A program made the position numbers and the translations under genes. Source: Streptomyces xanthophaeus (GTDB taxonomy: Bacteria; Actinomycetota; Actinomycetes; Streptomycetales; Streptomycetaceae). Taken from it: a DNA stretch of 64,000 bases. The notes below the pieces were generated by a model. That model had not been told where the DNA came from, did no database searches, and was given only the letters and a program-made list of their open reading frames with translations. The stretch spans positions 358,687-422,686 of the forward strand of contig NZ_JOFT01000012.1 of NCBI RefSeq assembly GCF_000725805.1, read 5' to 3'. Shown here piece by piece: positions 1 to 64,000 of the stretch (the stretch's first letter is position 1; each line of letters starts with the position of its first letter).

Positions 1-222
1 GCGCCGTCGCGTCCAGGATGTCCTCCTCCGCCTCACCCGAGTCCAGGAAGCGGAAGGTGAAGAAGGGGCGGGCCGCCACGTCGTACGTGAGGTGCCCCTC
101 GGCGGTGAACTCCGCCCGCAGCATGTCGTGCTCGGCAGCCGCGGAGAGCAGCTCGGCCCGCTGGCCGGCGTCGAGCCCGTCGAAGGAACCACGGACGGTG
201 ATGCGGAAGATACGGGTACTCA
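1..222 (-). CDS. DUF6204 family protein, partial (C-terminus beyond the left edge)
   Basis: The ATG lies at 222 and reading runs off the left edge after 74 codons, so only the N-terminus is present. The visible protein begins MSTRIFRITVRGSFDGLDA and continues with FTAEGHLTYDVAARPFFTFR, a pattern I recognise from the small actinobacterial DUF6204 family. No signal peptide or membrane segment is visible. It is divergent from the von Willebrand A gene that starts at 361, so the 138-base gap between them should hold both promoters. Biochemical role is unknown for the family. Confidence 0.7.
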
Positions 223-360
223 TCCCGGCACCCTAGTTCGCCCCCTTCGTCCCCCGCACCGGAATTTCCCCGCAGCGCGCCCGCCGACGGCGCCGCACCC
301 CGAAAGCCGGTACCGGAACCCCGTTTTGGAATGCCGGACGATCCTCAATACGATCCGGCG

Positions 361-1638
361 ATGATCACTAGAAAACGGCTTGCGACCGGGGCGTGCGGCC
401 TGCTCGCCGCCCTGGCCGTCGGGCTCTTCCCGGCGAGCGCCACCGCCGCCGACGGACCGACGGCGAAGGAACCGCCCAAGGTCGACCTCGTCCTGGACGT
501 CAGCGGTTCCATGCGCGCCACCGACATCGACGGCCAGTCCCGGATGGTCGCGGCGAAGCAGGCCTTCAACGAGGTCATCGACGCGGTCCCCGACGAAGTG
601 CGCCTCGGCATACGCACCCTCGGCGCGGACTACCCGGGGGAGGACCGGGCGCTCGGCTGCAAGGACACCAAACAGCTCTACCCCGTCGGCCCGTTGAACC
701 GGACCGAGGCCAAGACGGCCGTCGCCACCCTCGCCCCCACCGGCTGGACGCCGATCGGACCGGCCCTGCTCGCCGCGGCCCAGGACCTCGAAGGCGGTGA
801 CGCGACCAAACGGATCGTGCTCATCACCGACGGCGAGGACACCTGCGCCCCCCTCGACCCGTGCGAAGTGGCCCGCGACATCGCCGCCAAGGGCATCCAC
901 CTCGTCATCGACACCCTCGGCCTGGTCCCCGACGCCAAGACGCGCGCCCAGCTGACCTGCATCGCCGAGGCCACCGGCGGCACCTACACCTCGGTGCAGC
1001 ACACCGCAGAACTCTCCGGCAGGGTCAAACAGCTCGTGGACCGCGCGGCCGACCCGGTCGTCAACCCGGTCGCCACCGAGGGCGCCGCGCAGTGCGCGAA
1101 CGCCCCGCAGCTGAAGCCCGGCCTCTACAGCGACCGCGAGACCTTCGGCGAGCACCGCTGGTACCGCGTCGACGTCCGCCCCGGCCAGGAGCTGCGCGCA
1201 TCGGTGAGCATCGCCGCCGACCGCGCCGTCAACAACGACTACGGCGTCCTGCTGCGCGCCACCACCGTCCACGGCCGCGAGATCGTCCGCGGCGCCGAGG
1301 CGGGCAACGGGCGCACCGACGTCATCTCGACCGGTCTGCGCTACCCCAAGGCCGAAGCCGACGGCGGGGACGAGGACGCCGAGAAGACCGCCGAGACCGT
1401 CTGCATCCAGGTCAGCAACTCCTTCTCCGCCCCCGCGTCCGTCAAGACCGCCCCGGGCATGCCCCTGGAGCTGACCGTCGAGCTGGTGGACGGACCCGAC
1501 GAGGCCTCCGACGCGGCCGCCTTCGGGCTCGGACGCGGCTGGTGGCTGCTGGCCGCCCTCGCCCTCGCCGGCCTGGCGGCCGGACTGGTGTGGGGCTGGA
1601 TCTCGCGCTGGCGCGTCTCCGTCTGGAGGACCAACTGA
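361..1638 (+). CDS. Secreted, membrane-anchored von Willebrand factor A domain protein
   Basis: The 425-residue protein starts with a Sec signal (KR, then a hydrophobic stretch ending near ATAADG). A vWA domain follows at about residues 38-225, with the metal-site motif DVSGS near residue 43 and a later VLITDGEDTC segment. After a beta-rich region it ends with one C-terminal membrane helix (about residues 395-415, WWLLAALALAGLAAGLVWGW) and a short basic tail. It is therefore probably an extracytoplasmic domain held at the membrane. I chose ATG 361 because it puts the signal peptide at the N-terminus; an in-frame ATG at 331 would add ten unlikely residues. Its stop overlaps the next gene's ATG, implying joint function. 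Ligand unknown. Confidence 0.8.
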   Translation: MITRKRLATGACGLLAALAVGLFPASATAADGPTAKEPPKVDLVLDVSGSMRATDIDGQSRMVAAKQAFNEVIDAVPDEVRLGIRTLGADYPGEDRALGCKDTKQLYPVGPLNRTEAKTAVATLAPTGWTPIGPALLAAAQDLEGGDATKRIVLITDGEDTCAPLDPCEVARDIAAKGIHLVIDTLGLVPDAKTRAQLTCIAEATGGTYTSVQHTAELSGRVKQLVDRAADPVVNPVATEGAAQCANAPQLKPGLYSDRETFGEHRWYRVDVRPGQELRASVSIAADRAVNNDYGVLLRATTVHGREIVRGAEAGNGRTDVISTGLRYPKAEADGGDEDAEKTAETVCIQVSNSFSAPASVKTAPGMPLELTVELVDGPDEASDAAAFGLGRGWWLLAALALAGLAAGLVWGWISRWRVSVWRTN

Positions 1639-2462
1639 TGCGTACCGTACGCGTACTGAGCGCCGCCCTGCTGGCCGGAGCCGCCGCCCTCGCGGCGCTG
1701 GGCACGGCCGCGGGAACGGCAACGGCCGCCACCCCGTCGGCGAGCCCGAGCCCGGCCACGAGCCCCGCCAAGGGCGCGGCACCCGGAAAGGGTGACGCCG
1801 CCCCGACCGAGGCGGGCACCAGCTTCCGCACCGCCACACCGCTGCGCCCGGGCCAGCAGGCCACCGCAGGGGCGTCCACCGGCGACTACCTCTACTGGGT
1901 CCTGCCCGTCGACGCGCAGCAGCGCGTCACGGTGAAGGCCACGGTCACCCTCCCCGATTCGGCCTCCCGGCACGGCGCCTCGACCTGGCAGCTGGAGGTG
2001 TACGACGGGCTGCGCCGCCGCCAGGCGTGCACCTACGGCATGCAGGCCCGCGCGGTGGCCAAGGAAGCGGCGTCGGCCGAACTGTCCTGCACCCTGCGCA
2101 CGGTCCGGGCGGGGGCCGAGCCCTGGGCCAACGACCCGCTGCCGGGCAGCTACTACGTACGGCTGACCGTCCTCGACCTGCCGGACGAGGACCTGGGCCT
2201 GCCCGTACGCGCTGCCGTCGAGGCCACCGTGTCGGAGAGCGGCGGCGCCTACGCGGTGGACGGCGCCCTCGCCGCGCCGCTGGTCCCCGCCACCGTCACG
2301 GGACCGCTGAGCGAGCCGGAGGACGGCTGGTCCGGCGGCTGGTGGTCCGACCGGTGGCTGTGGACCGCGGCCGGCGGAGTCCTCGCCGCCCTCGCGGGCA
2401 TCCTGGGGTACTCCCTCACACGCGGCTCGGGCCGCCCGTCACGGGTACCGCCCGGCGCCTGA
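1638..2462 (+). CDS. Secreted membrane-anchored protein coupled to the vWA protein
   Basis: The ATG at 1638 shares one base with the stop of the vWA gene, so translation is probably coupled. The 274-residue product has a cleavable signal (residues about 1-30, ending ATAATP) and a Ser/Pro/Ala linker. A beta-rich domain resembling pre-peptidase C-terminal or jelly-roll modules follows (TATPLRPGQQATAGASTGDY). A single C-terminal membrane helix lies at about residues 245-263. Two cysteines (RRQACTYG and ELSCTLR) may form a disulfide. Topology matches the upstream protein, so the pair may form an envelope complex. No catalytic motif was seen and the function is unknown. A strong terminator follows. 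Confidence 0.7.
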   Translation: MRTVRVLSAALLAGAAALAALGTAAGTATAATPSASPSPATSPAKGAAPGKGDAAPTEAGTSFRTATPLRPGQQATAGASTGDYLYWVLPVDAQQRVTVKATVTLPDSASRHGASTWQLEVYDGLRRRQACTYGMQARAVAKEAASAELSCTLRTVRAGAEPWANDPLPGSYYVRLTVLDLPDEDLGLPVRAAVEATVSESGGAYAVDGALAAPLVPATVTGPLSEPEDGWSGGWWSDRWLWTAAGGVLAALAGILGYSLTRGSGRPSRVPPGA

Positions 2463-2480
2463 CGGCACTGCGAGCAGGCC

Positions 2481-2524
2481 GGGCGGCCGCGTCCCGGGGG
2501 CAGAACCCCGGGACGCGGCCGCCC
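2481..2524 (+). terminator. Intrinsic terminator after the vWA operon
   Basis: A perfect 19-bp inverted repeat (2481-2499 with 2506-2524) encloses a 6-base loop, 18 bases after the stop of the preceding gene. There is no U-tract, as is usual in Streptomyces. Confidence 0.85.
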
Positions 2525-2567
2525 GCACCCATGGACGCGCAAGTCACCGCGAAAGGCGGGTCCGACC

Positions 2568-3164
2568 GTGATCGACCGCAACACTTACCTGCACGTACGC
2601 TCCCGCAGCGTAACCGTCTTCGACCTCGATGCACGCCTGCCCGAACAGGTCTTCCGGGAGATCGCGGGGGACTCCCTCTTCCACGACTACGACTCCGTCC
2701 TCGCCCCGGAATTCTGGCCGGCGCTCAGCGCGCTGGCCCGGTCCCACGGAGACGAACACGTCGAGCTGCTCGTGCTCCGACCGGACTGCGAAGCGTTCTA
2801 CCTGCCGGAGAGCGGGACGTACCCGGCGCTCTCGCTGTCCGTGGACGCCGGTCCGGACGACTACTGGGCGGCCATCGGCGACGTGCCGCTCGCCGATTCC
2901 TGGAAGTCCCTCGCGGTCTCCGCGGACGTCATCGCGCTGACCGGACCTTCCCGGCGATGGGGGTGCTGGGGCGAAAGGGATCCCGAGGTCGCCGTCTTCC
3001 GGGGATTTCCCGATGCGGCCGCCCGGGAGGCATGGCGCTCCGCGTTCGGGCTCCTGGACGTGGCGCAGGCGCTGCGCTCCTGCCTCGGGCCGGCCTACTG
3101 GAAGACCGGGGTCCCGGACGCCTACGCCGCAGCCCTGACCGCCCACTACGGTCCGATCGCCTGA
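2568..3164 (+). CDS. Hypothetical cytoplasmic protein
   Basis: I do not recognise this 198-residue protein. It has no signal peptide or membrane helix, is acidic and rich in Trp/Tyr (for example DDYWAAIGDVPLADSWKS), and reads as a compact soluble alpha/beta protein. The ATG at 2568 directly follows a GTG, and a purine-rich tract (GAAAGGCGGG) lies 11-20 bases upstream as a ribosome site. It stands alone between a strong terminator and the iron-permease-like gene. Codon use is typical of the window, supporting a real gene. Confidence 0.65.
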   Translation: MIDRNTYLHVRSRSVTVFDLDARLPEQVFREIAGDSLFHDYDSVLAPEFWPALSALARSHGDEHVELLVLRPDCEAFYLPESGTYPALSLSVDAGPDDYWAAIGDVPLADSWKSLAVSADVIALTGPSRRWGCWGERDPEVAVFRGFPDAAAREAWRSAFGLLDVAQALRSCLGPAYWKTGVPDAYAAALTAHYGPIA

Positions 3165-3247
3165 GAACGTTCGCCCTCCTGCGGCGAAACCGGTGAAAGC
3201 AGTGGTCCGGCGGTGTGCCGCGGCTCCGTTGCGGGCAGGCGCGGAGC

Positions 3248-3625
3248 ATGAAAACCCAGCATCCCGCGAAGAAGAACGCGGAAGGGGAGGTCGGCCCGTT
3301 CGAGAGACTCGCCGAGCACGCCTCCAATCTGACGAGCTCCGTCTCCTTCGCCGTGTTCTGCGTCCTCCTGGTGGTGGGTTTCGTCGCCGTCCACCTGGCC
3401 CACCTGCCGATGGAGTGGCAGCACCTCGCGGGCGACGCGATGGCCGCGGTCTCCTTGCTCCTGCTGGCCCTGCTGAAGAACTCCGAGCGCCGCGCCGAGC
3501 ACGCGATCCAGCGCAAGCTCGACGCCATCGCGGGGGCGCTCCTGGAACAGATGGAGGGCACCGGCGAGCTGGGCCCGGCCCAGAAGGACCTGAAGAAGGC
3601 CATCCGGATGGAGGAGCGCCAGTAG
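3248..3625 (+). CDS. Low-affinity iron permease family membrane protein
   Basis: The 125-residue product has two membrane helices (about residues 31-50, FAVFCVLLVVGFVAV, and 62-80, GDAMAAVSLLLLALL). A charged helix carrying NSERRAEHAIQRKLD follows, the arrangement of the bacterial low-affinity iron permease (Fet4-like half) family. Family members are often encoded as short two-helix proteins, and iron transport itself is poorly proven for them. I used ATG 3248; an upstream in-frame ATG at 3215 would add a basic, unlikely leader. It converges with the D,D-carboxypeptidase gene across a bidirectional terminator. Confidence 0.75.
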   Translation: MKTQHPAKKNAEGEVGPFERLAEHASNLTSSVSFAVFCVLLVVGFVAVHLAHLPMEWQHLAGDAMAAVSLLLLALLKNSERRAEHAIQRKLDAIAGALLEQMEGTGELGPAQKDLKKAIRMEERQ

Positions 3626-3631
3626 CCGCCG

Positions 3632-3675
3632 CCCTGCGGGACGCGGCGCGCACCGGCGCGCCGCGTCCCGCAGGG
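3632..3675. terminator. Bidirectional terminator between convergent genes
   Basis: A perfect 20-bp stem (3632-3651 with 3656-3675) with a 4-base loop lies between the iron-permease-like gene and the convergent carboxypeptidase gene, so it can serve both strands. Confidence 0.85.
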
Positions 3676-3694
3676 GGACGGCCCGGTCACAGCA

Positions 3695-5983
3695 CTAGCG
3701 CAGGCGGGTGATCCGCGTACCGAAGGAGGGCTCGGCCAGCTCGCCCCGGACCGCGACGGGCACGCTCTTCGCGCCCTCCCCCTCCCCGACGGTGAGGACG
3801 CCGACCTCGGTGCCGGCCTTCGCGCTGTGCGGGGTCGACGAGCCCCCCGCGCTCAGGGTGAGCTTCAGTTGCTGACCCGGTACGCCGATCACGTTCAGGT
3901 CCTTGGTGGCGACCAGAGGGGTGCGGCCGCCGAGGCCGTCGTCCACGTGACCCACGGTCTGGCCCTGGCGGACGACCGGGGCGGAGGCGAGCGCCCCCCG
4001 CACCGCCTCGATGATCTTCTTGCTGTTCGTCTTCACCAGGCGCAGGCTGTTCTCCGCGTTGAGGTCCGGGCCGTCCACCCGCTGCTCCATGAGCGTGCCC
4101 AGGATCAGGGGGGTCTCGTCGCCGACCGACTTGTACGCCGCCCACATCAGGGCGCCGCCCGCGGGCGTGCTCGAACCGGTCTTGATGCCCCGGATGCTCA
4201 GGCCGTTGACCGTGAGCAGGTCGTTGTTGTTGGTGAGCTGCTTGGACAGCCCCTTGATCTCGGCGCTGGGGAGGGCGACGACCGCGCGGAAGGCCTCGTC
4301 CTTCATGACGGCCTCGGCCAGCTTCAGCTGGTCGGTGGCGGTGCTGACGGTTCCCGCGTCCAGCCCGCTGGGATCCGTGTACGTGGTGCTCGTCATGCCG
4401 AGTTCCCGGGCGGCGGCGTTCATCTTCTCGACGAAGGCGGCTTCCGAGTCGGTGCCGGTGTCCCAGCGCGCCAGCAGCCGGGCGACGTTGTTGCCCGACG
4501 GGATCATGAGCATCTTCAGCATGTCCTGCTGGCTGAACTTCGTCCCGGCGACGAGGTTCTCGATCCGGGACTCGTTCTCGGAGGTGCCGTCCGCCACGGT
4601 CTTCGCGTCGATCTCGATCTGCGGGCCGGCCTCGCCCTTGCGCAGCGGGTGGCCCTTGAGGACGACGTAGGCCGTCATCACCTTGGCGACGCTCGCCGTG
4701 GGTACGGGCTTCTGCTCGCCGAAGGTGCCGATGTCGCCGGAGCCGGGGATGCGGACGGCGCCCTGGCCCTTGGCGGGCCACGGTACGGAGAACTGCCCGT
4801 CGAGGGTGTGCGTCGGCTCGGCCTGGACGAGCTGCGGGGAGGGCAGGGGCCGCAGCAGTTGGGCGCCGGTGACGGCGCCGGCGAGGAGCAGCAGGATCGG
4901 GGTCCACACCTTGACGCGGCGCACCACGGTCCGGCGCGGGGTCTCCGGCGGCGGCGCGGTGTTGGTGAGCTCGGCGAGCAGGTCCAGCGGGGGCAGCGGG
5001 GCCTCGCGGGTGGGCTCGACGACCTCGGCCGGGGCCGGCCGGGGGGCCGGCCGGGGGGCCGCCGGAGCGGGTACCGGAGCCGCTGCCGGTGCGGCCGGCC
5101 CGGCCGGGGCGTCCAGGTCCTTGAGCGCCACGAACCGGCTGGTCCGCTCGGCCTCGCTCTCGGCCACTTGCGCGCCCGCGGTCTTGCCTTCGTTCTCCGG
5201 CTCAGGCTCGGACTCGGACTCAGGCTCGGACTCAGGCTCGGACTCGGACTCGGACTCGGACTCGTTCTCGGGTACGGGTTCGCTACCTTCTTTCCGCGCC
5301 CAGGACGGCACCCTCCGCGGGGCTTCTGGAGCGGCCTCCCGCTCGGGTTCGTCCTCGACGCCTGCCGCGGCGCCGTCGTCGGAGTCGGGCTCCGCCCCGG
5401 CAGTTGCGTCGGGGTCGCCTGCTGCGGGCTCCTCGGAGGCCACGGCCGTGTCCTCGGCAGCGGTTTCCCGGCCGTCCTCGGCGGCCTCGTCGGTCCCGGC
5501 CTTCTCGACGGGTTCGGCGGCCTCGACGGGTTCGGCGGCCTCGGCGGCCTCGACGGGTTCGGCGGCCTCGTCGGTCTCGTGCTCCGGCTCGGCGTCCTGG
5601 GCGGCCTCGTCGTCGGGGTCGGCCTCGGTCTCTTCGACGGCCTCGTCCGTCTCGGGTGCCTCGTCGGCCTCGGCGGGGAGTTCGGCCTCAGGGGTGTCGT
5701 CCTCGGCGGGTGCGGCCGGGTCCTCTGCCGCGGGCTCGTCCTCGGGCCGGGCGGTGTCCTCGGCAGCGGGTTCCTGAGCGGTGTCGGCCGCGGTGTCCGC
5801 CGTCGGGGCCTGCGGATCCGACGCGTCGGGTTCCCCGCCGGGTGCCGAAGTCCGGGTTCCGGGGGCGTCCGGAGCACCGGCCGGGGTGCTCGTGTCCTCC
5901 GTACCGGGTTCCGTTGCCGGGACCTCGGTTCCTTCTGCGTCCGGAGTGTCCGGGGAACCGCCCGCCACCGTTACCGCCTTCAT
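3695..5983 (-). CDS. D-alanyl-D-alanine carboxypeptidase (S11, PBP5-type) with a long acidic N-terminal arm
   Basis: This low-molecular-mass penicillin-binding protein should trim the terminal D-Ala from peptidoglycan stem peptides outside the membrane. Of 762 residues, the first ~355 are a cytoplasmic, disordered region very rich in Glu, Asp, Pro and Ala, with EAAEPVE and SESE/EPESE repeats. A membrane helix follows at about 356-375 (TPILLLLAGAVTGAQLL). The catalytic domain shows the three active-site motifs: SVAK (SxxK), SGN (in IPSGNNVARLLA) and KTG (in IKTGSSTPAGG). A C-terminal beta domain resembles PBP5 domain 2. Start at ATG 5983 (MKAVTVAGG); upstream in-frame extension lacks coding character. 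The catalytic domain alone is of usual family length; the arm doubles the protein. Confidence 0.88.
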   Translation of the reverse strand: MKAVTVAGGSPDTPDAEGTEVPATEPGTEDTSTPAGAPDAPGTRTSAPGGEPDASDPQAPTADTAADTAQEPAAEDTARPEDEPAAEDPAAPAEDDTPEAELPAEADEAPETDEAVEETEADPDDEAAQDAEPEHETDEAAEPVEAAEAAEPVEAAEPVEKAGTDEAAEDGRETAAEDTAVASEEPAAGDPDATAGAEPDSDDGAAAGVEDEPEREAAPEAPRRVPSWARKEGSEPVPENESESESESEPESEPESESEPEPENEGKTAGAQVAESEAERTSRFVALKDLDAPAGPAAPAAAPVPAPAAPRPAPRPAPAEVVEPTREAPLPPLDLLAELTNTAPPPETPRRTVVRRVKVWTPILLLLAGAVTGAQLLRPLPSPQLVQAEPTHTLDGQFSVPWPAKGQGAVRIPGSGDIGTFGEQKPVPTASVAKVMTAYVVLKGHPLRKGEAGPQIEIDAKTVADGTSENESRIENLVAGTKFSQQDMLKMLMIPSGNNVARLLARWDTGTDSEAAFVEKMNAAARELGMTSTTYTDPSGLDAGTVSTATDQLKLAEAVMKDEAFRAVVALPSAEIKGLSKQLTNNNDLLTVNGLSIRGIKTGSSTPAGGALMWAAYKSVGDETPLILGTLMEQRVDGPDLNAENSLRLVKTNSKKIIEAVRGALASAPVVRQGQTVGHVDDGLGGRTPLVATKDLNVIGVPGQQLKLTLSAGGSSTPHSAKAGTEVGVLTVGEGEGAKSVPVAVRGELAEPSFGTRITRLR

Positions 5984-6189
5984 CACTGCCCCGCCTTGCC
6001 GCTCACCCCCGGCAGCCGCCGCCCGCACCGCTCCCGCGGTGGCCGGCGGCCCGCCGGTTCTTGCCGATACCGTCCGGCGAGGCCCCCGCAGGAGCCTCGC
6101 CGACGTGCTAGATGCCGGCCGGGCACGGTCCGTTCCAGGAGCCGGATCTTGTGACCGTTCGGTCATACTCGCGCCCGCGCCCGGCCGTC

Positions 6190-9072
6190 CTACGCGGCGT
6201 ACGCCTCCAGTTCGGACAGCTGCCCCGCGGGCCAACCGGCGTTGGCGGTGAAGGTCAGCCGCAGGTACCGGGCCGTGGCCGCGGGCAGCGGGACGGTGAC
6301 GGTGTTGCTCCCCTCGGTGAACACGTACGCGGCCGAGCCCTTCAGCGTCGACCAGGAAGCGCCGTCTGCCGATCCGAGGACCGACAGGGTCTGGGTGCGG
6401 GTGCCCCAGGACGCGGGGAGCTTCAGGACCAGGCGGCCGACGGTCCGTCCGGCTCCCAGGTCGATGGTGAGGGACTGCGGGAAGGCGCTGTTGGCGCTCT
6501 CCCAGTAGGTGCCGCCGTTGCCGTCGGTGACGTGCGAGGCGACGTAACCCTGGCTGTGGCCGGTGTCCGACGCGGTGCGCCCCAGGGCCAGATTGGTCCC
6601 GGCCGACGGCGTGGGGGTGGGCGTCGGCGTCGGCGGGGTCGTAGGGCTGCCGTCGGCGGCGTAGACCTCGAACTCCGAGACCTGTCCGGCCGCCCACCCG
6701 GTGTTGGCGGTGACGTGCAGGCGTACGTGGCGCGCCGAGGCGGCGTCGAAGGCCAGCGTCGCGCTGTTGCCCTTCGCGGGGTCGAAGGCGACGGCGCTGG
6801 AGGCCTTCAGCGGGGTCCAGGTGGAGCCGTCGGTGGAACCGAACACGGAGAGGGTCTGTGTCCTGGCCGCCCAGTCCGCGGACGGCGGCAGTTTCAGGGT
6901 GACCCTGCCGACGGCCTTCGCCTCGCCGAGGTCCACGGTCAGGGTCTGCGGGAAGGTGCCGCCGTTGCTCTCCCAGTAGGTCGACGCGTTGCCGTCCACG
7001 GCGTTCGCGGCGTTGTACGACTGGACGGAGGAGGAGGCGGTCGCGGGACGGCCCTGGGCCAGGTTGCCGTTCGGCGGTGTGGTCGGCGGGGTCGTCGGGG
7101 GTGTGGTGGGAGGAGTGGTGCCGCCGTCGGAGGGGACGCCGCCGTTCGTCCACACCGGGGCCGGCCACACGCCGGAGCAGGTCTGGCCGGTGTTCCAGCC
7201 GGAGTTGCCGCCTCCGTCGGTGATCTGGAGGCCGGTGCCGATGCAGTTGTGGACCGGGGTCGCGGCCTGCGCGATGTTCTTGGCGGTGACGTTGGTGAAC
7301 TTCATCGCGATGGCGGCCTGCGCCTGGATGGCGTACGTCCCTGCGCCGTCGATGTTGATGTTCGTGAAGCTGACTCCGCTGACGGCCCCCTCGATCGAGT
7401 GGATCGCGGCGTACGAGGAGTCCAGGACGTCGGTGTCGGAGATGTTGATCGCCGCGCCCTGTACCGGTTCGTTGAGGCCGGAGAACCAGATCGCGCCGAC
7501 GCCGAAGTTCCAGTTGAAGTCGCTGTTGCCGGCCCGGATCAGGGTGTTGCGGGCGGCGGTGATGGTGCCCGCCACCGCGGTGCCCTTGCCGGAGGTGACA
7601 CCGGGGTAGCGGTTCGCGATGTGCAGTCCGCCGCCGTTGCTGACGGTGTCGGACATGACGTTGTCCGAGATCGTGAAGTCCTTGCCGCCGTAGGTGACGA
7701 TGTTGTTGGCCAGGATCGGCAGGACGACCGTGTTGTGGTCGAAGCTGATGTTGACGTTCGGCTTGTCCTGGGGCCAGGAGGCCAGGCCGTCGTCACCCGC
7801 GTTGCGCACGAACGTGTTGGTGACGCGAGAATTCGTGACACCCGTGTGGAAGTTCACGCCGTCGGCCGTCATGTCGAGGAAACGGCTGTTCTTGATCGTG
7901 AAGCGGTCCATGGGGCCGTCCATCCAGGCGGCGACCTTCACGTGCTGGATCCACAGGTTGTCCACGGTGGAGTCGGACATGGCGCCGCCGATGGCGTTGA
8001 CCTGGTCGTCGTCGATCCGCTCGCGGATGTCGCCGATGATCGCGAAGTCCTTCAGGGTGACGTTCCTGCTGGGGCCGTTCGCTTCGTGCGGACGCACCGG
8101 GCCGGTGTAGCCGCCACCGGGGACGTACTTGCCGTAGAACCCGGCCGCACGGCTGCGGTTCACCGGGTCGCGCCCGCCGAACACGGTGTACCAGGGGCCC
8201 GCGCCCTGGACGGTCACGCCGTCCACGACGACGTGGTCGTGGAGGGTGTAGTTGCCCGCCGGGACGAAGACGGTCCTGCCCTGGGTGCGGCCGGCATCGA
8301 CCGCGGCCTGCATCCGCGCGGTGGAGTCGGTGGCCCCGGTGGGGTCGGCGCCGAAGTCCGCGACGGCGTCGAGCGCCCCCGCCGGCTTGGTGCCCGCGGC
8401 GGCGACCAGCTCGAAGTCGGCCAGGTCGACGGTGAAGGTCGGGGACTGCGCCGTCGAGGTCACCTGCACCCGGATCCTGGTGCCCGCCGGGTAGGTGGCG
8501 CCCAGCAGGGTGCGGGACTCGTCGTAGAAGTGGTGGGGGTTGGTGTCGCCCGGGTTGTTGTTGAAGGGGTAGCCGCCGTAGTACCAGCTGTACTTGGAGG
8601 TCACCGGCAGGGTCCGGACCGACCGGCCGTCGGCCTGCACGTCCAGGGCCGCGTCGCGGCCCTTCCCGTCGGCGGTGTCCGGGAGGCTGTAGCGCAGGGA
8701 CATCGCGTTGGCGGGCTCGGTGAGGGTGAACTCCACGTACTGGCCCGCGGCGTTCAGGGTCACCGCCTGCCGTCCGGAAGCTTCCGAGGGGAGGTGGCCG
8801 TAGTACCGGTCAGGGCCTATGAGGGTGCCGTTGGTGTGCGCGTACTCCGCCTCCAGCTCGGTGAACGGCACCTGCGCGCCGCGGCCCGGTATGCCGACGG
8901 GTGAAGGGGCGGGCACGCCCGCGGCGTGCGCCTCGGGGGCGCTGCCGAAGGTGAGCGCCGTCAGGGCCGCGGTCGCGGTCAAGGAAAGGGCGAGGAAGAC
9001 GGCGGCGCCCCGCCGTCTGATCCTGCGGACGGGGTCGGGGCTCGGGGCGTGACGGGGCGGCAGATGATTCAC
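6190..9072 (-). CDS. Secreted GH87-like alpha-1,3-glucanase/mycodextranase with two discoidin domains
   Basis: The 960-residue protein has a signal peptide (RRIRRRG, then a hydrophobic core ending AHAAG near 49), an N-terminal beta-sandwich carbohydrate module (about 55-190), and a right-handed beta-helix catalytic domain (about 200-610). A Pro/Thr linker and two F5/8 type C (discoidin) modules follow (about 665-800 and 825-960). In the beta helix, DGVNFHTG is followed 23 residues later by GDDG. This is the same spacing as the three catalytic aspartates I recall for GH87 (Asp1045, 1068 and 1069 of Agl-FH1). Substrate is probably fungal or bacterial alpha-1,3-glucan. Start is GTG 9072 with AAGGA 12 bases upstream. 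Monocistronic. Confidence 0.82.
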   Translation of the reverse strand: MNHLPPRHAPSPDPVRRIRRRGAAVFLALSLTATAALTALTFGSAPEAHAAGVPAPSPVGIPGRGAQVPFTELEAEYAHTNGTLIGPDRYYGHLPSEASGRQAVTLNAAGQYVEFTLTEPANAMSLRYSLPDTADGKGRDAALDVQADGRSVRTLPVTSKYSWYYGGYPFNNNPGDTNPHHFYDESRTLLGATYPAGTRIRVQVTSTAQSPTFTVDLADFELVAAAGTKPAGALDAVADFGADPTGATDSTARMQAAVDAGRTQGRTVFVPAGNYTLHDHVVVDGVTVQGAGPWYTVFGGRDPVNRSRAAGFYGKYVPGGGYTGPVRPHEANGPSRNVTLKDFAIIGDIRERIDDDQVNAIGGAMSDSTVDNLWIQHVKVAAWMDGPMDRFTIKNSRFLDMTADGVNFHTGVTNSRVTNTFVRNAGDDGLASWPQDKPNVNISFDHNTVVLPILANNIVTYGGKDFTISDNVMSDTVSNGGGLHIANRYPGVTSGKGTAVAGTITAARNTLIRAGNSDFNWNFGVGAIWFSGLNEPVQGAAINISDTDVLDSSYAAIHSIEGAVSGVSFTNINIDGAGTYAIQAQAAIAMKFTNVTAKNIAQAATPVHNCIGTGLQITDGGGNSGWNTGQTCSGVWPAPVWTNGGVPSDGGTTPPTTPPTTPPTTPPNGNLAQGRPATASSSVQSYNAANAVDGNASTYWESNGGTFPQTLTVDLGEAKAVGRVTLKLPPSADWAARTQTLSVFGSTDGSTWTPLKASSAVAFDPAKGNSATLAFDAASARHVRLHVTANTGWAAGQVSEFEVYAADGSPTTPPTPTPTPTPSAGTNLALGRTASDTGHSQGYVASHVTDGNGGTYWESANSAFPQSLTIDLGAGRTVGRLVLKLPASWGTRTQTLSVLGSADGASWSTLKGSAAYVFTEGSNTVTVPLPAATARYLRLTFTANAGWPAGQLSELEAYAA

Positions 9073-9327
9073 GGGGCACGCACGTCCTTGCGGCTCGATC
9101 GGCGGAGAGGTGCTCGGCTCAACGCAGGAGGCTACGACTCCGCCGGAAGGAAGTCTATGAACGCACGCAAGAAACCGACTGACATTCGCAATAAACCCGT
9201 CACACAGGGCGTGGAGGGGACGCTCCGGTGGAACGGCCGCATCCGCACGGTGCCCGCGAGCCGTCCGCGCCCGGCACGGACAGGCATGATGGGCCGCCGG
9301 ACGACAGAGCGAAACGAGGAGGCGGCC

Positions 9328-9645
9328 ATGGCGGCGGAGGCTGAGGCAACGGCCCGGGCGACGGTGCAGTACGAGGACGAGCAGGTCCGCGTCACCCGCT
9401 GGGACTTCGAGCCGGGAACCACCACCGGCCCGCACGTCCACGCGTACGACTACCTGGTGGTGCCGGTGGCGGACGGCCGGGTCACGGTGCGCGGCGCAGA
9501 CGGTACGTCGGCCGAGTCGCAGCTGCGCACGGGGGAGACGTACGCACGCAAGGCGGGCGCCGCGCACGAGGTGGTCAACACAGGGGCCGAATGGCTGGCC
9601 TTCGTCGAGATCGAACTCAAGCAGCAGCCGGCGGCGGGGGAGTGA
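9328..9645 (+). CDS. Small single-domain cupin protein
   Basis: The 105-residue cytoplasmic protein is one conserved beta-barrel. Motif 1 reads GTTTGPHVHAYDYLVVPVADG (His pair and Tyr) and motif 2 ends in AAHEVVNTG, giving the usual metal-binding His set. ATG 9328 is preceded by GAGGAGGCGGCC, a good ribosome site; in-frame upstream sequence looks non-coding. Such stand-alone cupins can be isomerases, oxygenases or sugar sensors, and nothing nearby fixes the substrate. It converges with the small NTF2-like gene. Confidence 0.75.
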   Translation: MAAEAEATARATVQYEDEQVRVTRWDFEPGTTTGPHVHAYDYLVVPVADGRVTVRGADGTSAESQLRTGETYARKAGAAHEVVNTGAEWLAFVEIELKQQPAAGE

Positions 9646-9663
9646 CCCGGCCCGGACGGCCGG

Positions 9664-10062
9664 TCAGGGCAGGTCGTACCAGGCGAACGCGCTGATGCGC
9701 CAGCCCTCCGGGGTGCGGACGAACTGGATGGTCTTGGTCCCCCCTCCCTCGAAGGGCTCGCCGTCCAGGATCCCGGACTTGCGGTACTCGCCGAAGCGCG
9801 CGGCGACGTCGCCCGAGATGTCGGTGCGCTCCGAGGTCTCCCACTCGGAGAACTCGGTCAGCCGGTCACCGGCCAGCAGCCGCTCGCGGGGCTCGATGAA
9901 CTCGTCCACGGTGTAGGCCGTGAACTCCGGGCCGGTCTTGACGATCACCCCGCCCGGGAGGAGCAGGCGGCGGAGCCGGGCCACGTCGGCGGCCCGGCCG
10001 TCCCGGTTGTCGAAGGCGCCGTAGAACTCGGCGGTCACCGTGTCTATCTCTTTCTTGGACAT
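9664..10062 (-). CDS. NTF2-like/SnoaL-fold small protein (DUF4440-like)
   Basis: The 132-residue protein begins MSKKEIDTVTAEFYGAFDNRDG and ends with FVRTPEGWRISAFAWYDLP, the helix-start and beta-sheet-end pattern of the NTF2/SnoaL superfamily. No signal peptide. The family includes cyclases, isomerases and ligand-binding proteins, so activity cannot be assigned. Start ATG 10062. It lies just downstream (24 bases) of a lipoprotein gene on the same strand and may be cotranscribed with it. Confidence 0.7.
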   Translation of the reverse strand: MSKKEIDTVTAEFYGAFDNRDGRAADVARLRRLLLPGGVIVKTGPEFTAYTVDEFIEPRERLLAGDRLTEFSEWETSERTDISGDVAARFGEYRKSGILDGEPFEGGGTKTIQFVRTPEGWRISAFAWYDLP

Positions 10063-10086
10063 GGCGCGACGGTAACACCGGCGGTT

Positions 10087-10851
10087 TCAGCGGGTGTTGT
10101 GCGGCAGCAAGATGCGGGTCGCGACCTGCCGGTCGGCGTCCGTGTCGATGAAGGAGACCATCAGCGGGCTGCTGCCCGTCGGCCCGCCCACGGTCGCCCG
10201 CAGACGGTAGCGCTCGACGCGGACCGCGTCACGGGCCAGCGGTGCGCCGCCCGCGTACAGGGACGCCGGCTTCTCGTCGCCCGCGATCCGCAGCGTCGCC
10301 GGGTGCCACGTCCCGGAGGCCCGGTCGAAGCGCTCCAGACGGAAGCCGGGCCCGAGGCCCGGCAGGTCGCCCGGAGCGCCGGGGAGGGCTTCCATCTGGA
10401 AGACGACCAGCAGGTGCCCGTACGCGGCCGAGTTCCCGTTGCGCAGGGTGACGGTGAACTCCTGCGCAGCCCCGCCGCGTACGAGGGAGAGCCGGCCGCC
10501 CGGGGTACCGGCCGCCGCCGTCAGCCGGGTCTGCGCCGGGGGCGGCGCGGTCGTCGCCCGGGGCGGGGACGGCGCCACCGACGCGGAGGCCGCGACGGCG
10601 GGCGGATCGGAGGGGGAGGCGGGAGCGGACGGGCTCGTGGAAGCGGTCGCCGGGGCCGATGCGGGCGCCGAGCCGGTTCCGCTCGCGGACGCGGACGCCG
10701 AGGGGGCGTCCGAGACCGCGGGCGCCGCCGCGCCCGCCGGGGACGGCGAGGATCCGTGCGTACAGCCGGTCAGGCCCGTCAGCAGGAGCGCGGCGGTGGC
10801 TGCAGCCGTGGCGGCGGTTCGGGCCGTGCGGCGGCGGGCGTACGTGGGCAT
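10087..10851 (-). CDS. Putative lipoprotein with beta-sandwich domain
   Basis: The 254-residue protein has an Arg-rich N-terminus, a hydrophobic core and the lipobox LTGC at about residues 27-30, so it should be anchored outside the membrane. A roughly 90-residue Ser/Ala/Pro linker follows, then a compact domain (about residues 120-254) containing EFTVTLRNGNSAAYGHLLVVF, which looks like an Ig-like or DUF4232-type sandwich. No enzyme motif is visible. Start ATG 10851. Function unknown; the long linker suggests the domain reaches through the peptidoglycan. Confidence 0.7.
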   Translation of the reverse strand: MPTYARRRTARTAATAAATAALLLTGLTGCTHGSSPSPAGAAAPAVSDAPSASASASGTGSAPASAPATASTSPSAPASPSDPPAVAASASVAPSPPRATTAPPPAQTRLTAAAGTPGGRLSLVRGGAAQEFTVTLRNGNSAAYGHLLVVFQMEALPGAPGDLPGLGPGFRLERFDRASGTWHPATLRIAGDEKPASLYAGGAPLARDAVRVERYRLRATVGGPTGSSPLMVSFIDTDADRQVATRILLPHNTR

Positions 10852-10967
10852 GAAGGGGCTCCCCCGGGTCGGCTGAGCCGGAACCTAGCAAGCACCGGAT
10901 CCGGCCACGAGGCCGATCGGGCTTCGGGGCGGCGACGGTTCGGTCACGGCCGCCGCCGGCCACCCCC

Positions 10968-11019
10968 ACCGCGTCCGCACACCGCGTCCGCACACCGCGT
11001 CCGCACACCGCGTCCGCCC
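10968..11019. repeat. Four tandem 13-bp repeats (accgcgtccgcac)
   Basis: Four copies lie end to end (10968-10980, 10981-10993, 10994-11006, 11007-11019). The first three are identical and the last has one change. They fill most of the gap between the lipoprotein gene and the GNAT gene, close to the GNAT stop. Confidence 0.9.
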
Positions 11020-11027
11020 GCCGCGGC

Positions 11028-11459
11028 TCAGACCAGGGGCTTGTCGAAGCTGAAGGCGGTGACGGACATCCGCTCGCGGAAGTAGAAGCGGTGCGCCTCG
11101 GTCCGCTGGGTGCCGGAGTCCAGGGCCAGAGCGGTGCAGGACGCGGCCCGGGCGTGCTCCTCCAGGTGTGCGAGGAGGGCGTGGCCCACCCCCGTCGAGC
11201 GGGCGGCGGAGGCCGTGACCAGGTCGTCGACGTAGAGCTTGCGGATCGCGCTGGTGTTGGCGACGATCCGCCAGCCGGCGGCTCCCACGCAGACGCCGTC
11301 CGCGCCGTAGGCCGCGGTGAAGCGCAGGCCCTGGACCGAACCCTCGGCGAGGACGGACAGGAACAGCTCCTCGGTGAGGTGGGGGCGCAGTTCCCGCAGC
11401 ACCGGAAGCAGGTCGCCGGTCAGCCGGGGGTCGCCGGGCTCAAGGTCGATGATCTTCAT
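11028..11459 (-). CDS. GNAT family N-acetyltransferase
   Basis: The 143-residue cytoplasmic protein shows the GNAT order: an N-terminal helix pair, strand 4 in IRKLYVDDLVTA, and the acetyl-CoA loop in STGVGHALLAHLEEHA (the R/Q-x-x-G-x-G/A motif is relaxed to S-T-G-V-G-H). It ends with ALDSGTQRTEAHRFYF, the strand-helix typical of amino-group acetyltransferases. Start ATG 11459. The substrate cannot be inferred. A 13-bp tandem repeat lies immediately after its stop. Confidence 0.8.
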   Translation of the reverse strand: MKIIDLEPGDPRLTGDLLPVLRELRPHLTEELFLSVLAEGSVQGLRFTAAYGADGVCVGAAGWRIVANTSAIRKLYVDDLVTASAARSTGVGHALLAHLEEHARAASCTALALDSGTQRTEAHRFYFRERMSVTAFSFDKPLV

Positions 11460-11644
11460 GAGGTCAGCCTAATGCCGTGGCCGGAAAGGTTTCCCGTGCG
11501 GGGCTCCCGGAGGCCTCCGGCTCCCGGCCTTCCCGCCTTCGGCCAATCGGCTTGCTCTCGGCCGTCCCCGGCCGTGCGGCGGGACAGGGGCAGGACTCCT
11601 CTCTAGGTTCGTGGGTGACCACTCCCCCCTCGAAAGGTGGATCC

Positions 11645-11845
11645 ATGCGTCCCGTGCGTTCCCTGCTCACCGCTCTTGCCGCCGGTGCCATCGTCCTCGG
11701 CGGTGCCTCCGTCGCCAGTGCCGACGTGGTGGTCTACGCCCCGGCCGAGAACTCCTACACGATCGTCTTCGGCGACTGGCTCCAGTTCGCCGCCGACGAC
11801 GTGTTCAACGCGGGGCACGACAACACCGTCGGTTCCAACAACTGA
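11645..11845 (+). CDS. Small secreted protein
   Basis: The 66-residue preprotein has a clear Sec signal (RPVRS, then LLTALAAGAIVLGGASV, cleavage after ASA near residue 26). This leaves about 40 residues starting DVVVYAPAENSYTIVFG and ending NTVGSNN. There is no cysteine. ATG 11645 follows the ribosome site AAAGGTGG at good spacing. It ends at a terminator shared with the convergent sensor kinase gene. I do not recognise the family; it is too short and Cys-free for a chaplin. It could be a ligand for the neighbouring sensor kinase, but only adjacency suggests that. Confidence 0.7.
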   Translation: MRPVRSLLTALAAGAIVLGGASVASADVVVYAPAENSYTIVFGDWLQFAADDVFNAGHDNTVGSNN

Positions 11846-11863
11846 CGAACGCCGCCACCGGGT

Positions 11864-11896
11864 CCCGGTCCCGCGCACACCCCGCGCGGGACCGGG
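11864..11896. terminator. Bidirectional terminator
   Basis: A perfect 13-bp stem (11864-11876 with 11884-11896) and 7-base loop sits between the small secreted protein gene and the convergent histidine kinase gene, ending 3 bases from the kinase stop. Confidence 0.8.
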
Positions 11897-11898
11897 GC

Positions 11899-13122
11899 TC
11901 AGCGTTCCGGGAAGGCGGCCCGCACCCGCAGACCGCCCTCCGGCCGGGCCTGCGCGGTGACCGAGCCCCGGTGCGCCACCGCGATCGAGCGCACGATCGC
12001 CAGCCCCAGGCCGTGCCCCGCACCCACCCGCGGCCGGGCCCGGTAGAAGGGCTCGAAGAGCCGCTCGACGGATGCGGCATCCACGCACGGGCCGGTGTTC
12101 TCGACCTCGACGAGCACCCCGTCGGCCCGCCGGACGGCGATCCGCACCTCGCCCCCGGGAAGGTTGTGGCCGATCGCGTTGTCGAGCAGGTTCGACACCA
12201 ACTGGCGCAGCAGCGCCGCGTTCCCGGCCAGTTCGGCGCCCTCCGGCGCGTCCACCCGCAGCGTGACGTCCCGTTCTGCGGCCGAGGCCCCGTGCTCCCG
12301 CGCGAGCCGGCGCACCACCGCGGCCAGGTCCACCGGATCCGGGTCGAAGAGGGTGTGCTCGGCCCCGGCGAGGTCCAGCAGCGCCTTGACCACACCGATG
12401 TTGCGTTCGTTGGTCTCGCGCAGCATCGGTGCGAGTTCGGCCAGTTCCTCGCCGCTGCTGTCCTCGCCCGCGATCTGCAGGATCGCCCGGGTGGTGGCCA
12501 AGGGGGTGAGGAGTTCGTGCGAGGCGTTCGCGGCGAAGCGCCGGTGCGCGGCGAAGGACTCCTCCAGCCGTTCCAGCATGCCGTCGAAGGTGTCGGCCAG
12601 CTGCCGGAGCTCGTCGTCCGGCCCGTCTGCGTCGATCCGGTAGCCGAGGTCCCCGTCGCGCGCCCTGGCAGCGGCGCGGCTCACCTCCTGCAGGGGTGCG
12701 AGGAGGCGCCGCGACATGATCCAGCCCGCGCCCAGCCCCACCGCCATGATGACCAGTACCCCGGCCGTCGATACGCCGAGCACCGCAGCCCAGACGTCCT
12801 GCTTCGTACGGACCGACTTGGTCGTCGAGGCCCCTTCGTACGGGCTGCCCTTGGCCGGTGTCTCCACCTCCTGGAGCGGTCCGCCCGTGGTCGGGGGCGC
12901 GGGGACCACCGGGCCCGAGGAGGCCAGCCGTACGGGGATGTCGTACGTGGGCACGTAGCGGATGCCGACGTAGATGATCGTCACCATCAGGGCCGCGCAC
13001 ACGGCGAGCGCCCCCGCGAACCCGGCGAACAGCCGGCCGCGGATCCCCAGGCGCCGTGCGCGCGGGCCGTGCGGCCGGGACCGGGGCCGGGGCCGGGGTC
13101 GGGGTCGGGGACGGCGGCTCAC
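11899..13122 (-). CDS. Two-component sensor histidine kinase
   Basis: The 407-residue kinase begins with a Pro-Arg repeat tail (about residues 4-18). Membrane helix 1 (LFAGFAGALAVCAALMVTIIY), an extracytoplasmic loop of about 70 residues, helix 2 (VLVIMAVGLGAGWIM), a HAMP linker and the phospho-acceptor box ASHELLTPLATTRAIL follow. The ATPase domain has the N box (NLLDNAIGHN), G1 as ENTGPC (Asn in place of the usual Asp) and G2 GHGLGLAIV. GTG 13122 overlaps the regulator stop by GTGA, so the pair is coupled. The Asn in G1 occurs in other actinobacterial kinases. Its signal is unknown; the divergent ABC exporter is a likely target. Confidence 0.88.
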   Translation of the reverse strand: MSRRPRPRPRPRPRSRPHGPRARRLGIRGRLFAGFAGALAVCAALMVTIIYVGIRYVPTYDIPVRLASSGPVVPAPPTTGGPLQEVETPAKGSPYEGASTTKSVRTKQDVWAAVLGVSTAGVLVIMAVGLGAGWIMSRRLLAPLQEVSRAAARARDGDLGYRIDADGPDDELRQLADTFDGMLERLEESFAAHRRFAANASHELLTPLATTRAILQIAGEDSSGEELAELAPMLRETNERNIGVVKALLDLAGAEHTLFDPDPVDLAAVVRRLAREHGASAAERDVTLRVDAPEGAELAGNAALLRQLVSNLLDNAIGHNLPGGEVRIAVRRADGVLVEVENTGPCVDAASVERLFEPFYRARPRVGAGHGLGLAIVRSIAVAHRGSVTAQARPEGGLRVRAAFPER

Positions 13123-13781
13123 GCGTCGCCGAGGTAGTAGCCGGCCCCGACCGCCGTCCGGACCAGCTGGGGCTCGCCCAGCTTCCTGCGCAGCGTGTGC
13201 ACCACCAGCCGCACCGCGTTGGTGAACGGGTCGGTGTGCGCGTCCCAGGCCTTCTCCAGCAGGTGCTCGGCGCTCACCACCCCGCCTTCCGCCCGCATCA
13301 GCAGTTCCAGGACGGCCAGTTCCTTCGGGGTGAGCCGGATGTCGGCGCCCGCCCGCGCCACGCGTCGGCGGTGGGTGTCGAAGCTGAGGTCGGCGAAGGC
13401 CAGTACGGGCGCGAACGCGACCGGGCTGCGCCGGTACAGGGCCCGCAGCCGGGCCACCAGTTCGGGGAAGTCGAAGGGCTTGGCGAGGTAGTCGTCGGCC
13501 CCCAGGGACAACCCTTCCACCTTGTCGCCGAGGCGGCCCGCCGCGGTGAGCATCAGGATCCGGCAGCCCGGGTCGAGGGTCTGCAGGCGTCGGCACACCT
13601 CGTCGCCGTGGACCTCCGGGAGGTCCCGGTCCAGGACCACCGCGTCGTAGTCGTGGACGGCCAGCCGGTCGAGGGCGCTCTGCCCGTCGTGCACGACGTC
13701 GACGGCCATGGCCTCGCGGCGCAGCCCGATCTCCAGGACCCGCGCCATGTACGCCTCGTCCTCCACCACCAGTACGCGCAC
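13119..13781 (-). CDS. OmpR/PhoB-family response regulator
   Basis: The 220-residue protein has an N-terminal receiver with acidic pocket E7-D8 and phosphorylatable D51 (VVLDRDLPE). The conserved Thr and Lys lie in MLTAAGRLGDK and YLAKPF. A C-terminal winged helix ends in VRLVVHTLRRKLGEP and GAGYYLG. It starts at GTG 13781 and is the first gene of a two-gene operon with the kinase. It is divergent from the ABC permease gene at 14024, and the 242-base gap between is comparatively AT-rich, so it probably controls that exporter. Confidence 0.9.
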   Translation of the reverse strand: MRVLVVEDEAYMARVLEIGLRREAMAVDVVHDGQSALDRLAVHDYDAVVLDRDLPEVHGDEVCRRLQTLDPGCRILMLTAAGRLGDKVEGLSLGADDYLAKPFDFPELVARLRALYRRSPVAFAPVLAFADLSFDTHRRRVARAGADIRLTPKELAVLELLMRAEGGVVSAEHLLEKAWDAHTDPFTNAVRLVVHTLRRKLGEPQLVRTAVGAGYYLGDA

Positions 13782-14023
13782 GACGCCGTCCCGTCCCCTT
13801 CCTCGTCCCTGTTCCCGCTGCCCGTCCCGTACCCGGCCGCTCCCGGCGGTTCCCGGGCCGGGCCGGGCCGGACCTTCTGGATATCAGAGCACGCATATGA
13901 CCGGTGTTTGAATCCGGCTCCCTTACCGCCGCGGACTAAACGCGCGTCAAAACCCCGGGAATCTAGCGTTGTTCTCGTTCTCGTGAAACAAATTCGGGTG
14001 GTTGCCGGAAGGATGAGAAATTA

Positions 14024-15487
14024 ATGAATTTCCTGAAACGCGCGGGGTGGAGGCTTGCCTCGCATCTGGGCAAGACGGTCATGCTGACCGGTCTCCTCTT
14101 CGTGATCTGCACCCTCGTGCTCTCCGGATTCCTGATCCAGGCGGCCGCGGCCCGGGCCGCCGAGAGCGCCAAGGAGAGCGTGGGCGTCGTCGCCACCATG
14201 CAACTCGACGTGAACGGCCTGATCAATTCGGGCAAGGCGAAGAAAAACAATGGGGCGGCCGCCGGCGTCATCGGGCCCGAGGGTGACCTGCGCCGGGAAC
14301 TGGTCGACAAGATATGCGCCTCGTCCGTGGTGGCCCAGTGCAACTACTCCACCGAGTCCGGCGCCGCTCCGACCGACGGGACCAAGCTCTACGAACCGGT
14401 CCCGCTGCCCGCGGGGCAGAAGGACGACGGCCTCGACTTCTTCAAGGCCGAAGGCGTCCGGGACCTCGACGCCGTCTCCTCCTTCCGGTCCGGTGACGAC
14501 AAGCTGGTCGACGGCCAGGGCATCGAGCCGGACAGCCCGCGCGACATGGTCGTCATCGAGGAACGCCTGGCCAAGGCGAACGGCTTCAAGGTGGGCGACC
14601 GGATCAAGCTCCAGGTGGGCACCATGCCCGCGGTGGGCCAGGAGAAGGACGAGCGCCAGTACGAGTTCCTCGTCGGCGGGATCTACCGGAGCGCCACCCC
14701 CGACTCCGGCCAGTACCTCCCCGCGATGATGAACCCCGCCAACCAGCTCTACGTGACCCCCGAGGGCGGCAGCCTGCTGCTCGGCAAGGACCCCGCGGCG
14801 GGTGGCGCCGTGGTCCGCTCCGCCACCTTCACACTGCGCGGCCCCGACGACCTCGCGCAGCTCAAGGCCGACGCCGAGGCGGCCGGCGCCGACCCGGAGA
14901 TCTTCCCGCTGACCGTCAACGACAAGGCGTACCGGACGCTGGTGGGCCCCATCACCAGGACCGCCTCCTTCGCGACCGCCACCGTGTGGCTCGTGGCCGT
15001 CGCCGGCACCGCGATCCTCGCCCTGGTCGTGGCCTCGAACCTGCGGGAGCGCCGCAACGAGCTCGGCATCCTGATGTCGCTCGGCGAGCGCAAGCCGCGA
15101 CTCCTCGGCCAGCACCTCGTGGAGGTCACCGCCTGCGCGGTCGCCGCCATCGGACTCGCGGCGGCGGGCAGCCAGTTCCTGTCCCAGGCCGTCGGGGACC
15201 AGTTGCTCGCGGGCGAGGTCTCCTCGGCAAAGGAACAGGCGGCCTCCGAGGGCCGGCAACGGGACCCCGGCGACGTCATGGGCGGCTCCGGCACCGGCCT
15301 GGACTCCGGCTCCGGAACCGATGCCGACACGCCCGGGCCCATCGACCGCATGGACATCCATACCGGCCCGGCCGACATCGCCAGGATCGGCGCGACCGGC
15401 CTCGGCATCGCCGCGCTCGCCACCCTCCTTCCCGGCATCCGCGTACTGCGCCTGACCCCCCGCGACATCCTCTCGAAGGGAAACTGA
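14024..15487 (+). CDS. FtsX/MacB-type ABC transporter permease
   Basis: The 487-residue protein has four membrane helices: about 17-40 (VMLTGLLFVICTLVLSGFLI), 310-335 (ATVWLVAVAGTAILALVVA), 365-385 and 455-475. A large extracytoplasmic domain (about 45-300) separates the first two, the classic MacB/FtsX layout. The coupling segment LRERRNELGILMSLGERK follows helix 2. The C-terminus is LTPRDILSKGN. It works with the ATPase 3 bases downstream. Such systems export peptides or lipids or act mechanically at the envelope. Divergent from the response regulator, which may control it. Start ATG 14024 with AAGGATGAG upstream. Confidence 0.88.
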   Translation: MNFLKRAGWRLASHLGKTVMLTGLLFVICTLVLSGFLIQAAAARAAESAKESVGVVATMQLDVNGLINSGKAKKNNGAAAGVIGPEGDLRRELVDKICASSVVAQCNYSTESGAAPTDGTKLYEPVPLPAGQKDDGLDFFKAEGVRDLDAVSSFRSGDDKLVDGQGIEPDSPRDMVVIEERLAKANGFKVGDRIKLQVGTMPAVGQEKDERQYEFLVGGIYRSATPDSGQYLPAMMNPANQLYVTPEGGSLLLGKDPAAGGAVVRSATFTLRGPDDLAQLKADAEAAGADPEIFPLTVNDKAYRTLVGPITRTASFATATVWLVAVAGTAILALVVASNLRERRNELGILMSLGERKPRLLGQHLVEVTACAVAAIGLAAAGSQFLSQAVGDQLLAGEVSSAKEQAASEGRQRDPGDVMGGSGTGLDSGSGTDADTPGPIDRMDIHTGPADIARIGATGLGIAALATLLPGIRVLRLTPRDILSKGN

Positions 15488-15489
15488 CC

Positions 15490-16161
15490 ATGGCGGCGAT
15501 CCTCGAACTGGCCGGCGTGAGCCACACCTACCGCTCCGGATCCCGGCAGCGCACGGTCCTCAAGGGCATCGACTACGGCTTCGAAGCGGGCCGCATGTAC
15601 GCCGTGATCGGCCCCTCGGGCAGCGGCAAGACCACACTGCTGTCGCTGGCCAGCGGCCTGGACTCACCCACCGAGGGAACCGTCCGCTTCGACGGCCGCG
15701 ACGTGCGGGACATGGGCCTGGGCACCTACCGAAACCGGCACGCCGCCACCGTGTTCCAGTCCCTGAACCTGCTCACGTACCTGACGGCCGTCCAGAACAT
15801 CACCTCCGCCATGGAGATCACCAAGGTCCGGGGGCGCCGCCACAAACAGCGCGCCGTGGAACTCCTCGACCTCCTCGGCATCGACCGGGCGGACCAGCAC
15901 CGCCGCACCCTCCAGCTCTCGGGCGGCCAGCAGCAGCGCGTCGCCATCGCCCGGGCGCTGGCCTGCGAGGTCGACGTCCTCTTCGCCGACGAACCCACCG
16001 GAGCCCTCGACCACGAGACCGCGGCCGACATCATCGAGGTGTTCCGGGGGCTCGCGCACGACGAGGGCAAGTGCGTCGTCGTGGTCACCCACTCCGCGCA
16101 GGTGGCCTCCGCCTCGGACGAGGTCCTCAGGCTCAAGCGGGGCAAGCTCTCCGCCGCGTAG
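15490..16161 (+). CDS. ABC transporter ATP-binding protein (MacB/LolD type)
   Basis: The 223-residue ATPase has Walker A GPSGSGKTT, a Q-loop in VFQSLNLLTYLT, signature LSGGQQQRVAIARAL, Walker B VLFADEPTGALD and the switch His in VVVVTHS. The TGALD after Walker B and the overall length are typical of the MacB/LolD/FtsE branch that pairs with FtsX-like permeases. ATG 15490 follows the permease stop by 2 bases, so the two form one transcription unit and should assemble as a dimeric exporter. Confidence 0.93.
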   Translation: MAAILELAGVSHTYRSGSRQRTVLKGIDYGFEAGRMYAVIGPSGSGKTTLLSLASGLDSPTEGTVRFDGRDVRDMGLGTYRNRHAATVFQSLNLLTYLTAVQNITSAMEITKVRGRRHKQRAVELLDLLGIDRADQHRRTLQLSGGQQQRVAIARALACEVDVLFADEPTGALDHETAADIIEVFRGLAHDEGKCVVVVTHSAQVASASDEVLRLKRGKLSAA

Positions 16162-16192
16162 GGAGAGCCGTCTCGCGCCGGGCCCGGTCACG

Positions 16193-16218
16193 TGTCGAAA
16201 TGGGAAGTCCGGCTCCGA
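16193..16218 (+). promoter_or_regulatory. Candidate ECF42 promoter upstream of the DGPF-sigma operon
   Basis: TGTCGA at 16193-16198 is followed, after 17 bases, by CGA at 16216-16218 (within CCGACG). From memory, the motif published for ECF42 sigma factors in Streptomyces venezuelae is TGTCGA at -35 and CGA(T/C) at -10. The site lies about 65 bases before the DGPF start codon, implying autoregulation. Confidence 0.6.
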
Positions 16219-16283
16219 CGTCACGGTTGAAAGGCCCCGAACCGTCCCGGCGCAGGGCACGAGAGCAGAAGGAGTGGGTCCGC

Positions 16284-16696
16284 ATGAAGTACATGCTGAT
16301 GGTCCTCGGCAAGCAGGGCGACTACGACGGCATGACCGGCAAGCCCGGCGGCAACGGTCCGGCCTGGTCGGAAGCGGATATGCAGGCCATGTTCGCCCAC
16401 ATGGGCGCCCTCAACGACGACCTGGCCGAGGCGGGCGAGCTCATCGACGTACAGGGACTGGCCGAACCCCGCCAGGCCCGCCTGGTGACCGCCGGTCCCG
16501 ACGGAGCCCCGGTGGTGTCCGACGGCCCCTACGGAGAGGCCAAGGAGGTGCTCGCCGGGTACTGGATCGTCGACGTCCCCGACTTCGCCCGGGCCGCCGA
16601 GATCGCCGCCCGCGCCTACGCCTGCCCCCAGCCCGAGGGTGCGCCGATCTACCCGGTCGTCGTCCAGCCCGTGGGCAGCGCCTCCGGGAACGAGAT

Positions 16697-16700
<4 letters not shown>
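16284..16700 (+). CDS. YCII/DGPF-domain protein, partner of the ECF42 sigma factor
   Basis: The 138-residue cytoplasmic protein starts MKYMLMVLGKQG and carries the signature VVSDGPYGEAKEVLAGYWIVDV, the DGPF (YCII-related) motif. ATG 16284 is preceded by AGAAGGAG. Its stop overlaps the GTG of the sigma factor gene. This pairing is the defining genomic context of ECF group 42. The fold is ferredoxin-like; no established enzyme activity exists, and a role as a regulatory target or partner of the sigma factor is usually proposed. Confidence 0.9.
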
Positions 16701-17989
<1,289 letters not shown>

Positions 17990-18035
17990 CGGACGGCGTC
18001 CACCGCTGTCGGACCGGCCCCCTATCCTTGATCAT

Positions 18036-18215
18036 GTGAGCCCCACCCCTGACCACTCCGTCCCCGGACGCCCCCTCGCCGAGATCAACTCCGACATCCG
18101 CGGGCTGTTCGCCCGCGCCCAGGGCCGCCTGTCCGACGCGGAGCGCGTCCGGCACGCCGCACTGCTGCAGGAGTGGGCGGCGGCGATAAGGGCCTCGGTC
18201 GTACCGGCGGCGTAG
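18036..18215 (+). CDS. Small conserved Streptomyces protein
   Basis: A 59-residue soluble protein (PLAEINSDIRGLFARAQGR, then LSDAERVRHAALLQEWAAAI) predicted to be two or three helices. I recognise the pattern as a short protein repeated across Streptomyces genomes, with no known role. GTG 18036 is preceded by TATCCT only 7 bases away, suggesting leaderless translation. It lies between the sigma factor and the beta-lactamase-fold gene on the same strand. Confidence 0.65.
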   Translation: MSPTPDHSVPGRPLAEINSDIRGLFARAQGRLSDAERVRHAALLQEWAAAIRASVVPAA

Positions 18216-18333
18216 CGGGTCCGCGTCCCGGCCGTGTCGGACCGATGAATCGGCGCGCCAGCGCGAGTCTTCTCCTACGAGCAACCGCGCCGGCCTCCCT
18301 CCCGGCGCGTCCGCACGCACGAGAAGGTGGACC

Positions 18334-19485
18334 ATGAGCGAGCTGCACGGCCTCCTCGAGGCCCGGGTCACCGACGGAACGCTGCCCGGTGCGGTGGCCC
18401 TGGTCGCCCGCGGCGAGGAGGTCGAGGCCGTGGCCGTCGGCTCACTCGACGTCGAAGGCACCGCGCCGATGGCCCGCGACTCCCTCTTCCGGATCGCCTC
18501 CCTCACCAAACCGGTGACCGCAGCGGCCACGATGGTCCTGATCGAGGACGGGCTGCTCGCCCTCGATGCGCCGGTGGCGCGCTGGCTGCCGGAACTCGCC
18601 GCACCGGCGGTCGTCCGTACGCCGTCCGCACCCGTCGACGACGTGGTCCCCGCCGACCGCCCGATCACCGTCGCCGACCTGCTGACCTTCCGTGCGGGCT
18701 ACGGATTCCCCGCCGACTTCTCCCTGCCCGCGGTGCAACTCCTGTTCAGCGAACTGAGGCAGGGACCGCCGCAGCCCGGGAAGGCCGCCGGTCCGGACAC
18801 CTGGACGGCCACGCTGGCGCGCATCCCGCTCCTCCACCAGCCGGGCGAGCAATGGCTCTACAACACCTGCTCCGACATCCTCGGCGTGCTCCTCGCCCGC
18901 GCCTGCGGACGGCCCCTGCCGGAGCTCCTGGCCGAGCGGATCTTCGGGCCGCTCGGCATGCGGGACACGGCTTTCGACGTACCGCAGGACCAGCTCCACC
19001 GCTTCACCAGCGCCTACCGGGCGGTTCCCGACGGCGGGGACCTGGAACTGGTCGACGCGCCCGACGGACAGTGGAGCACCCCGCCGGCGTTCCCCTCCGG
19101 GGCGGGCGGGCTGGTCTCCACCGCCGACGACCTCCACGCCTTCGGCCGCATGCTGCTCGCGGAGGGCGCGTACCCAGGCGGGCGGCTGCTCTCGCCGGAG
19201 TCCGTACGGCAGATGAGCACCGACCACCTCAGCCCAGCACAGCGGGAGGCGGGCGAGCTCTTCCTCGACGGCCAGGGCTGGGGTTTCGGCGGCTCGGTCG
19301 ACGTGGCCCGCCTCGACCCCTGGAACGTACCCGGCCGGTACGGCTGGATCGGCGGCACCGGCACCGCCGCCCACGTGGTCCCCGCCACCGGCACGGTCAC
19401 CGTCCTGCTCACCCAGCGGGAACTGAGCGGCCCCAACGCGCCTGAATACATGCGGGAGTTCTGGGCGCACGCCGCCGGCAGCTGA
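18334..19485 (+). CDS. Serine hydrolase, beta-lactamase class C/EstB family
   Basis: The 383-residue protein has the SxxK nucleophile motif at S56-LT-K59 (RIASLTKPVTAAATM), followed by LLTFRAGYGFPADF and GEQWLYNTCSDILG. The latter holds the Tyr of the YxN-like motif. Near the C-terminus WIGGTGTAAHVVPATGTVTVLL carries the beta-strand that replaces KTG in this family. No signal peptide is present, so it is cytoplasmic, which fits EstB-like esterases rather than true beta-lactamases. Substrate unknown. Start ATG 18334 after GAGAAGGTGG. Confidence 0.85.
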   Translation: MSELHGLLEARVTDGTLPGAVALVARGEEVEAVAVGSLDVEGTAPMARDSLFRIASLTKPVTAAATMVLIEDGLLALDAPVARWLPELAAPAVVRTPSAPVDDVVPADRPITVADLLTFRAGYGFPADFSLPAVQLLFSELRQGPPQPGKAAGPDTWTATLARIPLLHQPGEQWLYNTCSDILGVLLARACGRPLPELLAERIFGPLGMRDTAFDVPQDQLHRFTSAYRAVPDGGDLELVDAPDGQWSTPPAFPSGAGGLVSTADDLHAFGRMLLAEGAYPGGRLLSPESVRQMSTDHLSPAQREAGELFLDGQGWGFGGSVDVARLDPWNVPGRYGWIGGTGTAAHVVPATGTVTVLLTQRELSGPNAPEYMREFWAHAAGS

Positions 19486-19526
19486 GGCGCACCGCGCCGC
19501 GGCAGGGGGCTGATCGGGTGAAGCAG

Positions 19527-19554
19527 CGCAACCCGCGGTGGATCCGGGCGTTGA
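19527..19554 (+). promoter_or_regulatory. Candidate sigma-BldN promoter of the rodlin gene
   Basis: CGCAAC (19527-19532), 16 bases, then CGTTGA (19549-19554). The consensus I recall for sigma-BldN is CGTAAC-N16-CGTTGA, so 11 of 12 bases match at the exact spacing. The site ends 45 bases before the rodlin GTG, and rodlin genes are established BldN targets in S. venezuelae. Confidence 0.75.
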
Positions 19555-19599
19555 TCAAGGCGCTCACCATCGTGCACTCGTGCAACCGAAGGACCCATT

Positions 19600-20010
19600 G
19601 TGATCAAGAAGATTATGGCCACCGCTGCTGTCGCCGCCTCCATCGTCGCCGCGGGCGCGGCTGTGGCCACCCCGGCCATGGCGATCGGCAACGACAACGG
19701 GATCAACACCGTCAACGGCAACGGTTCCCAGCAGATCTACGGCAACCAGAAGACGCACGGTGACCTGAGCCCGCAGCTCGGCCTGGTCCAGGGCACCCTG
19801 AACAAGCCCTGCATCGGTCTGCCGGCGAAGCTCAACCTGCAGTCCGTGCTCGCCGCGGTCAACGTCGGTGTCCAGGACATCAACGTCCTGTCGAACCCGC
19901 AGAACCAGCAGTGCACCGAGAACTCCACCCAGGCCAAGGGCGACGAGCCGCTGTCGCACATCCTGGAGAACATCCCGGTCCTGTCGGGCAACCTCTCGGC
20001 CGGCAGCTGA
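19600..20010 (+). CDS. Rodlin family protein (aerial hypha/spore surface)
   Basis: The 136-residue secreted protein has a Sec signal (IKKIMATAAVAAS, cleavage after AMA near residue 28). The mature part begins IGNDNGINTVNGNG, as in RdlA/RdlB, then LSPQLGLVQGTLNKPCIG, VGVQDINVLSNPQNQQC and ENSTQAKGDEPLSHILE, all rodlin hallmarks including the two cysteines. Rodlins organise chaplin fibrils into the rodlet layer of aerial hyphae. GTG 19600 follows AAGGA by 7 bases. Only one copy is in the window and no chaplin lies beside it, whereas rdlA/rdlB are usually a pair; I cannot say which of the two it is. Confidence 0.93.
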   Translation: MIKKIMATAAVAASIVAAGAAVATPAMAIGNDNGINTVNGNGSQQIYGNQKTHGDLSPQLGLVQGTLNKPCIGLPAKLNLQSVLAAVNVGVQDINVLSNPQNQQCTENSTQAKGDEPLSHILENIPVLSGNLSAGS

Positions 20011-20154
20011 CGCAGTCCCCTCTGCGAGCCGGGGCCTCGGACGCCTGCGCGAGTGCCCACGGGGCCCCGGCTTGTTCCACCCGGATCCGTGGATCCGCCC
20101 CATTCCGCAGGCACGCGACGGCCGCCAGGCCGTCCGGTCGGGCACCGGTCCTCA

Positions 20155-20201
20155 CGCCGCAGAGCCTTCCACCCTCAGTCGGGGCGGGAGGCTCTGCGGC
20201 G
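20155..20201. terminator. Bidirectional terminator between rodlin and cynS
   Basis: A perfect 13-bp inverted repeat (20155-20167 with 20189-20201) with a 21-base loop lies between the convergent rodlin and cyanase genes. Confidence 0.7.
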
Positions 20202-20244
20202 TTTCGGCAGGCTTCGTCAGTACGGCTTCGTCGGAACGGCTGTG

Positions 20245-20715
20245 TCAGAAGGGCTTCGTCGGGAGGTACTTGCCGTCGAGGGTGATGACCGCGCGCTCCC
20301 CGCCCTCGGGGTCGGCGACCTTCCTGACGTCCAGCTTGAAGTTGATCGCGCTGATGATGCCGTCGCCGAACTGCTCGTGCACCAGGGCCTTCAGGGTGGT
20401 CCCGTAGACCTGGAGCATCTCGTGGAAGCGGTAGACCGTCGGGTCCGTGGGGGCCGCGCCCGTCACGGTGCCGCGGGTGGGGACCGTCTGCAGGAGCCGG
20501 ACCGCGTCCTCGTCCAGACCCAGCAGTGCGGCGACGGCCTCGGCGGCGGCCTGCGGGAGGGCGTGCTGCCCCAGCAGGGCGGCGGTGACGAAGGCGACCG
20601 ACAGGCCGGTGGTGTCGGCGAGCTGCTGCCAGGAGAGGTCGCGGCGGGTCTTGGCGTCGACGACGGTGACGGCGAGGGCCTGGCGGGCGGCGGGGTCGAG
20701 CTGGGCGTGCAGCAT
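20245..20715 (-). CDS. cynS: Cyanase (cyanate hydratase, EC 4.2.1.104)
   Basis: This 156-residue enzyme converts cyanate plus bicarbonate to carbamate and CO2, hence ammonia. The catalytic residues fall at exactly the E. coli positions: R96 and E99 ([12 protein letters not shown]) and S122 ([13 protein letters not shown]). The N-terminal helical, lambda-repressor-like domain ([23 protein letters not shown] in two parts) is present. The length equals that of the E. coli enzyme. It is the second gene of cynT-cynS, starting 74 bases after cynT. Assembly into the usual decamer is expected. Bicarbonate use explains the adjacent carbonic anhydrase. Confidence 0.96.
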
Positions 20716-20789
20716 GGGAGTCCTTTCGGGAGCCGCCGTACGAGGGGCGGCCGGTGTGGGAGTGGGGAACGGGGCCGGGGGAGGGGTGA

Positions 20790-21392
20790 TCAGCCGGCGA
20801 GGACGGGATGACGCACGGCGGGGGCCGCGACGTCCGTGACCCGGCCGGTGGGGATGTCGTAGACCCAGCCGCGCAGGGTGAGGTCCCCTGCGGCCAGGGC
20901 ACGGGCGACCGACGGGTGGGTGGCGAGGTTGGCCAGCTGGGCGCGGACGTTCTCCCGGACCAGCGCCGCGACCCGGCCGGGACCGGCGCCCGCCGTGCGG
21001 GCCACCGAGGCATCGGCGTGGCGCAGCCAGCCGGCGACCGAGGAGACCGCCCCCAGGTCCCGGCCCTCGGCCAGGGCGGTCATCGCGCCGCAGGCCGAAT
21101 GCCCGCACACGACGACGCAGCTGACCCCGAGGACGGCGACGGCGTACTCGATGCTCGCCGTCACCCCGTCCGGGACCGGTGCGTACGCGGGGACGAGGTT
21201 CCCCGCGGTGCGGATGACGAAGAGCTCACCCGGCTCGCTCTGCGTGATGAGCTCCGGCACCACCCGGGCGTCCGAGCAGCCGATGAACAGCGTGGCGGGC
21301 CGGTGGGTGTCTGCGAGCTCCGCGAAGAGGCGTTCCTTCGCGGGGAAGACCTCCTGCTGGAAGCGTGCGACGCCGTCCGAGAGATCGTGCAT
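20790..21392 (-). CDS. cynT: Beta-class carbonic anhydrase of the cyanate operon
   Basis: The 200-residue zinc enzyme has ligands C39, H98 and C101 and the Asp-Arg pair D41/R43 (GCSDARV and CGHSACGA), numbering identical to E. coli CynT. It rehydrates the CO2 made by cyanase so that bicarbonate is not lost. ATG 21392 follows AGGGAG by 6 bases. It is first in a minus-strand cynT-cynS operon and divergent from cynR across 123 bases that contain LysR-type dyads. Cytosolic: no signal peptide, unlike the exported paralogue at 62.5-63.3 kb. Confidence 0.95.
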
Positions 21393-21458
21393 GGTCACTC
21401 CCTCTGGTGGGGTGCGCCCCGTGGGGCTTGACGTGTTCCACCCTGCCCGAGCTGCATC

Positions 21459-21479
21459 TATTGTGTCCAAGGCGTAATA
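21459..21479. promoter_or_regulatory. Second LysR-type dyad in the cynR-cynT gap
   Basis: TATT (21459-21462) and AATA (21476-21479) form a dyad around 13 bases; T21464 and A21476 also satisfy T-N11-A. It lies on the cynT side, 31 bases from the dyad over the cynR promoter, a spacing seen between recognition and activation sites of LysR regulators. Confidence 0.45.
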
Positions 21480-21489
21480 TCCATCCCTG

Positions 21490-21508
21490 CTATCGATGCC
21501 ATCTATAG
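21490..21508. promoter_or_regulatory. LysR-type operator (CTAT-N11-ATAG) over the cynR promoter
   Basis: CTAT at 21490-21493 and ATAG at 21505-21508 are perfect complements separated by 11 bases, which fits the T-N11-A LysR box. It overlaps TATAGT (21504-21509), a likely -10 element 6 bases from the cynR ATG, so binding would repress cynR. Confidence 0.65.
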
Positions 21509-21515
21509 TTGCTCC

Positions 21516-22481
21516 ATGGCCTTGGAACTGCGTCACCTGCGCTACCTGATCGCGGTCGCCGGACACGGCAGCTTCACCCGCGCTGCGGAAGAGCTGCGGA
21601 TCTCCCAGCCCACCCTGTCCCAGCAGATCAAACAGCTCGAACGGACCGTCGGGGCGCAGCTGTTGGACCGCACCGGCCGCGCCGTCCGGCTCACCGGCGC
21701 CGGTGAGACCTACGTCCACCACGCGCGCGCCGCCCTGCGCGAACTCGCCGCCGCCGAGCGGGCCGTCGTGGACCTGGCCGACCTCTCCCGCGGGCACCTG
21801 CGCCTGGCCCTGACCCCCACCTTCACGGCGTACCTCACCGGCCCCGTCGTCGCCGCACTCCACGCGGCGCACCCCGGCATCACCCTCGAGGTCCGGGAGG
21901 CGCCCCAGGACCGCATCGAGGCCGGACTCCTCGCCGACGAGCACGACCTCGGCCTCGGCTTCTACGGCACGCACCTGCCGGGCATCGCCGCGACGCCCCT
22001 GTTCACCGAAACCCTCGGCCTCGTCACCGCCACCGCCACCGGCGAGGGCGAAGGTGAACCCCTGCCCGTGCCCGTACGGGACCTGGCGGGCCTCCGACTC
22101 GCCCTGCTCAGCGGGGACTTCGCCACCCGCGGGCACATCGACGCCTATCTCGCCGCCCACGGCGTCCGGCCGCACGTCGCGGTCGAGGCGAACTCCGTCC
22201 AGGCCCTCACCGAGATCGTCCGCGGCACCACGCTCGCCACCGTGCTGCCCGACGCCGTCACCGACGACCACCCCCACCTGCGCCCCGTACCCCTGGAGCC
22301 CGCGATCCCGCCGCGCACCGTCGCCCTGCTGCGGCGGGAGAGCGCCTACGAGAGCGCCGCGGCCCGGGCCTTCGCCGCGCTGACCCGGAGCCTGGTCCGG
22401 GCCCGGGGCTACCGTCCGGCCGGCCGGGACGAGGGGGCCGACGGCCCTCGGCGCGAGCCCTTCGCAGAGCCGACCTCGTGA
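21516..22481 (+). CDS. cynR: LysR-family regulator of the cyanate operon
   Basis: The 321-residue protein has an N-terminal winged helix-turn-helix (residues 4-62, with GSFTRAAEELRISQPTLSQQ) and a two-lobe effector domain (about 90-295). Divergence from cynT-cynS copies the E. coli cyn locus, where CynR activates cynTS with cyanate and represses itself. ATG 21516 has TATAGT 6 bases upstream, so the mRNA may be leaderless. The C-terminus (295-321) is an Arg/Pro-rich tail not usual for the family. Assignment as CynR rests mainly on context. Confidence 0.88.
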   Translation: MALELRHLRYLIAVAGHGSFTRAAEELRISQPTLSQQIKQLERTVGAQLLDRTGRAVRLTGAGETYVHHARAALRELAAAERAVVDLADLSRGHLRLALTPTFTAYLTGPVVAALHAAHPGITLEVREAPQDRIEAGLLADEHDLGLGFYGTHLPGIAATPLFTETLGLVTATATGEGEGEPLPVPVRDLAGLRLALLSGDFATRGHIDAYLAAHGVRPHVAVEANSVQALTEIVRGTTLATVLPDAVTDDHPHLRPVPLEPAIPPRTVALLRRESAYESAAARAFAALTRSLVRARGYRPAGRDEGADGPRREPFAEPTS

Positions 22482-22519
22482 CATTTGCCCGCCGCACTCC
22501 CCGTACGGGCCGGAGGTTC

Positions 22520-22549
22520 TTGCACGGCCCGAGCGACCGTGTCTAGCGT
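22520..22549 (+). promoter_or_regulatory. Promoter of a probably leaderless gene
   Basis: TTGCAC (22520-22525), an 18-base spacer and TAGCGT (22544-22549) fit a housekeeping promoter. The -10 ends 6 bases before ATG 22556, so transcription should start at or next to the start codon; no Shine-Dalgarno sequence is present. Confidence 0.6.
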
Positions 22550-22555
22550 CGGGCC

Positions 22556-22855
22556 ATGAGCACCGAGCCGCAGCGTTTCGAGATCCTGTTGGTAGCCGAG
22601 CACGTCAAGAACCGGACCGGTGCACCCCAGGCGGACCACCCCCTGCGGTCGGCCGTGGTCGAGGCGACCGGCCGCAAGGGTGCGTCCGGATACCCCCGCT
22701 ACACCGGTGAGGGCATGGAGGCCGACATCGACCCGGCCACCCGCACCGTCGAGGCCCTGCTCGTCGACGGCTCGGAGCTGGACCCCGGGCTGACGGCCCT
22801 GATCGCCCCCGAGGCCGGTCCGGGTCAGGGCCGGGGTCAGGGCCGACGGCCGTAG
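22556..22855 (+). CDS. Hypothetical small protein
   Basis: I do not recognise this 99-residue soluble protein. Its middle (residues about 25-90) is regular coding sequence and the last ten residues are a Gly/Gln/Arg repeat (GQGRGQGRRP). A housekeeping-type promoter sits 6 bases before ATG 22556, so the start is well supported and translation is probably leaderless. It precedes the isochorismatase-fold gene by 86 bases on the same strand; no functional link is evident. Confidence 0.6.
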   Translation: MSTEPQRFEILLVAEHVKNRTGAPQADHPLRSAVVEATGRKGASGYPRYTGEGMEADIDPATRTVEALLVDGSELDPGLTALIAPEAGPGQGRGQGRRP

Positions 22856-22941
22856 GGCCCCGGCGGGCGCAGCCTGCCGTGCCGCCCGGGCCGGATGCCC
22901 CCCGTGTCCGATCGGATCCCACCGAAGGAAGAGCCTGACCG

Positions 22942-23520
22942 ATGACCGGCCTGAACCTCGACGAGCAGACCGCCCTCGTGCTGATCGACCTCCAGAAGGG
23001 GATCCTCGGCCTGCCCCTCACCCGGCCCGCCGACGAGGTCCTCCACCAGGGCGTCCGGCTCGCCCAGGCCTTCCGGGCCCGCAAACTGCCCGTGGTCCTC
23101 GTGCGGGTGGCCTGGTCCCCGGACGGCGGGGACCTGCCCGCCCGGGCCGCCGACCGGCCGGGCCCGGCCGCCGCGCCGCCCCCGGCCTTCTCCGAGTTCC
23201 CCGCGGAGCTCCCCGCCGACGGCGACATCGTCGTCACCAAACGCCACTGGGGCGCCTTCACCGGGACCGAGCTCGACCTCCAGCTGCGCCGGCGCGGCGT
23301 CCACCGCATCGTTCTGGCCGGCATCTCCACCAGCGCGGGCGTCGAGTCCACGGCCCGCACGGCCTGGGAGCACAGCTACGAACTGGTCTTCGCGCAGGAC
23401 GCCACCGCGGACACGGACCCCGACTCGCACGCCCACACCTTCGGCAAGATCTTCCCGCGCCTCGGCAAGGTCAGCAGCACCGACGAGATCGTCGCCGCCC
23501 TGGCGGCCTCCGTCGGCTGA
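22942..23520 (+). CDS. Isochorismatase-fold hydrolase lacking the catalytic Cys
   Basis: The 192-residue Rossmann-like protein has ALVLIDLQKGI (catalytic Asp near residue 15) and VVTKRHWGAFTGTELD (Lys near 100), as expected for the isochorismatase/nicotinamidase superfamily. However, the segment LAGISTSAGVESTARTA has Gly where cysteine hydrolases have the nucleophilic Cys. True isochorismatases (EntB, PhzD) also lack Cys at this site, so hydrolysis of an enol ether or a non-thiol mechanism is possible. ATG 22942 follows GAAGGAAGAG. It ends at a strong terminator facing the metalloprotease gene. Confidence 0.8.
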   Translation: MTGLNLDEQTALVLIDLQKGILGLPLTRPADEVLHQGVRLAQAFRARKLPVVLVRVAWSPDGGDLPARAADRPGPAAAPPPAFSEFPAELPADGDIVVTKRHWGAFTGTELDLQLRRRGVHRIVLAGISTSAGVESTARTAWEHSYELVFAQDATADTDPDSHAHTFGKIFPRLGKVSSTDEIVAALAASVG

Positions 23521-23544
23521 CGGGCGGCGGCCCCGTACGAAGGA

Positions 23545-23586
23545 GCGCCGGCCCGGCCCCCCGGGGAGGGGGGACCGGGCCGGCGC
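23545..23586. terminator. Bidirectional terminator
   Basis: An 18-bp GC-rich stem (23545-23562 with 23568-23586, one bulged A) lies between the isochorismatase-fold gene and the convergent metalloprotease gene. The flanks add a further matching CCGTACG on both sides. Confidence 0.8.
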
Positions 23587-23604
23587 CGTACGGTCAGGCG
23601 GGCG

Positions 23605-26600
23605 TCAGCTCACCTGGAGGGTGACGTCGTCCACGACGTAGGAGGTCTGGAGGGACTGGTCCTCCACGCCGTTGAACTTCAGGACGACGCTCTGGCCGGC
23701 GAACCGCGAGAGGTCGTAGGACTTCTGCGTGTAGCCGGAGTTCGCGTCCAGGTTGGAGAGGGTCTCCAGGGTCTGGCCGCCCACCGAGACGGTGAGCCGG
23801 TCGTAGACCACGTTCTCCGTCTCGTCCGTGTCGATGTGCAGGAAGAACGAGAGCTGGTAGCTGGAGCAGCCGGCCGGGATGGTCAGCGACTGGGAGGCGC
23901 TGTCCGTACGGGCCGTGCCCCAGCCGTTCAGCCACGCCTTGTAGCTGCCGCCGTGCGGGGCCTGTCCGGCCTGGTTGGTGATCACGCCGGAGGTCGCGGT
24001 CCACGGGCTGCTGCCGCTCTCGAACCCGCCGTTGGCCACGAGCTGGCGCGGGGTGCAGGTGCCGCCCCCGCCGGTGACCGTCAGCGTGTACGTGGTGCTG
24101 TGGCTGACCGTCCCGGAGCCGGTGACCGTCAGGGTGTACGTGCCCGGCGCGGTGCTCGCGCCGACCTGCACCGAGAGGGCCGAGGAACCGCCGGACTGCA
24201 CGGAGGACGGGCTGAGGGTCGCGCTCACGCCCGCCGGTGCACCGGACACGGACAGGGCCAGGGTCTGGGCGGCGCCGCTCACGGTGGCGGTGTTCACCGT
24301 GGCGGAGGTGGATCCGCCGGGAGCCGCGGAACCCGCGGAGGGGCTGGTCGAGACGGAGAAGTCCTGCGCGGGCGCCTCCCCGCCCACGGCCTGCTTCCAG
24401 ACCGCGTACGCGACGCCGTCGGCGCTGCGGTCCAGCACCGTGGCGTTGATGTTGTTCGTGGTGTCGCAGGAGCTGTGGTAGCAGGGGTCGTAGGCGGCAT
24501 TGGCGGTGCCGCCCCACTTGGTGGCCTGGGCCGAGGTCTTGCGGGCACTGGCGCCGGCCGCGTATCCGGAGGTGGGGATGCCGACCTGCTGGAAGGAGTA
24601 GTCGTCACTGCGGCCCTGGCCCTCGGTGTTCTCCTCGGGGGCGAGGTTCAGGGAGGTCCAGTACGCCTTGAGGGGGGCGGCGGTGGCCGAGTTGACGTTG
24701 TTGATGAAGTAGCCGCCGTTGGTGGAGCCGACCATGTCGAAGTTGTAGTAGCCCTTGATGGCGGTGCGCTGCGCGCTGCTCAGCTGGTTGACGTAGAACC
24801 TGGAGCCGTTGAGGCCCTGTTCCTCGTCGGTCCACCAGGCGAACCGGACGTGCTTGGTCATCGTCGGATTCTTCTGGGCGAGGACGAGGGCGTTCTCCAG
24901 CAGCGTCGCGGAGCCCGAGCCGTTGTCGTTGATGCCGGGGCCGGCCGAGACGCCGTCCAGGTGCGCGCCGAACATGACGGTCTGGTCGGCGGGGCCGCCC
25001 GGCCAGTCGGCGATCAGGTTGTTCGACGGGTAGGTGCAGGAGGAGCAGTTCTGCTCGGTGACCGTGTACCCGGCGGCCTGGAGCTTGCCCTTCACGTACG
25101 CCAGCGACTGGGTGTAGCCGGCGCTCCCGGCCCGGCGGTGGCCGCCGTTCTGCGAGGCGATGGTGCCGAACTGGGCCAGGTGGGCCTGGACGTTGGCCAC
25201 GCTGATGTCCGGCGGGTCGTTGCCGGGCTGGGTCCCCCCGACGTTGAGCGCGAAGTCGACGGTGTGGGAGAGCGCGGTGCCCTGCCCCTTGACGACGACG
25301 GTCGACGCACCGGGGGCCGCGTTGGCCGTGGCGGTCAGGGTCAGCACCGAGGACTGGCCGGACTGCACCGTGGCCGGGTTGAAGGAGGCGCTCACCCCGG
25401 ACGGCAGGCCGCTGGCGCTGAGGGCCACCGACTGGGCCGTGCCGGTGGTGACGCTGGTGGCCACGGTGGTGGTGACCGAGGCGCCCTGCTGCACGGTGCC
25501 CGACGCGGGGTTCAGCGCCAGCGAGAAGTCGTTGTTCTGGCCGCTGGGCGTACAGGTCGGGTCGGCGCTCTGGGCGGGCACGCTGATGGCGTCCCAGGCG
25601 GCCTTGGTCTTCGTGAACAGCTCACAGGTGGTGTCCAGCGACTTCGCCGAACTGAGCGTCGCCGTACGGTACTTCTTGTACGACATGCTGCTGGTCTTGA
25701 GCAGCATGCCGCCGTAGAAGACCTTGCCGGCGTCCCGGATGCCGATGCCGGTCAGCGTGGACTGGTTGCAGGTGCTGCTGCTGGGCTTGCCCCCGCCCGG
25801 GTTCGTGCCCTCGGCCAGCAGGTAGAACCAGTGGTTCAGCGGGCCCGCCGCCGCGTGCACCTCGGTGCCGGGTATCGCGGAGCTGTAGCAGGCCGGGTCG
25901 TTGTTGACGGCCGGCGGGTTGTACATGTTGCGGATCGGGCCCCGGCCCTGGAGGTTGATCACCTCGCCGACCGTGTAGTCGGGGGTGTCGTACGGGGACG
26001 GCTGGTTGATGAAGGCCTCGGTCAGCGCGCCGAAGATGTCCCCGGTGCCCTCGCCGAGCCCGGCCTCCTGGCCGCTGGTGCCGCCCGGGGTGTTGCTGTC
26101 GATGGCGTGGCCGTACTCGTGCGCCACGACGTCCACGCCGGCGATCCACTCGCTGGCGCTGTTGCGGCCGATGGTGACGGAGCTGCCGTCCCAGTACGCG
26201 TTGAGGTCGTTCAGCCCGACCTTGGCCGGGAAGCTGCGGCCGTTGCCGCTGACGCCGTTGCGGCCCAGCCACTGGCTCAGCATGTCCCACTGCTTCTGCG
26301 CGGCGAACATGAGGTCCACGCAGCCGGTTTCCTTGGACGTGGGATTGCCCGTGCCCCAGGAGTCGGAGGATTTGGTGAACACGGTGCCCGAGCTGTAGTC
26401 CGCACAGCTCAGGCCGGTCCGGCTCGGGTCGCGCAGGGTGAAGCTCGAACCCGAGGCCGTGGTGTCGATGGTGAGCGGGCCCGGGCCGTTCCACTTGCTG
26501 TTGCCGGTGCCCGCGACCACGTCGTCGTAACTGTCGACGAAGGCGCCGGTGCGGGCGTCGACGAAGACGTGCAGCCTGCTGGGCGCCTTGCCGGTGCGGC

Positions 26601-27117
26601 CGGAGAGGACGGTCTCCCAGGCCAGGACCGGCTTGTCGTCCTTGATCCGGACCACGAGCCGGCTGCTCTCGACCTTGTCGACGGCGGCCAGCTTCGCCCG
26701 CGCCGTCGACTCGGCCTCCTTCGCACCGATCCTGGCTCGGGTGGCCACGTCGATGCGTACGGAGGAGGCGGACTGGACGGAGCGGACCTTGCCCGCGCCG
26801 TCCGCGAGGACGACGGCGTCACCGCCGACGACCGGAAGGCCGCGGTAGCTGCGCTCGTACGCGACGGAGTACAGGTCCTTCACCCAGGGCGTCACCAGAC
26901 GCCGTTCGTACTGTTCCTGCGAGGAGTTGACCAGGGAGTCGAGACCGCTGTCGACGGCCTGGTCCGCGGCGGCGACCGCGCGGGCGGCCGGGGTGTCCTG
27001 GCGGGACGGCGTCGGCTGCGCCTGCTGCGCTGCCGACGCGGTTCCGGCCAGGGTTCCGGCCAGGCCCGCGGTCAGCGCCATCGCTGCCAGGGCCGCCGTC
27101 CATCTGGTGGGCTGCAA
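23605..27117 (-). CDS. Secreted double metalloprotease: M4 (thermolysin) plus M28 (aminopeptidase) in one chain
   Basis: The 1,170-residue protein begins with a Sec signal ([20 protein letters not shown], cleavage near ASA), then an FTP/PepSY-type propeptide (about 35-190). An M4 domain follows (about 200-530) with HEYGH near residue 333, Glu in GEGTGDIFG and catalytic His in [12 protein letters not shown]. Next come an Ig-like module and an M28 domain (about 640-900) with zinc ligands in [24 protein letters not shown] and CYHSSCD. A second, homologous Ig-like module precedes a C-terminal jelly-roll (about 1010-1170). I chose TTG 27117 (GGAG 6 bases upstream); the alternative ATG 27189 adds 24 residues, including a TTA codon, before the signal. 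Divergent LysR gene. Confidence 0.85.
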
Positions 27118-27214
27118 CGTCCACTCCGATCGTGGGGGGAGGTAAGCAGGGGATAAGTGCGCGTTCGGGGCGAGTATGAGCGTGGACATGGCGGGTTCGG
27201 GTCATCCCGGCAGG

Positions 27215-27232
27215 CATAAGGCCGCAGTTATG
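27215..27232. promoter_or_regulatory. Candidate LysR-family operator between the protease and its regulator
   Basis: A perfect dyad CATAA-N8-TTATG (27215-27219 with 27228-27232) lies in the 148-base divergent gap. It is just upstream of TACGCT (27254-27259), the probable -10 of the LysR gene, so it could mediate both autoregulation and protease control. Confidence 0.5.
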
Positions 27233-27265
27233 GTGCGGCGGCGGCGCGCTGCGTACGCTGCCCGG

Positions 27266-28225
27266 ATGCAGCTGGAGTTGAGGCATCTGCAAGCCGTCTG
27301 CCGCATCGCGGAGGCGGGCAGTCTCGGTGGCGCGGCGCGGCGCCTGGGGGTGTCCCAGCCCGCGCTCTCGGCCCAGCTCCGCCGCATCGAGCGGGTCACC
27401 GGCGGGGAGCTCTTCGTCCGCGGCCGCAACGGGGTGGAACCCACCGCGCTGGGGCACTTCGTGCTGGCCAAGGCACGCCGGGTGCTCAGCGAGATGGACG
27501 CCCTGGGCGCCGAGGCGCGCGAGATCGCCCCCGGTGCGCCGCTGCGGCTGGGCTGCATCCTGCTGGTCCTGCTCGACGGACTGCTGGAGCAGACCGATCT
27601 GTCCATGTCGGGGCAGGAGATCACCGTCGACCTGGAGGACTCGGTCACGGCGCTGGCGCGGATGCTCGGCGCGGGACGGTACGACGCCATCGTCTACGGG
27701 GAGGTCAACGAGCACGAGGTCCCGCTCCCCGAGGGCATCCTGGCGCGGACCCTCATCCCGAAGGAGCCGTTCTGCATCCGGCTCTCGGCGGGGCACCCGC
27801 TCGCGCACCTGGACCGGATCGACCTCGCCGACCTGGCGGGGGAGTCCTGGATGACGCTGGTGGAAGACGACGACGGCGGCCCCGAAGCCCTCGTCGCGGC
27901 CTGCGCCGAGGCGGGGTTCGTCCCCTCGCTGCGCTACCGGATCACCGACCGGAAGATGCACTACGACCTGATCGCCGCGGGCCGCGCCGTCTCACTGAGC
28001 CAGCCCACGGCGCCGACTGCGCCGGGCACCGTGATGCGCCCGCTCGTCGGGTCCCCGGTCACGGGCCGGATCCGGCTCGCCTGGAACCGCTCGGCGGTCT
28101 CCGCGGGCCAGGCGGACCTCCTGTGCCGTGCGGCGGTCCGCGCCTACCTGGCCAACGTGTCCAACAACCGCTTCCACCAGGAGTGGTGGGACGCCCATCC
28201 GGAGGCGCACCCGGTGCTGGACTGA
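27266..28225 (+). CDS. LysR-family regulator divergent from the metalloprotease
   Basis: The 319-residue protein has the LysR HTH at residues 1-60 (MQLELRHLQAVCRIAEAGSL, then GGAARRLGVSQPALSAQLRR) and an effector domain from about 90. TACGCT ends 6 bases before ATG 27266, so a leaderless start is likely; the longer in-frame start at 27176 would span the operator. LysR genes divergent from secreted metalloproteases are established in Streptomyces (snpR with snpA), so this is probably the activator of the double metalloprotease. Effector unknown. Confidence 0.85.
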   Translation: MQLELRHLQAVCRIAEAGSLGGAARRLGVSQPALSAQLRRIERVTGGELFVRGRNGVEPTALGHFVLAKARRVLSEMDALGAEAREIAPGAPLRLGCILLVLLDGLLEQTDLSMSGQEITVDLEDSVTALARMLGAGRYDAIVYGEVNEHEVPLPEGILARTLIPKEPFCIRLSAGHPLAHLDRIDLADLAGESWMTLVEDDDGGPEALVAACAEAGFVPSLRYRITDRKMHYDLIAAGRAVSLSQPTAPTAPGTVMRPLVGSPVTGRIRLAWNRSAVSAGQADLLCRAAVRAYLANVSNNRFHQEWWDAHPEAHPVLD

Positions 28226-28266
28226 CCTGCCGCGGACCGCGGGGGACACCCGCGGCCCGCGGCAGG
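28226..28266. terminator. Bidirectional terminator
   Basis: An 18-bp inverted repeat (28226-28243 with 28249-28266, one G-T/C mismatch) lies between the LysR gene and the convergent secreted-protein gene. Confidence 0.75.
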
Positions 28267-28280
28267 GCTGCGGTCCGGGG

Positions 28281-28784
28281 TCAGTGGAACAGCATGGAGG
28301 CGTCCCCGGCGGGGGTGGTGACGGAGCCCGGACAGAGGAAGCTGCCCGAGGTCTTGGTCGCGGTGAAGGCGCGGTTGACGTACTTGCGGGTGGTCCCCTG
28401 GCGGTCCCACACGAGGTTCGTCGCCTTGTACCGGCAGGAGATGAAGCTCTGCTGGCCGGTGATGTCGATGAGTTCGGTCCGCGCCAGGTTGGCGGTGTCG
28501 TCGAAGGTGAAGGAAGGGTTGTTGTTGAGGGTGGCGGTGATGCCGCCGCTGCAGGCGAGGTTGCCGCCGGGCTTGTTGACCGTGGTGCGGTCGACGGTCA
28601 GGGCGTTCGGCGGCAGCGCGCTGGTGTTCGCGCCGGTCCAGGTGCAGGTGCTGCCCGCGACGACGATCACGCCGTCGGCCTTCTGATCGGCCGCGGGGCC
28701 CGCGGCGACCGCCGACGAGGTGCCGGTGGCGGTCGCCGCGATCACCAGTGCGGCGAGTGCGGTGAGGGTGGGGGTGTGCCTCAT
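28281..28784 (-). CDS. Secreted protein of unknown function
   Basis: The 167-residue preprotein has a Sec signal (RHTPTLTALAALVIAATATG, cleavage near VAA at residue 28). The mature part of about 140 residues is beta-rich with four cysteines (STCTWTG, LACSGG, FISCRYK, FLCPGS), so probably two disulfides. ATG 28784 is preceded by GGAGGAGCGAC. I do not recognise the family, though the even spacing of Thr/Asn/Gly strands suggests a small beta-sandwich. It is divergent from the lipoprotein gene that starts at 29042. Confidence 0.7.
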   Translation of the reverse strand: MRHTPTLTALAALVIAATATGTSSAVAAGPAADQKADGVIVVAGSTCTWTGANTSALPPNALTVDRTTVNKPGGNLACSGGITATLNNNPSFTFDDTANLARTELIDITGQQSFISCRYKATNLVWDRQGTTRKYVNRAFTATKTSGSFLCPGSVTTPAGDASMLFH

Positions 28785-29041
28785 GTCGCTCCTCCTTGCA
28801 CGTGCTTGTGGGGGTGGAGCGAGGCCCGCGGGCCTCGCGGGAGTGCGCCAGGGAGCGTGACACAAGGACCTTGAATTGTCAGGTGCAGGACAAAGAGTGG
28901 CGGAAAGGCGATGCCGCCCGGGCGCGCCACCCGGGCCGGGCCCGCGCACCGGGTCCTCCCCGGATGCGGCCGCGGGTCCACCCTGGCCGGCCAGGCATAA
29001 TCGGCGGGCTTGCCGTGCTCGTGAGGGAATTGGAGACCACC

Positions 29042-29695
29042 GTGATACGCCGGACCCCGCTCGCCGCCGCCCTGGCCGCAGGACTGCTCGCACTGACCGC
29101 CTGCGGAACGAAACCGGCCGCGGACGAGGGGAACACGGCCGCGTCGTCGGCCGCCTCCGGTTCCCCGTCGGCGTCCCCGTCCCCGACGCCGGACTTCGCG
29201 GCGGACGCAGCGGCCGCCAAGGCCCGGCACGACAAGGCGTTCCCGGACATCGCCGCCCGCTGCGCGGCCGAGGGCGCGGCGGCGACGGCCGCGGCACCGC
29301 CCGCGACACCGGCCGCGCCCGCCACGCCGGACGCCCTGCCCACCGATCCGGAGGCGGCCAAGTACGCGGAGAACCACGCCTTCAAGAAGCAGGGCAAGCT
29401 CACGCCCGAGGCCAAGTGCCGTGGCGAGGCCCACGCGCAGCGCATCAAGCAGGCCCTGACCGGGCCGGGCGTGGTCACGCCGGCCACCGAGGAGTCACTG
29501 GCGTCGGCGCTCAAGGCGATGGGCTACGAGCTCGCGAGCGGAGAGGTCCACCGCACCGGCGGGGCGCTGGGCTTCACCTTCTTCGTCCAGGGGGCCGGCC
29601 CGTGCGTGACCGGACAGCTCGGCAGCCCGGCCGAGGTGACCGCCCACGCGGTGTACGTGGAGGGCGGCTGCACGGAACCGCGCGGGGGCCACTGA
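29042..29695 (+). CDS. Putative lipoprotein
   Basis: The 217-residue preprotein has a lipobox LTAC at about residues 18-21, followed by a Ser/Ala/Pro linker, a helical region (ADAAAAKARHDKAFPDIAAR) and a C-terminal alpha/beta domain ending with VYVEGGCTEPRGGH. Three cysteines beyond the lipobox may pair in part. GTG 29042 follows GGAG by 6 bases and places the signal at the N-terminus; an in-frame ATG further upstream would bury it. Function unknown, exported and membrane-anchored. Confidence 0.7.
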   Translation: MIRRTPLAAALAAGLLALTACGTKPAADEGNTAASSAASGSPSASPSPTPDFAADAAAAKARHDKAFPDIAARCAAEGAAATAAAPPATPAAPATPDALPTDPEAAKYAENHAFKKQGKLTPEAKCRGEAHAQRIKQALTGPGVVTPATEESLASALKAMGYELASGEVHRTGGALGFTFFVQGAGPCVTGQLGSPAEVTAHAVYVEGGCTEPRGGH

Positions 29696-29790
29696 AACCG
29701 GGGTGCGCCGCCCTCCCCGGCACCGGCCGCCGCTCGGGACTGACGTAGGTTGTCCCCCGGCCCGTCGGGCCGGACGGACCGAAGCGGAAC

Positions 29791-29826
29791 GAGCACGAGC
29801 ACGAGCACGAGTACGAGTACGAGCAC
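29791..29826. repeat. Hexanucleotide repeat (GAGCAC/GAGTAC, six units)
   Basis: Six head-to-tail units: GAGCAC three times, GAGTAC twice, GAGCAC once. It ends 18 bases before ATG 29845, in the untranslated leader of the next gene. Confidence 0.85.
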
Positions 29827-29844
29827 GGCGGGAGTGGGCTGGAC

Positions 29845-30999
29845 ATGGTGCGACGCGGACGTGCGGAAGCGGACCGGAGCCAGACCACCGGCCCGCCCGC
29901 GCTCCTGGGCCCCGGCATATCCGCGGCGGCCGAAGACGGCCAACAGGCCCCGGGCTGGCTGCGCCTGGGCCGCGACGGCCGCCTGACCGCCTACGCGAGC
30001 TGCGCCGAGGGCGTGGTGCGGTGGACGGAATCCGCCCCCGGCTCCGACCGCTGGCAGGGGCCCGAGCTGTTCCCCGTGGAGCGCTGGAGCGGACGGTTCA
30101 CGCTGGCGCAGCACACCGACGGCTTCGTCTGGTTCGCCGCCGCACGGCAGCGGGACGGCGCCGCCCCGGGCGGTCAGGAGCTCGTCATCGCGGCCCAGTA
30201 CCAGAGCGGCCGGCCGCTCGGTGACTGGCGCACGGTGGGCGATCCGTTCCCGGACCACGGGAGCGAGGCTCCCGCGCCGGTCCACCCGGTGGTCCTGTGC
30301 GACGGTGCGGGCTCCTTGCACGTCGTCGTCTCCCGGTTCGGGGCCGGTGTGCGCGCCCGGACCCAGTACGCCGACGGCCGGTGGGGCGAGTGGGCCGACC
30401 TCCAGGGGCAGTGGGTGCGCGGCGCCGTGGTGCCGCTGGTGACGTCCCAGGGGTGCGCGGAGTTCCTCGCCCCGTTCCGGGGCGGGGCCTCGTACTGGGG
30501 CCAGGACGTCCCGGGGAGCGCCCTGAGGTGGCGGGGGCGGATGGAGGCCGACGCGGTGGAGGGCACGTACAGCTGCTTCGAGACGGGCCCCGGTTCCGCC
30601 ACCTACTTCTGGCGGCACCCGTCGGACGGCAGTGTCGTCGCCTGCCGGCCGAAGGCTCCGGCCGGCATGGGGCCGCAGCTCATGCCGCTGGGAGGCGCGG
30701 GCGGGACCGGGCCGGTCGGCGTGGTGCGTACGCGCATCAACGGATACGACTGCACGGTCCTGTTGCAGCGGGGCGCCGGGGGACACCCGGAGATCGCGGC
30801 CTACCCCACGGAGGGTGAGCACTACGGTGCCTGGTGGGCCCCAGTGGGGGACCGGTGCGCGGGGCTCCCGGCCGTGGCCCTCGACGCCCGTGGCTCGGTC
30901 GCGATCGCGATGATCGGTACGGACGGGACGCTGCGGACAGCCCGGCAGGACCTGTCCGAAGCGGGTCTGGCCTTCGGTGCGTGGCAGACGGTGGGGTGA
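29845..30999 (+). CDS. Predicted beta-propeller (PLL-like) protein
   Basis: The 384-residue soluble protein consists of recurring Trp/Gly-rich blades: WLRLGRDGRLTAYASCAEG, then VRWTESAPGSDRWQGPELF, YADGRWGEWADLQG, LRWRGRMEADAVEG and GAWWAPVGDRCAG. This matches the pattern of PLL-like seven-bladed propellers (fucose-lectin and sialidase-like folds). No signal peptide and no catalytic residues are evident, so a cytoplasmic binding role is possible. ATG 29845 has GGGAG upstream. The leader carries a six-unit hexanucleotide repeat. Identification is from repeat appearance only. Confidence 0.6.
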   Translation: MVRRGRAEADRSQTTGPPALLGPGISAAAEDGQQAPGWLRLGRDGRLTAYASCAEGVVRWTESAPGSDRWQGPELFPVERWSGRFTLAQHTDGFVWFAAARQRDGAAPGGQELVIAAQYQSGRPLGDWRTVGDPFPDHGSEAPAPVHPVVLCDGAGSLHVVVSRFGAGVRARTQYADGRWGEWADLQGQWVRGAVVPLVTSQGCAEFLAPFRGGASYWGQDVPGSALRWRGRMEADAVEGTYSCFETGPGSATYFWRHPSDGSVVACRPKAPAGMGPQLMPLGGAGGTGPVGVVRTRINGYDCTVLLQRGAGGHPEIAAYPTEGEHYGAWWAPVGDRCAGLPAVALDARGSVAIAMIGTDGTLRTARQDLSEAGLAFGAWQTVG

Positions 31000-31344
31000 C
31001 CTTTCTCACCGGCCCGCGGGCCCGGGTGAGCGGAACGGATGGTTCCCCCTACTTCGCCCCGGACCGGTGGGAGTTGGCGCGGCTCCGGCGCCCGCTCGGC
31101 GTCGCCTGTTCGCATGCGTGAACGCCAAGTGGGCTGACGGCCTGCCTCACACTTGCTCGCCGTTCATCAATTGGCTTACGCTGCGCAGGCTCTGTGAGGC
31201 TCGCATAAGTGTGCGGATCGCAGGTTGCGCGGTGGGGGAAGCAGGGGGAGCGATGTACGGCCGGGGTCAGGGGCGGGTCCAGCGGTGTGTCGCAGCAGCT
31301 CGGCGTGAGGTGGCGCCGGGTGTGACGATCGAGGAGTTTTCTGA
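31000..31344. other. Intergenic region (345 bp) before the wall-polymer genes
   Basis: It contains a candidate promoter (31153-31182) and a possible 37-codon leader reading frame (31253-31366). No terminator stem was seen after the propeller gene, so readthrough into this region cannot be excluded. Confidence 0.6.
31153..31182 (+). promoter_or_regulatory. Candidate promoter of the GT2-TagF gene
   Basis: TTGCTC (31153-31158), an 18-base spacer and TACGCT (31177-31182) resemble a housekeeping promoter. It lies in a locally AT-richer patch about 160 bases before the GTG of the polymerase gene. Confidence 0.4.
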
Positions 31345-31366
31345 GTGGCAGGTATGCCCCGCCTGA
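31253..31366 (+). CDS. Possible 37-codon leader peptide
   Basis: ATG 31253 sits just after AGGGGGAGCG, a good ribosome site, and the frame runs 37 codons (MYGRGQGRVQRCVAAARREV onward). It ends 22 bases inside the polymerase gene, whose own start is GTG 31345. The overlap would allow translational coupling. No homologue is recalled; it could equally be chance. Confidence 0.3.
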   Translation: MYGRGQGRVQRCVAAARREVAPGVTIEEFSEWQVCPA

Positions 31367-34300
31367 GCGTCGTCGTGCCCTTTCAGGATGTCGAGATATA
31401 CCTCGCGGAATGTCTGGAGTCGATAGCGAGGCAGACGTTCCGCGACCTCGAAGTCATCATGGTCGACGACGGCTCGACCGACTCCTCCACCGCGATCGCC
31501 ACGGATTTCGCGCAGCGCGACCCCCGGTTCAGGCTGCTGCGGCAGGACGCGATGGGGCCGGGACACGCCCGTAACGTCGGCATCCGCGCGGCCCATCCCC
31601 AGGCGGAGTTCCTGGCGTTCGTCGACGGCGACGACGTGATCCCCGAGTACGCCTACGAGCTGCTCGTGCGGACCCTCGAAGCATCGGGTTCGGATTTCGT
31701 CTCGGGCAACGTGCAGATGATGAACTCCAGCAAGAGATGGCAGTCACCGCTGCACAAGGCGCCGATGCAGCGCAGCAGGCGCGGCACGCACATCACCAAG
31801 CTTCCGGAGCTCATCTACGACCGGACCGTGTGGAACAAGGTGTTCCGGAGGGCGTTCTGGGACTACCACTACATCGCGTTCCCCGAGGGCGTCCTGTACG
31901 AGGACTCGTGGGTGAACATGTTCGCCCACTTCCGCGCGGCCAAGGTGGACATCCTCACCGACATCGTCTACTTCTGGCGCAGGCGCGAGGGCGGGGCCGC
32001 ACCCTCCATCACCCAGCGGCACACCGAGTTCAGCAATCTGCGCGACCGCGTCTCCGCCGTGCAGTCGGTCAGCCGCTTCCTCGCCGGACACCGCGCCCGC
32101 TCCTACAGCGAGCACAAGCGCAAGTACGACCTCGCCTGCCTCAAATCGGACCTGATGCTGCACCTGAAGGTGCTGCCGGACGCCGACGAGGAGTACCGCG
32201 ACGCCTTCATGCACTGGGCGAACGAGTTCCTGGACGAGGCCGACGACGACATCATCGGCGAACTGCCCGCCGACGCCCGGGTCAAGTGGCTCCTGGTGCG
32301 CGAGGGACGGCTGAAGGAACTGCTCGACGTCGTCGAGTTCGAGCGCAAGGGCGGTCCGCTGCCCGTGCAGCGGCGTCTGCACCGCTACCTCAACTACCCG
32401 TATCTCGGCGACCGTTCGGTCGGCCTCGACAAGAGCGCCTACCGGCTCGACAAGGAACTCTCCCTGCACGGCTCGCTGACGGGCGCCCGCTGGGACGACT
32501 CGGGGCAGCTGACGCTGGAGGGCTCCGCCTACGTCCGGTTCATCAACGTGCACAAGCGGCACATGTCGATGAAGGCGATCGCCCTGCGCAACAAGAAGCA
32601 GGGCCGCGTGCTCGTCGCGAAGGCGAAGACCACCTACTACCCGCAGGCCACCGAGCATTCCCAGCAGAGCCGCTACTGCTACGACTGGTCCGGCTTCCAG
32701 GTCCGCTTCGACGTCACGCGGCTCAAGCGCAAGGGCGAGTGGACCGAGGGCACCTGGGACGTGGCCGCCGGCGTGCTGAGCCGCGGGCTGTTCCGCTACA
32801 AGGGCCTCAACCGCGGCGGCGCGGGCACCGCCGCCAACCCGCCCTACCGGTACGTGGACAAGAACACCCGGGTCGTCCCCCTCTTCCTCCAGGGCAAGCT
32901 CAAGCTCCGGGTGGAGACCGTGCGGTGCCGCATCAGCCGCCACCGCATCGTCGGTGACCACCTCGAACTCGGCGGGGTCTACCTCGGGCCCAAGGTGCCG
33001 GAGTGGGGAAAGTTCCGGGTCACCAGCATGGGCGGCGCCGGACGCAACGACTCCTGGGTCCACTTCAAGTACGGCGGCGAGGGCTGGTGCACCTTCGTGA
33101 CCCGCATCCCCGTCAAGGGCCTGGTCCCCGGCCACCGCACGGTCTCCGGCGACGGTATACCGCAGACCTGGAACACGGGCAGCAACGGCTGGCAGACCAC
33201 CCTCCACGTCGAGGGCCGCAAGTCGGCCATCTACCCCGTCATGGCCGAGACGGCCACCGACGGCCACTACCGCCTGCCCGAGGCCCTGCAGACGGAGGCG
33301 GGGGACCGCGAGGTGTTCGTGCACCGCAACGGCTCCGGATACGTGGTGCTGTTCGAACGCGACACCCTGCCCCTGGCCAAGTCGGCCACGTGGCGCGAAG
33401 ACGGCTCGCTGGAGGTCGTCGTCGGATACGCGGCGGAGGACATGCTGAGCGCGCCCGAGTACGCGTCGGCCCACATCGTCGTCCGGTCGAGGGCGCACGG
33501 CGCCGAACGGGTCCTCCCGATCACCTGGTACGGCCAGGAGTTCCGTTTCGTGCTGTCCCCCGCCGCCGTACGCACGCTGGCCGGAGACATCCCGCTCGCC
33601 TCCGGCCGCTGGGACTTCTTCCTGCGCCGCCAGGACCCCTCGGCGGTCACCCCTGAGAACCGGTCCAACGACCTCATGGTCAAGATGACGCAGGAACTGA
33701 TCCCCGCCCTCCCGAGCGAGATGACCAGGGACGAACGCCGCTACGAACTCCAGGCGGAGGCCTACGACCGGCTCTCCCTCCTGGTCCACTCCGCGATGCC
33801 CGACACGGCCCGCGGCCCGTACCGGCAGAAGCTGATGCGCACCAAGACCTACCCGGACGCGCGCCGCAAGCCGCTGACGCAGGCCGTGCTCTACGACGCC
33901 TTCAAGGGGACGCAGTACTCCGACAGCCCGCGCGCACTGCACGAGGAGATGGTCCGCCGCGGCGTCCCCGTCGAGCACCTGTGGGTGGTGCGCGACGACC
34001 AGGTCGCCGTCCCCCCGACCGCCCGCCAGGTCCGCATGTGGTCCCCGGAGTGGTACGAGGCCCTGGGCCGCGCCCGGTACGTCGTCGCCAACAACCACCT
34101 GCCCGACTGGTTCCAGAAGCGCGCGGGCCAGATCGTCGTACAGACCTGGCACGGCACCCCGCTCAAGAAGATCGGCCACGACATCGAGGCCGTGCACTTC
34201 GCGGACAAGCGGTACCTGGAACGGGTGGAGAAGGAGGTGCAGAACTGGGACATGCTGGTGTCCCCGAACAGCTTCAGCACCCCCATCCTCCAGCGCGCTT

Positions 34301-35106
34301 TCCGCTTCCCCGGCGAGATGGTCGAGAGCGGCTACCCGCGCAACGACGTGCTGCGCCGCGCGGACTCCGCCCAGCGGGCGGCCGAGGTGCGCCGCCGCAT
34401 CGGCCTGCCGCCTGGCAAGAAGGTCGTCCTGTACGCGCCGACCTGGCGCGACGACCAGTTCTACGCGCCCGGCAAGTACAAGCTCGACTTCCGCATCGAC
34501 CTGGACGACGCCCGCGCGCAGCTCCAGCAGGACCACGTACTGCTCGTGCGGCGCCACCCCAACGTCGTGGACCCGGTCCCCGGCGCGGGCGACGGATTCG
34601 TCCACGACGTGTCCGACTACCCGGACATGGCGGACCTCTCCCTCATCACCGACGTGATGATCACGGACTACTCCTCCCTGATGTTCGACTTCGTCAACAC
34701 CGGGCGTCCGATCCTGTTCTTCACCTACGACCTCGACCACTACCGGGACACCCTGCGCGGCTTCTACTTCGACTTCGAGAAGTCAGCGCCCGGACCGCTG
34801 CTGTACAGCTCAGCGGAACTCGTCGGGGCGATCCGCCACATCGGCCGGGTACAGCAGGACTACGCCGCCCGCTACCGCTGGTTCCAGCAGGAGTTCTGCG
34901 ACCTCGACGACGGCCACGCCGCGGCCCGTCTGACCGACCGCATCCTGATCGCCGGCGGTGACCTCGACCCCGCCCACGCCCAGGCACCGGCCGTCGGGGC
35001 CGCGACCCGCCGCCACGTCGTCGGCCAGGACCCCTGCTGGCCCGGACACACCCTCGACCAGATGCCGCGACAGCCGGCGCGACGAATGGATTCGGAACAT
35101 GTCTAA
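31345..35106 (+). CDS. Bifunctional GT2 glycosyltransferase / CDP-glycerol glycerophosphotransferase (TagF-like)
   Basis: The 1,253-residue cytoplasmic protein starts with a GT2 domain (about 1-230): RLSVVVPFQDVE, nucleotide-binding VDDGSTD near 40 and DGDD near 94. A ~550-residue beta-rich middle region follows. The C-terminal glycerophosphotransferase domain (about 840-1215) has WHGTPLKKIG near 935, LYAPTWRD near 1030, LLVRRHPN and ITDYSSLMFDF near 1106. Such fusions build glycosylated polyol-phosphate (teichoic-type) wall polymers at the membrane face. GTG 31345 follows GAGGAG by 8 bases. The next gene's ATG overlaps its end by 8 bases, so they are coupled. Confidence 0.88.
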   Translation: MAGMPRLSVVVPFQDVEIYLAECLESIARQTFRDLEVIMVDDGSTDSSTAIATDFAQRDPRFRLLRQDAMGPGHARNVGIRAAHPQAEFLAFVDGDDVIPEYAYELLVRTLEASGSDFVSGNVQMMNSSKRWQSPLHKAPMQRSRRGTHITKLPELIYDRTVWNKVFRRAFWDYHYIAFPEGVLYEDSWVNMFAHFRAAKVDILTDIVYFWRRREGGAAPSITQRHTEFSNLRDRVSAVQSVSRFLAGHRARSYSEHKRKYDLACLKSDLMLHLKVLPDADEEYRDAFMHWANEFLDEADDDIIGELPADARVKWLLVREGRLKELLDVVEFERKGGPLPVQRRLHRYLNYPYLGDRSVGLDKSAYRLDKELSLHGSLTGARWDDSGQLTLEGSAYVRFINVHKRHMSMKAIALRNKKQGRVLVAKAKTTYYPQATEHSQQSRYCYDWSGFQVRFDVTRLKRKGEWTEGTWDVAAGVLSRGLFRYKGLNRGGAGTAANPPYRYVDKNTRVVPLFLQGKLKLRVETVRCRISRHRIVGDHLELGGVYLGPKVPEWGKFRVTSMGGAGRNDSWVHFKYGGEGWCTFVTRIPVKGLVPGHRTVSGDGIPQTWNTGSNGWQTTLHVEGRKSAIYPVMAETATDGHYRLPEALQTEAGDREVFVHRNGSGYVVLFERDTLPLAKSATWREDGSLEVVVGYAAEDMLSAPEYASAHIVVRSRAHGAERVLPITWYGQEFRFVLSPAAVRTLAGDIPLASGRWDFFLRRQDPSAVTPENRSNDLMVKMTQELIPALPSEMTRDERRYELQAEAYDRLSLLVHSAMPDTARGPYRQKLMRTKTYPDARRKPLTQAVLYDAFKGTQYSDSPRALHEEMVRRGVPVEHLWVVRDDQVAVPPTARQVRMWSPEWYEALGRARYVVANNHLPDWFQKRAGQIVVQTWHGTPLKKIGHDIEAVHFADKRYLERVEKEVQNWDMLVSPNSFSTPILQRAFRFPGEMVESGYPRNDVLRRADSAQRAAEVRRRIGLPPGKKVVLYAPTWRDDQFYAPGKYKLDFRIDLDDARAQLQQDHVLLVRRHPNVVDPVPGAGDGFVHDVSDYPDMADLSLITDVMITDYSSLMFDFVNTGRPILFFTYDLDHYRDTLRGFYFDFEKSAPGPLLYSSAELVGAIRHIGRVQQDYAARYRWFQQEFCDLDDGHAAARLTDRILIAGGDLDPAHAQAPAVGAATRRHVVGQDPCWPGHTLDQMPRQPARRMDSEHV

Positions 35107-36637
35107 GGCCGCCCAGGACGCCCGCCGCATCTTCACGGGCGTGGACTCGTCCGGCGAGGTGCCCGTCGAGTACCGCTTCTCGCACGCGAGGAACGGGAAC
35201 CGGCACCTCGTCGTGGTCTTCGCCAACTTCACGGCTCCGGGCGAGTACGGGATGTCGAACGGGGTCCTGGACAAGGTCCGTTCGAACATCCTGTGGGTCC
35301 GCGACCTGTTCGACGGCGCGAACAGCTATTACCTGTGCAAGGGGATGGACTTCGCCGTCGAGAGGTCCGTCGCCGGGCTGATCGGGCGGGTCCTCGGGGC
35401 GTTGGAGCTCACTCCGGACGACTGCACCATGATCGGCAGCTCCAAGGGTGGCAGCGCGGCCCTGTACTTCGGTCTGAAGTACGGTGCCAGGAACATCGTG
35501 ACCAGCGTGCCGCAGTTCCTGATCGGTACGTACGTGCAGGAGGGCATCCCGGGTGCGGCGAAGCTGATGATGGGCGACGTGACGGAGCGACACGTCCGCG
35601 TACTCGACTCGGTGCTCCCCGACCTGGTGCGCAGCGGGGCGAACCGCTCCGCCAACATCTACCTGATCTCTTCTCCCCAGGACGCCCAGTACGAGCGCCA
35701 GGTGGAGCCGTTCCTCGGTCTCTTCCAGGGCTACGAGAACTTCAACTTCCTGTTCAACGACTCTCCGCTGGTGACCGATCACAGCACGGTGGTGCCGCGC
35801 AACCTGCCCACCGTCATGGGGCTGCTCAACATCCTCGTCGAGGGCATCGTCCCCCGGGTGGGCGCGGTCCGCTTCGGCCACGAGCAGCCGCGCCGTGACA
35901 CCTCCGGCATCGACACGTACCTCGGTGAGACCTCCCAGGTGAGGGGTGACTCGTTCCCCCGGCCGACCGTGCTGGTGCCGGCACCGGACGACCGCATACC
36001 CGGCAACGCCGTCCGCATCGCCGGAACCGCCCCCGTGCACGCGGTGCGGGTCAGCTTCTGGAAGGACGGCAAGTACCAGGGCGCGGCACCCGTCGCCGCG
36101 GACGGCAGCTGGACCTGGCAGCGGGAGCAGCCTTGGGGCATCGGGCGCCACGTCCTGAAGGTGTTCGCCGCCGACGCCCACAACTACCAGTCCGAGCGCA
36201 CCGAAGTGATCTTCACGGCCGTGGATCCCGAGGCCGCCCTCGAAGCCGCGTCGATGCCGGCCCCGGCAGCCGTGCAGATGCCCGCGCAGGTGGCGGCACC
36301 GGTACCCGCACCGGTCCGGCCCCTCGTGCTGACCGTGACGGCCCCGGCCGCGCGCCAGCACGTGCCGGGCCCCGCCGTGATCTTCATGGGGCATGCCCCG
36401 GGCGCCGTGCGGGTGGAGTTCCAGGAGGGCGGCGCCGCCCTCGGAGCATGTGGAGTCGGCACCGACGGCAGCTGGAGCTGGGACGCGGGCTGGGCCTGGA
36501 ACGGGGGAGCGCACTTCGTCGAGGCCATCGCGGTGGGTGCGGCCGGCAATGCGTCCTCGTGGATCACGGTGCCGTTCACCGTGGGCAACGGCCACCCCGT
36601 GCAGGCCCCGGGCCGCCACTTCATGGCGGGCTACTGA
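35099..36637 (+). CDS. Alpha/beta-hydrolase (XcbB/CpsF or Asp2-like) with two Ig-like repeats
   Basis: The 512-residue protein has an N-terminal domain (about 25-270) with a nucleophile elbow MIGSSKGGSAALYFGLKYGA near residue 113 and a late His in VTDHSTVVPRN, fitting an acyl- or acetyl-esterase fold. Similar folds occur in capsule and accessory-secretion glycan proteins. Two homologous Ig-like repeats follow (about 300-385 and 425-505; RIAGTAPVHAVRVSFW and IFMGHAPGAVRVEFQ). ATG 35099 overlaps the end of the GT2-TagF gene by 8 bases, so it probably modifies or handles the same polymer. No signal peptide. Its stop overlaps the tail of the convergent gene by 7 bases. Confidence 0.75.
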   Translation: MSKAAQDARRIFTGVDSSGEVPVEYRFSHARNGNRHLVVVFANFTAPGEYGMSNGVLDKVRSNILWVRDLFDGANSYYLCKGMDFAVERSVAGLIGRVLGALELTPDDCTMIGSSKGGSAALYFGLKYGARNIVTSVPQFLIGTYVQEGIPGAAKLMMGDVTERHVRVLDSVLPDLVRSGANRSANIYLISSPQDAQYERQVEPFLGLFQGYENFNFLFNDSPLVTDHSTVVPRNLPTVMGLLNILVEGIVPRVGAVRFGHEQPRRDTSGIDTYLGETSQVRGDSFPRPTVLVPAPDDRIPGNAVRIAGTAPVHAVRVSFWKDGKYQGAAPVAADGSWTWQREQPWGIGRHVLKVFAADAHNYQSERTEVIFTAVDPEAALEAASMPAPAAVQMPAQVAAPVPAPVRPLVLTVTAPAARQHVPGPAVIFMGHAPGAVRVEFQEGGAALGACGVGTDGSWSWDAGWAWNGGAHFVEAIAVGAAGNASSWITVPFTVGNGHPVQAPGRHFMAGY

Positions 36638-37566
36638 CCCTGCGCAGAGCCCCCGGCCGCGTCGGGACGGCTCACCCGCATCACCAGGGGACGGTGATCG
36701 GAGGCCTTGGTGTCGACCACCTCGCAGGAGGTACGGGGCAGCTTCGTGAACAGGTAGTCGATCTTCGTGTCGTCCACGTACGTGGAGCGTCCCTCCCGGG
36801 AGTCGCCCTTCTGGTCGCACTCGCGGTAGGCCTCGTACATCTCCCGCGGCCACACCCAGGCGCCCGCGTTCTTGCGGGTCGGCGGCGGAGAGTTGAAGTC
36901 GCCGCCGAGGACGGTTCGTGCTCCGGCGCCCGCGGCCGTCATCAGCGAGCGCAACTGCTCGTCGCGGAAGTCCCAGTCGGGGTGCACGGTGTCGCTCTCG
37001 CGCAGCGCGATGTGCGCGTTGCACACCCGGATGCCCTGGGCCGGGACCTGGGCGCACAGGATGCCGCGGTGCAGGCCCACCGTGGGCTGCTCGGTCGGGA
37101 CGGGGCCCACCTCCGTGAGCGGGGACGCGGCCAGCAGACCGTAACCGGCCCGGCCGCGGCCCTCGCCGGTGCAGTCGACGTAGGTACGCGCACCCTCCGC
37201 GGCCACCTCCTCGTACGGCTCGAACGCACTGTGCCACTCCGGACCCAGCCGCACGGCCGAGGCGACGAGGTCCTCCGAGCACACCTCCTGGAGGAGCAGC
37301 ACCCGCACGCCGTGCTCGCCGACCAGGTCGCGGACCTGCCGGAACTTGTCCTGAGGGCCGCCGGTCCGGTCACAGCCCCACTGCTCCACCCCGCACATGT
37401 TCCAGGTGGCGACGGTGAGTTCGTCCGGCTTCGGGGCCGATGCCACCGTCGCCGGGGCCTGCTGCGCGGTCGAACACGCCACGGAGGCGAGCAGGCTCAG
37501 GGTCGCCGCGCCGCGCCCCAGCCCGCGGCGGACGCGCCGCGTCCCGGACTCCGTGTGTCTCTGCAT
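36631..37566 (-). CDS. Secreted endonuclease/exonuclease/phosphatase-family enzyme
   Basis: The 311-residue protein has an N-terminal signal (RRVRRGLGRGAATLSLLASV, then AC; a weak lipobox SVAC). The EEP domain follows: TVATWNMCGVEQWG (metal Asn), LLLQEVCSEDL (metal Glu), GGDFNSPPPTRKN (Asp/Asn pair), KIDYLF and ASDHRPLVM (final Asp-His). This superfamily includes secreted DNases and sphingomyelinase- or phosphatase-like enzymes; the substrate is undetermined. Four internal cysteines suggest disulfides, consistent with export. ATG 37566 is used. Convergent with, and overlapping by 7 bases, the hydrolase gene. Confidence 0.8.
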   Translation of the reverse strand: MQRHTESGTRRVRRGLGRGAATLSLLASVACSTAQQAPATVASAPKPDELTVATWNMCGVEQWGCDRTGGPQDKFRQVRDLVGEHGVRVLLLQEVCSEDLVASAVRLGPEWHSAFEPYEEVAAEGARTYVDCTGEGRGRAGYGLLAASPLTEVGPVPTEQPTVGLHRGILCAQVPAQGIRVCNAHIALRESDTVHPDWDFRDEQLRSLMTAAGAGARTVLGGDFNSPPPTRKNAGAWVWPREMYEAYRECDQKGDSREGRSTYVDDTKIDYLFTKLPRTSCEVVDTKASDHRPLVMRVSRPDAAGGSAQGQ

Positions 37567-37656
37567 CCGGACATCATTGGGTATGCGCCGGTCAGACGGC
37601 ACATCGGGGGGACCGAACCGTTCCGCAACACGGTCCGGGCCAGACCTGACGGTACG

Positions 37657-38487
37657 TCAGTACACGCGCCCGGCGGTGGCGTGGAGGGAGCCGAGGAGGC
37701 CGAGGGCCTGGGCGCTGGGGCTGCCCGGTTCGGCCTGGTAGACGACGAGCAGCTGGCCCGGGGCGTCGCGCACGTCGAAGGCCTGGTAGGTGAGGGACAG
37801 GGGGCCGACGTCCGGGTGGTGGAGATCCTTGGCCTCCTGGGTCTTGCCGTGGACGGCGTGGGTGTTCCACAGGCGCGTGAAGTCGGCGCTGTGCGCGGTG
37901 AGCTCGCGCAGGAGCTCCCGTAGCCGCGGGTCGTCCGGCCAAAGCCCGGCCGCCTGGCGCAGGTGGCCCACGGCGGCCCGGGCCGTACGGTCCCACCGGG
38001 TGTGGAAGGACCGGCCGGCGGGGTCGAGGAACGTCATGCGGGCCAGGTTGTCGGCCTGTGCGAAGGGCGAGTACAGGGCCTCGGCCAGGGCGTTGGCCGC
38101 CAGGACGTCCAGGGCCGGGTTGACGACGAAGGCCGGGGCGCCGGGGTAGCCGTCCAGCATCCGGCGAAGTGCGGGGCCGACCCGGTCCGTCGGGCGGGGG
38201 GACGGGTGGCCCGGGAGCGCGCGGGCCAACTGGTGCAGGTGTGCGCGGGCGTCGGGCTCCAGCCGCAGGGCGCGGCCCAGGGCGTCGAGCACCTGGGCCG
38301 AGGGGTGGCGTTCGCGCCCCTGCTCCAGGCGGGTGTAGTAGTCCGAGTTCACCCCGGCCAGGACGGCCACCTCCTCCCGGCGCAGGCCGGTGACCCTGCG
38401 TACGCCGTGACTCGGCATGCCCACGTCCCGGGGCCGCAGGCCCGCCCTGCGGGCGCGCAGGAACTCTCCCAGCTGGTTGTCGGTCAT
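37657..38487 (-). CDS. XRE-type helix-turn-helix regulator with MmyB-like ligand domain
   Basis: The 276-residue regulator has an HTH at about residues 3-75 (LGEFLRARRAGL, then VTGLRREEVAVLAGVNSDYY, TRLEQGRERHPS) and a C-terminal MmyB-type PAS-like domain (about 105-270) with VVNPALDVLAANALAEAL and FTRLWNTHAVHG. These features are typical of the large actinobacterial MmyB family, members of which often control the divergent oxidoreductase. Here the divergent neighbour is an SDR gene (38635) across 147 bases. The inducer is unknown. Confidence 0.85.
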   Translation of the reverse strand: MTDNQLGEFLRARRAGLRPRDVGMPSHGVRRVTGLRREEVAVLAGVNSDYYTRLEQGRERHPSAQVLDALGRALRLEPDARAHLHQLARALPGHPSPRPTDRVGPALRRMLDGYPGAPAFVVNPALDVLAANALAEALYSPFAQADNLARMTFLDPAGRSFHTRWDRTARAAVGHLRQAAGLWPDDPRLRELLRELTAHSADFTRLWNTHAVHGKTQEAKDLHHPDVGPLSLTYQAFDVRDAPGQLLVVYQAEPGSPSAQALGLLGSLHATAGRVY

Positions 38488-38634
38488 GTCCCCAGGCTAG
38501 GCCCCGGGCCCGCACCGGGGCAGTGCGCTGCCTGGGTGCGCCGCACCCGGGCAGGACGCGTCCTGGCCCGTGGCTCCGGGCCCGCCCAGACTCGGCCGGG
38601 CAGTCCTCGTGGTCCATCGGAAGGGAAGAACGAC

Positions 38635-39369
38635 ATGACGTACGCAACCAAGGCCGTGGCGGTCACCGGAGCGAGCAGCGGGATCGGGGAGGCGACCGCC
38701 CGCAGGCTCGCCGCAGACGGTCACCGCCTGTTCCTCGGAGCCCGGCGTACCGACCGGCTCGACGCGCTCGCCGCGGAGATCACCGCCGCGGGCGGCACCG
38801 CGGCCTTCCGGCGGCTGGACGTCACGGACGCCGCGGACGTCCGGGCCTTCGTGGCCGCCGCCCGGGAGCGCTTCGGCCGTGTGGACGTGATAGTCAACAA
38901 CGCCGGGGTGATGCCGCTCTCGCCGCTGGACGCGTTGAAGACGCGGGAGTGGGACCGCATGATCGACGTGAACGTGCGGGGAGTGCTGCACGGCATCGCC
39001 GCCGGGCTGCCGGTGATGCACGCCCAAGGCGGCGGGCACTTCGTGAACATCGCCTCCGTCGGCGCGTACGAGGTCTCGCCCACCGCCGCCGTCTACTGCG
39101 CCACCAAGTTCGCCGTCCGCGCGATCTCCGAGGGGCTGCGCCAGGAGTCCACGGGGAACATCCGCGTCACGCTGGTGTCCCCGGGGGTGACCGCCTCCGA
39201 GCTCGCCGAGGGCATCTCGGACCCGGCGGCCAGGGAGGCCATGAAGACCTACCGGGCCGTGGCCCTGCCCGCCTCCGCCATCGCGGAGGCCATCGCCTAC
39301 GCCGTCGGCCAGCCCGCGGACGTCGACGTCAACGAGATCGTCGTCCGCCCCGCCGCGAGCAGTCAGTGA
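38635..39369 (+). CDS. Short-chain dehydrogenase/reductase (SDR)
   Basis: The 244-residue classical SDR has the cofactor loop TGASSGIG at residues 11-18, Arg-rich ARRTDRL after beta-2 (favouring NADPH), the NNAG motif and the catalytic Ser/Tyr-Lys in IASVGAYEVSPTAAVYCATK (Y-x3-K). ATG 38635 follows GAAGGGAAGAA. Divergence from an MmyB-type regulator suggests substrate-responsive control. The nearest family members reduce small ketones and aldehydes; the actual substrate cannot be told from sequence. Confidence 0.9.
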   Translation: MTYATKAVAVTGASSGIGEATARRLAADGHRLFLGARRTDRLDALAAEITAAGGTAAFRRLDVTDAADVRAFVAAARERFGRVDVIVNNAGVMPLSPLDALKTREWDRMIDVNVRGVLHGIAAGLPVMHAQGGGHFVNIASVGAYEVSPTAAVYCATKFAVRAISEGLRQESTGNIRVTLVSPGVTASELAEGISDPAAREAMKTYRAVALPASAIAEAIAYAVGQPADVDVNEIVVRPAASSQ

Positions 39370-39396
39370 TCCGCGGTGAGCCCCTAAGGTAGGCGC

Positions 39397-40359
39397 GTGG
39401 CGACGAACACGAGTACGGACATGAGCGGCGACCGGGTGCTGTACGGATGCATGGGTCTGGGCGGGAGCTGGGATCCCGGCCCGTACGCGCCGGGCGACAT
39501 CGATGCCGCCGAGGCGGTGGTCGAAGCCGCCCTCGACAGCGGCATCACCGCCTTCGACCACGCCGACATCTACCGGCACGGCAAGGCCGAGGCCGTGTTC
39601 GGCGAGGTCCTCGCCCGGACCCCCGGGCTGCGCGGGCGCATCACGCTCCAGACCAAGTGCGGCATCCGGCTCGCCGACAAGGACGGCCCGGGCCGGTACG
39701 ACCTGCGCGGCGAGAGCATCCTGCGCCGGGTGGAGGAGAGCCTGACCCGGCTGCGCACCGACGTCATCGACGTCCTGCTGCTGCACCGGCCCGACCCGCT
39801 GGCGGACGTGGACGACACCGCGGCCGCGCTGACGTCCCTGCACCGCCAGGGCCTCGTACGGCACTTCGGCGTGTCCAACATGGGCGCCGCGCAGATCGCC
39901 GGTCTCCAGGCCCGTCTCGACGTACCGCTGGTGGCGAACCAGCTGGAGATGAGCCTGCACAGCCGCGACTGGGTGGAGGCCGGGGTCCTGCTCAACACGG
40001 CGGGGGCCACCGGCAACGGTTTCCCGTTCGGCACCCTGGAGCACTGCCGAGACCACGGCATCCGCCTCCAGGCCTGGGGCGCGCTGGCGCAGGGCCGTTT
40101 CACGGGCCTTCAGCAGACGCCCGCCGAACGGGCCACCGCGGACCTGCTGGCGGAGCTCGCCCGGCGCAAGGGGACGACGCCCGAAACGGTGCTGCTGTGG
40201 TGGCTGGCCCGGCATCCGGCGGGCATCGCGCCCGTCATCGGCACCGCCCGGCCCGACCGCATCCGGGCCTGCCGCGACGCGGCCCTGCGCGAGCCGGACC
40301 TCACGCACGAGGAGTGGTACGAGCTGTGGATCACTGCCCGGGGAGTGCCGCTGCCCTGA
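39397..40359 (+). CDS. Aldo/keto reductase
   Basis: The 320-residue TIM-barrel enzyme has the catalytic Asp in ITAFDHADIYRHGKAE (Asp and Tyr), Lys in ITLQTKCGIRL and His in VLLLHRPDPLAD, plus the NADPH-binding end HPAGIAPVIGTARPDRIRA. It resembles the YdhF-type bacterial subfamily (MALSLHSRDW-like region EMSLHSRDWVEAG). GTG 39397 has TAAGGT 6 bases upstream, so a leaderless message is possible; ATG 39421 is an alternative. Its last 29 bases overlap the convergent small RHH gene. Confidence 0.87.
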   Translation: MATNTSTDMSGDRVLYGCMGLGGSWDPGPYAPGDIDAAEAVVEAALDSGITAFDHADIYRHGKAEAVFGEVLARTPGLRGRITLQTKCGIRLADKDGPGRYDLRGESILRRVEESLTRLRTDVIDVLLLHRPDPLADVDDTAAALTSLHRQGLVRHFGVSNMGAAQIAGLQARLDVPLVANQLEMSLHSRDWVEAGVLLNTAGATGNGFPFGTLEHCRDHGIRLQAWGALAQGRFTGLQQTPAERATADLLAELARRKGTTPETVLLWWLARHPAGIAPVIGTARPDRIRACRDAALREPDLTHEEWYELWITARGVPLP

Positions 40360-40564
40360 AGTCGCGGGCGAAGCCCTCGCGGAAGCCAGGGCGTTCGACG
40401 GCTGCCTCGAAGGCCCGGGTGGCGCGCTCGAGTCCGGCCTCGTTCTCCTGGGCGGCTGCGAGCGCGGCGAGGTAGTCGGGCAGGCTCATCCCGCGGGCCG
40501 CGGCGAGGGCGGTGAGCCGGTCGTGGACGTCGGAGTCGACCTCTACGGTGATGGTGTCAGCCAT
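40331..40564 (-). CDS. Ribbon-helix-helix protein, orphan antitoxin-like
   Basis: The 77-residue protein starts ADTITVEVDSDVHDRLTALA with a following AARGMSLPDYLAALAAAQE. This is the strand-helix-helix of CopG/MazE7-type DNA-binding antitoxins, with an acidic then basic helical tail (GFREGFARDFRAAALPG). No toxin-sized gene adjoins it: upstream is an unrelated phosphatase, and downstream the antisense end of the aldo/keto reductase, which it overlaps by 29 bases. It may be a stand-alone regulator or the remains of a toxin-antitoxin pair. Confidence 0.7.
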   Translation of the reverse strand: MADTITVEVDSDVHDRLTALAAARGMSLPDYLAALAAAQENEAGLERATRAFEAAVERPGFREGFARDFRAAALPGQ

Positions 40565-40605
40565 GGTCCGAGTATGCGTCTTCGCGGGGTGCGCGGGAGG
40601 ACCGT

Positions 40606-42696
40606 TCACCGGACCCGTCGCTTGGCGCGGGCGATGACCAGGGCGACGTCGTCGTGGTCGTCCGGCCTGCGCAGGGCGTCCAACAGCCGGTCGCAGGTCT
40701 CTTCGAGCGGGCTGCTGGTGTCGGCGAGGAGGCTGAGGAGCACGTCGAGCCTCTCGTCGATGGGCTGGTCCCGGGTCTCCACCAGCCCGTCGGTGTACAG
40801 CACCAGCAGGTCGTCGGGATCCATCCGTACGGTCGTGGTCTCGAAGGGGATCCCGCCCACGCCCAGCGGGGCGCCGGTGGGCAGGTCCAGGAGTTCGGGG
40901 GCGTGCCCGGAGCGGATGAGCACCGGCGGCAGGTGACCGGCGACCGCGATCCGGCACTCGCACCGGTTCGGGTCGTACACGGCGTACACGCAGGTCGCGA
41001 TGGTCTCCTCCAGGCCGGCGGTGGTGCGGTCCAACTGCTGGAGCACCTGGGTGGGTTCGAGCGCGAGCTCCGCGAGGGTACGGGTGGCGGTGCGCAACTG
41101 TCCCATGCTGGCCGCTGCGTTGATGCCGCTGCCCATCACGTCGCCGATGACGAGCACCATGGTGTCGTCCGGCCCGGCGATGGCGTCGAACCAGTCCCCG
41201 CCGATCTCGCTGCTGGCCGCCGCGGGCCGGTACCGGTAGGCGACCTCCAGGCCCGCGGACTGCGGCGGGTGGTGGGGGAGGAGGTGCTGCTGGAGGGCCA
41301 GCGCGGTGTGGTGCGCGTTGCGGTACCAGCGGGCGTTGTCGATGGACACCGCGGCACGTGCGGCCAGTTCACCGGCCAGGACGATGTCGTCGTCGTCGAA
41401 GGGCAGCGGGTTGCGGGTGCGCTTGAGGTCGAGGGCGCCGAGCACCTCGCCGCGGGCGATCAGCGGCACGGCCAGGTAGGACCGCAGCCCGGCGCGGGCC
41501 AGCAGGGCGGCGGCGTCCTCGTCGCGGGCGATCCGGGACAGGTCGCTGGCCTGCACGTGGGCCACCAGGATCGGGTGGCCGCTGGTCACGGACTGGGTGA
41601 CCAGCCGGTCCGCGTCGTACTGGGCGATGTCCCCCGGCGGGTCCGCGGCGCGGACCGCCTCGCTGGGGAAGGCGGCCGCCAGGGCCAGCGCGCGGAACAC
41701 CGCCGGCTCGTGCGCCGAGGACTTCAGGCTGGGGCGGCCTTCGAGCACCGAGTCGAGGATGTCCACCGCGGCGATGTCGGCGAGTTCGGGCACGACCACG
41801 TCGGCCAGCTCGCGGGCGGTCTGGTCCAGGTCCAGGGTCGTACCGACGCGGACGCTGGCGTCGGCGATCAGGGCGAGCCGCCGGCGACTGTGCGCCACTT
41901 CCTTGGCGGCCTGGTGACTCTGGGTGACGTCCACCACGGAGGTGGCCAGGCCCAGGACCCGCCCGGTGGCGTCCTCCAGCCGGTAGTACGACACCGACCA
42001 GGCGTGTTCCGTACGCCGGTCGCCGTGGGTGTGACCGGCGGTGAACTGGTCGACCAGCGGTCTGCCGGTGGCCAGGACCTGGCGCATCGCCGACTCGACG
42101 GCCTCCGCGTCGTCCAGGAACGACAGGGCGTCCCGGACGCGGCGGCCGATGTGCCGGTCGGCGGGCATCCCGTTGATGCGCTCCAGCGTGGGGTTGACCA
42201 GCACGTACCGCAGTTCCGTGTCCAGCACCGCGAGCCCGATCGGGGACTGGGCCACCAGGCGTGCGGACAGGGCCAGGTCCCGCTCCAGCTGCCGCAGCCG
42301 GGTGCGGTCGGTCGCGATGCCGAGGGCGTACAGGTCGCCGTGCTCGTCGAGCAGCCGCATGTTGCGGAATTCGACCAGCCGCTGGCCGCCGTCCTTGTGG
42401 CGGACGGGGAAGGCGCCGGCCCAGTCCCCGGCGCCGCCCATGACGCGGGCGAAGAGTTCCGTCACCAGCCCCAGGTGTTCCTTGGAGGCCAGCAGCCGCG
42501 CCGCGGGCTGTCCCAGCGCCTCGCGGGCGGACCAGCCGAACAGTTGCTCGGCTTGCGGGCTCCACAGGGCGATCCGGCCTTCGGAGTCGAGGACGACCGC
42601 GGCCACGTTCAGCACGTCGAGGAGCCCGCTCGGCGCGGAGGCCCCCGCCCGCAGCTGCGCGGCGCCGCCCTCCGTGAAGGCATCGCTCGTGTCCAT
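40606..42696 (-). CDS. PAS-PAS-GAF-SpoIIE (PP2C-type) serine phosphatase
   Basis: The 696-residue soluble signalling protein has two PAS domains (about 20-140, with GRIALWSPQAEQLFGWSARE, and 150-270), a GAF domain (about 290-455) and a SpoIIE phosphatase domain (about 475-690). The latter holds the metal motifs SEIGGDWFDAI, VIGDVMGSGINAAASM and LLVLYTDGLVETRD. Such proteins dephosphorylate anti-anti-sigma factors and switch stress or developmental sigma factors in Streptomyces. No RsbW-type kinase domain is present and no STAS or kinase gene lies nearby, so the partner is encoded elsewhere. Ligands of the sensor domains are unknown. Confidence 0.9.
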   Translation of the reverse strand: MDTSDAFTEGGAAQLRAGASAPSGLLDVLNVAAVVLDSEGRIALWSPQAEQLFGWSAREALGQPAARLLASKEHLGLVTELFARVMGGAGDWAGAFPVRHKDGGQRLVEFRNMRLLDEHGDLYALGIATDRTRLRQLERDLALSARLVAQSPIGLAVLDTELRYVLVNPTLERINGMPADRHIGRRVRDALSFLDDAEAVESAMRQVLATGRPLVDQFTAGHTHGDRRTEHAWSVSYYRLEDATGRVLGLATSVVDVTQSHQAAKEVAHSRRRLALIADASVRVGTTLDLDQTARELADVVVPELADIAAVDILDSVLEGRPSLKSSAHEPAVFRALALAAAFPSEAVRAADPPGDIAQYDADRLVTQSVTSGHPILVAHVQASDLSRIARDEDAAALLARAGLRSYLAVPLIARGEVLGALDLKRTRNPLPFDDDDIVLAGELAARAAVSIDNARWYRNAHHTALALQQHLLPHHPPQSAGLEVAYRYRPAAASSEIGGDWFDAIAGPDDTMVLVIGDVMGSGINAAASMGQLRTATRTLAELALEPTQVLQQLDRTTAGLEETIATCVYAVYDPNRCECRIAVAGHLPPVLIRSGHAPELLDLPTGAPLGVGGIPFETTTVRMDPDDLLVLYTDGLVETRDQPIDERLDVLLSLLADTSSPLEETCDRLLDALRRPDDHDDVALVIARAKRRVR

Positions 42697-42953
42697 CCGG
42701 ACGCCCCCTTCAGCTCGCCGTTCGTCGGTGGTCGGTCATCGGTCGGTCCTCGTGGGTGTTCGACCCGTCGGCGCCCGGCCGCGGGCGGCCCGGGGTCCGG
42801 ACCCGCGGGCTACGTACCATCGTCCACCCGTACCCGCCCGGTCGCCGTCCGGACGCTCCGGGCCGGACCGCGCGGAGTCCGGCAAAACGTGCCACGGCTG
42901 CACCGTCCGGGGGGCCGCGAGGCTTCGGGGACCGTGCTCCTAGGCTGTTGTCC

Positions 42954-43679
42954 GTGACACGACACGTGGGATTCCGGCGCCTGCACAACTTCCGCGACCT
43001 GGGCGGCTACCGCACCCGGGACTGACGCACCCTGCGATGGGGGCGGCTGTACCGGTCCGACTCCCTCGCCAAGCTCCAGGGGGAGGACTGGGAGCAGTTC
43101 CTCGCCCTCGGCGTACGGACGGTGATCGACCTGCGCTACCCGTGGGAGATCGAGGCCAAGGGCCGCATGCCCGAGCACGGGACCATCGCCTACGCCAACC
43201 TCAGCGTCGAGCACCGCCCGTACGACCAGGCCGAGATCGACCCGGCCCTCGACCCGTGGCGCTACCTCGCCGACCGCTACGCCGAAGTCGCCCTCGACGG
43301 GGCCGAGGAGCTGCGCCAGGCCCTGGAGCTGATCGCGGACGGGGACGGCCCGCAGGTCTTCCACTGCGCCTCGGGCAAGGACCGTACGGGGCTGCTCGCG
43401 GCCCTGGTGCTCTCGCTCCTCGGCGTGGACGAGGACGACATCGCCGCCGACTTCGCACTCACGGAACGGGCGACGCAGCGTCTGATCGAGGACTGGCGGG
43501 CGGCCAACCCGGACCGGACCCTGAACTGGCCCGGCTACGGGCGTGCGCCCGAAGTGGTGATCAGACTGTTCCTGGCAGAACTCGCCGCCACCTACGGCTC
43601 GGTGCACGCGTATGCGACCGGCCACCTCGGCGTCGACGAAAGCGTCATCACCCGGCTGCGCGCCCAGCTGCTGGACTGA
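42954..43679 (+). pseudogene. Tyrosine-protein phosphatase interrupted by an in-frame TGA
   Basis: From GTG 42954 the frame reads MTRHVGFRRLHNFRDLGGYR, then TRD, a TGA stop at 43023-43025, then RTLRWGRLYRSDSLAKLQG and on, in the same frame, to 43679. Homologues (Y_phosphatase3/DSP family) read roughly GGYRT-DGRTVRWGRLYRSDSL, so the stop stands where GGA (Gly) is expected; a single G-to-T change explains it. The catalytic P-loop HCASGKDRTG is intact near residue 140. Possibilities are a real null allele, a sequencing error, readthrough or restart at GTG 43122, which would lack the N-terminal motif. TAGGCT ends 7 bases before GTG 42954, suggesting a leaderless promoter. Confidence 0.8.
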
Positions 43680-43730
43680 GCACCGCCCGCCGGTGACCCG
43701 GTGGGGGCCCGCCCGTACGCACTGTGAGAA

Positions 43731-43754
43731 GCTCCGCACCGCAAGGTGCGGAGC
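43731..43754 (+). terminator. Short hairpin with GCAA tetraloop
   Basis: A perfect 10-bp stem (43731-43740 with 43745-43754) closed by the stable GNRA-type loop GCAA follows the phosphatase reading frame and precedes the membrane-protein gene. Confidence 0.7.
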
Positions 43755-43808
43755 CCGGCATCACTGTCTTGACCAGGGCCTTCGCGGTAGAACACAGGGG
43801 CGGGACAC

Positions 43809-44948
43809 ATGACGAACAACGACGACCAGGGACCGGACGCCTCCGACCGGGCTCCGAAGGAGCCGTCCGCACGGGCGCGGATGGTGACCGAACGGCTCCG
43901 GCGCGAGGACGAGCAGCGGGCCGCCGAGCAGCGCAGGCGCTTCGGCAGGTCCGCGCCGCCCCGGAACGACCCGCCGGGCTGGCGCACCGGCCCCGCGTGG
44001 CAGGAGCGCAACGGCCGGGCCGCGTCCCGGCGGCGCCTCAAGGCGACCGGGGCCGTGGTCTTCATCGCCGCTCTCGCGCTGATCGCCGTACGGCCGGAGC
44101 TGCTCATCGACCGCCTCACCGGCAAGGCCGAGGCCAGGCAGGAGGCCCGCGAAGCCCCTCCGCTGCCCGCGGAGTCCGAACGCCCGAGCGCGCCGCCGGA
44201 AGCAGTGGACCCCGACCGGCCCACCCTCGCGGAGCCGTTCCGAGGTTCCCCGGCCCTCCAGTGGGCCGACGGGGCGGCGGGCATCGAGATACCGGAGGCC
44301 ACGGCCGTCGGAGGCATGTCCAAGGAGAAGGTGGCGAAGGCGCTGGAGCAGGCGAAGGCGTTCCTGGTCGCGTCCAACCTGGACGCGGCCACCCTGCGCG
44401 GCGAGCGGCCCAAGGCGGCGCTGGACCTGCTCGACCCGCTGGACCGCGAGACGCGCAAGCTGCTGGACACCTCCCTGGCGCAGCCCAGCAGGGAGAACGA
44501 CCCGCTGTTCGTCTTCAGCCGGTTCGACCCGGCCGAGGCCAAGCCCGTGGGCGAGGTGGTGAAGGTCCGCGGCCGGATGTGGGTGGAACCCGGCGAGGGG
44601 GCCGGCCAGGCCCACGTACGCGCCGACTACTCCTTCGTCTACCCGCTGGTGAAGGCGAAGGACGGAGCGGACCAGGTGGAGCGGACCATCGTGCGCCGCG
44701 AGCTGACCTTCTCCATCGCCGACCCGCGCAAGTGGGAGTCGACCCCGGGCACGCTCTGGCTCGTGCAGTACGGCAACGACGTCGCCAACAGCGCCTGCGA
44801 CGTGTACGACGGCTTCATGCACCCGGGCTTCGACGACGACCCGCTCACCGGACCGACCCCGTCGGGGCCCCCGATGGACCCCTACGACCGGAGCAAGGGC
44901 ATCGAGGCGGACCAGCAGGAGGGCTGCGGGACGGTCTCGCGGACCTGA
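43809..44948 (+). CDS. Single-pass membrane protein of unknown function
   Basis: The 379-residue protein has a highly charged cytoplasmic N-terminus (about 1-75, ARMVTERLRREDEQRAAEQR), one membrane helix at about 79-97 (ATGAVVFIAALALIAVRPEL) and a large extracytoplasmic domain. The two cysteines (SACDVYDGF and EGCGTVS) could form a disulfide. The external part contains helical DLLDPLDRETRKLLDTSLAQ and a beta-sheet region DYSFVYPLVKAKDGADQVER. I recognise the layout from Streptomyces conserved membrane proteins but know no function. ATG 43809 follows GGGGCGGGACAC. Confidence 0.75.
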   Translation: MTNNDDQGPDASDRAPKEPSARARMVTERLRREDEQRAAEQRRRFGRSAPPRNDPPGWRTGPAWQERNGRAASRRRLKATGAVVFIAALALIAVRPELLIDRLTGKAEARQEAREAPPLPAESERPSAPPEAVDPDRPTLAEPFRGSPALQWADGAAGIEIPEATAVGGMSKEKVAKALEQAKAFLVASNLDAATLRGERPKAALDLLDPLDRETRKLLDTSLAQPSRENDPLFVFSRFDPAEAKPVGEVVKVRGRMWVEPGEGAGQAHVRADYSFVYPLVKAKDGADQVERTIVRRELTFSIADPRKWESTPGTLWLVQYGNDVANSACDVYDGFMHPGFDDDPLTGPTPSGPPMDPYDRSKGIEADQQEGCGTVSRT

Positions 44949-45002
44949 GCGCCCGTCCGGGTTCGGGAGCACAATGGTCTTGCAGCGGCTACGGAGGACC
45001 TG

Positions 45003-45254
45003 ATGGCGGCAGCTCAGGACTGGCACATCACCAGCGGCTCACCCGACCCGGAAGAGGTCGCCGCCGTGGCGGTGGCGCTGTCGGCCGTCCTGGCCGCACG
45101 CACCGCCGCGGCCCTGCGCGCGGCCGAGGAGGCCGGAGCGGCGCCGCAGGACGAGGAGCGGGCACCGGCCCGCTGGAGGCCCGCCGCGGCCCGGCGCCGC
45201 GCGGCCACCTCCTGGAACGCCCGCTCCCACCCCGGCTGGCGCCACACGGCCTGA
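45003..45254 (+). CDS. Acyl-CoA carboxylase epsilon-subunit-like protein
   Basis: The 83-residue protein begins WHITSGSPDPEEVAAVAVAL, with an Ala-rich helix (VLAARTAAALRAAEEAG) and an Arg/Trp tail ending HPGWRHTA. This is the organisation of AccE/PccE epsilon subunits, which stabilise the biotin carboxylase-carboxyltransferase complex in actinomycetes. Epsilon genes normally adjoin a beta-subunit gene; none is here, so this is an orphan or has moved. ATG 45003 follows ACGGAGGACCTG. The match rests on a short motif, so confidence is moderate. Confidence 0.65.
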   Translation: MAAAQDWHITSGSPDPEEVAAVAVALSAVLAARTAAALRAAEEAGAAPQDEERAPARWRPAAARRRAATSWNARSHPGWRHTA

Positions 45255-45322
45255 GCCCGGGACCGCCCGGGGCCGGGTACGGCCGTGCCGGCGGGACCCC
45301 GCGCATGCGGCATGATCGGGGG

Positions 45323-46036
45323 ATGTCTGAACGCATCATTGCCGCCTGTGACGGAGCGGCGAAGGGTAATCCCGGCCCGGCCGGCTGGGCCTGGGTCATC
45401 GCCGACCCCCAGGGGCGTCCCGAGCGCTGGGAGTCCGGCCCGCTGGGCCGCGCCACCAACAACGTCGGCGAACTCACCGCCCTGCAGCGCCTGCTGGAGG
45501 CCGTCGTCCCGGGAACCGCCGTACAGGTGCGCATGGACTCCCAGTACGCGATGAAGGCCGTGACGCAGTGGCTCCCGAACTGGAAGCGCAACGGCTGGAA
45601 GACCGCCTCGGGCCAGCCCGTCGCCAACCGCGAACTCGTCGAGAGCATCGACGAACTGCTCACCGGACGTGATGTGACGTTCCTCTACGTCCCCGCGCAC
45701 CGCGAGGACGGCGATCACCTGAACGCCATCGCCGACCAGGCCGCCAGCGACGCCGCCCTCACCCAGCAGCCCGCGGGCACGGCCCTGGGAACCCTGGAGA
45801 TGCCCGTCCCGGCCCCGGCCCGCAGCGCGCCGTCCCGCCAGAAGTCCGCTGCCGCGAAGAAGAGCGCCCCCGCGAAGAAGAGCGCCTCCGCAAGCAGCGC
45901 GGCGGGCGGCGGCTCCGCGCGTGCCATCAAGGCGAAGTTCCCCGGCTCCTGCCCGTGCGGCAAGCCGTACGCGGCGGGCGACATGATCACCAAGCACGGC
46001 AGCCGCTGGGGCCACCAGACCTGCCCGGCCGCGTAG
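45323..46036 (+). CDS. Ribonuclease HI with C-terminal cysteine-rich tail
   Basis: This enzyme cuts RNA in RNA-DNA hybrids. The catalytic carboxylates are D10 (ACDGAAKGNPGPAGWAW), E50 (NNVGEL), D72 (RMDSQYA) and D138, with His126 in YVPAHREDGDHLNAIADQAA. Residues 1-150 form the full RNase H domain. A Lys/Ser/Ala linker (about 165-200, AAAKKSAPAKKSASASS) leads to a 35-residue module FPGSCPCGKPYAAGD, then HQTCPAA, with a CxC...C pattern that may bind zinc or nucleic acid. Total 237 residues, longer than the E. coli enzyme (155). CATGAT lies 6 bases before ATG 45323, consistent with leaderless transcription. Confidence 0.88.
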   Translation: MSERIIAACDGAAKGNPGPAGWAWVIADPQGRPERWESGPLGRATNNVGELTALQRLLEAVVPGTAVQVRMDSQYAMKAVTQWLPNWKRNGWKTASGQPVANRELVESIDELLTGRDVTFLYVPAHREDGDHLNAIADQAASDAALTQQPAGTALGTLEMPVPAPARSAPSRQKSAAAKKSAPAKKSASASSAAGGGSARAIKAKFPGSCPCGKPYAAGDMITKHGSRWGHQTCPAA

Positions 46037-46073
46037 GCGCCCCGGAACTCCCGGAACTCCCGCACATCACGAC

Positions 46074-46105
46074 GGGGCCCGCCGCACACCGCGTGCGGCG
46101 GCCCC
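46074..46105. terminator. Bidirectional terminator
   Basis: A 13-bp stem with one bulged base (46074-46087 with 46093-46105) and a 5-base loop lies between RNase HI and the convergent membrane-protein gene. Confidence 0.7.
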
Positions 46106-46125
46106 TGCGGTGCGGCAGCCGCCTC

Positions 46126-46581
46126 TCAGTGGGCCAGGCCCGCGTGACTTGCGTCCGCCTCCCGGTGCATGCCGGTGCACAGCGCCCAGACGACGAAGAT
46201 GTTGACGGCGATCAGGACCAGGGCCCACAACGGGTAGTACGGCAGCCAGAGGAAGTTGGCGATCGCACCCAGACTGGCCACGGCCACGCCGAAGTAGCGG
46301 GCCCACAGGGCTCCCGTGAACACGCAGCCTCCGGCGATGAGGAGCAGGATGCCCAGGATCAGGTGGACCCAGCCCCAGCCCGTCAGGCTGAACTCGAACA
46401 CGTAGTGGCGCGTCACGACGAACAGACTGTCCCTGGCGAGGGCGGCGATCCCTTCGAAGAGCGCCATCGCCCCGCCGACGAGCATCAGCGCCCCGGCCAG
46501 CACGGTGGTGCCGGACACGGGCGCGTGCGTCGGGCTCGGCTGCGCGCGGCTTGCTGTGGGCCTGCTGGCGTCACTGGCCAT
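46126..46581 (-). CDS. Four-helix membrane protein (DUF7144-like)
   Basis: The 151-residue protein has four membrane helices: TVLAGALMLVGGAMALFEGI (about 27-46), WVHLILGILLLIAGGCVF, YFGVAVASLGAIANFLW and ALVLIAVNIFVVWALCTGM. A short amphipathic loop containing RDSLFVVTRHYVFEFSLTGW sits between the first two. I recognise this pattern from widespread actinobacterial DUF7144 proteins of unknown role. Of two nearby ATGs I chose 46581, which has GAGGAG at 6-base spacing; 46587 overlaps that site. Confidence 0.75.
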   Translation of the reverse strand: MASDASRPTASRAQPSPTHAPVSGTTVLAGALMLVGGAMALFEGIAALARDSLFVVTRHYVFEFSLTGWGWVHLILGILLLIAGGCVFTGALWARYFGVAVASLGAIANFLWLPYYPLWALVLIAVNIFVVWALCTGMHREADASHAGLAH

Positions 46582-46680
46582 GTCCATCTCCTCGGTGACA
46601 GAGCCGGCCTGGCGTGCCACGGCCGGCGGCCCCCTGTTTCAGCGTGTCACGGCCTTCGGCCGTCGGCACTCCGGCGCATT

Positions 46681-48045
46681 TCAGGGAGCGGGGAAGTCCA
46701 CCGGGCGGGCGGCGGTCTGCGAGGACTCCTGCGGGGACTCTTCCGGGGACGTACGCCCGGACTCCTCCGGAGCGGGCGTACGGGTGAAGCGCGGACCGGC
46801 CGCCAGGGCGGCGGCCCCCGCCGCCAGTGAGACCAGGCCGCCCCCGTACAGCACCCAGCGGGTCCCCCAGTGCTCCGACAGCCAGCCCGTCAGTACCGCG
46901 CTGAGCGGAGTCGTGCCCTGGAAGATCAGGGTGTACAGGGCCATGACCCGCCCCCGGTACAGGGGATCCGAGCCGAGCTGGACGCGGTGGTTCGTGGCCT
47001 GCGCGAAATACATCATCGCGAAGCCGGTCAGGGCGAGGAGCAGGCAGGCGGTCGGCAGGGTCGGGGCGAGCCCGGTGACGGCCTCCAGCGCACCGAAGGC
47101 GAGCGCCGAGCCCGCCACCACCACGGCCGTGGGGCGCCCGCGCCGCGCCGTCGTCGCCAGGGCCGCCAGCAGCGATCCCACCGCCAGCGAACTGCTCAGC
47201 AGGCCGAAGGCGGTCGAGTCGGTGTGGAACTCCGTCTTGGCCAGCAGGGGGAGCGTCAGCTGGAAGTTGAAACCGACCAGACCGAGGACGCCCACCAGGG
47301 CCATCGGCAGGACGAGGTCGGGGCGGCGCCCGATGTAGCGCAGCCCGTCCACCACGCGCGCCTTGCGCGGCCGGGTGGCCGGCCGGTGGAGCTCGGCGGG
47401 GCGCATCAGCGCGACGCTGACCACGGTCGCGAGGTAGCTGACGGCATTGACCAGGACGACCGGCCCGACGTCGAACCGGGCGATGAGCAGGCCCGCCAGG
47501 GCCGGCCCCACCACCCGCGCCACGTTGAAGTACGCGGCGCTCATCGCCGAGGCGTTCGGCAGCAGCTCGCTGCCCACCATCTCGCTGACGAACGAGATCC
47601 GGGTGGGCGCCTCGATCGCGTTCACGGTGCCCAGGGCGAGGGCGAAGAGCCAGATGTGCCACAGCTGCACGCTGCCCAGCACCACCCACAGGCCCAGGGC
47701 CAGCGCGAGCACCCCGAGCGACAGGTTGGCCAGGATCAGGATCCGCCGCTTGTCGTAGCGGTCGGCCAGCCGTCCCCCGTACAGCGTCAGCAGCAGGACG
47801 GGCGTGAACTGCATCGCCGTCACCGTGCCGAGGGCCGTGCCGGAGTTCCCCGAGAGTTCCAGCACCAGCCAGTCCTGGGCGATGACCATCATCCACGTAC
47901 AGGTCAGGGAAAGGAGCTGGCCGAAGGCGAACAGCCGGAAATTGCGCACCGCCAGCGACTGGAAGGTGCGTCTCAAGGTCTTCACGGTGCGGTCGGTTCC
48001 CTTTCCACAGCGCCACGGTGGGTCCGGCGGCACTTCGGGGGACAT
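46681..48045 (-). CDS. Major facilitator superfamily exporter
   Basis: The 454-residue protein has about 12 membrane helices and the MFS motif between helices 2 and 3 (GGRLADRYDKRRILI). Further features are LALGTVNAIEAPTRISFVSE, as in enterobactin exporter-like (EntS/MFS_3) transporters, and a cytoplasmic loop RPAELHRPATRPRKARVVDG after helix 6. The acidic Ser/Glu/Pro C-terminus (about 420-454) is cytoplasmic. It probably exports drugs or a small metabolite by proton antiport. ATG 48045 follows GGAG. Tandem 26-bp repeats lie 44 bases upstream of the start. Confidence 0.87.
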   Translation of the reverse strand: MSPEVPPDPPWRCGKGTDRTVKTLRRTFQSLAVRNFRLFAFGQLLSLTCTWMMVIAQDWLVLELSGNSGTALGTVTAMQFTPVLLLTLYGGRLADRYDKRRILILANLSLGVLALALGLWVVLGSVQLWHIWLFALALGTVNAIEAPTRISFVSEMVGSELLPNASAMSAAYFNVARVVGPALAGLLIARFDVGPVVLVNAVSYLATVVSVALMRPAELHRPATRPRKARVVDGLRYIGRRPDLVLPMALVGVLGLVGFNFQLTLPLLAKTEFHTDSTAFGLLSSSLAVGSLLAALATTARRGRPTAVVVAGSALAFGALEAVTGLAPTLPTACLLLALTGFAMMYFAQATNHRVQLGSDPLYRGRVMALYTLIFQGTTPLSAVLTGWLSEHWGTRWVLYGGGLVSLAAGAAALAAGPRFTRTPAPEESGRTSPEESPQESSQTAARPVDFPAP

Positions 48046-48088
48046 GGTCGCTCCGCTCGCTCGATTCTCCGTGGTGCCTGCCGGGAGG

Positions 48089-48140
48089 CCCGGTTCCCGG
48101 CCCGGCCGCCGGTGCCCGGTTCCCGGCCCGGCCGCCGGTG
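48089..48140. repeat. Two tandem 26-bp repeats upstream of the MFS gene
   Basis: Two identical 26-base copies (48089-48114 and 48115-48140) plus the first five bases of a third lie in the 225-base gap between the MFS start and the end of the EEP gene. Confidence 0.85.
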
Positions 48141-48270
48141 CCCGGCGCGCAGCACGGCCACGTCCCCCGATCATCGGACGCCGCCCCCGGACGCGCACGG
48201 CGCGTCCCGCCGGGTGCCCGTACCCGCGCCCCCGTACCGCGCCCGCACCCCCGCCCTCCGGGCGGCCCGG

Positions 48271-49257
48271 TTAGAACCGGATGCGTGCGAGGACCGGCAG
48301 GTGGTCGCTCCCGGTCCGCGGAAGCGTCCTGACCCCGGTGACCGTCCCCGACCGGGTCAGCACCTGGTCGATCCGGGCGACCGGCAGGGCGGCGGGCCAG
48401 CTGAAGGCGAAATCCGGTCCGCTCCCGTCGGTCCGCGAGGTGATGGGAGCCAGCCCGCGGTCGTCCACCGTGCCGTTGAGATCGCCCATCAGGAGCACCT
48501 TCTCCAGCGGTTCGGCCGCCAGGGCCCGTCCGAGGAGGACGGCGCTCTCGTCCCGGGCCTGGGACCGGAACCCGCTGCCCGGCCCGAGGCGCACGGACGG
48601 CAGGTGCGCGACGTACACGGCGATCTCGCCCTCCGGCGTACGGGCGGTCGCCCGCAGCCCGCGGTCCCAGTCCTCCCCGAACCCCTCCGGCCTGATGTCC
48701 ACCGGACGCACGTCGTGGAGCGGGTGCTTCGACCAGAGGCCGACCGTGCCCCGGGTCGCACGGTGCGGGTACGCGGCGGCGAGGGCCGCCTCGTAGACCC
48801 GTTGGGCCGGGGGAGTGAGTTCCTCCAGGGCGATGACGTCGGCGCCGGCGGCGAGCAGGGTCCGTGCGGTGCCCGCCGGGTCCGGGTTCTCGTCGCCGAC
48901 GTTGTGCTGGAGGGCGGTGAAGGTGCCCGCCGGGCCGGTCGCGGGGAGCAGCAGGCCGCCGAAGAGCCCGAGCCAGGCGGCGGCGGGCAGCAGCGCGGCG
49001 GCAGCGGCGAGCCGCGAGCGCCGCAGCAGGGCCGCGCCCAGGAGCACGGGGACGGCCAGGCCGAGCCACGGCAGGAAGGTCTCCAGCAGGCTGCCCGGAC
49101 GGCCGGGCAGCTCGGGCACGGCCCCGTGGCCCACCAGCAGCAGGGCGACGAGTACGGCCGTCACCGCGAGCAGGCGCCCGCCGGACCGCCGCGTCACCGC
49201 GAGCAGCCGCCCGCCCGACCGCCCCGGCCCCTCGTCCCCCGCGTCCCTCCCCGCCAT
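48271..49257 (-). CDS. Membrane-anchored endonuclease/exonuclease/phosphatase-family enzyme
   Basis: The 328-residue protein begins with a short cytoplasmic segment containing a duplicated octamer (SGGRLLAV twice). Three membrane helices follow (AVLVALLLVGHGA, FLPWLGLAVPVLLGAALL and AAAALLPAAAWLGLFGGLLL), then an external EEP domain (about 105-328): ALQHNVGDENPD, VIALEELTPPA, AVYVAHLPSVRLGP, LMGDLNGTVDD and TGSDHLPVLARI. The HN, E, DxN and SDH residues form the metal site. This topology is common among Streptomyces EEP proteins of unknown substrate. I use ATG 49257 (GGAG 5 bases upstream); GTG 49260 is adjacent. Confidence 0.85.
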   Translation of the reverse strand: MAGRDAGDEGPGRSGGRLLAVTRRSGGRLLAVTAVLVALLLVGHGAVPELPGRPGSLLETFLPWLGLAVPVLLGAALLRRSRLAAAAALLPAAAWLGLFGGLLLPATGPAGTFTALQHNVGDENPDPAGTARTLLAAGADVIALEELTPPAQRVYEAALAAAYPHRATRGTVGLWSKHPLHDVRPVDIRPEGFGEDWDRGLRATARTPEGEIAVYVAHLPSVRLGPGSGFRSQARDESAVLLGRALAAEPLEKVLLMGDLNGTVDDRGLAPITSRTDGSGPDFAFSWPAALPVARIDQVLTRSGTVTGVRTLPRTGSDHLPVLARIRF

Positions 49258-49349
49258 CACCGCTCCCGTCGGCCGTCGCGCGGCCCGGCCCCGTGCCCGC
49301 GCCCCGCCCGGTACGACGACGCGCGACCGGGCGGGGCGGTTGCACCGGT

Positions 49350-49378
49350 GAGGGCGCCGGCCCGCGGCCGGCGCCCTC
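49350..49378 (-). terminator. Terminator at the end of the six-gene oxidative operon
   Basis: A perfect 12-bp stem (49350-49361 with 49367-49378) with a 5-base loop lies 16 bases beyond the stop of the WXG-like gene, the last gene of the operon that begins at 57463. Confidence 0.8.
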
Positions 49379-49393
49379 AGGTCCCGGCACGGG

Positions 49394-49633
49394 TCAGTGG
49401 CGGTCCAGCTGCGCCGCCGAGCGGGCCAGGGCGTCCGCAGCCGTGACGCAGCGCGCGGCCAGGGCCTCCAGGCGGTCCCGGAACTCGTCGGCCTGCGGGC
49501 CCCTCCAGTCGAGCCCGTCCGCGTCGGCCCGCAGCCGCTCGGCGTGCCGGCGCAGGGCGGCCGAATGGGTGTACAGGCCCTCCACCGGGCCGGTGGGGAC
49601 GGCTGCCGCGCGGGGGGCGGGGATGTCCGTCAC
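49394..49633 (-). CDS. WXG100-like small helical protein
   Basis: The 79-residue protein is a predicted helical hairpin: LYTHSAALRRHAERLRADAD, then GLDWRGPQADEFRDRLEAL, then AARCVTAADALARSAAQLDR. The WRG turn between two helices and the overall size fit WXG100-type (ESX/type VII-related) proteins, although the conserved C-terminal YxxxD/E export signal is not visible. GTG 49633 overlaps the stop of the heme dioxygenase gene (GTGA), so it is translationally coupled and belongs to the operon. It could be a chaperone-like partner of one of the enzymes; that is a guess. Confidence 0.65.
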   Translation of the reverse strand: MTDIPAPRAAAVPTGPVEGLYTHSAALRRHAERLRADADGLDWRGPQADEFRDRLEALAARCVTAADALARSAAQLDRH

Positions 49634-51579
49634 GCGCTCCTCCAGGGGGCGAAGGCGTTGGTCACGCCGGCCAGGGCGGGGCCCAGCTCGGGGTGGTGCC
49701 GCAGCAGGACGGTGACCATGGTGTTGCGGTCCACCCACTCCAGGCCCTCGGCCGTGTAGACCTCGGGGCGGTAGTCGGTGGTGAAGAAGCGGTCGCTCTT
49801 CAGACGGCGGCTCGCCATCAGGATGAAGATCCGGAACAGCGAGTCGCTGAAGCCGAACCCGGCCGGCCGCGGCTCCGCGAGGTTGCCCACGAGGGTGTCG
49901 ACGCGGTCGAGCCGGCCCTCGTACAGCTCCCGGATCAGGGCGGTGTCGCCCGGGTGCCCGCCCGTCAGCTCCTCGAAGGAGGAGACGGGGCGCTTGCGCA
50001 GCATCTGCCGGTAGGCGTTGTAGCGCGGGATGCCGCGCTCGCGGTCGCGCAGGATGTCGACGGTGCCGAGGTCGATGTGCTCACCGGTGAGCCGGGCCAG
50101 GTTGCGCAGCCCGTCGGGATGGTTGTGCAGGACCAGGGCGCCGGGATGGGCGGTGCCGAAGGTGTAGAGGAGGTCGCTCATCCCGAACTCGTCGACCGAG
50201 GTGCGGGTGGTCGCGCCCTGCATGTCGTTGAAGCCGATCGTCTTGCGCGCGCTGCCCGAAGCGTGGTCGCGGACGGTGACCTCGTCGGGGATCAGCGGGT
50301 GCAGCCGGTAGGCCGACACGAACTCCTCCGTCATGGAGAAGGGCGCCGCGTGATGGTCCGTCGGGGACCCCAGGATGCCGCTGAGCATCTCCCCCTTCCC
50401 GATCCGCCCGTACTTCCGGCTGACCCAACGGGGCAGCATGCCGTACCAGTTGGCGTCCATCCCCCGCTTCAGGACGGGCGTGTCGAGGATGCCGGGCGTC
50501 CACTCCACCGTGTGGATCTTCGCCATGAGCGCGGTGTTGACCAGCCGGGCCGTGTGGAAGAGCCGCTCGTCGGCCCAGGTCGGGTGGTGCCCGCGCAGGT
50601 GGTCGCAGATCGCGTTGTGCTCCTTGGCGAACAGCGTGTGGAGCAGTGAGAGCCCGGTCCAGTAGTCGCTGTTCATCCCGGTGGCGTCCAGGCATTCCAT
50701 GCCGGGACGGGGATCGGCGGGCAGCCTGCCGTCCTCGACGCGCAGCTTCCCGTACTCGCCGGTGCGCAGCGACCGGCACCTCGCCTCGTCGCTGCCGTAG
50801 ATCTGCGAGCCGTCCCACCAGTGCGTCACGGTGTTCTCGTACGTCGGCGGGGCGTCCGGGCCGGTGTGGGCCACCGGGTCGGGCCGGGTGCGGTTGACCC
50901 GCATCGGGCAGCTGCCGCCCGTCCGCGCCCAGTCGTCGTCCTCGGCGAGCGGGACGGTGAAGGGCTCGGCCTCCTCGTTGTCGCCGTGGTTGGCCCAGCC
51001 GTGGTTCTCGAACTGGATCCAGGCGGCGGCCAGCAGGTTGAGCGTGGGGGCGGGCACGAAGCCGCGGCGCGCCAGCAGCTGCCGGCTGATCTCCCGGGGG
51101 CTCGGCGCCATCAGTTCGGCGTCGGAGTCCGGGAAGACCAGGTGCAGCGGGGCGTTCCGGTCGAGCCGGGTGCCGACCCTGCCCATGTCCTCGTCGTACG
51201 GGTCGTAGCCCGAGCCGTCGTACGAGCGGTAGGGCGCGAGCTCTGCGGTGGGGCGGCGGGTGCGTTCGCCTCCGGCGCCGAACGTGTCGTGCAGGTTCTT
51301 CCTGCGCAGGTCTCCGCGGAGCACCGAGAGGTTCAGCAGCCCCAGGGTGGTGGGGAGTTCGTGCCACTCGCGGGTGCGGTTGATCCGCTCGAACGCCGCC
51401 GACCCGAGCCGTTCGAGGAGCCCGGGCGGACGGTGCCCGGGGGCCGGGCCGGGGCGGGCCGCACCCTGGACGGGAACCAGCGCCGACCCGGTCGCCGCCT
51501 GCGCGGCCCCGGCGGTCCCGGCGGCCCCTGCCGTCGTGCTCTTCGCGCCGGTCGCGGTCGTGTCTGTCGTGTCAGTCAT
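49630..51579 (-). CDS. Heme-dependent fatty-acid alpha-dioxygenase-like protein (cyclooxygenase/peroxidase superfamily)
   Basis: The 649-residue protein matches plant alpha-dioxygenase in length and motifs. These are the distal heme His near 193 (WIQFENHGWANHGD), LLHTLFAKEHNAICD, KIHTVEWTPGILDT, GMDANWYGMLPRW, and TEEFVSAYRLHPLIPD. In the last, Tyr ~424 precedes the proximal His ~427 by three, as the catalytic Tyr does in cyclooxygenases and alpha-dioxygenases. Retention of this Tyr argues for fatty-acid dioxygenation rather than plain peroxidase activity. The N-terminus (about 1-60) is an Ala/Thr/Pro tail without a signal peptide. Expected reaction: fatty acid plus O2 to 2-(R)-hydroperoxy acid. 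It starts 16 bases after the hydrolase gene. Confidence 0.8.
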   Translation of the reverse strand: MTDTTDTTATGAKSTTAGAAGTAGAAQAATGSALVPVQGAARPGPAPGHRPPGLLERLGSAAFERINRTREWHELPTTLGLLNLSVLRGDLRRKNLHDTFGAGGERTRRPTAELAPYRSYDGSGYDPYDEDMGRVGTRLDRNAPLHLVFPDSDAELMAPSPREISRQLLARRGFVPAPTLNLLAAAWIQFENHGWANHGDNEEAEPFTVPLAEDDDWARTGGSCPMRVNRTRPDPVAHTGPDAPPTYENTVTHWWDGSQIYGSDEARCRSLRTGEYGKLRVEDGRLPADPRPGMECLDATGMNSDYWTGLSLLHTLFAKEHNAICDHLRGHHPTWADERLFHTARLVNTALMAKIHTVEWTPGILDTPVLKRGMDANWYGMLPRWVSRKYGRIGKGEMLSGILGSPTDHHAAPFSMTEEFVSAYRLHPLIPDEVTVRDHASGSARKTIGFNDMQGATTRTSVDEFGMSDLLYTFGTAHPGALVLHNHPDGLRNLARLTGEHIDLGTVDILRDRERGIPRYNAYRQMLRKRPVSSFEELTGGHPGDTALIRELYEGRLDRVDTLVGNLAEPRPAGFGFSDSLFRIFILMASRRLKSDRFFTTDYRPEVYTAEGLEWVDRNTMVTVLLRHHPELGPALAGVTNAFAPWRSA

Positions 51580-51595
51580 CGTGCTTCGTCGTTCC

Positions 51596-52963
51596 TCAGC
51601 GGTCGTAGAGCTGGAAGAGCCGGGTGGCGGTGACCTTGCCGCGGTAGGGCGCGAGTTCCGCGTCGACGTGCGCGCTCGCCTCCGGCACGTCGAATTCGAG
51701 GTTGTGCGCGTACCGGTCGGCGGCGTGGCACAGCGGGAAGGCGTGCGTGTCGTCGGTCCAGGTGAACTCGGTGAACTGCGCGGGCAGAGCGTAGGGGGAG
51801 CACGCCGAGCGCCCCTCCAGACTGGGCACCACGTCGTGTTCGTTGACCAGGGAGCACACCCGGGTGCGCGGGTCCGCCGGACGCTTGCCGTCGATGGGCG
51901 AGCCGATCGCCACGACGTGGGTGACCCGGTAGAGCGCGCAGAAGTCCCGGTCCGCGGCCAGGTTCATGGCGGTGATGCCGCCCAGACTGTGCCCGACCAG
52001 CGCGAGCTCGGTGCCCGAGGGGACGGCCGAGCGCAGCGCCTTGGTGACGGCCCGGGAGTACGGGGTCGCGGGCCGGGCCACCGCGTTCAGGGCGCCCAGC
52101 AGGTCCTGCGGGCTCTCGCCCCGCAGCCCGGCCATTCCGGCGAGCTGGGCGACGTGGCGGGTCACCCCGTCCGGACCGGCGACCTGCTGGACGAGGAGGG
52201 TGCCGCCGGTGCCGATGGTCCCGATGTTGCGGATGTAGCCGCAGATGGTGCCCGAGGCGTCGAGGCGTTCCAGCAACGCCGGTTCGGACGGGCTGGGTTC
52301 GGCGCGGCCGGGGCCGCGGTCCAGGAGGGCCCAGAGCCGGGCGCCGATGCCGAGGAAGGGCTCCGCGGCGGTGAGGGTGCGGCCGGTGGCGATCTCCCAG
52401 CCCGCCTCGTCGTTGAAGGGGTTCTCGTCGGTGAGCGCGTTCCAGGCCGCGATGTCGGCGAAGGACGGGGCGAGCAGCGCGAAGGCCCGCTCGGCGCCCT
52501 GGTTCCCGATGATGGCCTTGAAGACCCGGACCGCCTCGGCCTGCCGGTCCTGTTCGATGGCGCGGATGACCCGGGCGGTGTCCGGATCCTCGAGCAGTTC
52601 GGGGTGTTCCACCGCGGCGGCCCGGATACGGGCCTTGAGGCCGGTGACGGCCAGACTGACGGCGAGGCTCTCACGGCTGGTCAGGACCCCGGCCAGCCAG
52701 GCGGCGCGGGCCAGGGGCCCGCGGCCCTGCGGGCCCCAGCCGAGTCCGGCGGGATCGGTGAGGGTCCGCAGCAGGCTGCGGCGGGCGGCGGGCGGGACCC
52801 CGGTGCCGAGGGCGAGGCCCGTGGCGTGCCGGGCGGCGTCCCGTACGGCGTCGGCGGCCTCGGCGAGGTCGCGGCAGAGCTGGTGGAGGGAGGCCACGTC
52901 CGGTTCGGTGACGGACGGGACGGGGCCACAGGGAGCGGTGGGATCGGCAGCGGCTTCGGGCAC
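51596..52963 (-). CDS. Lipase-like alpha/beta-hydrolase
   Basis: The 455-residue protein has a helical N-terminal half (about 20-200, including ASLHQLCRDLAEAADAVRDA) and a C-terminal alpha/beta-hydrolase. The nucleophile elbow is ELALVGHSLGGITAM near 325, the probable acid lies in SLVNEHDVVPS and the His in HAADRYAHNLEF. The layout resembles class-3-type lipases. No signal peptide, so it should act on intracellular lipids. Position between a P450 and a fatty-acid dioxygenase-like enzyme (18 and 16 bases) suggests it frees the acyl substrate. Substrate unproven; a thioesterase is an alternative. Confidence 0.78.
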   Translation of the reverse strand: MPEAAADPTAPCGPVPSVTEPDVASLHQLCRDLAEAADAVRDAARHATGLALGTGVPPAARRSLLRTLTDPAGLGWGPQGRGPLARAAWLAGVLTSRESLAVSLAVTGLKARIRAAAVEHPELLEDPDTARVIRAIEQDRQAEAVRVFKAIIGNQGAERAFALLAPSFADIAAWNALTDENPFNDEAGWEIATGRTLTAAEPFLGIGARLWALLDRGPGRAEPSPSEPALLERLDASGTICGYIRNIGTIGTGGTLLVQQVAGPDGVTRHVAQLAGMAGLRGESPQDLLGALNAVARPATPYSRAVTKALRSAVPSGTELALVGHSLGGITAMNLAADRDFCALYRVTHVVAIGSPIDGKRPADPRTRVCSLVNEHDVVPSLEGRSACSPYALPAQFTEFTWTDDTHAFPLCHAADRYAHNLEFDVPEASAHVDAELAPYRGKVTATRLFQLYDR

Positions 52964-52981
52964 GGATCGGCGTCCCTTCGG

Positions 52982-54397
52982 TCAGCGTGCGGTGAGGGTG
53001 AGGTGGACGGCCGCGGCGTCCAGGGCGCCCGGCAGCGGCCGGTGCGGGTCCAGCGCCGGACGGTCCCCGCCGACCCGGTGGCCGCGCAGCACCTCGGCGC
53101 AGACCGCGGCGGTGACGAGCAGGCCCAGCTGGTCTCCGGGGCAGCGTCCGCCGCCGTGTCCGAACGGGGCCATCTGCGTGTCCTCGTCGGCTTCCGGGGC
53201 GAGCCAGCGGCCCGGCACGAAGAGATGGCCGCCCGGCACGTGCTCGGGGTCGCGCTGGTGGAAGGCCATCGGTGCGAGCACGTGGGTGCCGGCCGGGTAG
53301 GTCACCCCGCGCCATTGGGTGGGCGCCCGGGTGACCCGGACGAAGTCGGGGACCACGGGGTAGAGCCGGATCGTCTCCTGTACGCAGGCCCGCAGCCGCG
53401 ATCCCTGGGCGATCCCGCTGTCCCCGGTGACCGCGTCCTGCTCCGCCGGATGGGCGGCGAGCAGCCGCAGGGTCCGGGCGGCCACGTGCGCGGCCACGTC
53501 CAGGGCGAGCAGCCAGTGATGGGCCTGCCCGACCCGGTCGAGCTCGGCGTCGAGCGCGGTGGCGGGTCCGGCGAGGGCCCGGCCGATCAGGGTGTGCGCG
53601 GGGGCGTCGGCGGCGTACGACTCCAGGCGGGCGTTGGCCCGTGCGTACAGCCGCCGGGCGGCGAGGGCGCGGCCCTTGCGCAGGCCCAGCCAGTTGGCCT
53701 CCTCGCGCAGGGCCACCAGCCAGCGGTGCAGTTCCTCGTCGTCCCGGGCCAGGTCGCCGAGGACCAGACGGCGGGAGATCCGCTGGAAGGCGCGGAGCAG
53801 CCGGGGGAAGTCCAGTCCGGGTCCGCGGGTCAGCGGGGCGCACTCCTCGGCGACGACGGAGAGGTACTCCGCGCAGGAGGGGTGGACGGGCCGGTCGGCC
53901 GCCAGGGCGTGGTCGTTGACCTCGCGCCGTGCCTCGCGCAGGGCCCCGTGGGAGCAGATCACCCCGGTGGGTTCGAGGACCCCGAGCATCTTGACCTTGT
54001 CGACGGCGTCCATGGCGAGGGTTTCCATGGGCTCGGCGAAGAACTGCCGTACGTCGGCGGGGTCGAGGAGGACCAGCATCTCGCCGGAGAGCGCGCGGAT
54101 CCGAACGGGGGAACCGCCGTGGCGGGCGCGCAGGGCCCGGAAGGTGGCGGCCGACCAGCCGTACTGGTTGACCGAGGCCAGCGCGGACACCATGGCGGGG
54201 CGGGGGGCGGAGATGCCCCTGGTGAAGGCGGGGAGGGTGTGGGTGAGGACGAACCGCAGGGTCTCGGCGCGTCCCGCGCGGCCCGGGTCGGCCGTCCGCC
54301 CCGGCCCCGGGACGGGCGCGTCGCCGGCGGGGTCGTGGCCGGCCGCGTTCGGGGGCGCGGACACCGCGTCCGTGGTGGTGAGCTCGGACTCGGTCAT
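52982..54397 (-). CDS. Cytochrome P450 with altered I-helix
   Basis: The 471-residue P450 has the K-helix ETIR near 340 (ACVQETIRLYPVVPDF) and the heme-binding loop APFGHGGGRCPGDQLG with Cys ~419. In the I-helix the usual A/G-G-x-D/E-T aligns with LALDV: the acid is kept as Asp but the Thr that delivers protons to oxygen is Val. Such proteins may depend on peroxide or on substrate-assisted oxygen activation. The N-terminus (about 1-45) is a Pro/Ala/Gly tail. ATG 54397 overlaps the stop of the FAD-oxidase gene (ATGA). No ferredoxin gene is adjacent. It could process a fatty-acid hydroperoxide made by the dioxygenase. Confidence 0.88.
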   Translation of the reverse strand: MTESELTTTDAVSAPPNAAGHDPAGDAPVPGPGRTADPGRAGRAETLRFVLTHTLPAFTRGISAPRPAMVSALASVNQYGWSAATFRALRARHGGSPVRIRALSGEMLVLLDPADVRQFFAEPMETLAMDAVDKVKMLGVLEPTGVICSHGALREARREVNDHALAADRPVHPSCAEYLSVVAEECAPLTRGPGLDFPRLLRAFQRISRRLVLGDLARDDEELHRWLVALREEANWLGLRKGRALAARRLYARANARLESYAADAPAHTLIGRALAGPATALDAELDRVGQAHHWLLALDVAAHVAARTLRLLAAHPAEQDAVTGDSGIAQGSRLRACVQETIRLYPVVPDFVRVTRAPTQWRGVTYPAGTHVLAPMAFHQRDPEHVPGGHLFVPGRWLAPEADEDTQMAPFGHGGGRCPGDQLGLLVTAAVCAEVLRGHRVGGDRPALDPHRPLPGALDAAAVHLTLTAR

Positions 54398-55812
54398 GCC
54401 TCGATCACCTTGCCGGGGTTGAGCAGGTTCTTCGGGTCGAAGAGCCGCTTGAGCCCGCGGTGCAGTTCCAGTGCGACCGGGTCGAGCTCGCGGGTCAGCC
54501 AGTCGCGCTTGAGGATGCCGATGCCGTGCTCCCCGGTGCTGGTGCCACCGAGGGCGAGACCGGCGGCCATGATGTCGTCGTACGCAGTCTGCGCGCGCCG
54601 GAACTCGTCCGGGTCGGACTCGTCGAAGACGACCGTCGGGTGCAGGTTGCCGTCCCCGGCGTGACCGAGGGTGAAGATCCGCAGCCGGTACCGGGCGGCG
54701 ATCTCCTCGATCGTCCCGATGAACTTGGCGAGTTCGGAACGCGGCACGGCCACGTCCTCGATGAAGGCGGTGGGCCTGCCGCCCAGGGTCGCGGCGAAGG
54801 CGCCGAGGGCGGGCGTGACCAGCCGCCGGGCCTCGATGATCTGCCGGGACTCCTCGGTGGTGGCGGCGGTGACCACGTTCTGCGCTCCGGCGCCCTTGCA
54901 GAGCAGGTCCATCGTGTGCAGGTCGCGCAGCGGGTCGCCGGCGTCGCTCTCGACGATCAGGGTGGCGGCGCTGCCGGGGCGCAGCAGCGGGTGCCCGTAG
55001 TCCGCGACGGCCTGGGTGGTGGCCCGGTCGAGGAGTTCGAGGGCCGAGGGCACGTGCCCGGCGGCGGTGATCGCCGCGACGGCGTCCCCGGCCGCGGTCA
55101 GGCTGGGGAACTGGGCCAGCAGGGAGAGGGCCGGCGGACGCGCGGGCCGCAGGGCGAGGGTGGCCCCGACGACCACCGCGAGCGTGCCCTCCGAACCGAC
55201 CATGAGCCGGGTCAGGTCGTAGCCCGCCACGCCCTTGGCGGTGTCCCGGCCGGTGCGCATCCGGCGGCCGTCGGGAAGGACGAGGTCCAGCCCGAGCACG
55301 TAGTCGGCGGTGACCCCGTACTTGACGCAGCAGATGCCGCCCGCGCCCGTGGCGATGTTCCCGCCGATGGTGCAGCGTTCCCAGGAGGCGGGGTCGGGCG
55401 GATAGGTCAGGCCGTGCTCGGCCACGGCGTCGCCCAGGTGCTTGGTGACGACCCCGGGCTCGCAGCGCACGAGCCGGTTGGCGGGGTCGATCTCCAGGAT
55501 GCGGTCCATCCGGGAGGTGTTCAGCACGAGGCAGCCGTCGACGGCGTTGGCCGCGCCCGCGAGACCGGTGCGGGCGCCCTGGGGGACCACGGGAACGCCG
55601 AGGGCGTACGTGGTGCGCAGGATCTGCTCGACCTGCTCGGCGGTGCGGGGCAGGGCGACGACCGCGGGGGTGCCGGGCTCGGAGAAGGGCGCCGAGTCCC
55701 GGGTGTGGGCGGCGAGCGTCTCGGCGTCGGTGTACAGGATGCTGTCGGGGCCGCCGTCCGCGTCGGCCAGGAGGGCGCGCAGGCGGGACAGGAGGGGGGT
55801 GTCGGGAGACAT
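54394..55812 (-). CDS. FAD-linked 2-hydroxyacid oxidase (GlcD/D-lactate dehydrogenase type)
   Basis: The 472-residue flavoprotein has a PCMH-type FAD domain (about 45-225) with VVPQGARTGLAGAAN, CTIGGNIATGAGG and GYDLTRLMVGSEGTLAVV. The C-terminal FAD-oxidase domain has FTLGHAGDGNLHPTVVF and GTSTGEHGIGILKR, hallmarks of the GlcD/DLD family that oxidises D-(R)-2-hydroxy acids to 2-oxo acids. No GlcE/GlcF genes adjoin it, so it may act alone as do DLD and D2HGDH. ATG 55812 lies 46 bases after the ThDP enzyme gene, and its stop overlaps the P450 start. Confidence 0.9.
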   Translation of the reverse strand: MSPDTPLLSRLRALLADADGGPDSILYTDAETLAAHTRDSAPFSEPGTPAVVALPRTAEQVEQILRTTYALGVPVVPQGARTGLAGAANAVDGCLVLNTSRMDRILEIDPANRLVRCEPGVVTKHLGDAVAEHGLTYPPDPASWERCTIGGNIATGAGGICCVKYGVTADYVLGLDLVLPDGRRMRTGRDTAKGVAGYDLTRLMVGSEGTLAVVVGATLALRPARPPALSLLAQFPSLTAAGDAVAAITAAGHVPSALELLDRATTQAVADYGHPLLRPGSAATLIVESDAGDPLRDLHTMDLLCKGAGAQNVVTAATTEESRQIIEARRLVTPALGAFAATLGGRPTAFIEDVAVPRSELAKFIGTIEEIAARYRLRIFTLGHAGDGNLHPTVVFDESDPDEFRRAQTAYDDIMAAGLALGGTSTGEHGIGILKRDWLTRELDPVALELHRGLKRLFDPKNLLNPGKVIEA

Positions 55813-55858
55813 ACCGGCCTTCTGGAGGTCGTACGGGGAGGGGGTGCGGGCGGGTGCT

Positions 55859-57463
55859 CTACAGCGACGGGAGTTCGGTGGTGACCGGTACGTCGATGAG
55901 CACGGGGCCGTCCTGCTGGGCGGCGGAGTCCCGGACGAGCTTGGTGAGTTCGCCGGAGCCCTGGACGCGATGGGTGCGCAGGCCGTAGCCGGCGGCGATC
56001 GCGGTGATGTCGAGACCGGGGATGTCGAGGCCGGGGGCGCCCTCGGCGTGCTCGAGCCGGGCGAACCACTGGAGGATCGCGTAGCGGGCGTTGCTGAGCA
56101 CCACGAAGGTGACGGGGAGCCGGTAGTGGGCGGCGGTCCACAGGGCCTGGACGGCGTAGTGGACCGAGCCGTCGCCGATGACGGCGATCACGGGCCGGTC
56201 GGGTGCGCCGAGCTGGGCGCCGACGGCGGCCGCCGCGCCGAAGCCGAGCCCGCCGCCCGCGGAGAACAGGTAGGAGCGGGGGCTGCTGATGCGGGCGGCC
56301 TCGTGGAACCGGGGCACGTTGGAGGGGGATTCGTTGACCCAGAGGGTGTTCTCGGGGGCGCCCTGTGCGACCGCGGAGAGCGCGGCGAGGGGGGTGAGGA
56401 CGCCCTCCGTCTCCTCGGGGAAGCGCACCTGCTCGTGGGGCTCGCGGACTTGGCTGCCGGCCGGGAAGTGCTCCGCGAGACCCCGTACGGTCAGGGCCAG
56501 GTCGGCCACGACGGCGTCGCCGACGGGGGCCCTGGCCGCCTCCTCGGCGTCCCGGGTGAGCAGGAGGAGCTCGGTGCCCTCGGGCAGGTAGGCACCGGGG
56601 ATGTAGGGGTAGTAGCGGAACACCGGCGCGCCGATGACCACGACGAGGTCGTGGCCGGCGAGCTGGCCGCTGAGCGGCCCGATCGCCGGGACCAGTTCGC
56701 CGCGGAACTGCGGGTGGTCGTACGGGAAGGACACCCGGGCCGAGACGGGCGCCGCCCAGACCGGGAGTCCCGTGCGGTCCGCGAGGTCCACGACCGCGTC
56801 CCAGGCTCCGGAGGCGTCGACGTCGTCGCCGACGACGAGGACGGCGGAGCGGGCCGCGGCGATCCGTCCGGCGAGCTCGGCGAGCACGGCCGGGGCGGGG
56901 ACGGCGGCGTGCGTGACCCGGCGGGCGGCGGCCACCTGGGCGCCCCGGTCCTCGGCCGCGGTCAGCTCCGCGTCCATGTCGTCCATCGGGAGGGAGACGA
57001 AGACGGGCCCGTGCGGCGGGGTTTCGGCGATCTGGGCGGCGCGGGCGAGCGCGGGAGCCACGTCGGCGGGGCGCGGCGGCTCGTACGCCCACTTCACGGC
57101 GGGCTGGGGCAGGAGCGTGGCCTGCGGGTTGGAGAGCAGGGCCTCCATGGTGAGCATGGCGCGGACCTGCTGTCCGGCGGTGACCACCATCGGGGTGCGG
57201 TTCGCCCGGGCGTTGAGGATGGCGCCCATGGCGTTGCCGGTGCCCGGTCCGGTGTGCAGGTTGACCAGGGCGGTGGTGCCGGAGGCGAGGGCGAACCCGT
57301 CGGCCATGCCGACCACGACGGCCTCCTGGAGGCCGAGCACGTACCGGAAGTCCTCGGGGAAGTCCTTGAGCATCGGCAGTTCGGTCGATCCCGGATTGCC
57401 GAAGACGGTGGTCATCCCACGGGCTCGCAGAACGTCGAGTACGGCTTCTCGAACCGTGCGCAT
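55859..57463 (-). CDS. Benzoylformate decarboxylase-like ThDP enzyme
   Basis: The 534-residue protein aligns from its first residue with Pseudomonas putida benzoylformate decarboxylase (528). S26 (GNPGSTELP), E47 (GLQEAVVVG) and H70 (NLHTGPGTGNAMG) fall at identical numbers, and the ThDP motif runs GDGSVHYAVQALW to VLSNARYAIL. The other catalytic His of that enzyme, H281 as I recall, lies in FRYH; here the site reads FRYYPY, with Tyr ~285. This should alter protonation and product choice. Expected reaction: 2-oxo acid to aldehyde plus CO2. ATG 57463 follows GGAGG by 8 bases; it is the first gene of the operon and divergent from the nSTAND1 gene. Confidence 0.88.
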   Translation of the reverse strand: MRTVREAVLDVLRARGMTTVFGNPGSTELPMLKDFPEDFRYVLGLQEAVVVGMADGFALASGTTALVNLHTGPGTGNAMGAILNARANRTPMVVTAGQQVRAMLTMEALLSNPQATLLPQPAVKWAYEPPRPADVAPALARAAQIAETPPHGPVFVSLPMDDMDAELTAAEDRGAQVAAARRVTHAAVPAPAVLAELAGRIAAARSAVLVVGDDVDASGAWDAVVDLADRTGLPVWAAPVSARVSFPYDHPQFRGELVPAIGPLSGQLAGHDLVVVIGAPVFRYYPYIPGAYLPEGTELLLLTRDAEEAARAPVGDAVVADLALTVRGLAEHFPAGSQVREPHEQVRFPEETEGVLTPLAALSAVAQGAPENTLWVNESPSNVPRFHEAARISSPRSYLFSAGGGLGFGAAAAVGAQLGAPDRPVIAVIGDGSVHYAVQALWTAAHYRLPVTFVVLSNARYAILQWFARLEHAEGAPGLDIPGLDITAIAAGYGLRTHRVQGSGELTKLVRDSAAQQDGPVLIDVPVTTELPSL

Positions 57464-57953
57464 GAGGATCCTCCAGGCAATGGGGGGCGACCGTGGGTGA
57501 TCAATCCAGCACGCTCCGCAGAGGGTTGGCAAACCGTGCCGGGTGAGCGCCCGCGTCGGGGAAAAGCCCTCCAAAAATCGTTTCCGCACCCGTCCGGCAC
57601 CGCGGTTCACCAAGGGGGTGACGTCCACCCGGCGCCGGGGAAGTCGCCCACACGTGTCTGCCCCCGGCCGGTCCCGGAAGGCCCGGGGGAGGGCCCCGGC
57701 CGCCCGCCGGTCCGTGCCCGCAGGGCGGCGGTCGAGGTGGAACGGGGGCGGCGGCTGGGGCCGCACCAGCCGGGAGTGGCGGGAGAGGATGGCCGGAAAA
57801 CACCCCTTTCGCACCCGCCCGGACCCCGGACCGCTGCATTCCGGCCCCGGGTCCGCGACGCCGGGGGAGGGTGGTCCCCGCACTGCTGACGCACGGCTGA
57901 CGTCCGGCCGCCCCCCACTGCTGCCGCACCGGAATTCCGACCACGGAGGCCCG
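57464..57953. other. Divergent intergenic region (490 bp)
   Basis: It separates the oxidative operon from the nSTAND1 gene and must hold both promoters. A short AT-richer patch (about 57558-57590) lies near the operon side. Imperfect dyads are GGCA-N5-TGCC at about 57530-57542 and TTCACC facing GGTGA at about 57607-57622. No convincing reading frame or terminator was seen. Confidence 0.6.
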
Positions 57954-60900
57954 ATGGACCGTACGCCCACCCCGCCCTTACCCCCTTCGCCACGCGAGGA
58001 GTTCGCGGCCGAGCTGACCCGGCTGCGCGAGAAGGCCGACCTCACCGTCCGTGCCGTCGCCGCCCGCGTCGACGCCCCCGGCGCCCACACCACCGTGGGC
58101 GGCTGGTTCGCGGGCCAGAACCTGCCCTCGATCGGCTCCCTCCCCCTGTTCCGGCAGGTGCTGCACGTCTGCGGGGTGCGCGAACCGGCCGAGATCGAGC
58201 GCTGGATCGAGACGCTGGCCGAACTGCGGCGCACCCGCGTGCCGCGCGCCGTGCACGCAGCCGTGCCCTACCGGGGCCTGGCCGGATTCGAGGAGCGGCA
58301 CGCCGAGTGGTTCTTCGGCCGTGACCGGCTGCGCGACACCGTGGTGGCACAACTCCTGGCGGACGGCGCGATCGTGGCCGGGGGCGCCGCCGTCCCCGTG
58401 CCCCGGCTGCTGGTCGGCGCCTCCGGCTCCGGCAAGTCCTCGCTGCTGCGGGCCGGAGTGCTGCCCGTGCTGCGCGCCGCGCACGGCTTCGTCCCCTGCC
58501 TGCTCACGCCCGGCCGGCATCCGCTCGCCGCACTGGCCTCGGCCGTCGACGCGCTCACCGGCCCACAGGAGACGGCCCGGTCCGCGGAGGCGTCCGGGTC
58601 CCCTCCCGCCGTGCCCGATGACTCCGACGCCCCCGGAACCCCCGACCCGCTCGCCCTCGCCGCCCGGGTACGGAGCTTCGCCGCACGGCAGTCCGTACGG
58701 GTCGTGGTGGCCGTCGACCAGTTCGAGGAGGTCTTCACCGTCTGCCGGGACGCCGCCGAACGCGAGCGGTTCCTGCGCTGCCTGGCCGCACTGCCCGCGC
58801 CGGACGTACGGGTCGCGGGCGCTCTGCGCGCGGACTTCTACCCGGACGCCCTCGGCGAACCCCTCCTCGCCGCCGCGCTCCAGAACGGGCAGACCGTCGT
58901 CGGCGCGCTCACCGAGGAGGAGACCCGCGCCGTGGTCACCGGACCCGCCGTCAAGGCCGGGCTCACCGTGGACGAGGGCTTCGTCGACCTGCTCCTCGCC
59001 GACCTGCGGGACTCGGGCGCCGGAGCACTGCCCCTGCTGTCGCACGCACTGCTGTCCACCTGGGAGCGCGGCCGGGGCACGAAGCTGACGATCGCCGACT
59101 ACCGGGCCGGCGGCGGCATCTCCGCCGCCATCTCCGCGACAGCCGAGGAGGCCTATGCCGAGCTGAGCGAGGAGCAGCGGAGCCTGGCCCGCGTGCTCTT
59201 CCTGCGCATGGTCACCGTCGGGGACGGCGGCCCCGACACCCGTCGGCTCCTCCCGCTCCCCGATGCGGGCGGACCCGGGGACCCGGCGGGCCGGGACCGC
59301 GCCGGGCAGGTGTACGAGGTACTGGAACGGTTCGTCGACCGGCGGCTGGTCACCCTGGACGCCGACGGCTCGCAGATCACCCACGAGGCGCTGCTCACCG
59401 CCTGGCCCCGGCTGCACCGATGGATCGACACCGACCGGGCCGGACACCTGGTGTGGCAGGAACTCGGCCGGGACGCGGAGCGCTGGCTGGCCCAGCACCG
59501 CGAGCCCTCGCTGCTCTACCGGGGCGCGCGGCTCGCCGTCGCCGCGGGCTGGGCCGAACAGAGCGGCCGGGGCCCGGAACTGACCGTACGGGAGACCTCC
59601 TTCCTCGCCGCGAGCCGGGACGCGGAGGAGGCCCGGGCCCGTCGCGAGCGGCACCGCACCCGGCGGCTGCGGCAGCTCCTCGTCCTGCTGTCGGTGCTCG
59701 TCGTCCTCTCGGGCCTGCTCACGGGCATCGCGGTGGTCCAGCGGCGGGACGCGGAGCACCAGCAGGCGGTGGCGCTGTCGCGGCTGGTGGCGGCCCGCGC
59801 GGAACGGCTGCGCGGCAGTGACCTGGCACTGGCGGCACAGCTCAGCCTGGTGGCCTACCGGACGGCGCCCACCGCCGAGGCCCGTTCGGCACTGATGGAC
59901 GCCTCGGCCCTGCCCGCGGTCACCCGGATCCTCGCCTTCCGGGGCGTGGTGCAGGCGGTGGCGCTCAGTCCGGACGGGCACACCCTCGCCGCGGGCGGAC
60001 TGGACCGGCAGGTCGCCCTGTGGGACGTGCGCGACCCCCAGCACCCCCGGGAACTGGGCACCGCCCCGCACGACTTCGGGGACACCGTGTACGCGCTGGC
60101 CTTCAGCCCCGACGGGCGGCGGCTCGCCGCGGGGGCCGGGGACGGGACCGTACGGGTGTGGGAACCGTCGGGTCCCGCCGGATCGCGGGTGCTCACCGGC
60201 CCTGAATCCGCGGTCTACGGGGTCGCGTTCGCGCCGGACAGCCGCACGCTCGCCGCAGCGGGCGCCGACGGCGGGGTGTACCTCTGGCGGGACCCCGCAG
60301 CCGCCGACGGAGCCGCGGCCGCAGGGGGATCGGCCGGGCCGGCCGCCGGGCCGGAGCGGCTCGCCGGATTCACCGGCCCCGTGCACACGGTCGCCTTCCG
60401 CCCGGGCGGCGCCACCCTCGCGGCCGGAGGCGCCGACGGGACGGTCCGGCTGTGGGACACCTCCGCGCCGGGCCTGCCGGTCCCGTACGCCGAGGCGCTG
60501 ACCGGGGCGGCGGGCCCGGTGTTCGGCCTGGCCTTCACCCCCGACGGGAGCCGGCTCGCGGCCGCCAGCCAGGACCGCTCCACCCGCGTGTGGACCGTGC
60601 CCGACCCCCGCGGGACCCCGGTCGCCCCGGAGGTCATCGGCGGGGCGCCGGCCGTGCCCGACGGCCCGGCCAGCTACGTCAACGCGGTCGGGTACGGCCC
60701 GGACGGACAGTGGACGGCGACCGGCAGCGCCGACAACCAGGTCCGCCTCTACCGCACCGGCACCGCGACGCCCGCCGCCGTCTTCCCGCACCCCGGACCC
60801 GTCACCGCGCTGGCCTTCCTGCCCGGCGGCCAGGGCCTGGTCACCGGCGCGGCCGACGGGACGGTCCGGCTCTGGCAACTGCCGTCCCGCCCGCTGCGGG

Positions 60901-61922
60901 GCTTCCAGGGCACCGTCAACGCCATCGGGTTCAGCCCCGACAGACGGCTGCTGGCCGTTGCGGCCAAGGACGTACAGCTGTGGGACGTGAGCGACCCCTG
61001 GACGCCCCGCCCCGTGGGGCAGCCGCTCACCAACGCGACGGGGTTCTCCGGGACGGTCTCCTTCACCCCTGACGGCCGCACCCTGGCCGTGGGCGGCCGG
61101 GAGGGCAAGGTCTGGCTCTGGGACCTCACCCGCCCCGAACGGGCCGCGCCCTACGGGGAACCGCTGGCCGGCGGCACCGGAACCATCCAGTCCGCTGTCT
61201 TCGACCCGGCGGGCGGGGCGCTCGCCGTCGGCAGCGAGGGCCGTACCGTGCGGATCTGGGACACCCGCGAACCGGCCCGGCCCGCGCTGTCGGCCGAGCT
61301 CACCGAACCCACCAACTACGTGTACTCGGTGGCGTTCAGCCCGGACGGGCGGCGCCTCGCGGCCGGGACCGTCGACAAACAGGTCCTGCTGTGGCGGCTG
61401 CCCGCACCCGGCGGCGGGGCGCCCGCGCACGAGGCGACCCTGCGCGGCCCAGGGAGCTACGTCATGTCCGTGGCCTTCGGCCCGGACGGCCGCACGCTGG
61501 CCGCGGGCACCGCCGACCGGGACGTGTGGCTGTGGGACGTGAGCGGCGAGCGCCCGGTCAGCGCCGGCCCGCCACTGACCGGCCCGAGCAGCTACGTCTA
61601 CGCCCTGGCCTTCAGCCCGGCGGGCGGCACCCTGGCCGCGGCCAGCACCGACAGCACCGTCTGGCTCTGGAACACCCGCGACCCCGGTCGGCCGCAGCCC
61701 GAGGCCGTACTGAGCGGTCTGCGGGGCAAGGCCTACGCGATCGCCTTCGGCCCGGACGGCCGCTCGCTGGCCGCCGGCGGCTCGGGGCCGGAGGCACTCC
61801 TGTGGACCACCGACGAGGAGGCGGTGCGCAGCCGGATCTGCGAACGGGCCGGGTCGCCGATCACCCGGCAGGAATGGGCGCACCTGGTGCCGGGACTGCC
61901 GTACGCGCCGCCCTGCCGGTGA
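57954..61922 (+). CDS. nSTAND1 NTPase with HTH-like N-terminus, membrane helix and WD40 repeats
   Basis: The 1,322-residue protein has an N-terminal helical domain (about 8-90, LTRLREKADLTVRAVAARV), the nSTAND1 entry signature AVPYRGLAGFEERHAEWFFG near 105 and Walker A GASGSGKSS near 155. The Walker B-like VVVAVDQFEEVF lies near 250, followed by a winged-helix region and one membrane helix near 575-598 (VLLSVLVVLSGLLTGIAVV). About 14 WD40 blades fill 655-1300 (for example AFSPDGRRLAAG, WDVRDP). STAND proteins are signalling switches; many serve in programmed death or phage defence, yet this type is abundant in Streptomyces. ATG 57954 follows GGAGG by 5 bases. No effector gene is adjacent. Confidence 0.88.
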   Translation: MDRTPTPPLPPSPREEFAAELTRLREKADLTVRAVAARVDAPGAHTTVGGWFAGQNLPSIGSLPLFRQVLHVCGVREPAEIERWIETLAELRRTRVPRAVHAAVPYRGLAGFEERHAEWFFGRDRLRDTVVAQLLADGAIVAGGAAVPVPRLLVGASGSGKSSLLRAGVLPVLRAAHGFVPCLLTPGRHPLAALASAVDALTGPQETARSAEASGSPPAVPDDSDAPGTPDPLALAARVRSFAARQSVRVVVAVDQFEEVFTVCRDAAERERFLRCLAALPAPDVRVAGALRADFYPDALGEPLLAAALQNGQTVVGALTEEETRAVVTGPAVKAGLTVDEGFVDLLLADLRDSGAGALPLLSHALLSTWERGRGTKLTIADYRAGGGISAAISATAEEAYAELSEEQRSLARVLFLRMVTVGDGGPDTRRLLPLPDAGGPGDPAGRDRAGQVYEVLERFVDRRLVTLDADGSQITHEALLTAWPRLHRWIDTDRAGHLVWQELGRDAERWLAQHREPSLLYRGARLAVAAGWAEQSGRGPELTVRETSFLAASRDAEEARARRERHRTRRLRQLLVLLSVLVVLSGLLTGIAVVQRRDAEHQQAVALSRLVAARAERLRGSDLALAAQLSLVAYRTAPTAEARSALMDASALPAVTRILAFRGVVQAVALSPDGHTLAAGGLDRQVALWDVRDPQHPRELGTAPHDFGDTVYALAFSPDGRRLAAGAGDGTVRVWEPSGPAGSRVLTGPESAVYGVAFAPDSRTLAAAGADGGVYLWRDPAAADGAAAAGGSAGPAAGPERLAGFTGPVHTVAFRPGGATLAAGGADGTVRLWDTSAPGLPVPYAEALTGAAGPVFGLAFTPDGSRLAAASQDRSTRVWTVPDPRGTPVAPEVIGGAPAVPDGPASYVNAVGYGPDGQWTATGSADNQVRLYRTGTATPAAVFPHPGPVTALAFLPGGQGLVTGAADGTVRLWQLPSRPLRGFQGTVNAIGFSPDRRLLAVAAKDVQLWDVSDPWTPRPVGQPLTNATGFSGTVSFTPDGRTLAVGGREGKVWLWDLTRPERAAPYGEPLAGGTGTIQSAVFDPAGGALAVGSEGRTVRIWDTREPARPALSAELTEPTNYVYSVAFSPDGRRLAAGTVDKQVLLWRLPAPGGGAPAHEATLRGPGSYVMSVAFGPDGRTLAAGTADRDVWLWDVSGERPVSAGPPLTGPSSYVYALAFSPAGGTLAAASTDSTVWLWNTRDPGRPQPEAVLSGLRGKAYAIAFGPDGRSLAAGGSGPEALLWTTDEEAVRSRICERAGSPITRQEWAHLVPGLPYAPPCR

Positions 61923-62088
61923 GGGCCCGCAGCGCTGTACGGAGTTGTACGGACCGCCGTCCGGAGGCGTCCGACCTGCGGCTTCGGCCTTCCCGGCGGC
62001 GGTCCGGGGCTGGCTTCCTGATGGAGCGCCGCCGGATCGGCCGGGGCGCGGCACACCATCGCAGCCACCTCGACGAGGGAGAACGACC

Positions 62089-62442
62089 ATGCGTAAGACG
62101 ACCACCCTGCGGTCCCGGGCCGGACTGGCGGCCGCCGCGGCCGCCGTGGCCCTGACGGGTCTGATCGCCGGCGCCGGGGGCGCCGAGGCGGCGGGCAGCT
62201 ACATCTCCTCCAACAGCGGGGGAGCCAACGTCCGGACCTGCGCCAGCACCGGCTGCGGCTCGCTCGGCTACCTCGGGAACGGCTCCGGCGTGACGATGCA
62301 GTGCTGGCTCGACAACCAGTGGGTCTACCCGCCCAGCTCGAACTACGCCTCCAACCGCTGGTTCCGGGTCTCCAGCGCCGTGGGCACCGGCTACGTCCAC
62401 TCGTCCCTCGTCGCCAGCCAGACCGGCGTCGGCCACTGCTGA
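62089..62442 (+). CDS. Small secreted SH3-like protein
   Basis: The 117-residue preprotein has a Sec signal (LRSRAGLAAAAAAVALTGLI, cleavage near AEA at about 34). The mature ~83 residues (SGGANVRTCASTGCGSLGYL, MQCWLDNQWVYPPS, RWFRVSSAVGTGYVHSSLVA) fit a bacterial SH3 (SH3b) fold with four cysteines. Such domains bind peptidoglycan or other wall components. ATG 62089 follows GAGGGAGAACGACC. Convergent with the carbonic anhydrase gene across a strong terminator. Confidence 0.82.
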   Translation: MRKTTTLRSRAGLAAAAAAVALTGLIAGAGGAEAAGSYISSNSGGANVRTCASTGCGSLGYLGNGSGVTMQCWLDNQWVYPPSSNYASNRWFRVSSAVGTGYVHSSLVASQTGVGHC

Positions 62443-62456
62443 CCCTTGACCGCACC

Positions 62457-62497
62457 GCTGCGCGCCGTCCCTCCCGAGCGGGGGGACGGCGCGCAGC
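62457..62497. terminator. Bidirectional terminator
   Basis: A perfect 15-bp stem (62457-62471 with 62483-62497) and 11-base loop separates the SH3-like and carbonic anhydrase genes. Confidence 0.85.
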
Positions 62498-62546
62498 CGC
62501 GACCGGGGGCGCGCCCGAGGGCCGCGGTCCCGGCCGCCGACGTCCG

Positions 62547-63290
62547 TCAGGACAGGGTGCGCACGTGCTGGTCCCGCAGCTCGTACCGGGCGGCCACCAC
62601 GGCCAGTTCACCCGTGGCCACCTTCGCGGCGAGGTCGGGCTCGGCGGCCAGCCGTCGCCGGACGCCCCGCACGTGGGCGTTTACGGTGGCGTCGATACGG
62701 GCCTCGCCCTGCTGGCCGTGGTCGATGGACGGCCGTATCTGGTCGGCCAGGTACTGGATGTGGGCCGGGAGCGGCTCGCCGGTCTCGTCCGCGTGCACCG
62801 CCGCGGCGACGGCCCCGCAGGACTGGTGGGCCAGCACGAGGACCAGCGGTATCCGCAGTTCCAGGACCCCGTACGCGATGCTCCCGAGCACCGCCTCGTC
62901 CAGGACCTCGCCCGCCGACCGGACCGTCAGCAGATCGCCCAGGCCCTGGTCGAAGACCAGCTCGGGCGGCACCCGCGAGTCGATGCAGCCCAGGACGACC
63001 GCGAACGGGTGCTGGGCCGCCACGAGCCTTCGGCGCAGTGGCGCGGACTCGTGCGGGTGCTCCTCGTGGTAGGTCCGCCAGCGCCGGTTGCCCGCCGCGA
63101 GTCTGCGCAGCGCCTGCGCGGGAGTGGTGGGACGGCTGTCGCTTTCGGCCTCCCCCGTGGCGGCGGAGGCGGGGAAGACCGGCCCGAGGGCCAGACCCGC
63201 ACCGGCGGCCGCCGTGCCCGCCACGGCGGTGCGCAACAGGGCCCGACGGCTGCGCGGCAGGGCGACGCGGGTTCGTGTGTTCGAAGGCAT
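62547..63290 (-). CDS. Tat-exported beta-class carbonic anhydrase
   Basis: The 247-residue protein has a twin-arginine signal (LPRSRRALLRTAVAGTAAAG, ending near ASA at about 42), so it should fold in the cytoplasm and be exported. The catalytic domain shows zinc ligands in VVLGCIDSRVPPE (Cys, with the Asp-Arg pair) and VLAHQSCGAVAAA (His and Cys). ATG 63290 places the Tat motif correctly; in-frame upstream sequence is not coding-like. It would interconvert CO2 and bicarbonate at the cell surface. It is clearly distinct from the cytosolic CynT at 20.8-21.4 kb. Confidence 0.9.
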   Translation of the reverse strand: MPSNTRTRVALPRSRRALLRTAVAGTAAAGAGLALGPVFPASAATGEAESDSRPTTPAQALRRLAAGNRRWRTYHEEHPHESAPLRRRLVAAQHPFAVVLGCIDSRVPPELVFDQGLGDLLTVRSAGEVLDEAVLGSIAYGVLELRIPLVLVLAHQSCGAVAAAVHADETGEPLPAHIQYLADQIRPSIDHGQQGEARIDATVNAHVRGVRRRLAAEPDLAAKVATGELAVVAARYELRDQHVRTLS

Positions 63291-63486
63291 GGCCGGACGG
63301 TAACCGGCGTGCGGCAGCCGGAACCGGCCCGGCGGACGCATTGGCGCGATCCGCTCGCGAGGAGGCCTGATGGGGGCGGAGCCGTCTCGGCATGCGGGCG
63401 TGTAGGGGCGTTGAGCGGGGGAAGGCGGGGCAGGGAAGGGCCGCGGGAGCATCCCGCGGCCGTCCCTACCGGAGGAGATGGCGGAC

Positions 63487-63852
63487 GTGACCGAACACGT
63501 GTGGAACTACAGGCCGACCTCGGGGCGCCTGGCGGGCGCCGACCTCACGGGCTACAAGGTCGAGGCCAGCGACGGCGCGATCGGCAAGGTCGACAAGTAC
63601 TCCGACGCGGTGGGCGAGGCCTACATCGTGGTGGACACCGGTGTGTGGATCTTCGGCAAGGAGGTCCTGCTCCCGGCCGGCACGGTGACCCGCGTCGATC
63701 CCGAGGAGAAGCGGATCTACGTCGACCGCACCAAGGAACAGATCAAGCACGCACCGGAGTTCATCCGGGAGCAGCACCTGGGCGACGCGGCCTACCACCA
63801 GGAGGTGGGCACCTACTTCATCAACGGCCCCTTCCGCCTGCCGCCGGTCTGA
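63487..63852 (+). CDS. PRC-barrel domain protein
   Basis: The 121-residue soluble protein has a PRC-barrel strand set (LTGYKVEASDGAIGKVDKYS, YIVVDTGVWIFGKEVLLPAG, VTRVDPEEKRIYVDRTKEQI) and a C-terminal tail. PRC-barrel proteins of this size are common stress-linked proteins in actinomycetes without a proven role. I prefer GTG 63487 (MTEHVWNYRP), 9 bases after GGAGGAG. ATG 63478 is in frame but touches that ribosome site. Ends at a strong hairpin. Confidence 0.85.
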   Translation: MTEHVWNYRPTSGRLAGADLTGYKVEASDGAIGKVDKYSDAVGEAYIVVDTGVWIFGKEVLLPAGTVTRVDPEEKRIYVDRTKEQIKHAPEFIREQHLGDAAYHQEVGTYFINGPFRLPPV

Positions 63853-63863
63853 CCCGCCCGGAC

Positions 63864-63894
63864 CCGGCCCGGGCCCGCGGCGGGCCCGGGCCGG
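63864..63894 (+). terminator. Terminator after the PRC-barrel gene
   Basis: A perfect 14-bp GC stem (63864-63877 with 63881-63894) with a 3-base loop begins 12 bases after the stop. Confidence 0.8.
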
Positions 63895-63901
63895 CCGGGG
63901 T

Positions 63902-64000
63902 CTAGTGCTGTGACCGGAAAGGTCCACCGGGTCGCGGCGCCCGGCACGGCACCTCCCCGCGTTGTCGGACCACGCAAGTACGTCCAGTACGAGCCGTGGC
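63902..64000 (+). repeat. Start of a possible dispersed repeat, cut by the right edge
   Basis: Right after the terminator the sequence changes to CTAGTGCTGTGACCGG followed by non-coding DNA to the edge. The same 16 bases occur inverted at 3683-3698, directly after the carboxypeptidase stop. One shared 16-mer in a GC-rich 64-kb window could be chance. I have the impression that this string recurs in Streptomyces intergenic DNA, which is the only reason to call it a repeat. Confidence 0.3.

Follow-up and report, generated by a model that had tools for sequence, protein, structure and literature searches.

A conserved operon of Streptomyces xanthophaeus with an alpha-dioxygenase homologue and a predicted role in CoA-independent fatty-acid alpha-oxidation

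A Streptomyces xanthophaeus operon that combines a haem peroxidase-like protein, a cytochrome P450, a flavoenzyme and a ThDP-dependent enzyme raises the question of which pathway such a set would serve. The stretch of DNA analysed, hereafter the window, comprises 64,000 nt (assembly GCF_000725805.1, contig NZ_JOFT01000012.1, positions 358,687-422,686 of the forward strand). The ORF listing of the window confirmed six open reading frames at 49394..57463, all on the minus strand, with intergenic gaps in transcription order of 46, -4, 18, 16 and -4 bases, matching the layout originally proposed. The features are the following:

55859..57463, minus strand: predicted ThDP-dependent 2-oxo acid decarboxylase, benzoylformate-decarboxylase family, operon-specific clade (NF005485, residues, tree)
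54394..55812, minus strand: GlcD/DLD-type FAD enzyme, predicted (R)-2-hydroxyacid dehydrogenase or oxidase (PF01565 and PF02913, metal site)
52982..54397, minus strand: cytochrome P450, predicted hydroperoxide-using (PF00067, I-helix residues)
51596..52963, minus strand: alpha/beta hydrolase, helical in its N-terminal part, a predicted acyl hydrolase (weak Abhydrolase_8 and Lipase_3 matches)
49630..51579, minus strand: fatty-acid alpha-dioxygenase homologue, DOX (solved alpha-dioxygenase matches, catalytic and channel residues)
49394..49633, minus strand: small WXG/T7SS-like protein (T7SS_signal, below cutoff)
49342..49390, minus strand: terminator-like hairpin (-43.8 kcal/mol, z -3.97)

The small gene starts with a GTG at 49633, overlapping the dioxygenase gene by 4 bases, and the longest ORF in its frame starts at 49738. 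The hairpin 3′ of this last gene agrees with the terminator first proposed, but no T-run follows it in the sequence. The downstream VanJ-like and MFS genes were rejected as operon members because no more than 400 bases of the window flanks are shared with any one of the 39 loci compared. Neither a ferredoxin nor a reductase gene is present among the six genes, and the profile search found no biosynthetic-cluster core enzyme within the conserved unit.

The best reading, to which we give a probability of roughly 0.6, is that the operon would encode a CoA-independent fatty-acid alpha-oxidation (oxylipin/aldehyde) system. The alpha/beta hydrolase would free an acyl acid, onto which the alpha-dioxygenase, as homology and residues strongly suggest, would add O2 at C2 to yield the (2R)-hydroperoxy acid. 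Part of this hydroperoxide would decarboxylate to the n-1 aldehyde, as in known alpha-dioxygenases, and part would become the (R)-2-hydroxy acid, whether spontaneously or through a hydroperoxide-using P450. The GlcD/DLD-type flavoenzyme may convert the (R)-2-hydroxy acid into the 2-oxo acid, and the ThDP enzyme may decarboxylate the latter to the same n-1 aldehyde; these two steps would form a separable module recovering aldehyde from the hydroxy-acid branch. Formation of both the aldehyde and the (R)-2-hydroxy acid by a known alpha-dioxygenase is described in the consulted part of PMC8720084. Compared with the original prediction of alpha-oxidation, the dioxygenase identity, the conservation of the gene set, the FAD metal site and the ThDP clade held, while the P450 role became unlikely, the ThDP and FAD genes turned out to be optional, and the lipase and small gene proved weak elements.

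The dioxygenase, called 'peroxidase family protein' in public records, scored 351 bits against the animal haem peroxidase model PF03098. Its best solved relatives were 4kvj ('fatty acid alpha-oxidase', 370 bits) and 4hhr ('alpha-dioxygenase', 351 bits), from rice and Arabidopsis, with alignments spanning residue 54-55 through the C-terminal end. A lactoperoxidase-type enzyme was rejected, lactoperoxidase reaching 94 bits versus 370 for the alpha-dioxygenase. With the numbered Arabidopsis residues as reference, the catalytic Tyr and the proximal and distal haem His were found (H193 in 40/40 sequences, Y424 and H427 in 39/39), together with the carboxylate-binding His and Arg and the alpha-carbon Thr (H356 and T361 in 40/40, R592 in 39/39); the denominator of 39 reflects one sequence that ends early. 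At the channel positions of the rice enzyme, whose residue numbers are given in the consulted part of PMC8720084, 12 of 13 residues are identical. Three further haem peroxidases encoded in related genomes (L067-L069, partial sequences) lacked the carboxylate and alpha-carbon His, Thr and Arg. Judged both on its residues and on similarity, the operon 'peroxidase' is an alpha-dioxygenase in its predicted activity, bearing out the alpha-dioxygenase-like haem protein recognised at the outset.

Loci and their neighbours were counted by tblastn, giving 38 loci with an operon-clade dioxygenase. The P450 gene is the most constant neighbour (34/38 loci) and stands beside the dioxygenase gene with no ThDP, FAD or lipase gene nearby in L044 and L054, and also in L046, where its frame appears broken and which was left out of the residue counts below. 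The protein matched PF00067 with 61 bits, covering residues 335-441 only, and Cys419, Q291 and W295 were each conserved in 35/35 sequences. Position 301, equivalent to the I-helix Thr, was placed using the I-helix spacing of BM3, in agreement with our CYP184A1 alignment. It is V in the window and, among the 35 sequences, V in 11, A in 7, T in 6, G in 4, S in 4, L in 2 and I in 1, that is, V, A or I in 19/35 and Thr or Ser in 10/35, so that the alcohol is retained in some members. The missing I-helix threonine in most P450s, together with the lack of a ferredoxin or reductase gene among the six, makes it probable that the enzyme uses the hydroperoxide rather than O2 and a redox partner, and the earlier suggestion that it might install the 2-oxygen loses ground, an ordinary O2-activating hydroxylase being unlikely. 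EryF and CYP176A1, which are monooxygenase P450s despite missing this threonine, count against the hydroperoxide reading.

The P450 structure model (pLDDT 89.3) matched generic P450s, with CYP184A1 with oleate (Foldseek) and CYP51 (VIA-align) at the top; CYP74 was absent among the best 50 matches listed by these programs, which is uninformative either way. Assignment as a CYP152 peroxygenase was rejected, since the CYP152 model NF053744 gave 23 bits for a cutoff of 600 and the Arg-Pro replacement (Arg at position 300, Pro at 301) occurred in 0/35 P450s. Across 61 genomes, the subfamily was found outside operons five times, in three cases in a genome without an alpha-dioxygenase match. The gene neighbours of three P450s located away from the dioxygenase (an SPW-repeat gene, a chaplin gene and others) suggested no function.

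The constancy of the P450, which persists where the other enzymes are missing, would also suit a cascade with the dioxygenase and P450 as its core, in which the P450 would isomerise or dehydrate the 2-hydroperoxide into a signalling oxylipin, the aldehyde route would be secondary or absent, and the ThDP and FAD enzymes would act on by-products. We regard this as unlikely. The replacement of the I-helix Thr in most members speaks for it, as it resembles the I/A/V found at this position in CYP74 enzymes (AOS/HPL/DES; PMC1540422, consulted in part), a likeness of residue description rather than of direct alignment, and so do L067-L069, where an unrelated haem dioxygenase comes with a P450 of its own and a lipase from the same family. 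By reasoning, however, the 2-hydroperoxide of a saturated acid leaves little isomerisation chemistry; moreover, the P450 subfamily also exists apart from the dioxygenase, and the ten sequences with T or S at position 301 fit this cascade poorly.

In the preferred alpha-oxidation reading, the hydroxy-acid branch would be handled by the FAD and ThDP enzymes. The FAD enzyme contains the PF01565 and PF02913 domains and scored 412 bits against the GlcD equivalog TIGR00387, below its cutoff of 567.9; by score, it is a member of the GlcD/DLD family and not a GlcD equivalog (glycolate oxidase). Residues H384, H391, E428 and H429 were conserved in 29/29 sequences, leaving the His/His/Glu metal site (H384, H391, E428) intact. 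These domains and this metal site, typical of D-2-hydroxyacid dehydrogenases, uphold the family of the GlcD-type FAD oxidase first proposed; relatives of the enzyme were found in 61/61 related genomes. The metal ligands are also those of mouse LDHD, a member of the same family that oxidises D-2-hydroxyacids bearing hydrophobic chains, tested up to D-2-hydroxyoctanoate, and leaves the L-forms unoxidised (PMC10589216, consulted in part).

The ThDP enzyme passed the benzoylformate-decarboxylase model NF005485 (636 bits, cutoff 493), which supports the family originally named, and S26, E47 and H70 were present in 28/28 operon sequences. By the residue numbers and roles of benzoylformate decarboxylase (BFD), the H281, T377 and A460 positions are occupied by Tyr (28/28), Pro (28/28) and Ile (27/28, Val in the remaining one), so neither of the aromatic-specific H281 and A460 is kept in the 28 sequences. 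The structure 4mpp is presumably an engineered BFD variant, the differing letters being visible in the alignment. In a tree leaving out the overlong L048, the operon enzymes were monophyletic versus 10 paralogues (support 0.955), and two non-operon paralogues came near the triad with Y/T/I and Y/P/V. By its sequence, the enzyme is a BFD-family homologue rather than benzoylformate decarboxylase (MdlC), and the Tyr/Pro/Ile triad suggests aliphatic 2-oxo acids as substrates; I460 seems to fit aliphatic chains, with no specific indication of long ones. H281 and A460 are discussed in the consulted parts of PMC11089019 and PMC9063327, the latter describing that the A460I variant accepts pyruvate and the wild type does not.

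Both the ThDP and FAD genes were absent from 7/34 dioxygenase-P450 loci, all fully covered (L037, L042, L044, L045, L046, L050 and L054), and therefore form an optional module, whose separability is also indicated by several species that keep P450-lipase-dioxygenase or P450-dioxygenase alone near each other. The passing of the NF005485 equivalog cutoff, and the general frequency of P450s and hydrolases in biosynthetic clusters, would be explained by a unit that tailors or catabolises a non-fatty (aryl or polyketide) acid, with a true benzoylformate decarboxylase and a dioxygenase acting on an aryl-acetic or other acid. The lack of a cluster core enzyme in the conserved unit, the unshared flanks, the rice-like fatty-acid channel and the replacement of H281 and A460 in all 28 sequences make this quite improbable.

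The hydrolase matched Abhydrolase_8 (PF06259) with 24 bits, and Lipase_3 also weakly. Its structure model (pLDDT 78.9) gave zero Foldseek matches at E 0.001 or better. The proposed lipase-like role is sustained by the Ser/Asp/His set, mostly kept (Ser326 of the GHSLGG motif 31/32, D377 32/32, H407 30/32), but weakened by the family scores and by two of the 32 members that lose part of this set, one of which (L037) lacks both Ser and His; the gene is lost in L020 and L026. Likewise, the small protein resembles the WXG type first suggested, with W48 kept in 18/19 and G50 in 19/19 sequences, but its 19.8 bits against T7SS_signal do not reach the cutoff of 27 and its gene was present in only 17/38 loci.

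All five enzyme genes were found in 24/38 loci, in four gene orders; the sequence breaks off close to the dioxygenase gene in L041 and L049 and inside the gene set in L021. Not only Streptomyces but also Streptosporangiaceae and Micromonosporaceae genera keep the set, with order and orientation rearranged; the five genes are together in Rhizohabitans, Sinosporangium, Longispora and Nonomuraea soli. When 119 genomes were sampled evenly, ThDP, FAD and P450 genes lay beside an operon-clade dioxygenase in 10/10 other loci, five of which repeat records counted among the 38. In the other alpha-dioxygenase clade (45-49% identical), an FAD, P450 or lipase gene was found in 0/21 loci and a different ThDP enzyme in 4/21. 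An Ohr/OhrR pair lies upstream in 7/39 operon loci and near 1/21 loci of the other clade, which speaks for the alpha-oxidation reading; that none was found within the window speaks against it. The co-occurrence expected from the original prediction is thus confirmed, and chance neighbours were rejected on the unshared flanks, the four orders and the 10/10 versus 0/21 co-location. That unrelated genes were merely carried along as a block by inheritance, as the many loci from related Streptomyces and the repeated records might suggest, is very improbable in view of these same observations and of the five genes kept in the four genera beyond Streptomyces.

Taken jointly, and rather tentatively, the results may describe a self-contained, CoA- and ATP-free alpha-oxidation in which the dioxygenase would form the 2-hydroperoxide, a redox-partner-free P450 would process it as a bacterial counterpart of COX/PGIS or of fungal DOX-CYP, flavin and ThDP enzymes would turn the 2-hydroxy branch into n-1 aldehyde, and lipase and P450 would be paired with two unrelated actinobacterial haem dioxygenases.

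Actinobacterial sequences have already been placed in the alpha-dioxygenase family tree (PMC8720084, consulted in part), in the main text of which the words 'operon' and 'P450' are absent. In the open-licence literature, the scope of our search as opposed to subscription papers and preprints, no description of this gene set or of an alpha-dioxygenase in Streptomyces was found; the main text of the review PMC9305512 lacks 'Streptomyces', 'actinobacter', 'operon' and 'gene cluster', and the consulted part of PMC11719350 mentions alpha-dioxygenase once, for plants. Alpha-dioxygenases are thus known in Actinobacteria by phylogeny, with no described role there in the literature searched. The conserved operon offers a concrete, testable one, with six candidate proteins, a predicted n-1 aldehyde and 2-hydroperoxy, 2-hydroxy and 2-oxo acid intermediates. 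The P450 subfamily, whose I-helix is unusual, and the natural ThDP decarboxylases, whose active-site residues also occur in engineered benzoylformate decarboxylase, are of interest for fatty aldehyde production.

With the plant fatty-acid alpha-dioxygenases of rice and Arabidopsis, the operon enzyme shares the homologous region, the catalytic and substrate-binding residues and the channel described above. In plants, the pathway relies on an aldehyde dehydrogenase, whereas the bacterial operon adds P450, GlcD and ThDP genes. Mammalian peroxisomal alpha-oxidation employs PHYH and then the ThDP lyase HACL1; the operon system would likewise oxygenate C2 and then release the n-1 aldehyde through a ThDP enzyme, but the operon has no CoA enzyme, a haem dioxygenase would insert O2, and a 2-oxo acid is proposed instead of 2-hydroxyacyl-CoA. 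The Pseudomonas putida benzoylformate decarboxylase shares full-length similarity and S26, E47 and H70 with the operon enzyme and differs at 281, 377 and 460. The cyanobacterial alpha-dioxygenases CsDOX, CalDOX and LepDOX are bacterial enzymes giving n-1 aldehydes (PMC8720084, consulted in part), a product predicted here from genes. CYP152 peroxygenases likewise have a fatty-acid context and a non-conserved acid-alcohol pair, but the P450 here lacks their Arg-Pro replacement and its sequence similarity is weak, 22-23 bits (PMC5818669, consulted in part). Finally, fungal linoleate DOX-CYP fusions also combine a haem dioxygenase with a P450 transforming the hydroperoxide (PMC13049297, consulted in part), a P450 role that is predicted here. 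The two are separate genes in the window and separate tblastn matches in the other loci, and the operon differs by having an alpha-dioxygenase instead of an allylic one, together with lipase, FAD and ThDP enzymes.

The six open reading frames lie on the minus strand from 57463 to 49394, with intergenic gaps of 46, -4, 18, 16 and -4 bases, and a strong hairpin is found directly 3′ of the last gene. These coordinates bear out the layout and spacing of the original prediction. With their Pfam and NCBIfam matches, the genes are, in operon order:

ThDP enzyme, minus strand: benzoylformate decarboxylase (BFD) model, above cutoff
FAD enzyme, minus strand: GlcD-type flavoprotein, score below the GlcD cutoff
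P450, minus strand: family match confined to the C-terminal part
Lipase, minus strand: alpha/beta hydrolase, weak match
Dioxygenase, minus strand: animal haem peroxidase
Small protein, minus strand: T7SS_signal match, below cutoff

The divergent neighbour (57945-61922) encodes a 1325-aa protein with an nSTAND1 NTPase and WD40 repeats; fragments of a gene like it lie upstream of the operon in L016, a plasmid record. Just downstream of the operon, genes for a VanJ-like endonuclease/exonuclease/phosphatase protein (48271-49260; 302 bits against a cutoff of 700) and an MFS transporter (46681-48198) were placed outside the conserved unit.

The best solved matches of the dioxygenase were fatty acid alpha-oxidase 4kvj (370 bits) and alpha-dioxygenase 4hhr (351 bits), aligned from residue 54-55 to the end, followed by lactoperoxidase at 94 bits. 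Catalytic residues, mapped by hand from the alignment to solved alpha-dioxygenase (alpha-DOX) chains, comprise the distal His193, the proximal His427, the catalytic Tyr424, the carboxylate-binding His356 and Arg592, and the alpha-carbon Thr361. Among homologues, His193, His356 and Thr361 are kept in 40/40 sequences and Tyr424, His427 and Arg592 in 39/39, one sequence being cut. This residue test was able to fail, since three control haem peroxidases from related genomes (partial sequences) keep the tyrosine and proximal histidine but are without counterparts of His356, Thr361 and Arg592; among members of the other Streptomyces alpha-DOX clade, 5/7 have arginine in place of the distal histidine. 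Of the 13 substrate-channel residues of rice alpha-DOX given in PMC8720084, 12 are identical in the window enzyme, counting F379 as Tyr (Tyr in chain 4kvj, Phe in 4kvl), and M325 is replaced by Leu.

The proposal that the dioxygenase co-occurs with the other families was confirmed. A scan with one genome per species gave 38 dioxygenase loci, at which, within up to 10 kb on each side, we counted a P450 at 34, a lipase at 30, an FAD enzyme at 27, a ThDP enzyme at 26 and the small gene at 17; all five enzyme genes stand together at 24/38, with L041 and L049 cut close to the dioxygenase and L021 cut inside the gene set. No partner gene was found within up to 10 kb on either side at L038 and the distant L053. 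The five enzyme genes occur in four arrangements, divergent in Rhizohabitans, Sinosporangium (Streptosporangiaceae) and Longispora (Micromonosporaceae) and permuted in Nonomuraea soli, and all six operon genes stand in unchanged order on a 39-kb Streptomyces plasmid record. The window flanks (6 kb upstream, 10 kb downstream) have at most 400 bases in common with any of 39 loci; conservation therefore belongs to the unit and not to the region.

An even sample of 119 genomes across the order, including that of the window, contained an alpha-dioxygenase (E 1e-50 or better) in 23. Operon-clade enzymes (63-85% identity) occurred in ten genomes besides that of the window, accompanied by the ThDP, FAD and P450 genes in 10/10, the lipase in 9/10 and the small gene in 6/10; five of these ten loci repeat records of the 38-locus scan. 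Control loci of the other clade were all 16 sampled loci below 50% identity plus five from a separate genome search, and no FAD, P450 or lipase partner was found near the dioxygenase at any of these 21. A ThDP enzyme of another branch, 22-30% identical and matching acetolactate-synthase-like models (above a cutoff only in L110), lies near four of them:

L110, 5993-7555: other-branch ThDP enzyme
L114, 12281-14047: other-branch ThDP enzyme
L117, about 12323: other-branch ThDP enzyme
L118, 12219-13934: other-branch ThDP enzyme

A ThDP neighbour as such is thus not unique to the operon clade, and these pairs may reflect either a parallel solution or coincidence. At L105, a 54% identical dioxygenase has the lipase as its sole partner gene.

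Ser26, Glu47 and His70 of BFD are kept in 28/28 operon ThDP enzymes, and the specificity of these enzymes was considered at three BFD positions: H281 is replaced by Tyr (28/28), T377 by Pro (28/28) and A460 by Ile (27/28). The full triad was found in none of ten non-operon paralogues from related genomes, the closest being L084 (Y/T/I) and L088 (Y/P/V). Without the overlong L048 sequence, the operon enzymes (n = 27) form one clade with a support of 0.955 under midpoint rooting. In the PDB, BFD chain 4mpp (480.5 bits), which carries Y, P, T and I across the H281, T377 and A460 places and position 397, scored above 1bfd (475.8). Because BFD A460I accepts pyruvate while the wild type cannot, as stated in PMC9063327, the triad argues for aliphatic 2-oxo acids as probable substrates, long chains not being proven.

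Of the FAD enzymes, 29/29 retain the His/His/Glu metal ligands of D-2-hydroxyacid dehydrogenases and the His that follows. Relatives of this flavoprotein were found in 61/61 related genomes, most of those of the same genus having a copy at 55-59% identity; the operon thus holds one of several paralogues.

The nearest homologue of the P450 among the matches listed is 97% identical and from Streptomyces xanthophaeus. L046, with a seemingly broken frame, was set aside; all 35 other sequences retain the Cys ligand and the arginine of ExxR, and six have Asp instead of its glutamate. Residue 301, the position of the oxygen-activating threonine, is variable (V 11, A 7, T 6, G 4, S 4, L 2, I 1), and Gln291 and Trp295 of the same helix are invariant in the 35; when CYP184A1 is aligned with the family profile, its G-H-E-T-T stands opposite gap-L-D-V-V. 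CYP74 enzymes have I, A or V in the threonine position (PMC1540422) and CYP152 peroxygenases replace the acid-alcohol pair by Arg-Pro (PMC5818669). No ferredoxin or ferredoxin reductase gene is present among the six operon genes. The P450 is probably a hydroperoxide-using enzyme, a reading weakened by the ten members with Thr or Ser.

This P450 subfamily is also found apart from the dioxygenase. The genome of the window has a second P450 at L073 (contig 8, about 172-175 kb), with 49-58% identity across the stretch that matched. It precedes an ORF in which the N-terminal part of the lipase is fused to a WXG-like tail and the hydrolase core is missing; no dioxygenase was matched within the 18 kb read, and the locus has the appearance of a decayed copy or an alternative one. 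In L032 the operon is preceded by a gene for an SPW-repeat protein (3078-3518); another such gene (7928-8428) precedes a subfamily member without an adjoining dioxygenase in L070.

Seven of 39 operon loci (L016, L017, L018, L019, L020, L026 and L052) carry an Ohr (OsmC family) and MarR-type OhrR pair upstream, for instance at 10125-11132 in L016, with 0.7-2.7 kb between OhrR and the ThDP gene; several share flanks and may go back to a single event. Of the 21 other-clade loci, one (L106) has the pair at 0.6 kb from its dioxygenase; no such pair was found in the window. Its proximity fits a dioxygenase releasing an organic hydroperoxide. L016 also harbors, 5 kb upstream of the operon (3886-8819), a cluster of FAD oxidoreductase, DUF1365, cyclopropane-fatty-acid synthase, DUF1295 and hydrolase genes, adjoining SigK and anti-sigma factor genes.

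The best reading of the operon, to which we give a probability of roughly 0.6, is a predicted and chemically consistent route in which an acid would be converted to its 2-hydroperoxide, then to the 2-hydroxy acid and the 2-oxo acid, and finally to the n-1 aldehyde. Its weak points are the ThDP-FAD pair, absent from the flanks of the dioxygenase at seven loci with full flanks (L042 of S. olivoreticuli among them), and the separate occurrence of the P450 subfamily. Of the original prediction, the operon and the co-occurrence stand, the alpha-oxidation route remains a prediction, and the WXG-type assignment of the small gene falls below cutoff. As for the hydrolase, the Ser of GHSLGG is present in 31/32 and the His in 30/32, with a conserved Asp; the His is missing from L037 and L050, and L037 has lost the Ser as well.

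The same lipase family recurs near an unrelated haem dioxygenase with Tyr and proximal His and without the alpha-DOX residues:

L067 (G033): unrelated haem dioxygenase
L068 (G045): unrelated haem dioxygenase
L069 (G047): unrelated haem dioxygenase

In these three genomes a different P450 adjoins the dioxygenase (8-base overlap in L068), with an H-D-C haem loop in L067 and L068, and the window-lipase homologue lies within a few kb. The combination of dioxygenase, P450 and lipase thus recurs, and this system is possibly a bacterial relative of the fungal DOX-CYP systems. Each enzyme of the Streptomyces xanthophaeus operon belongs to a known family, and their combination, for which no description was found in the open-licence literature searched, appears new.
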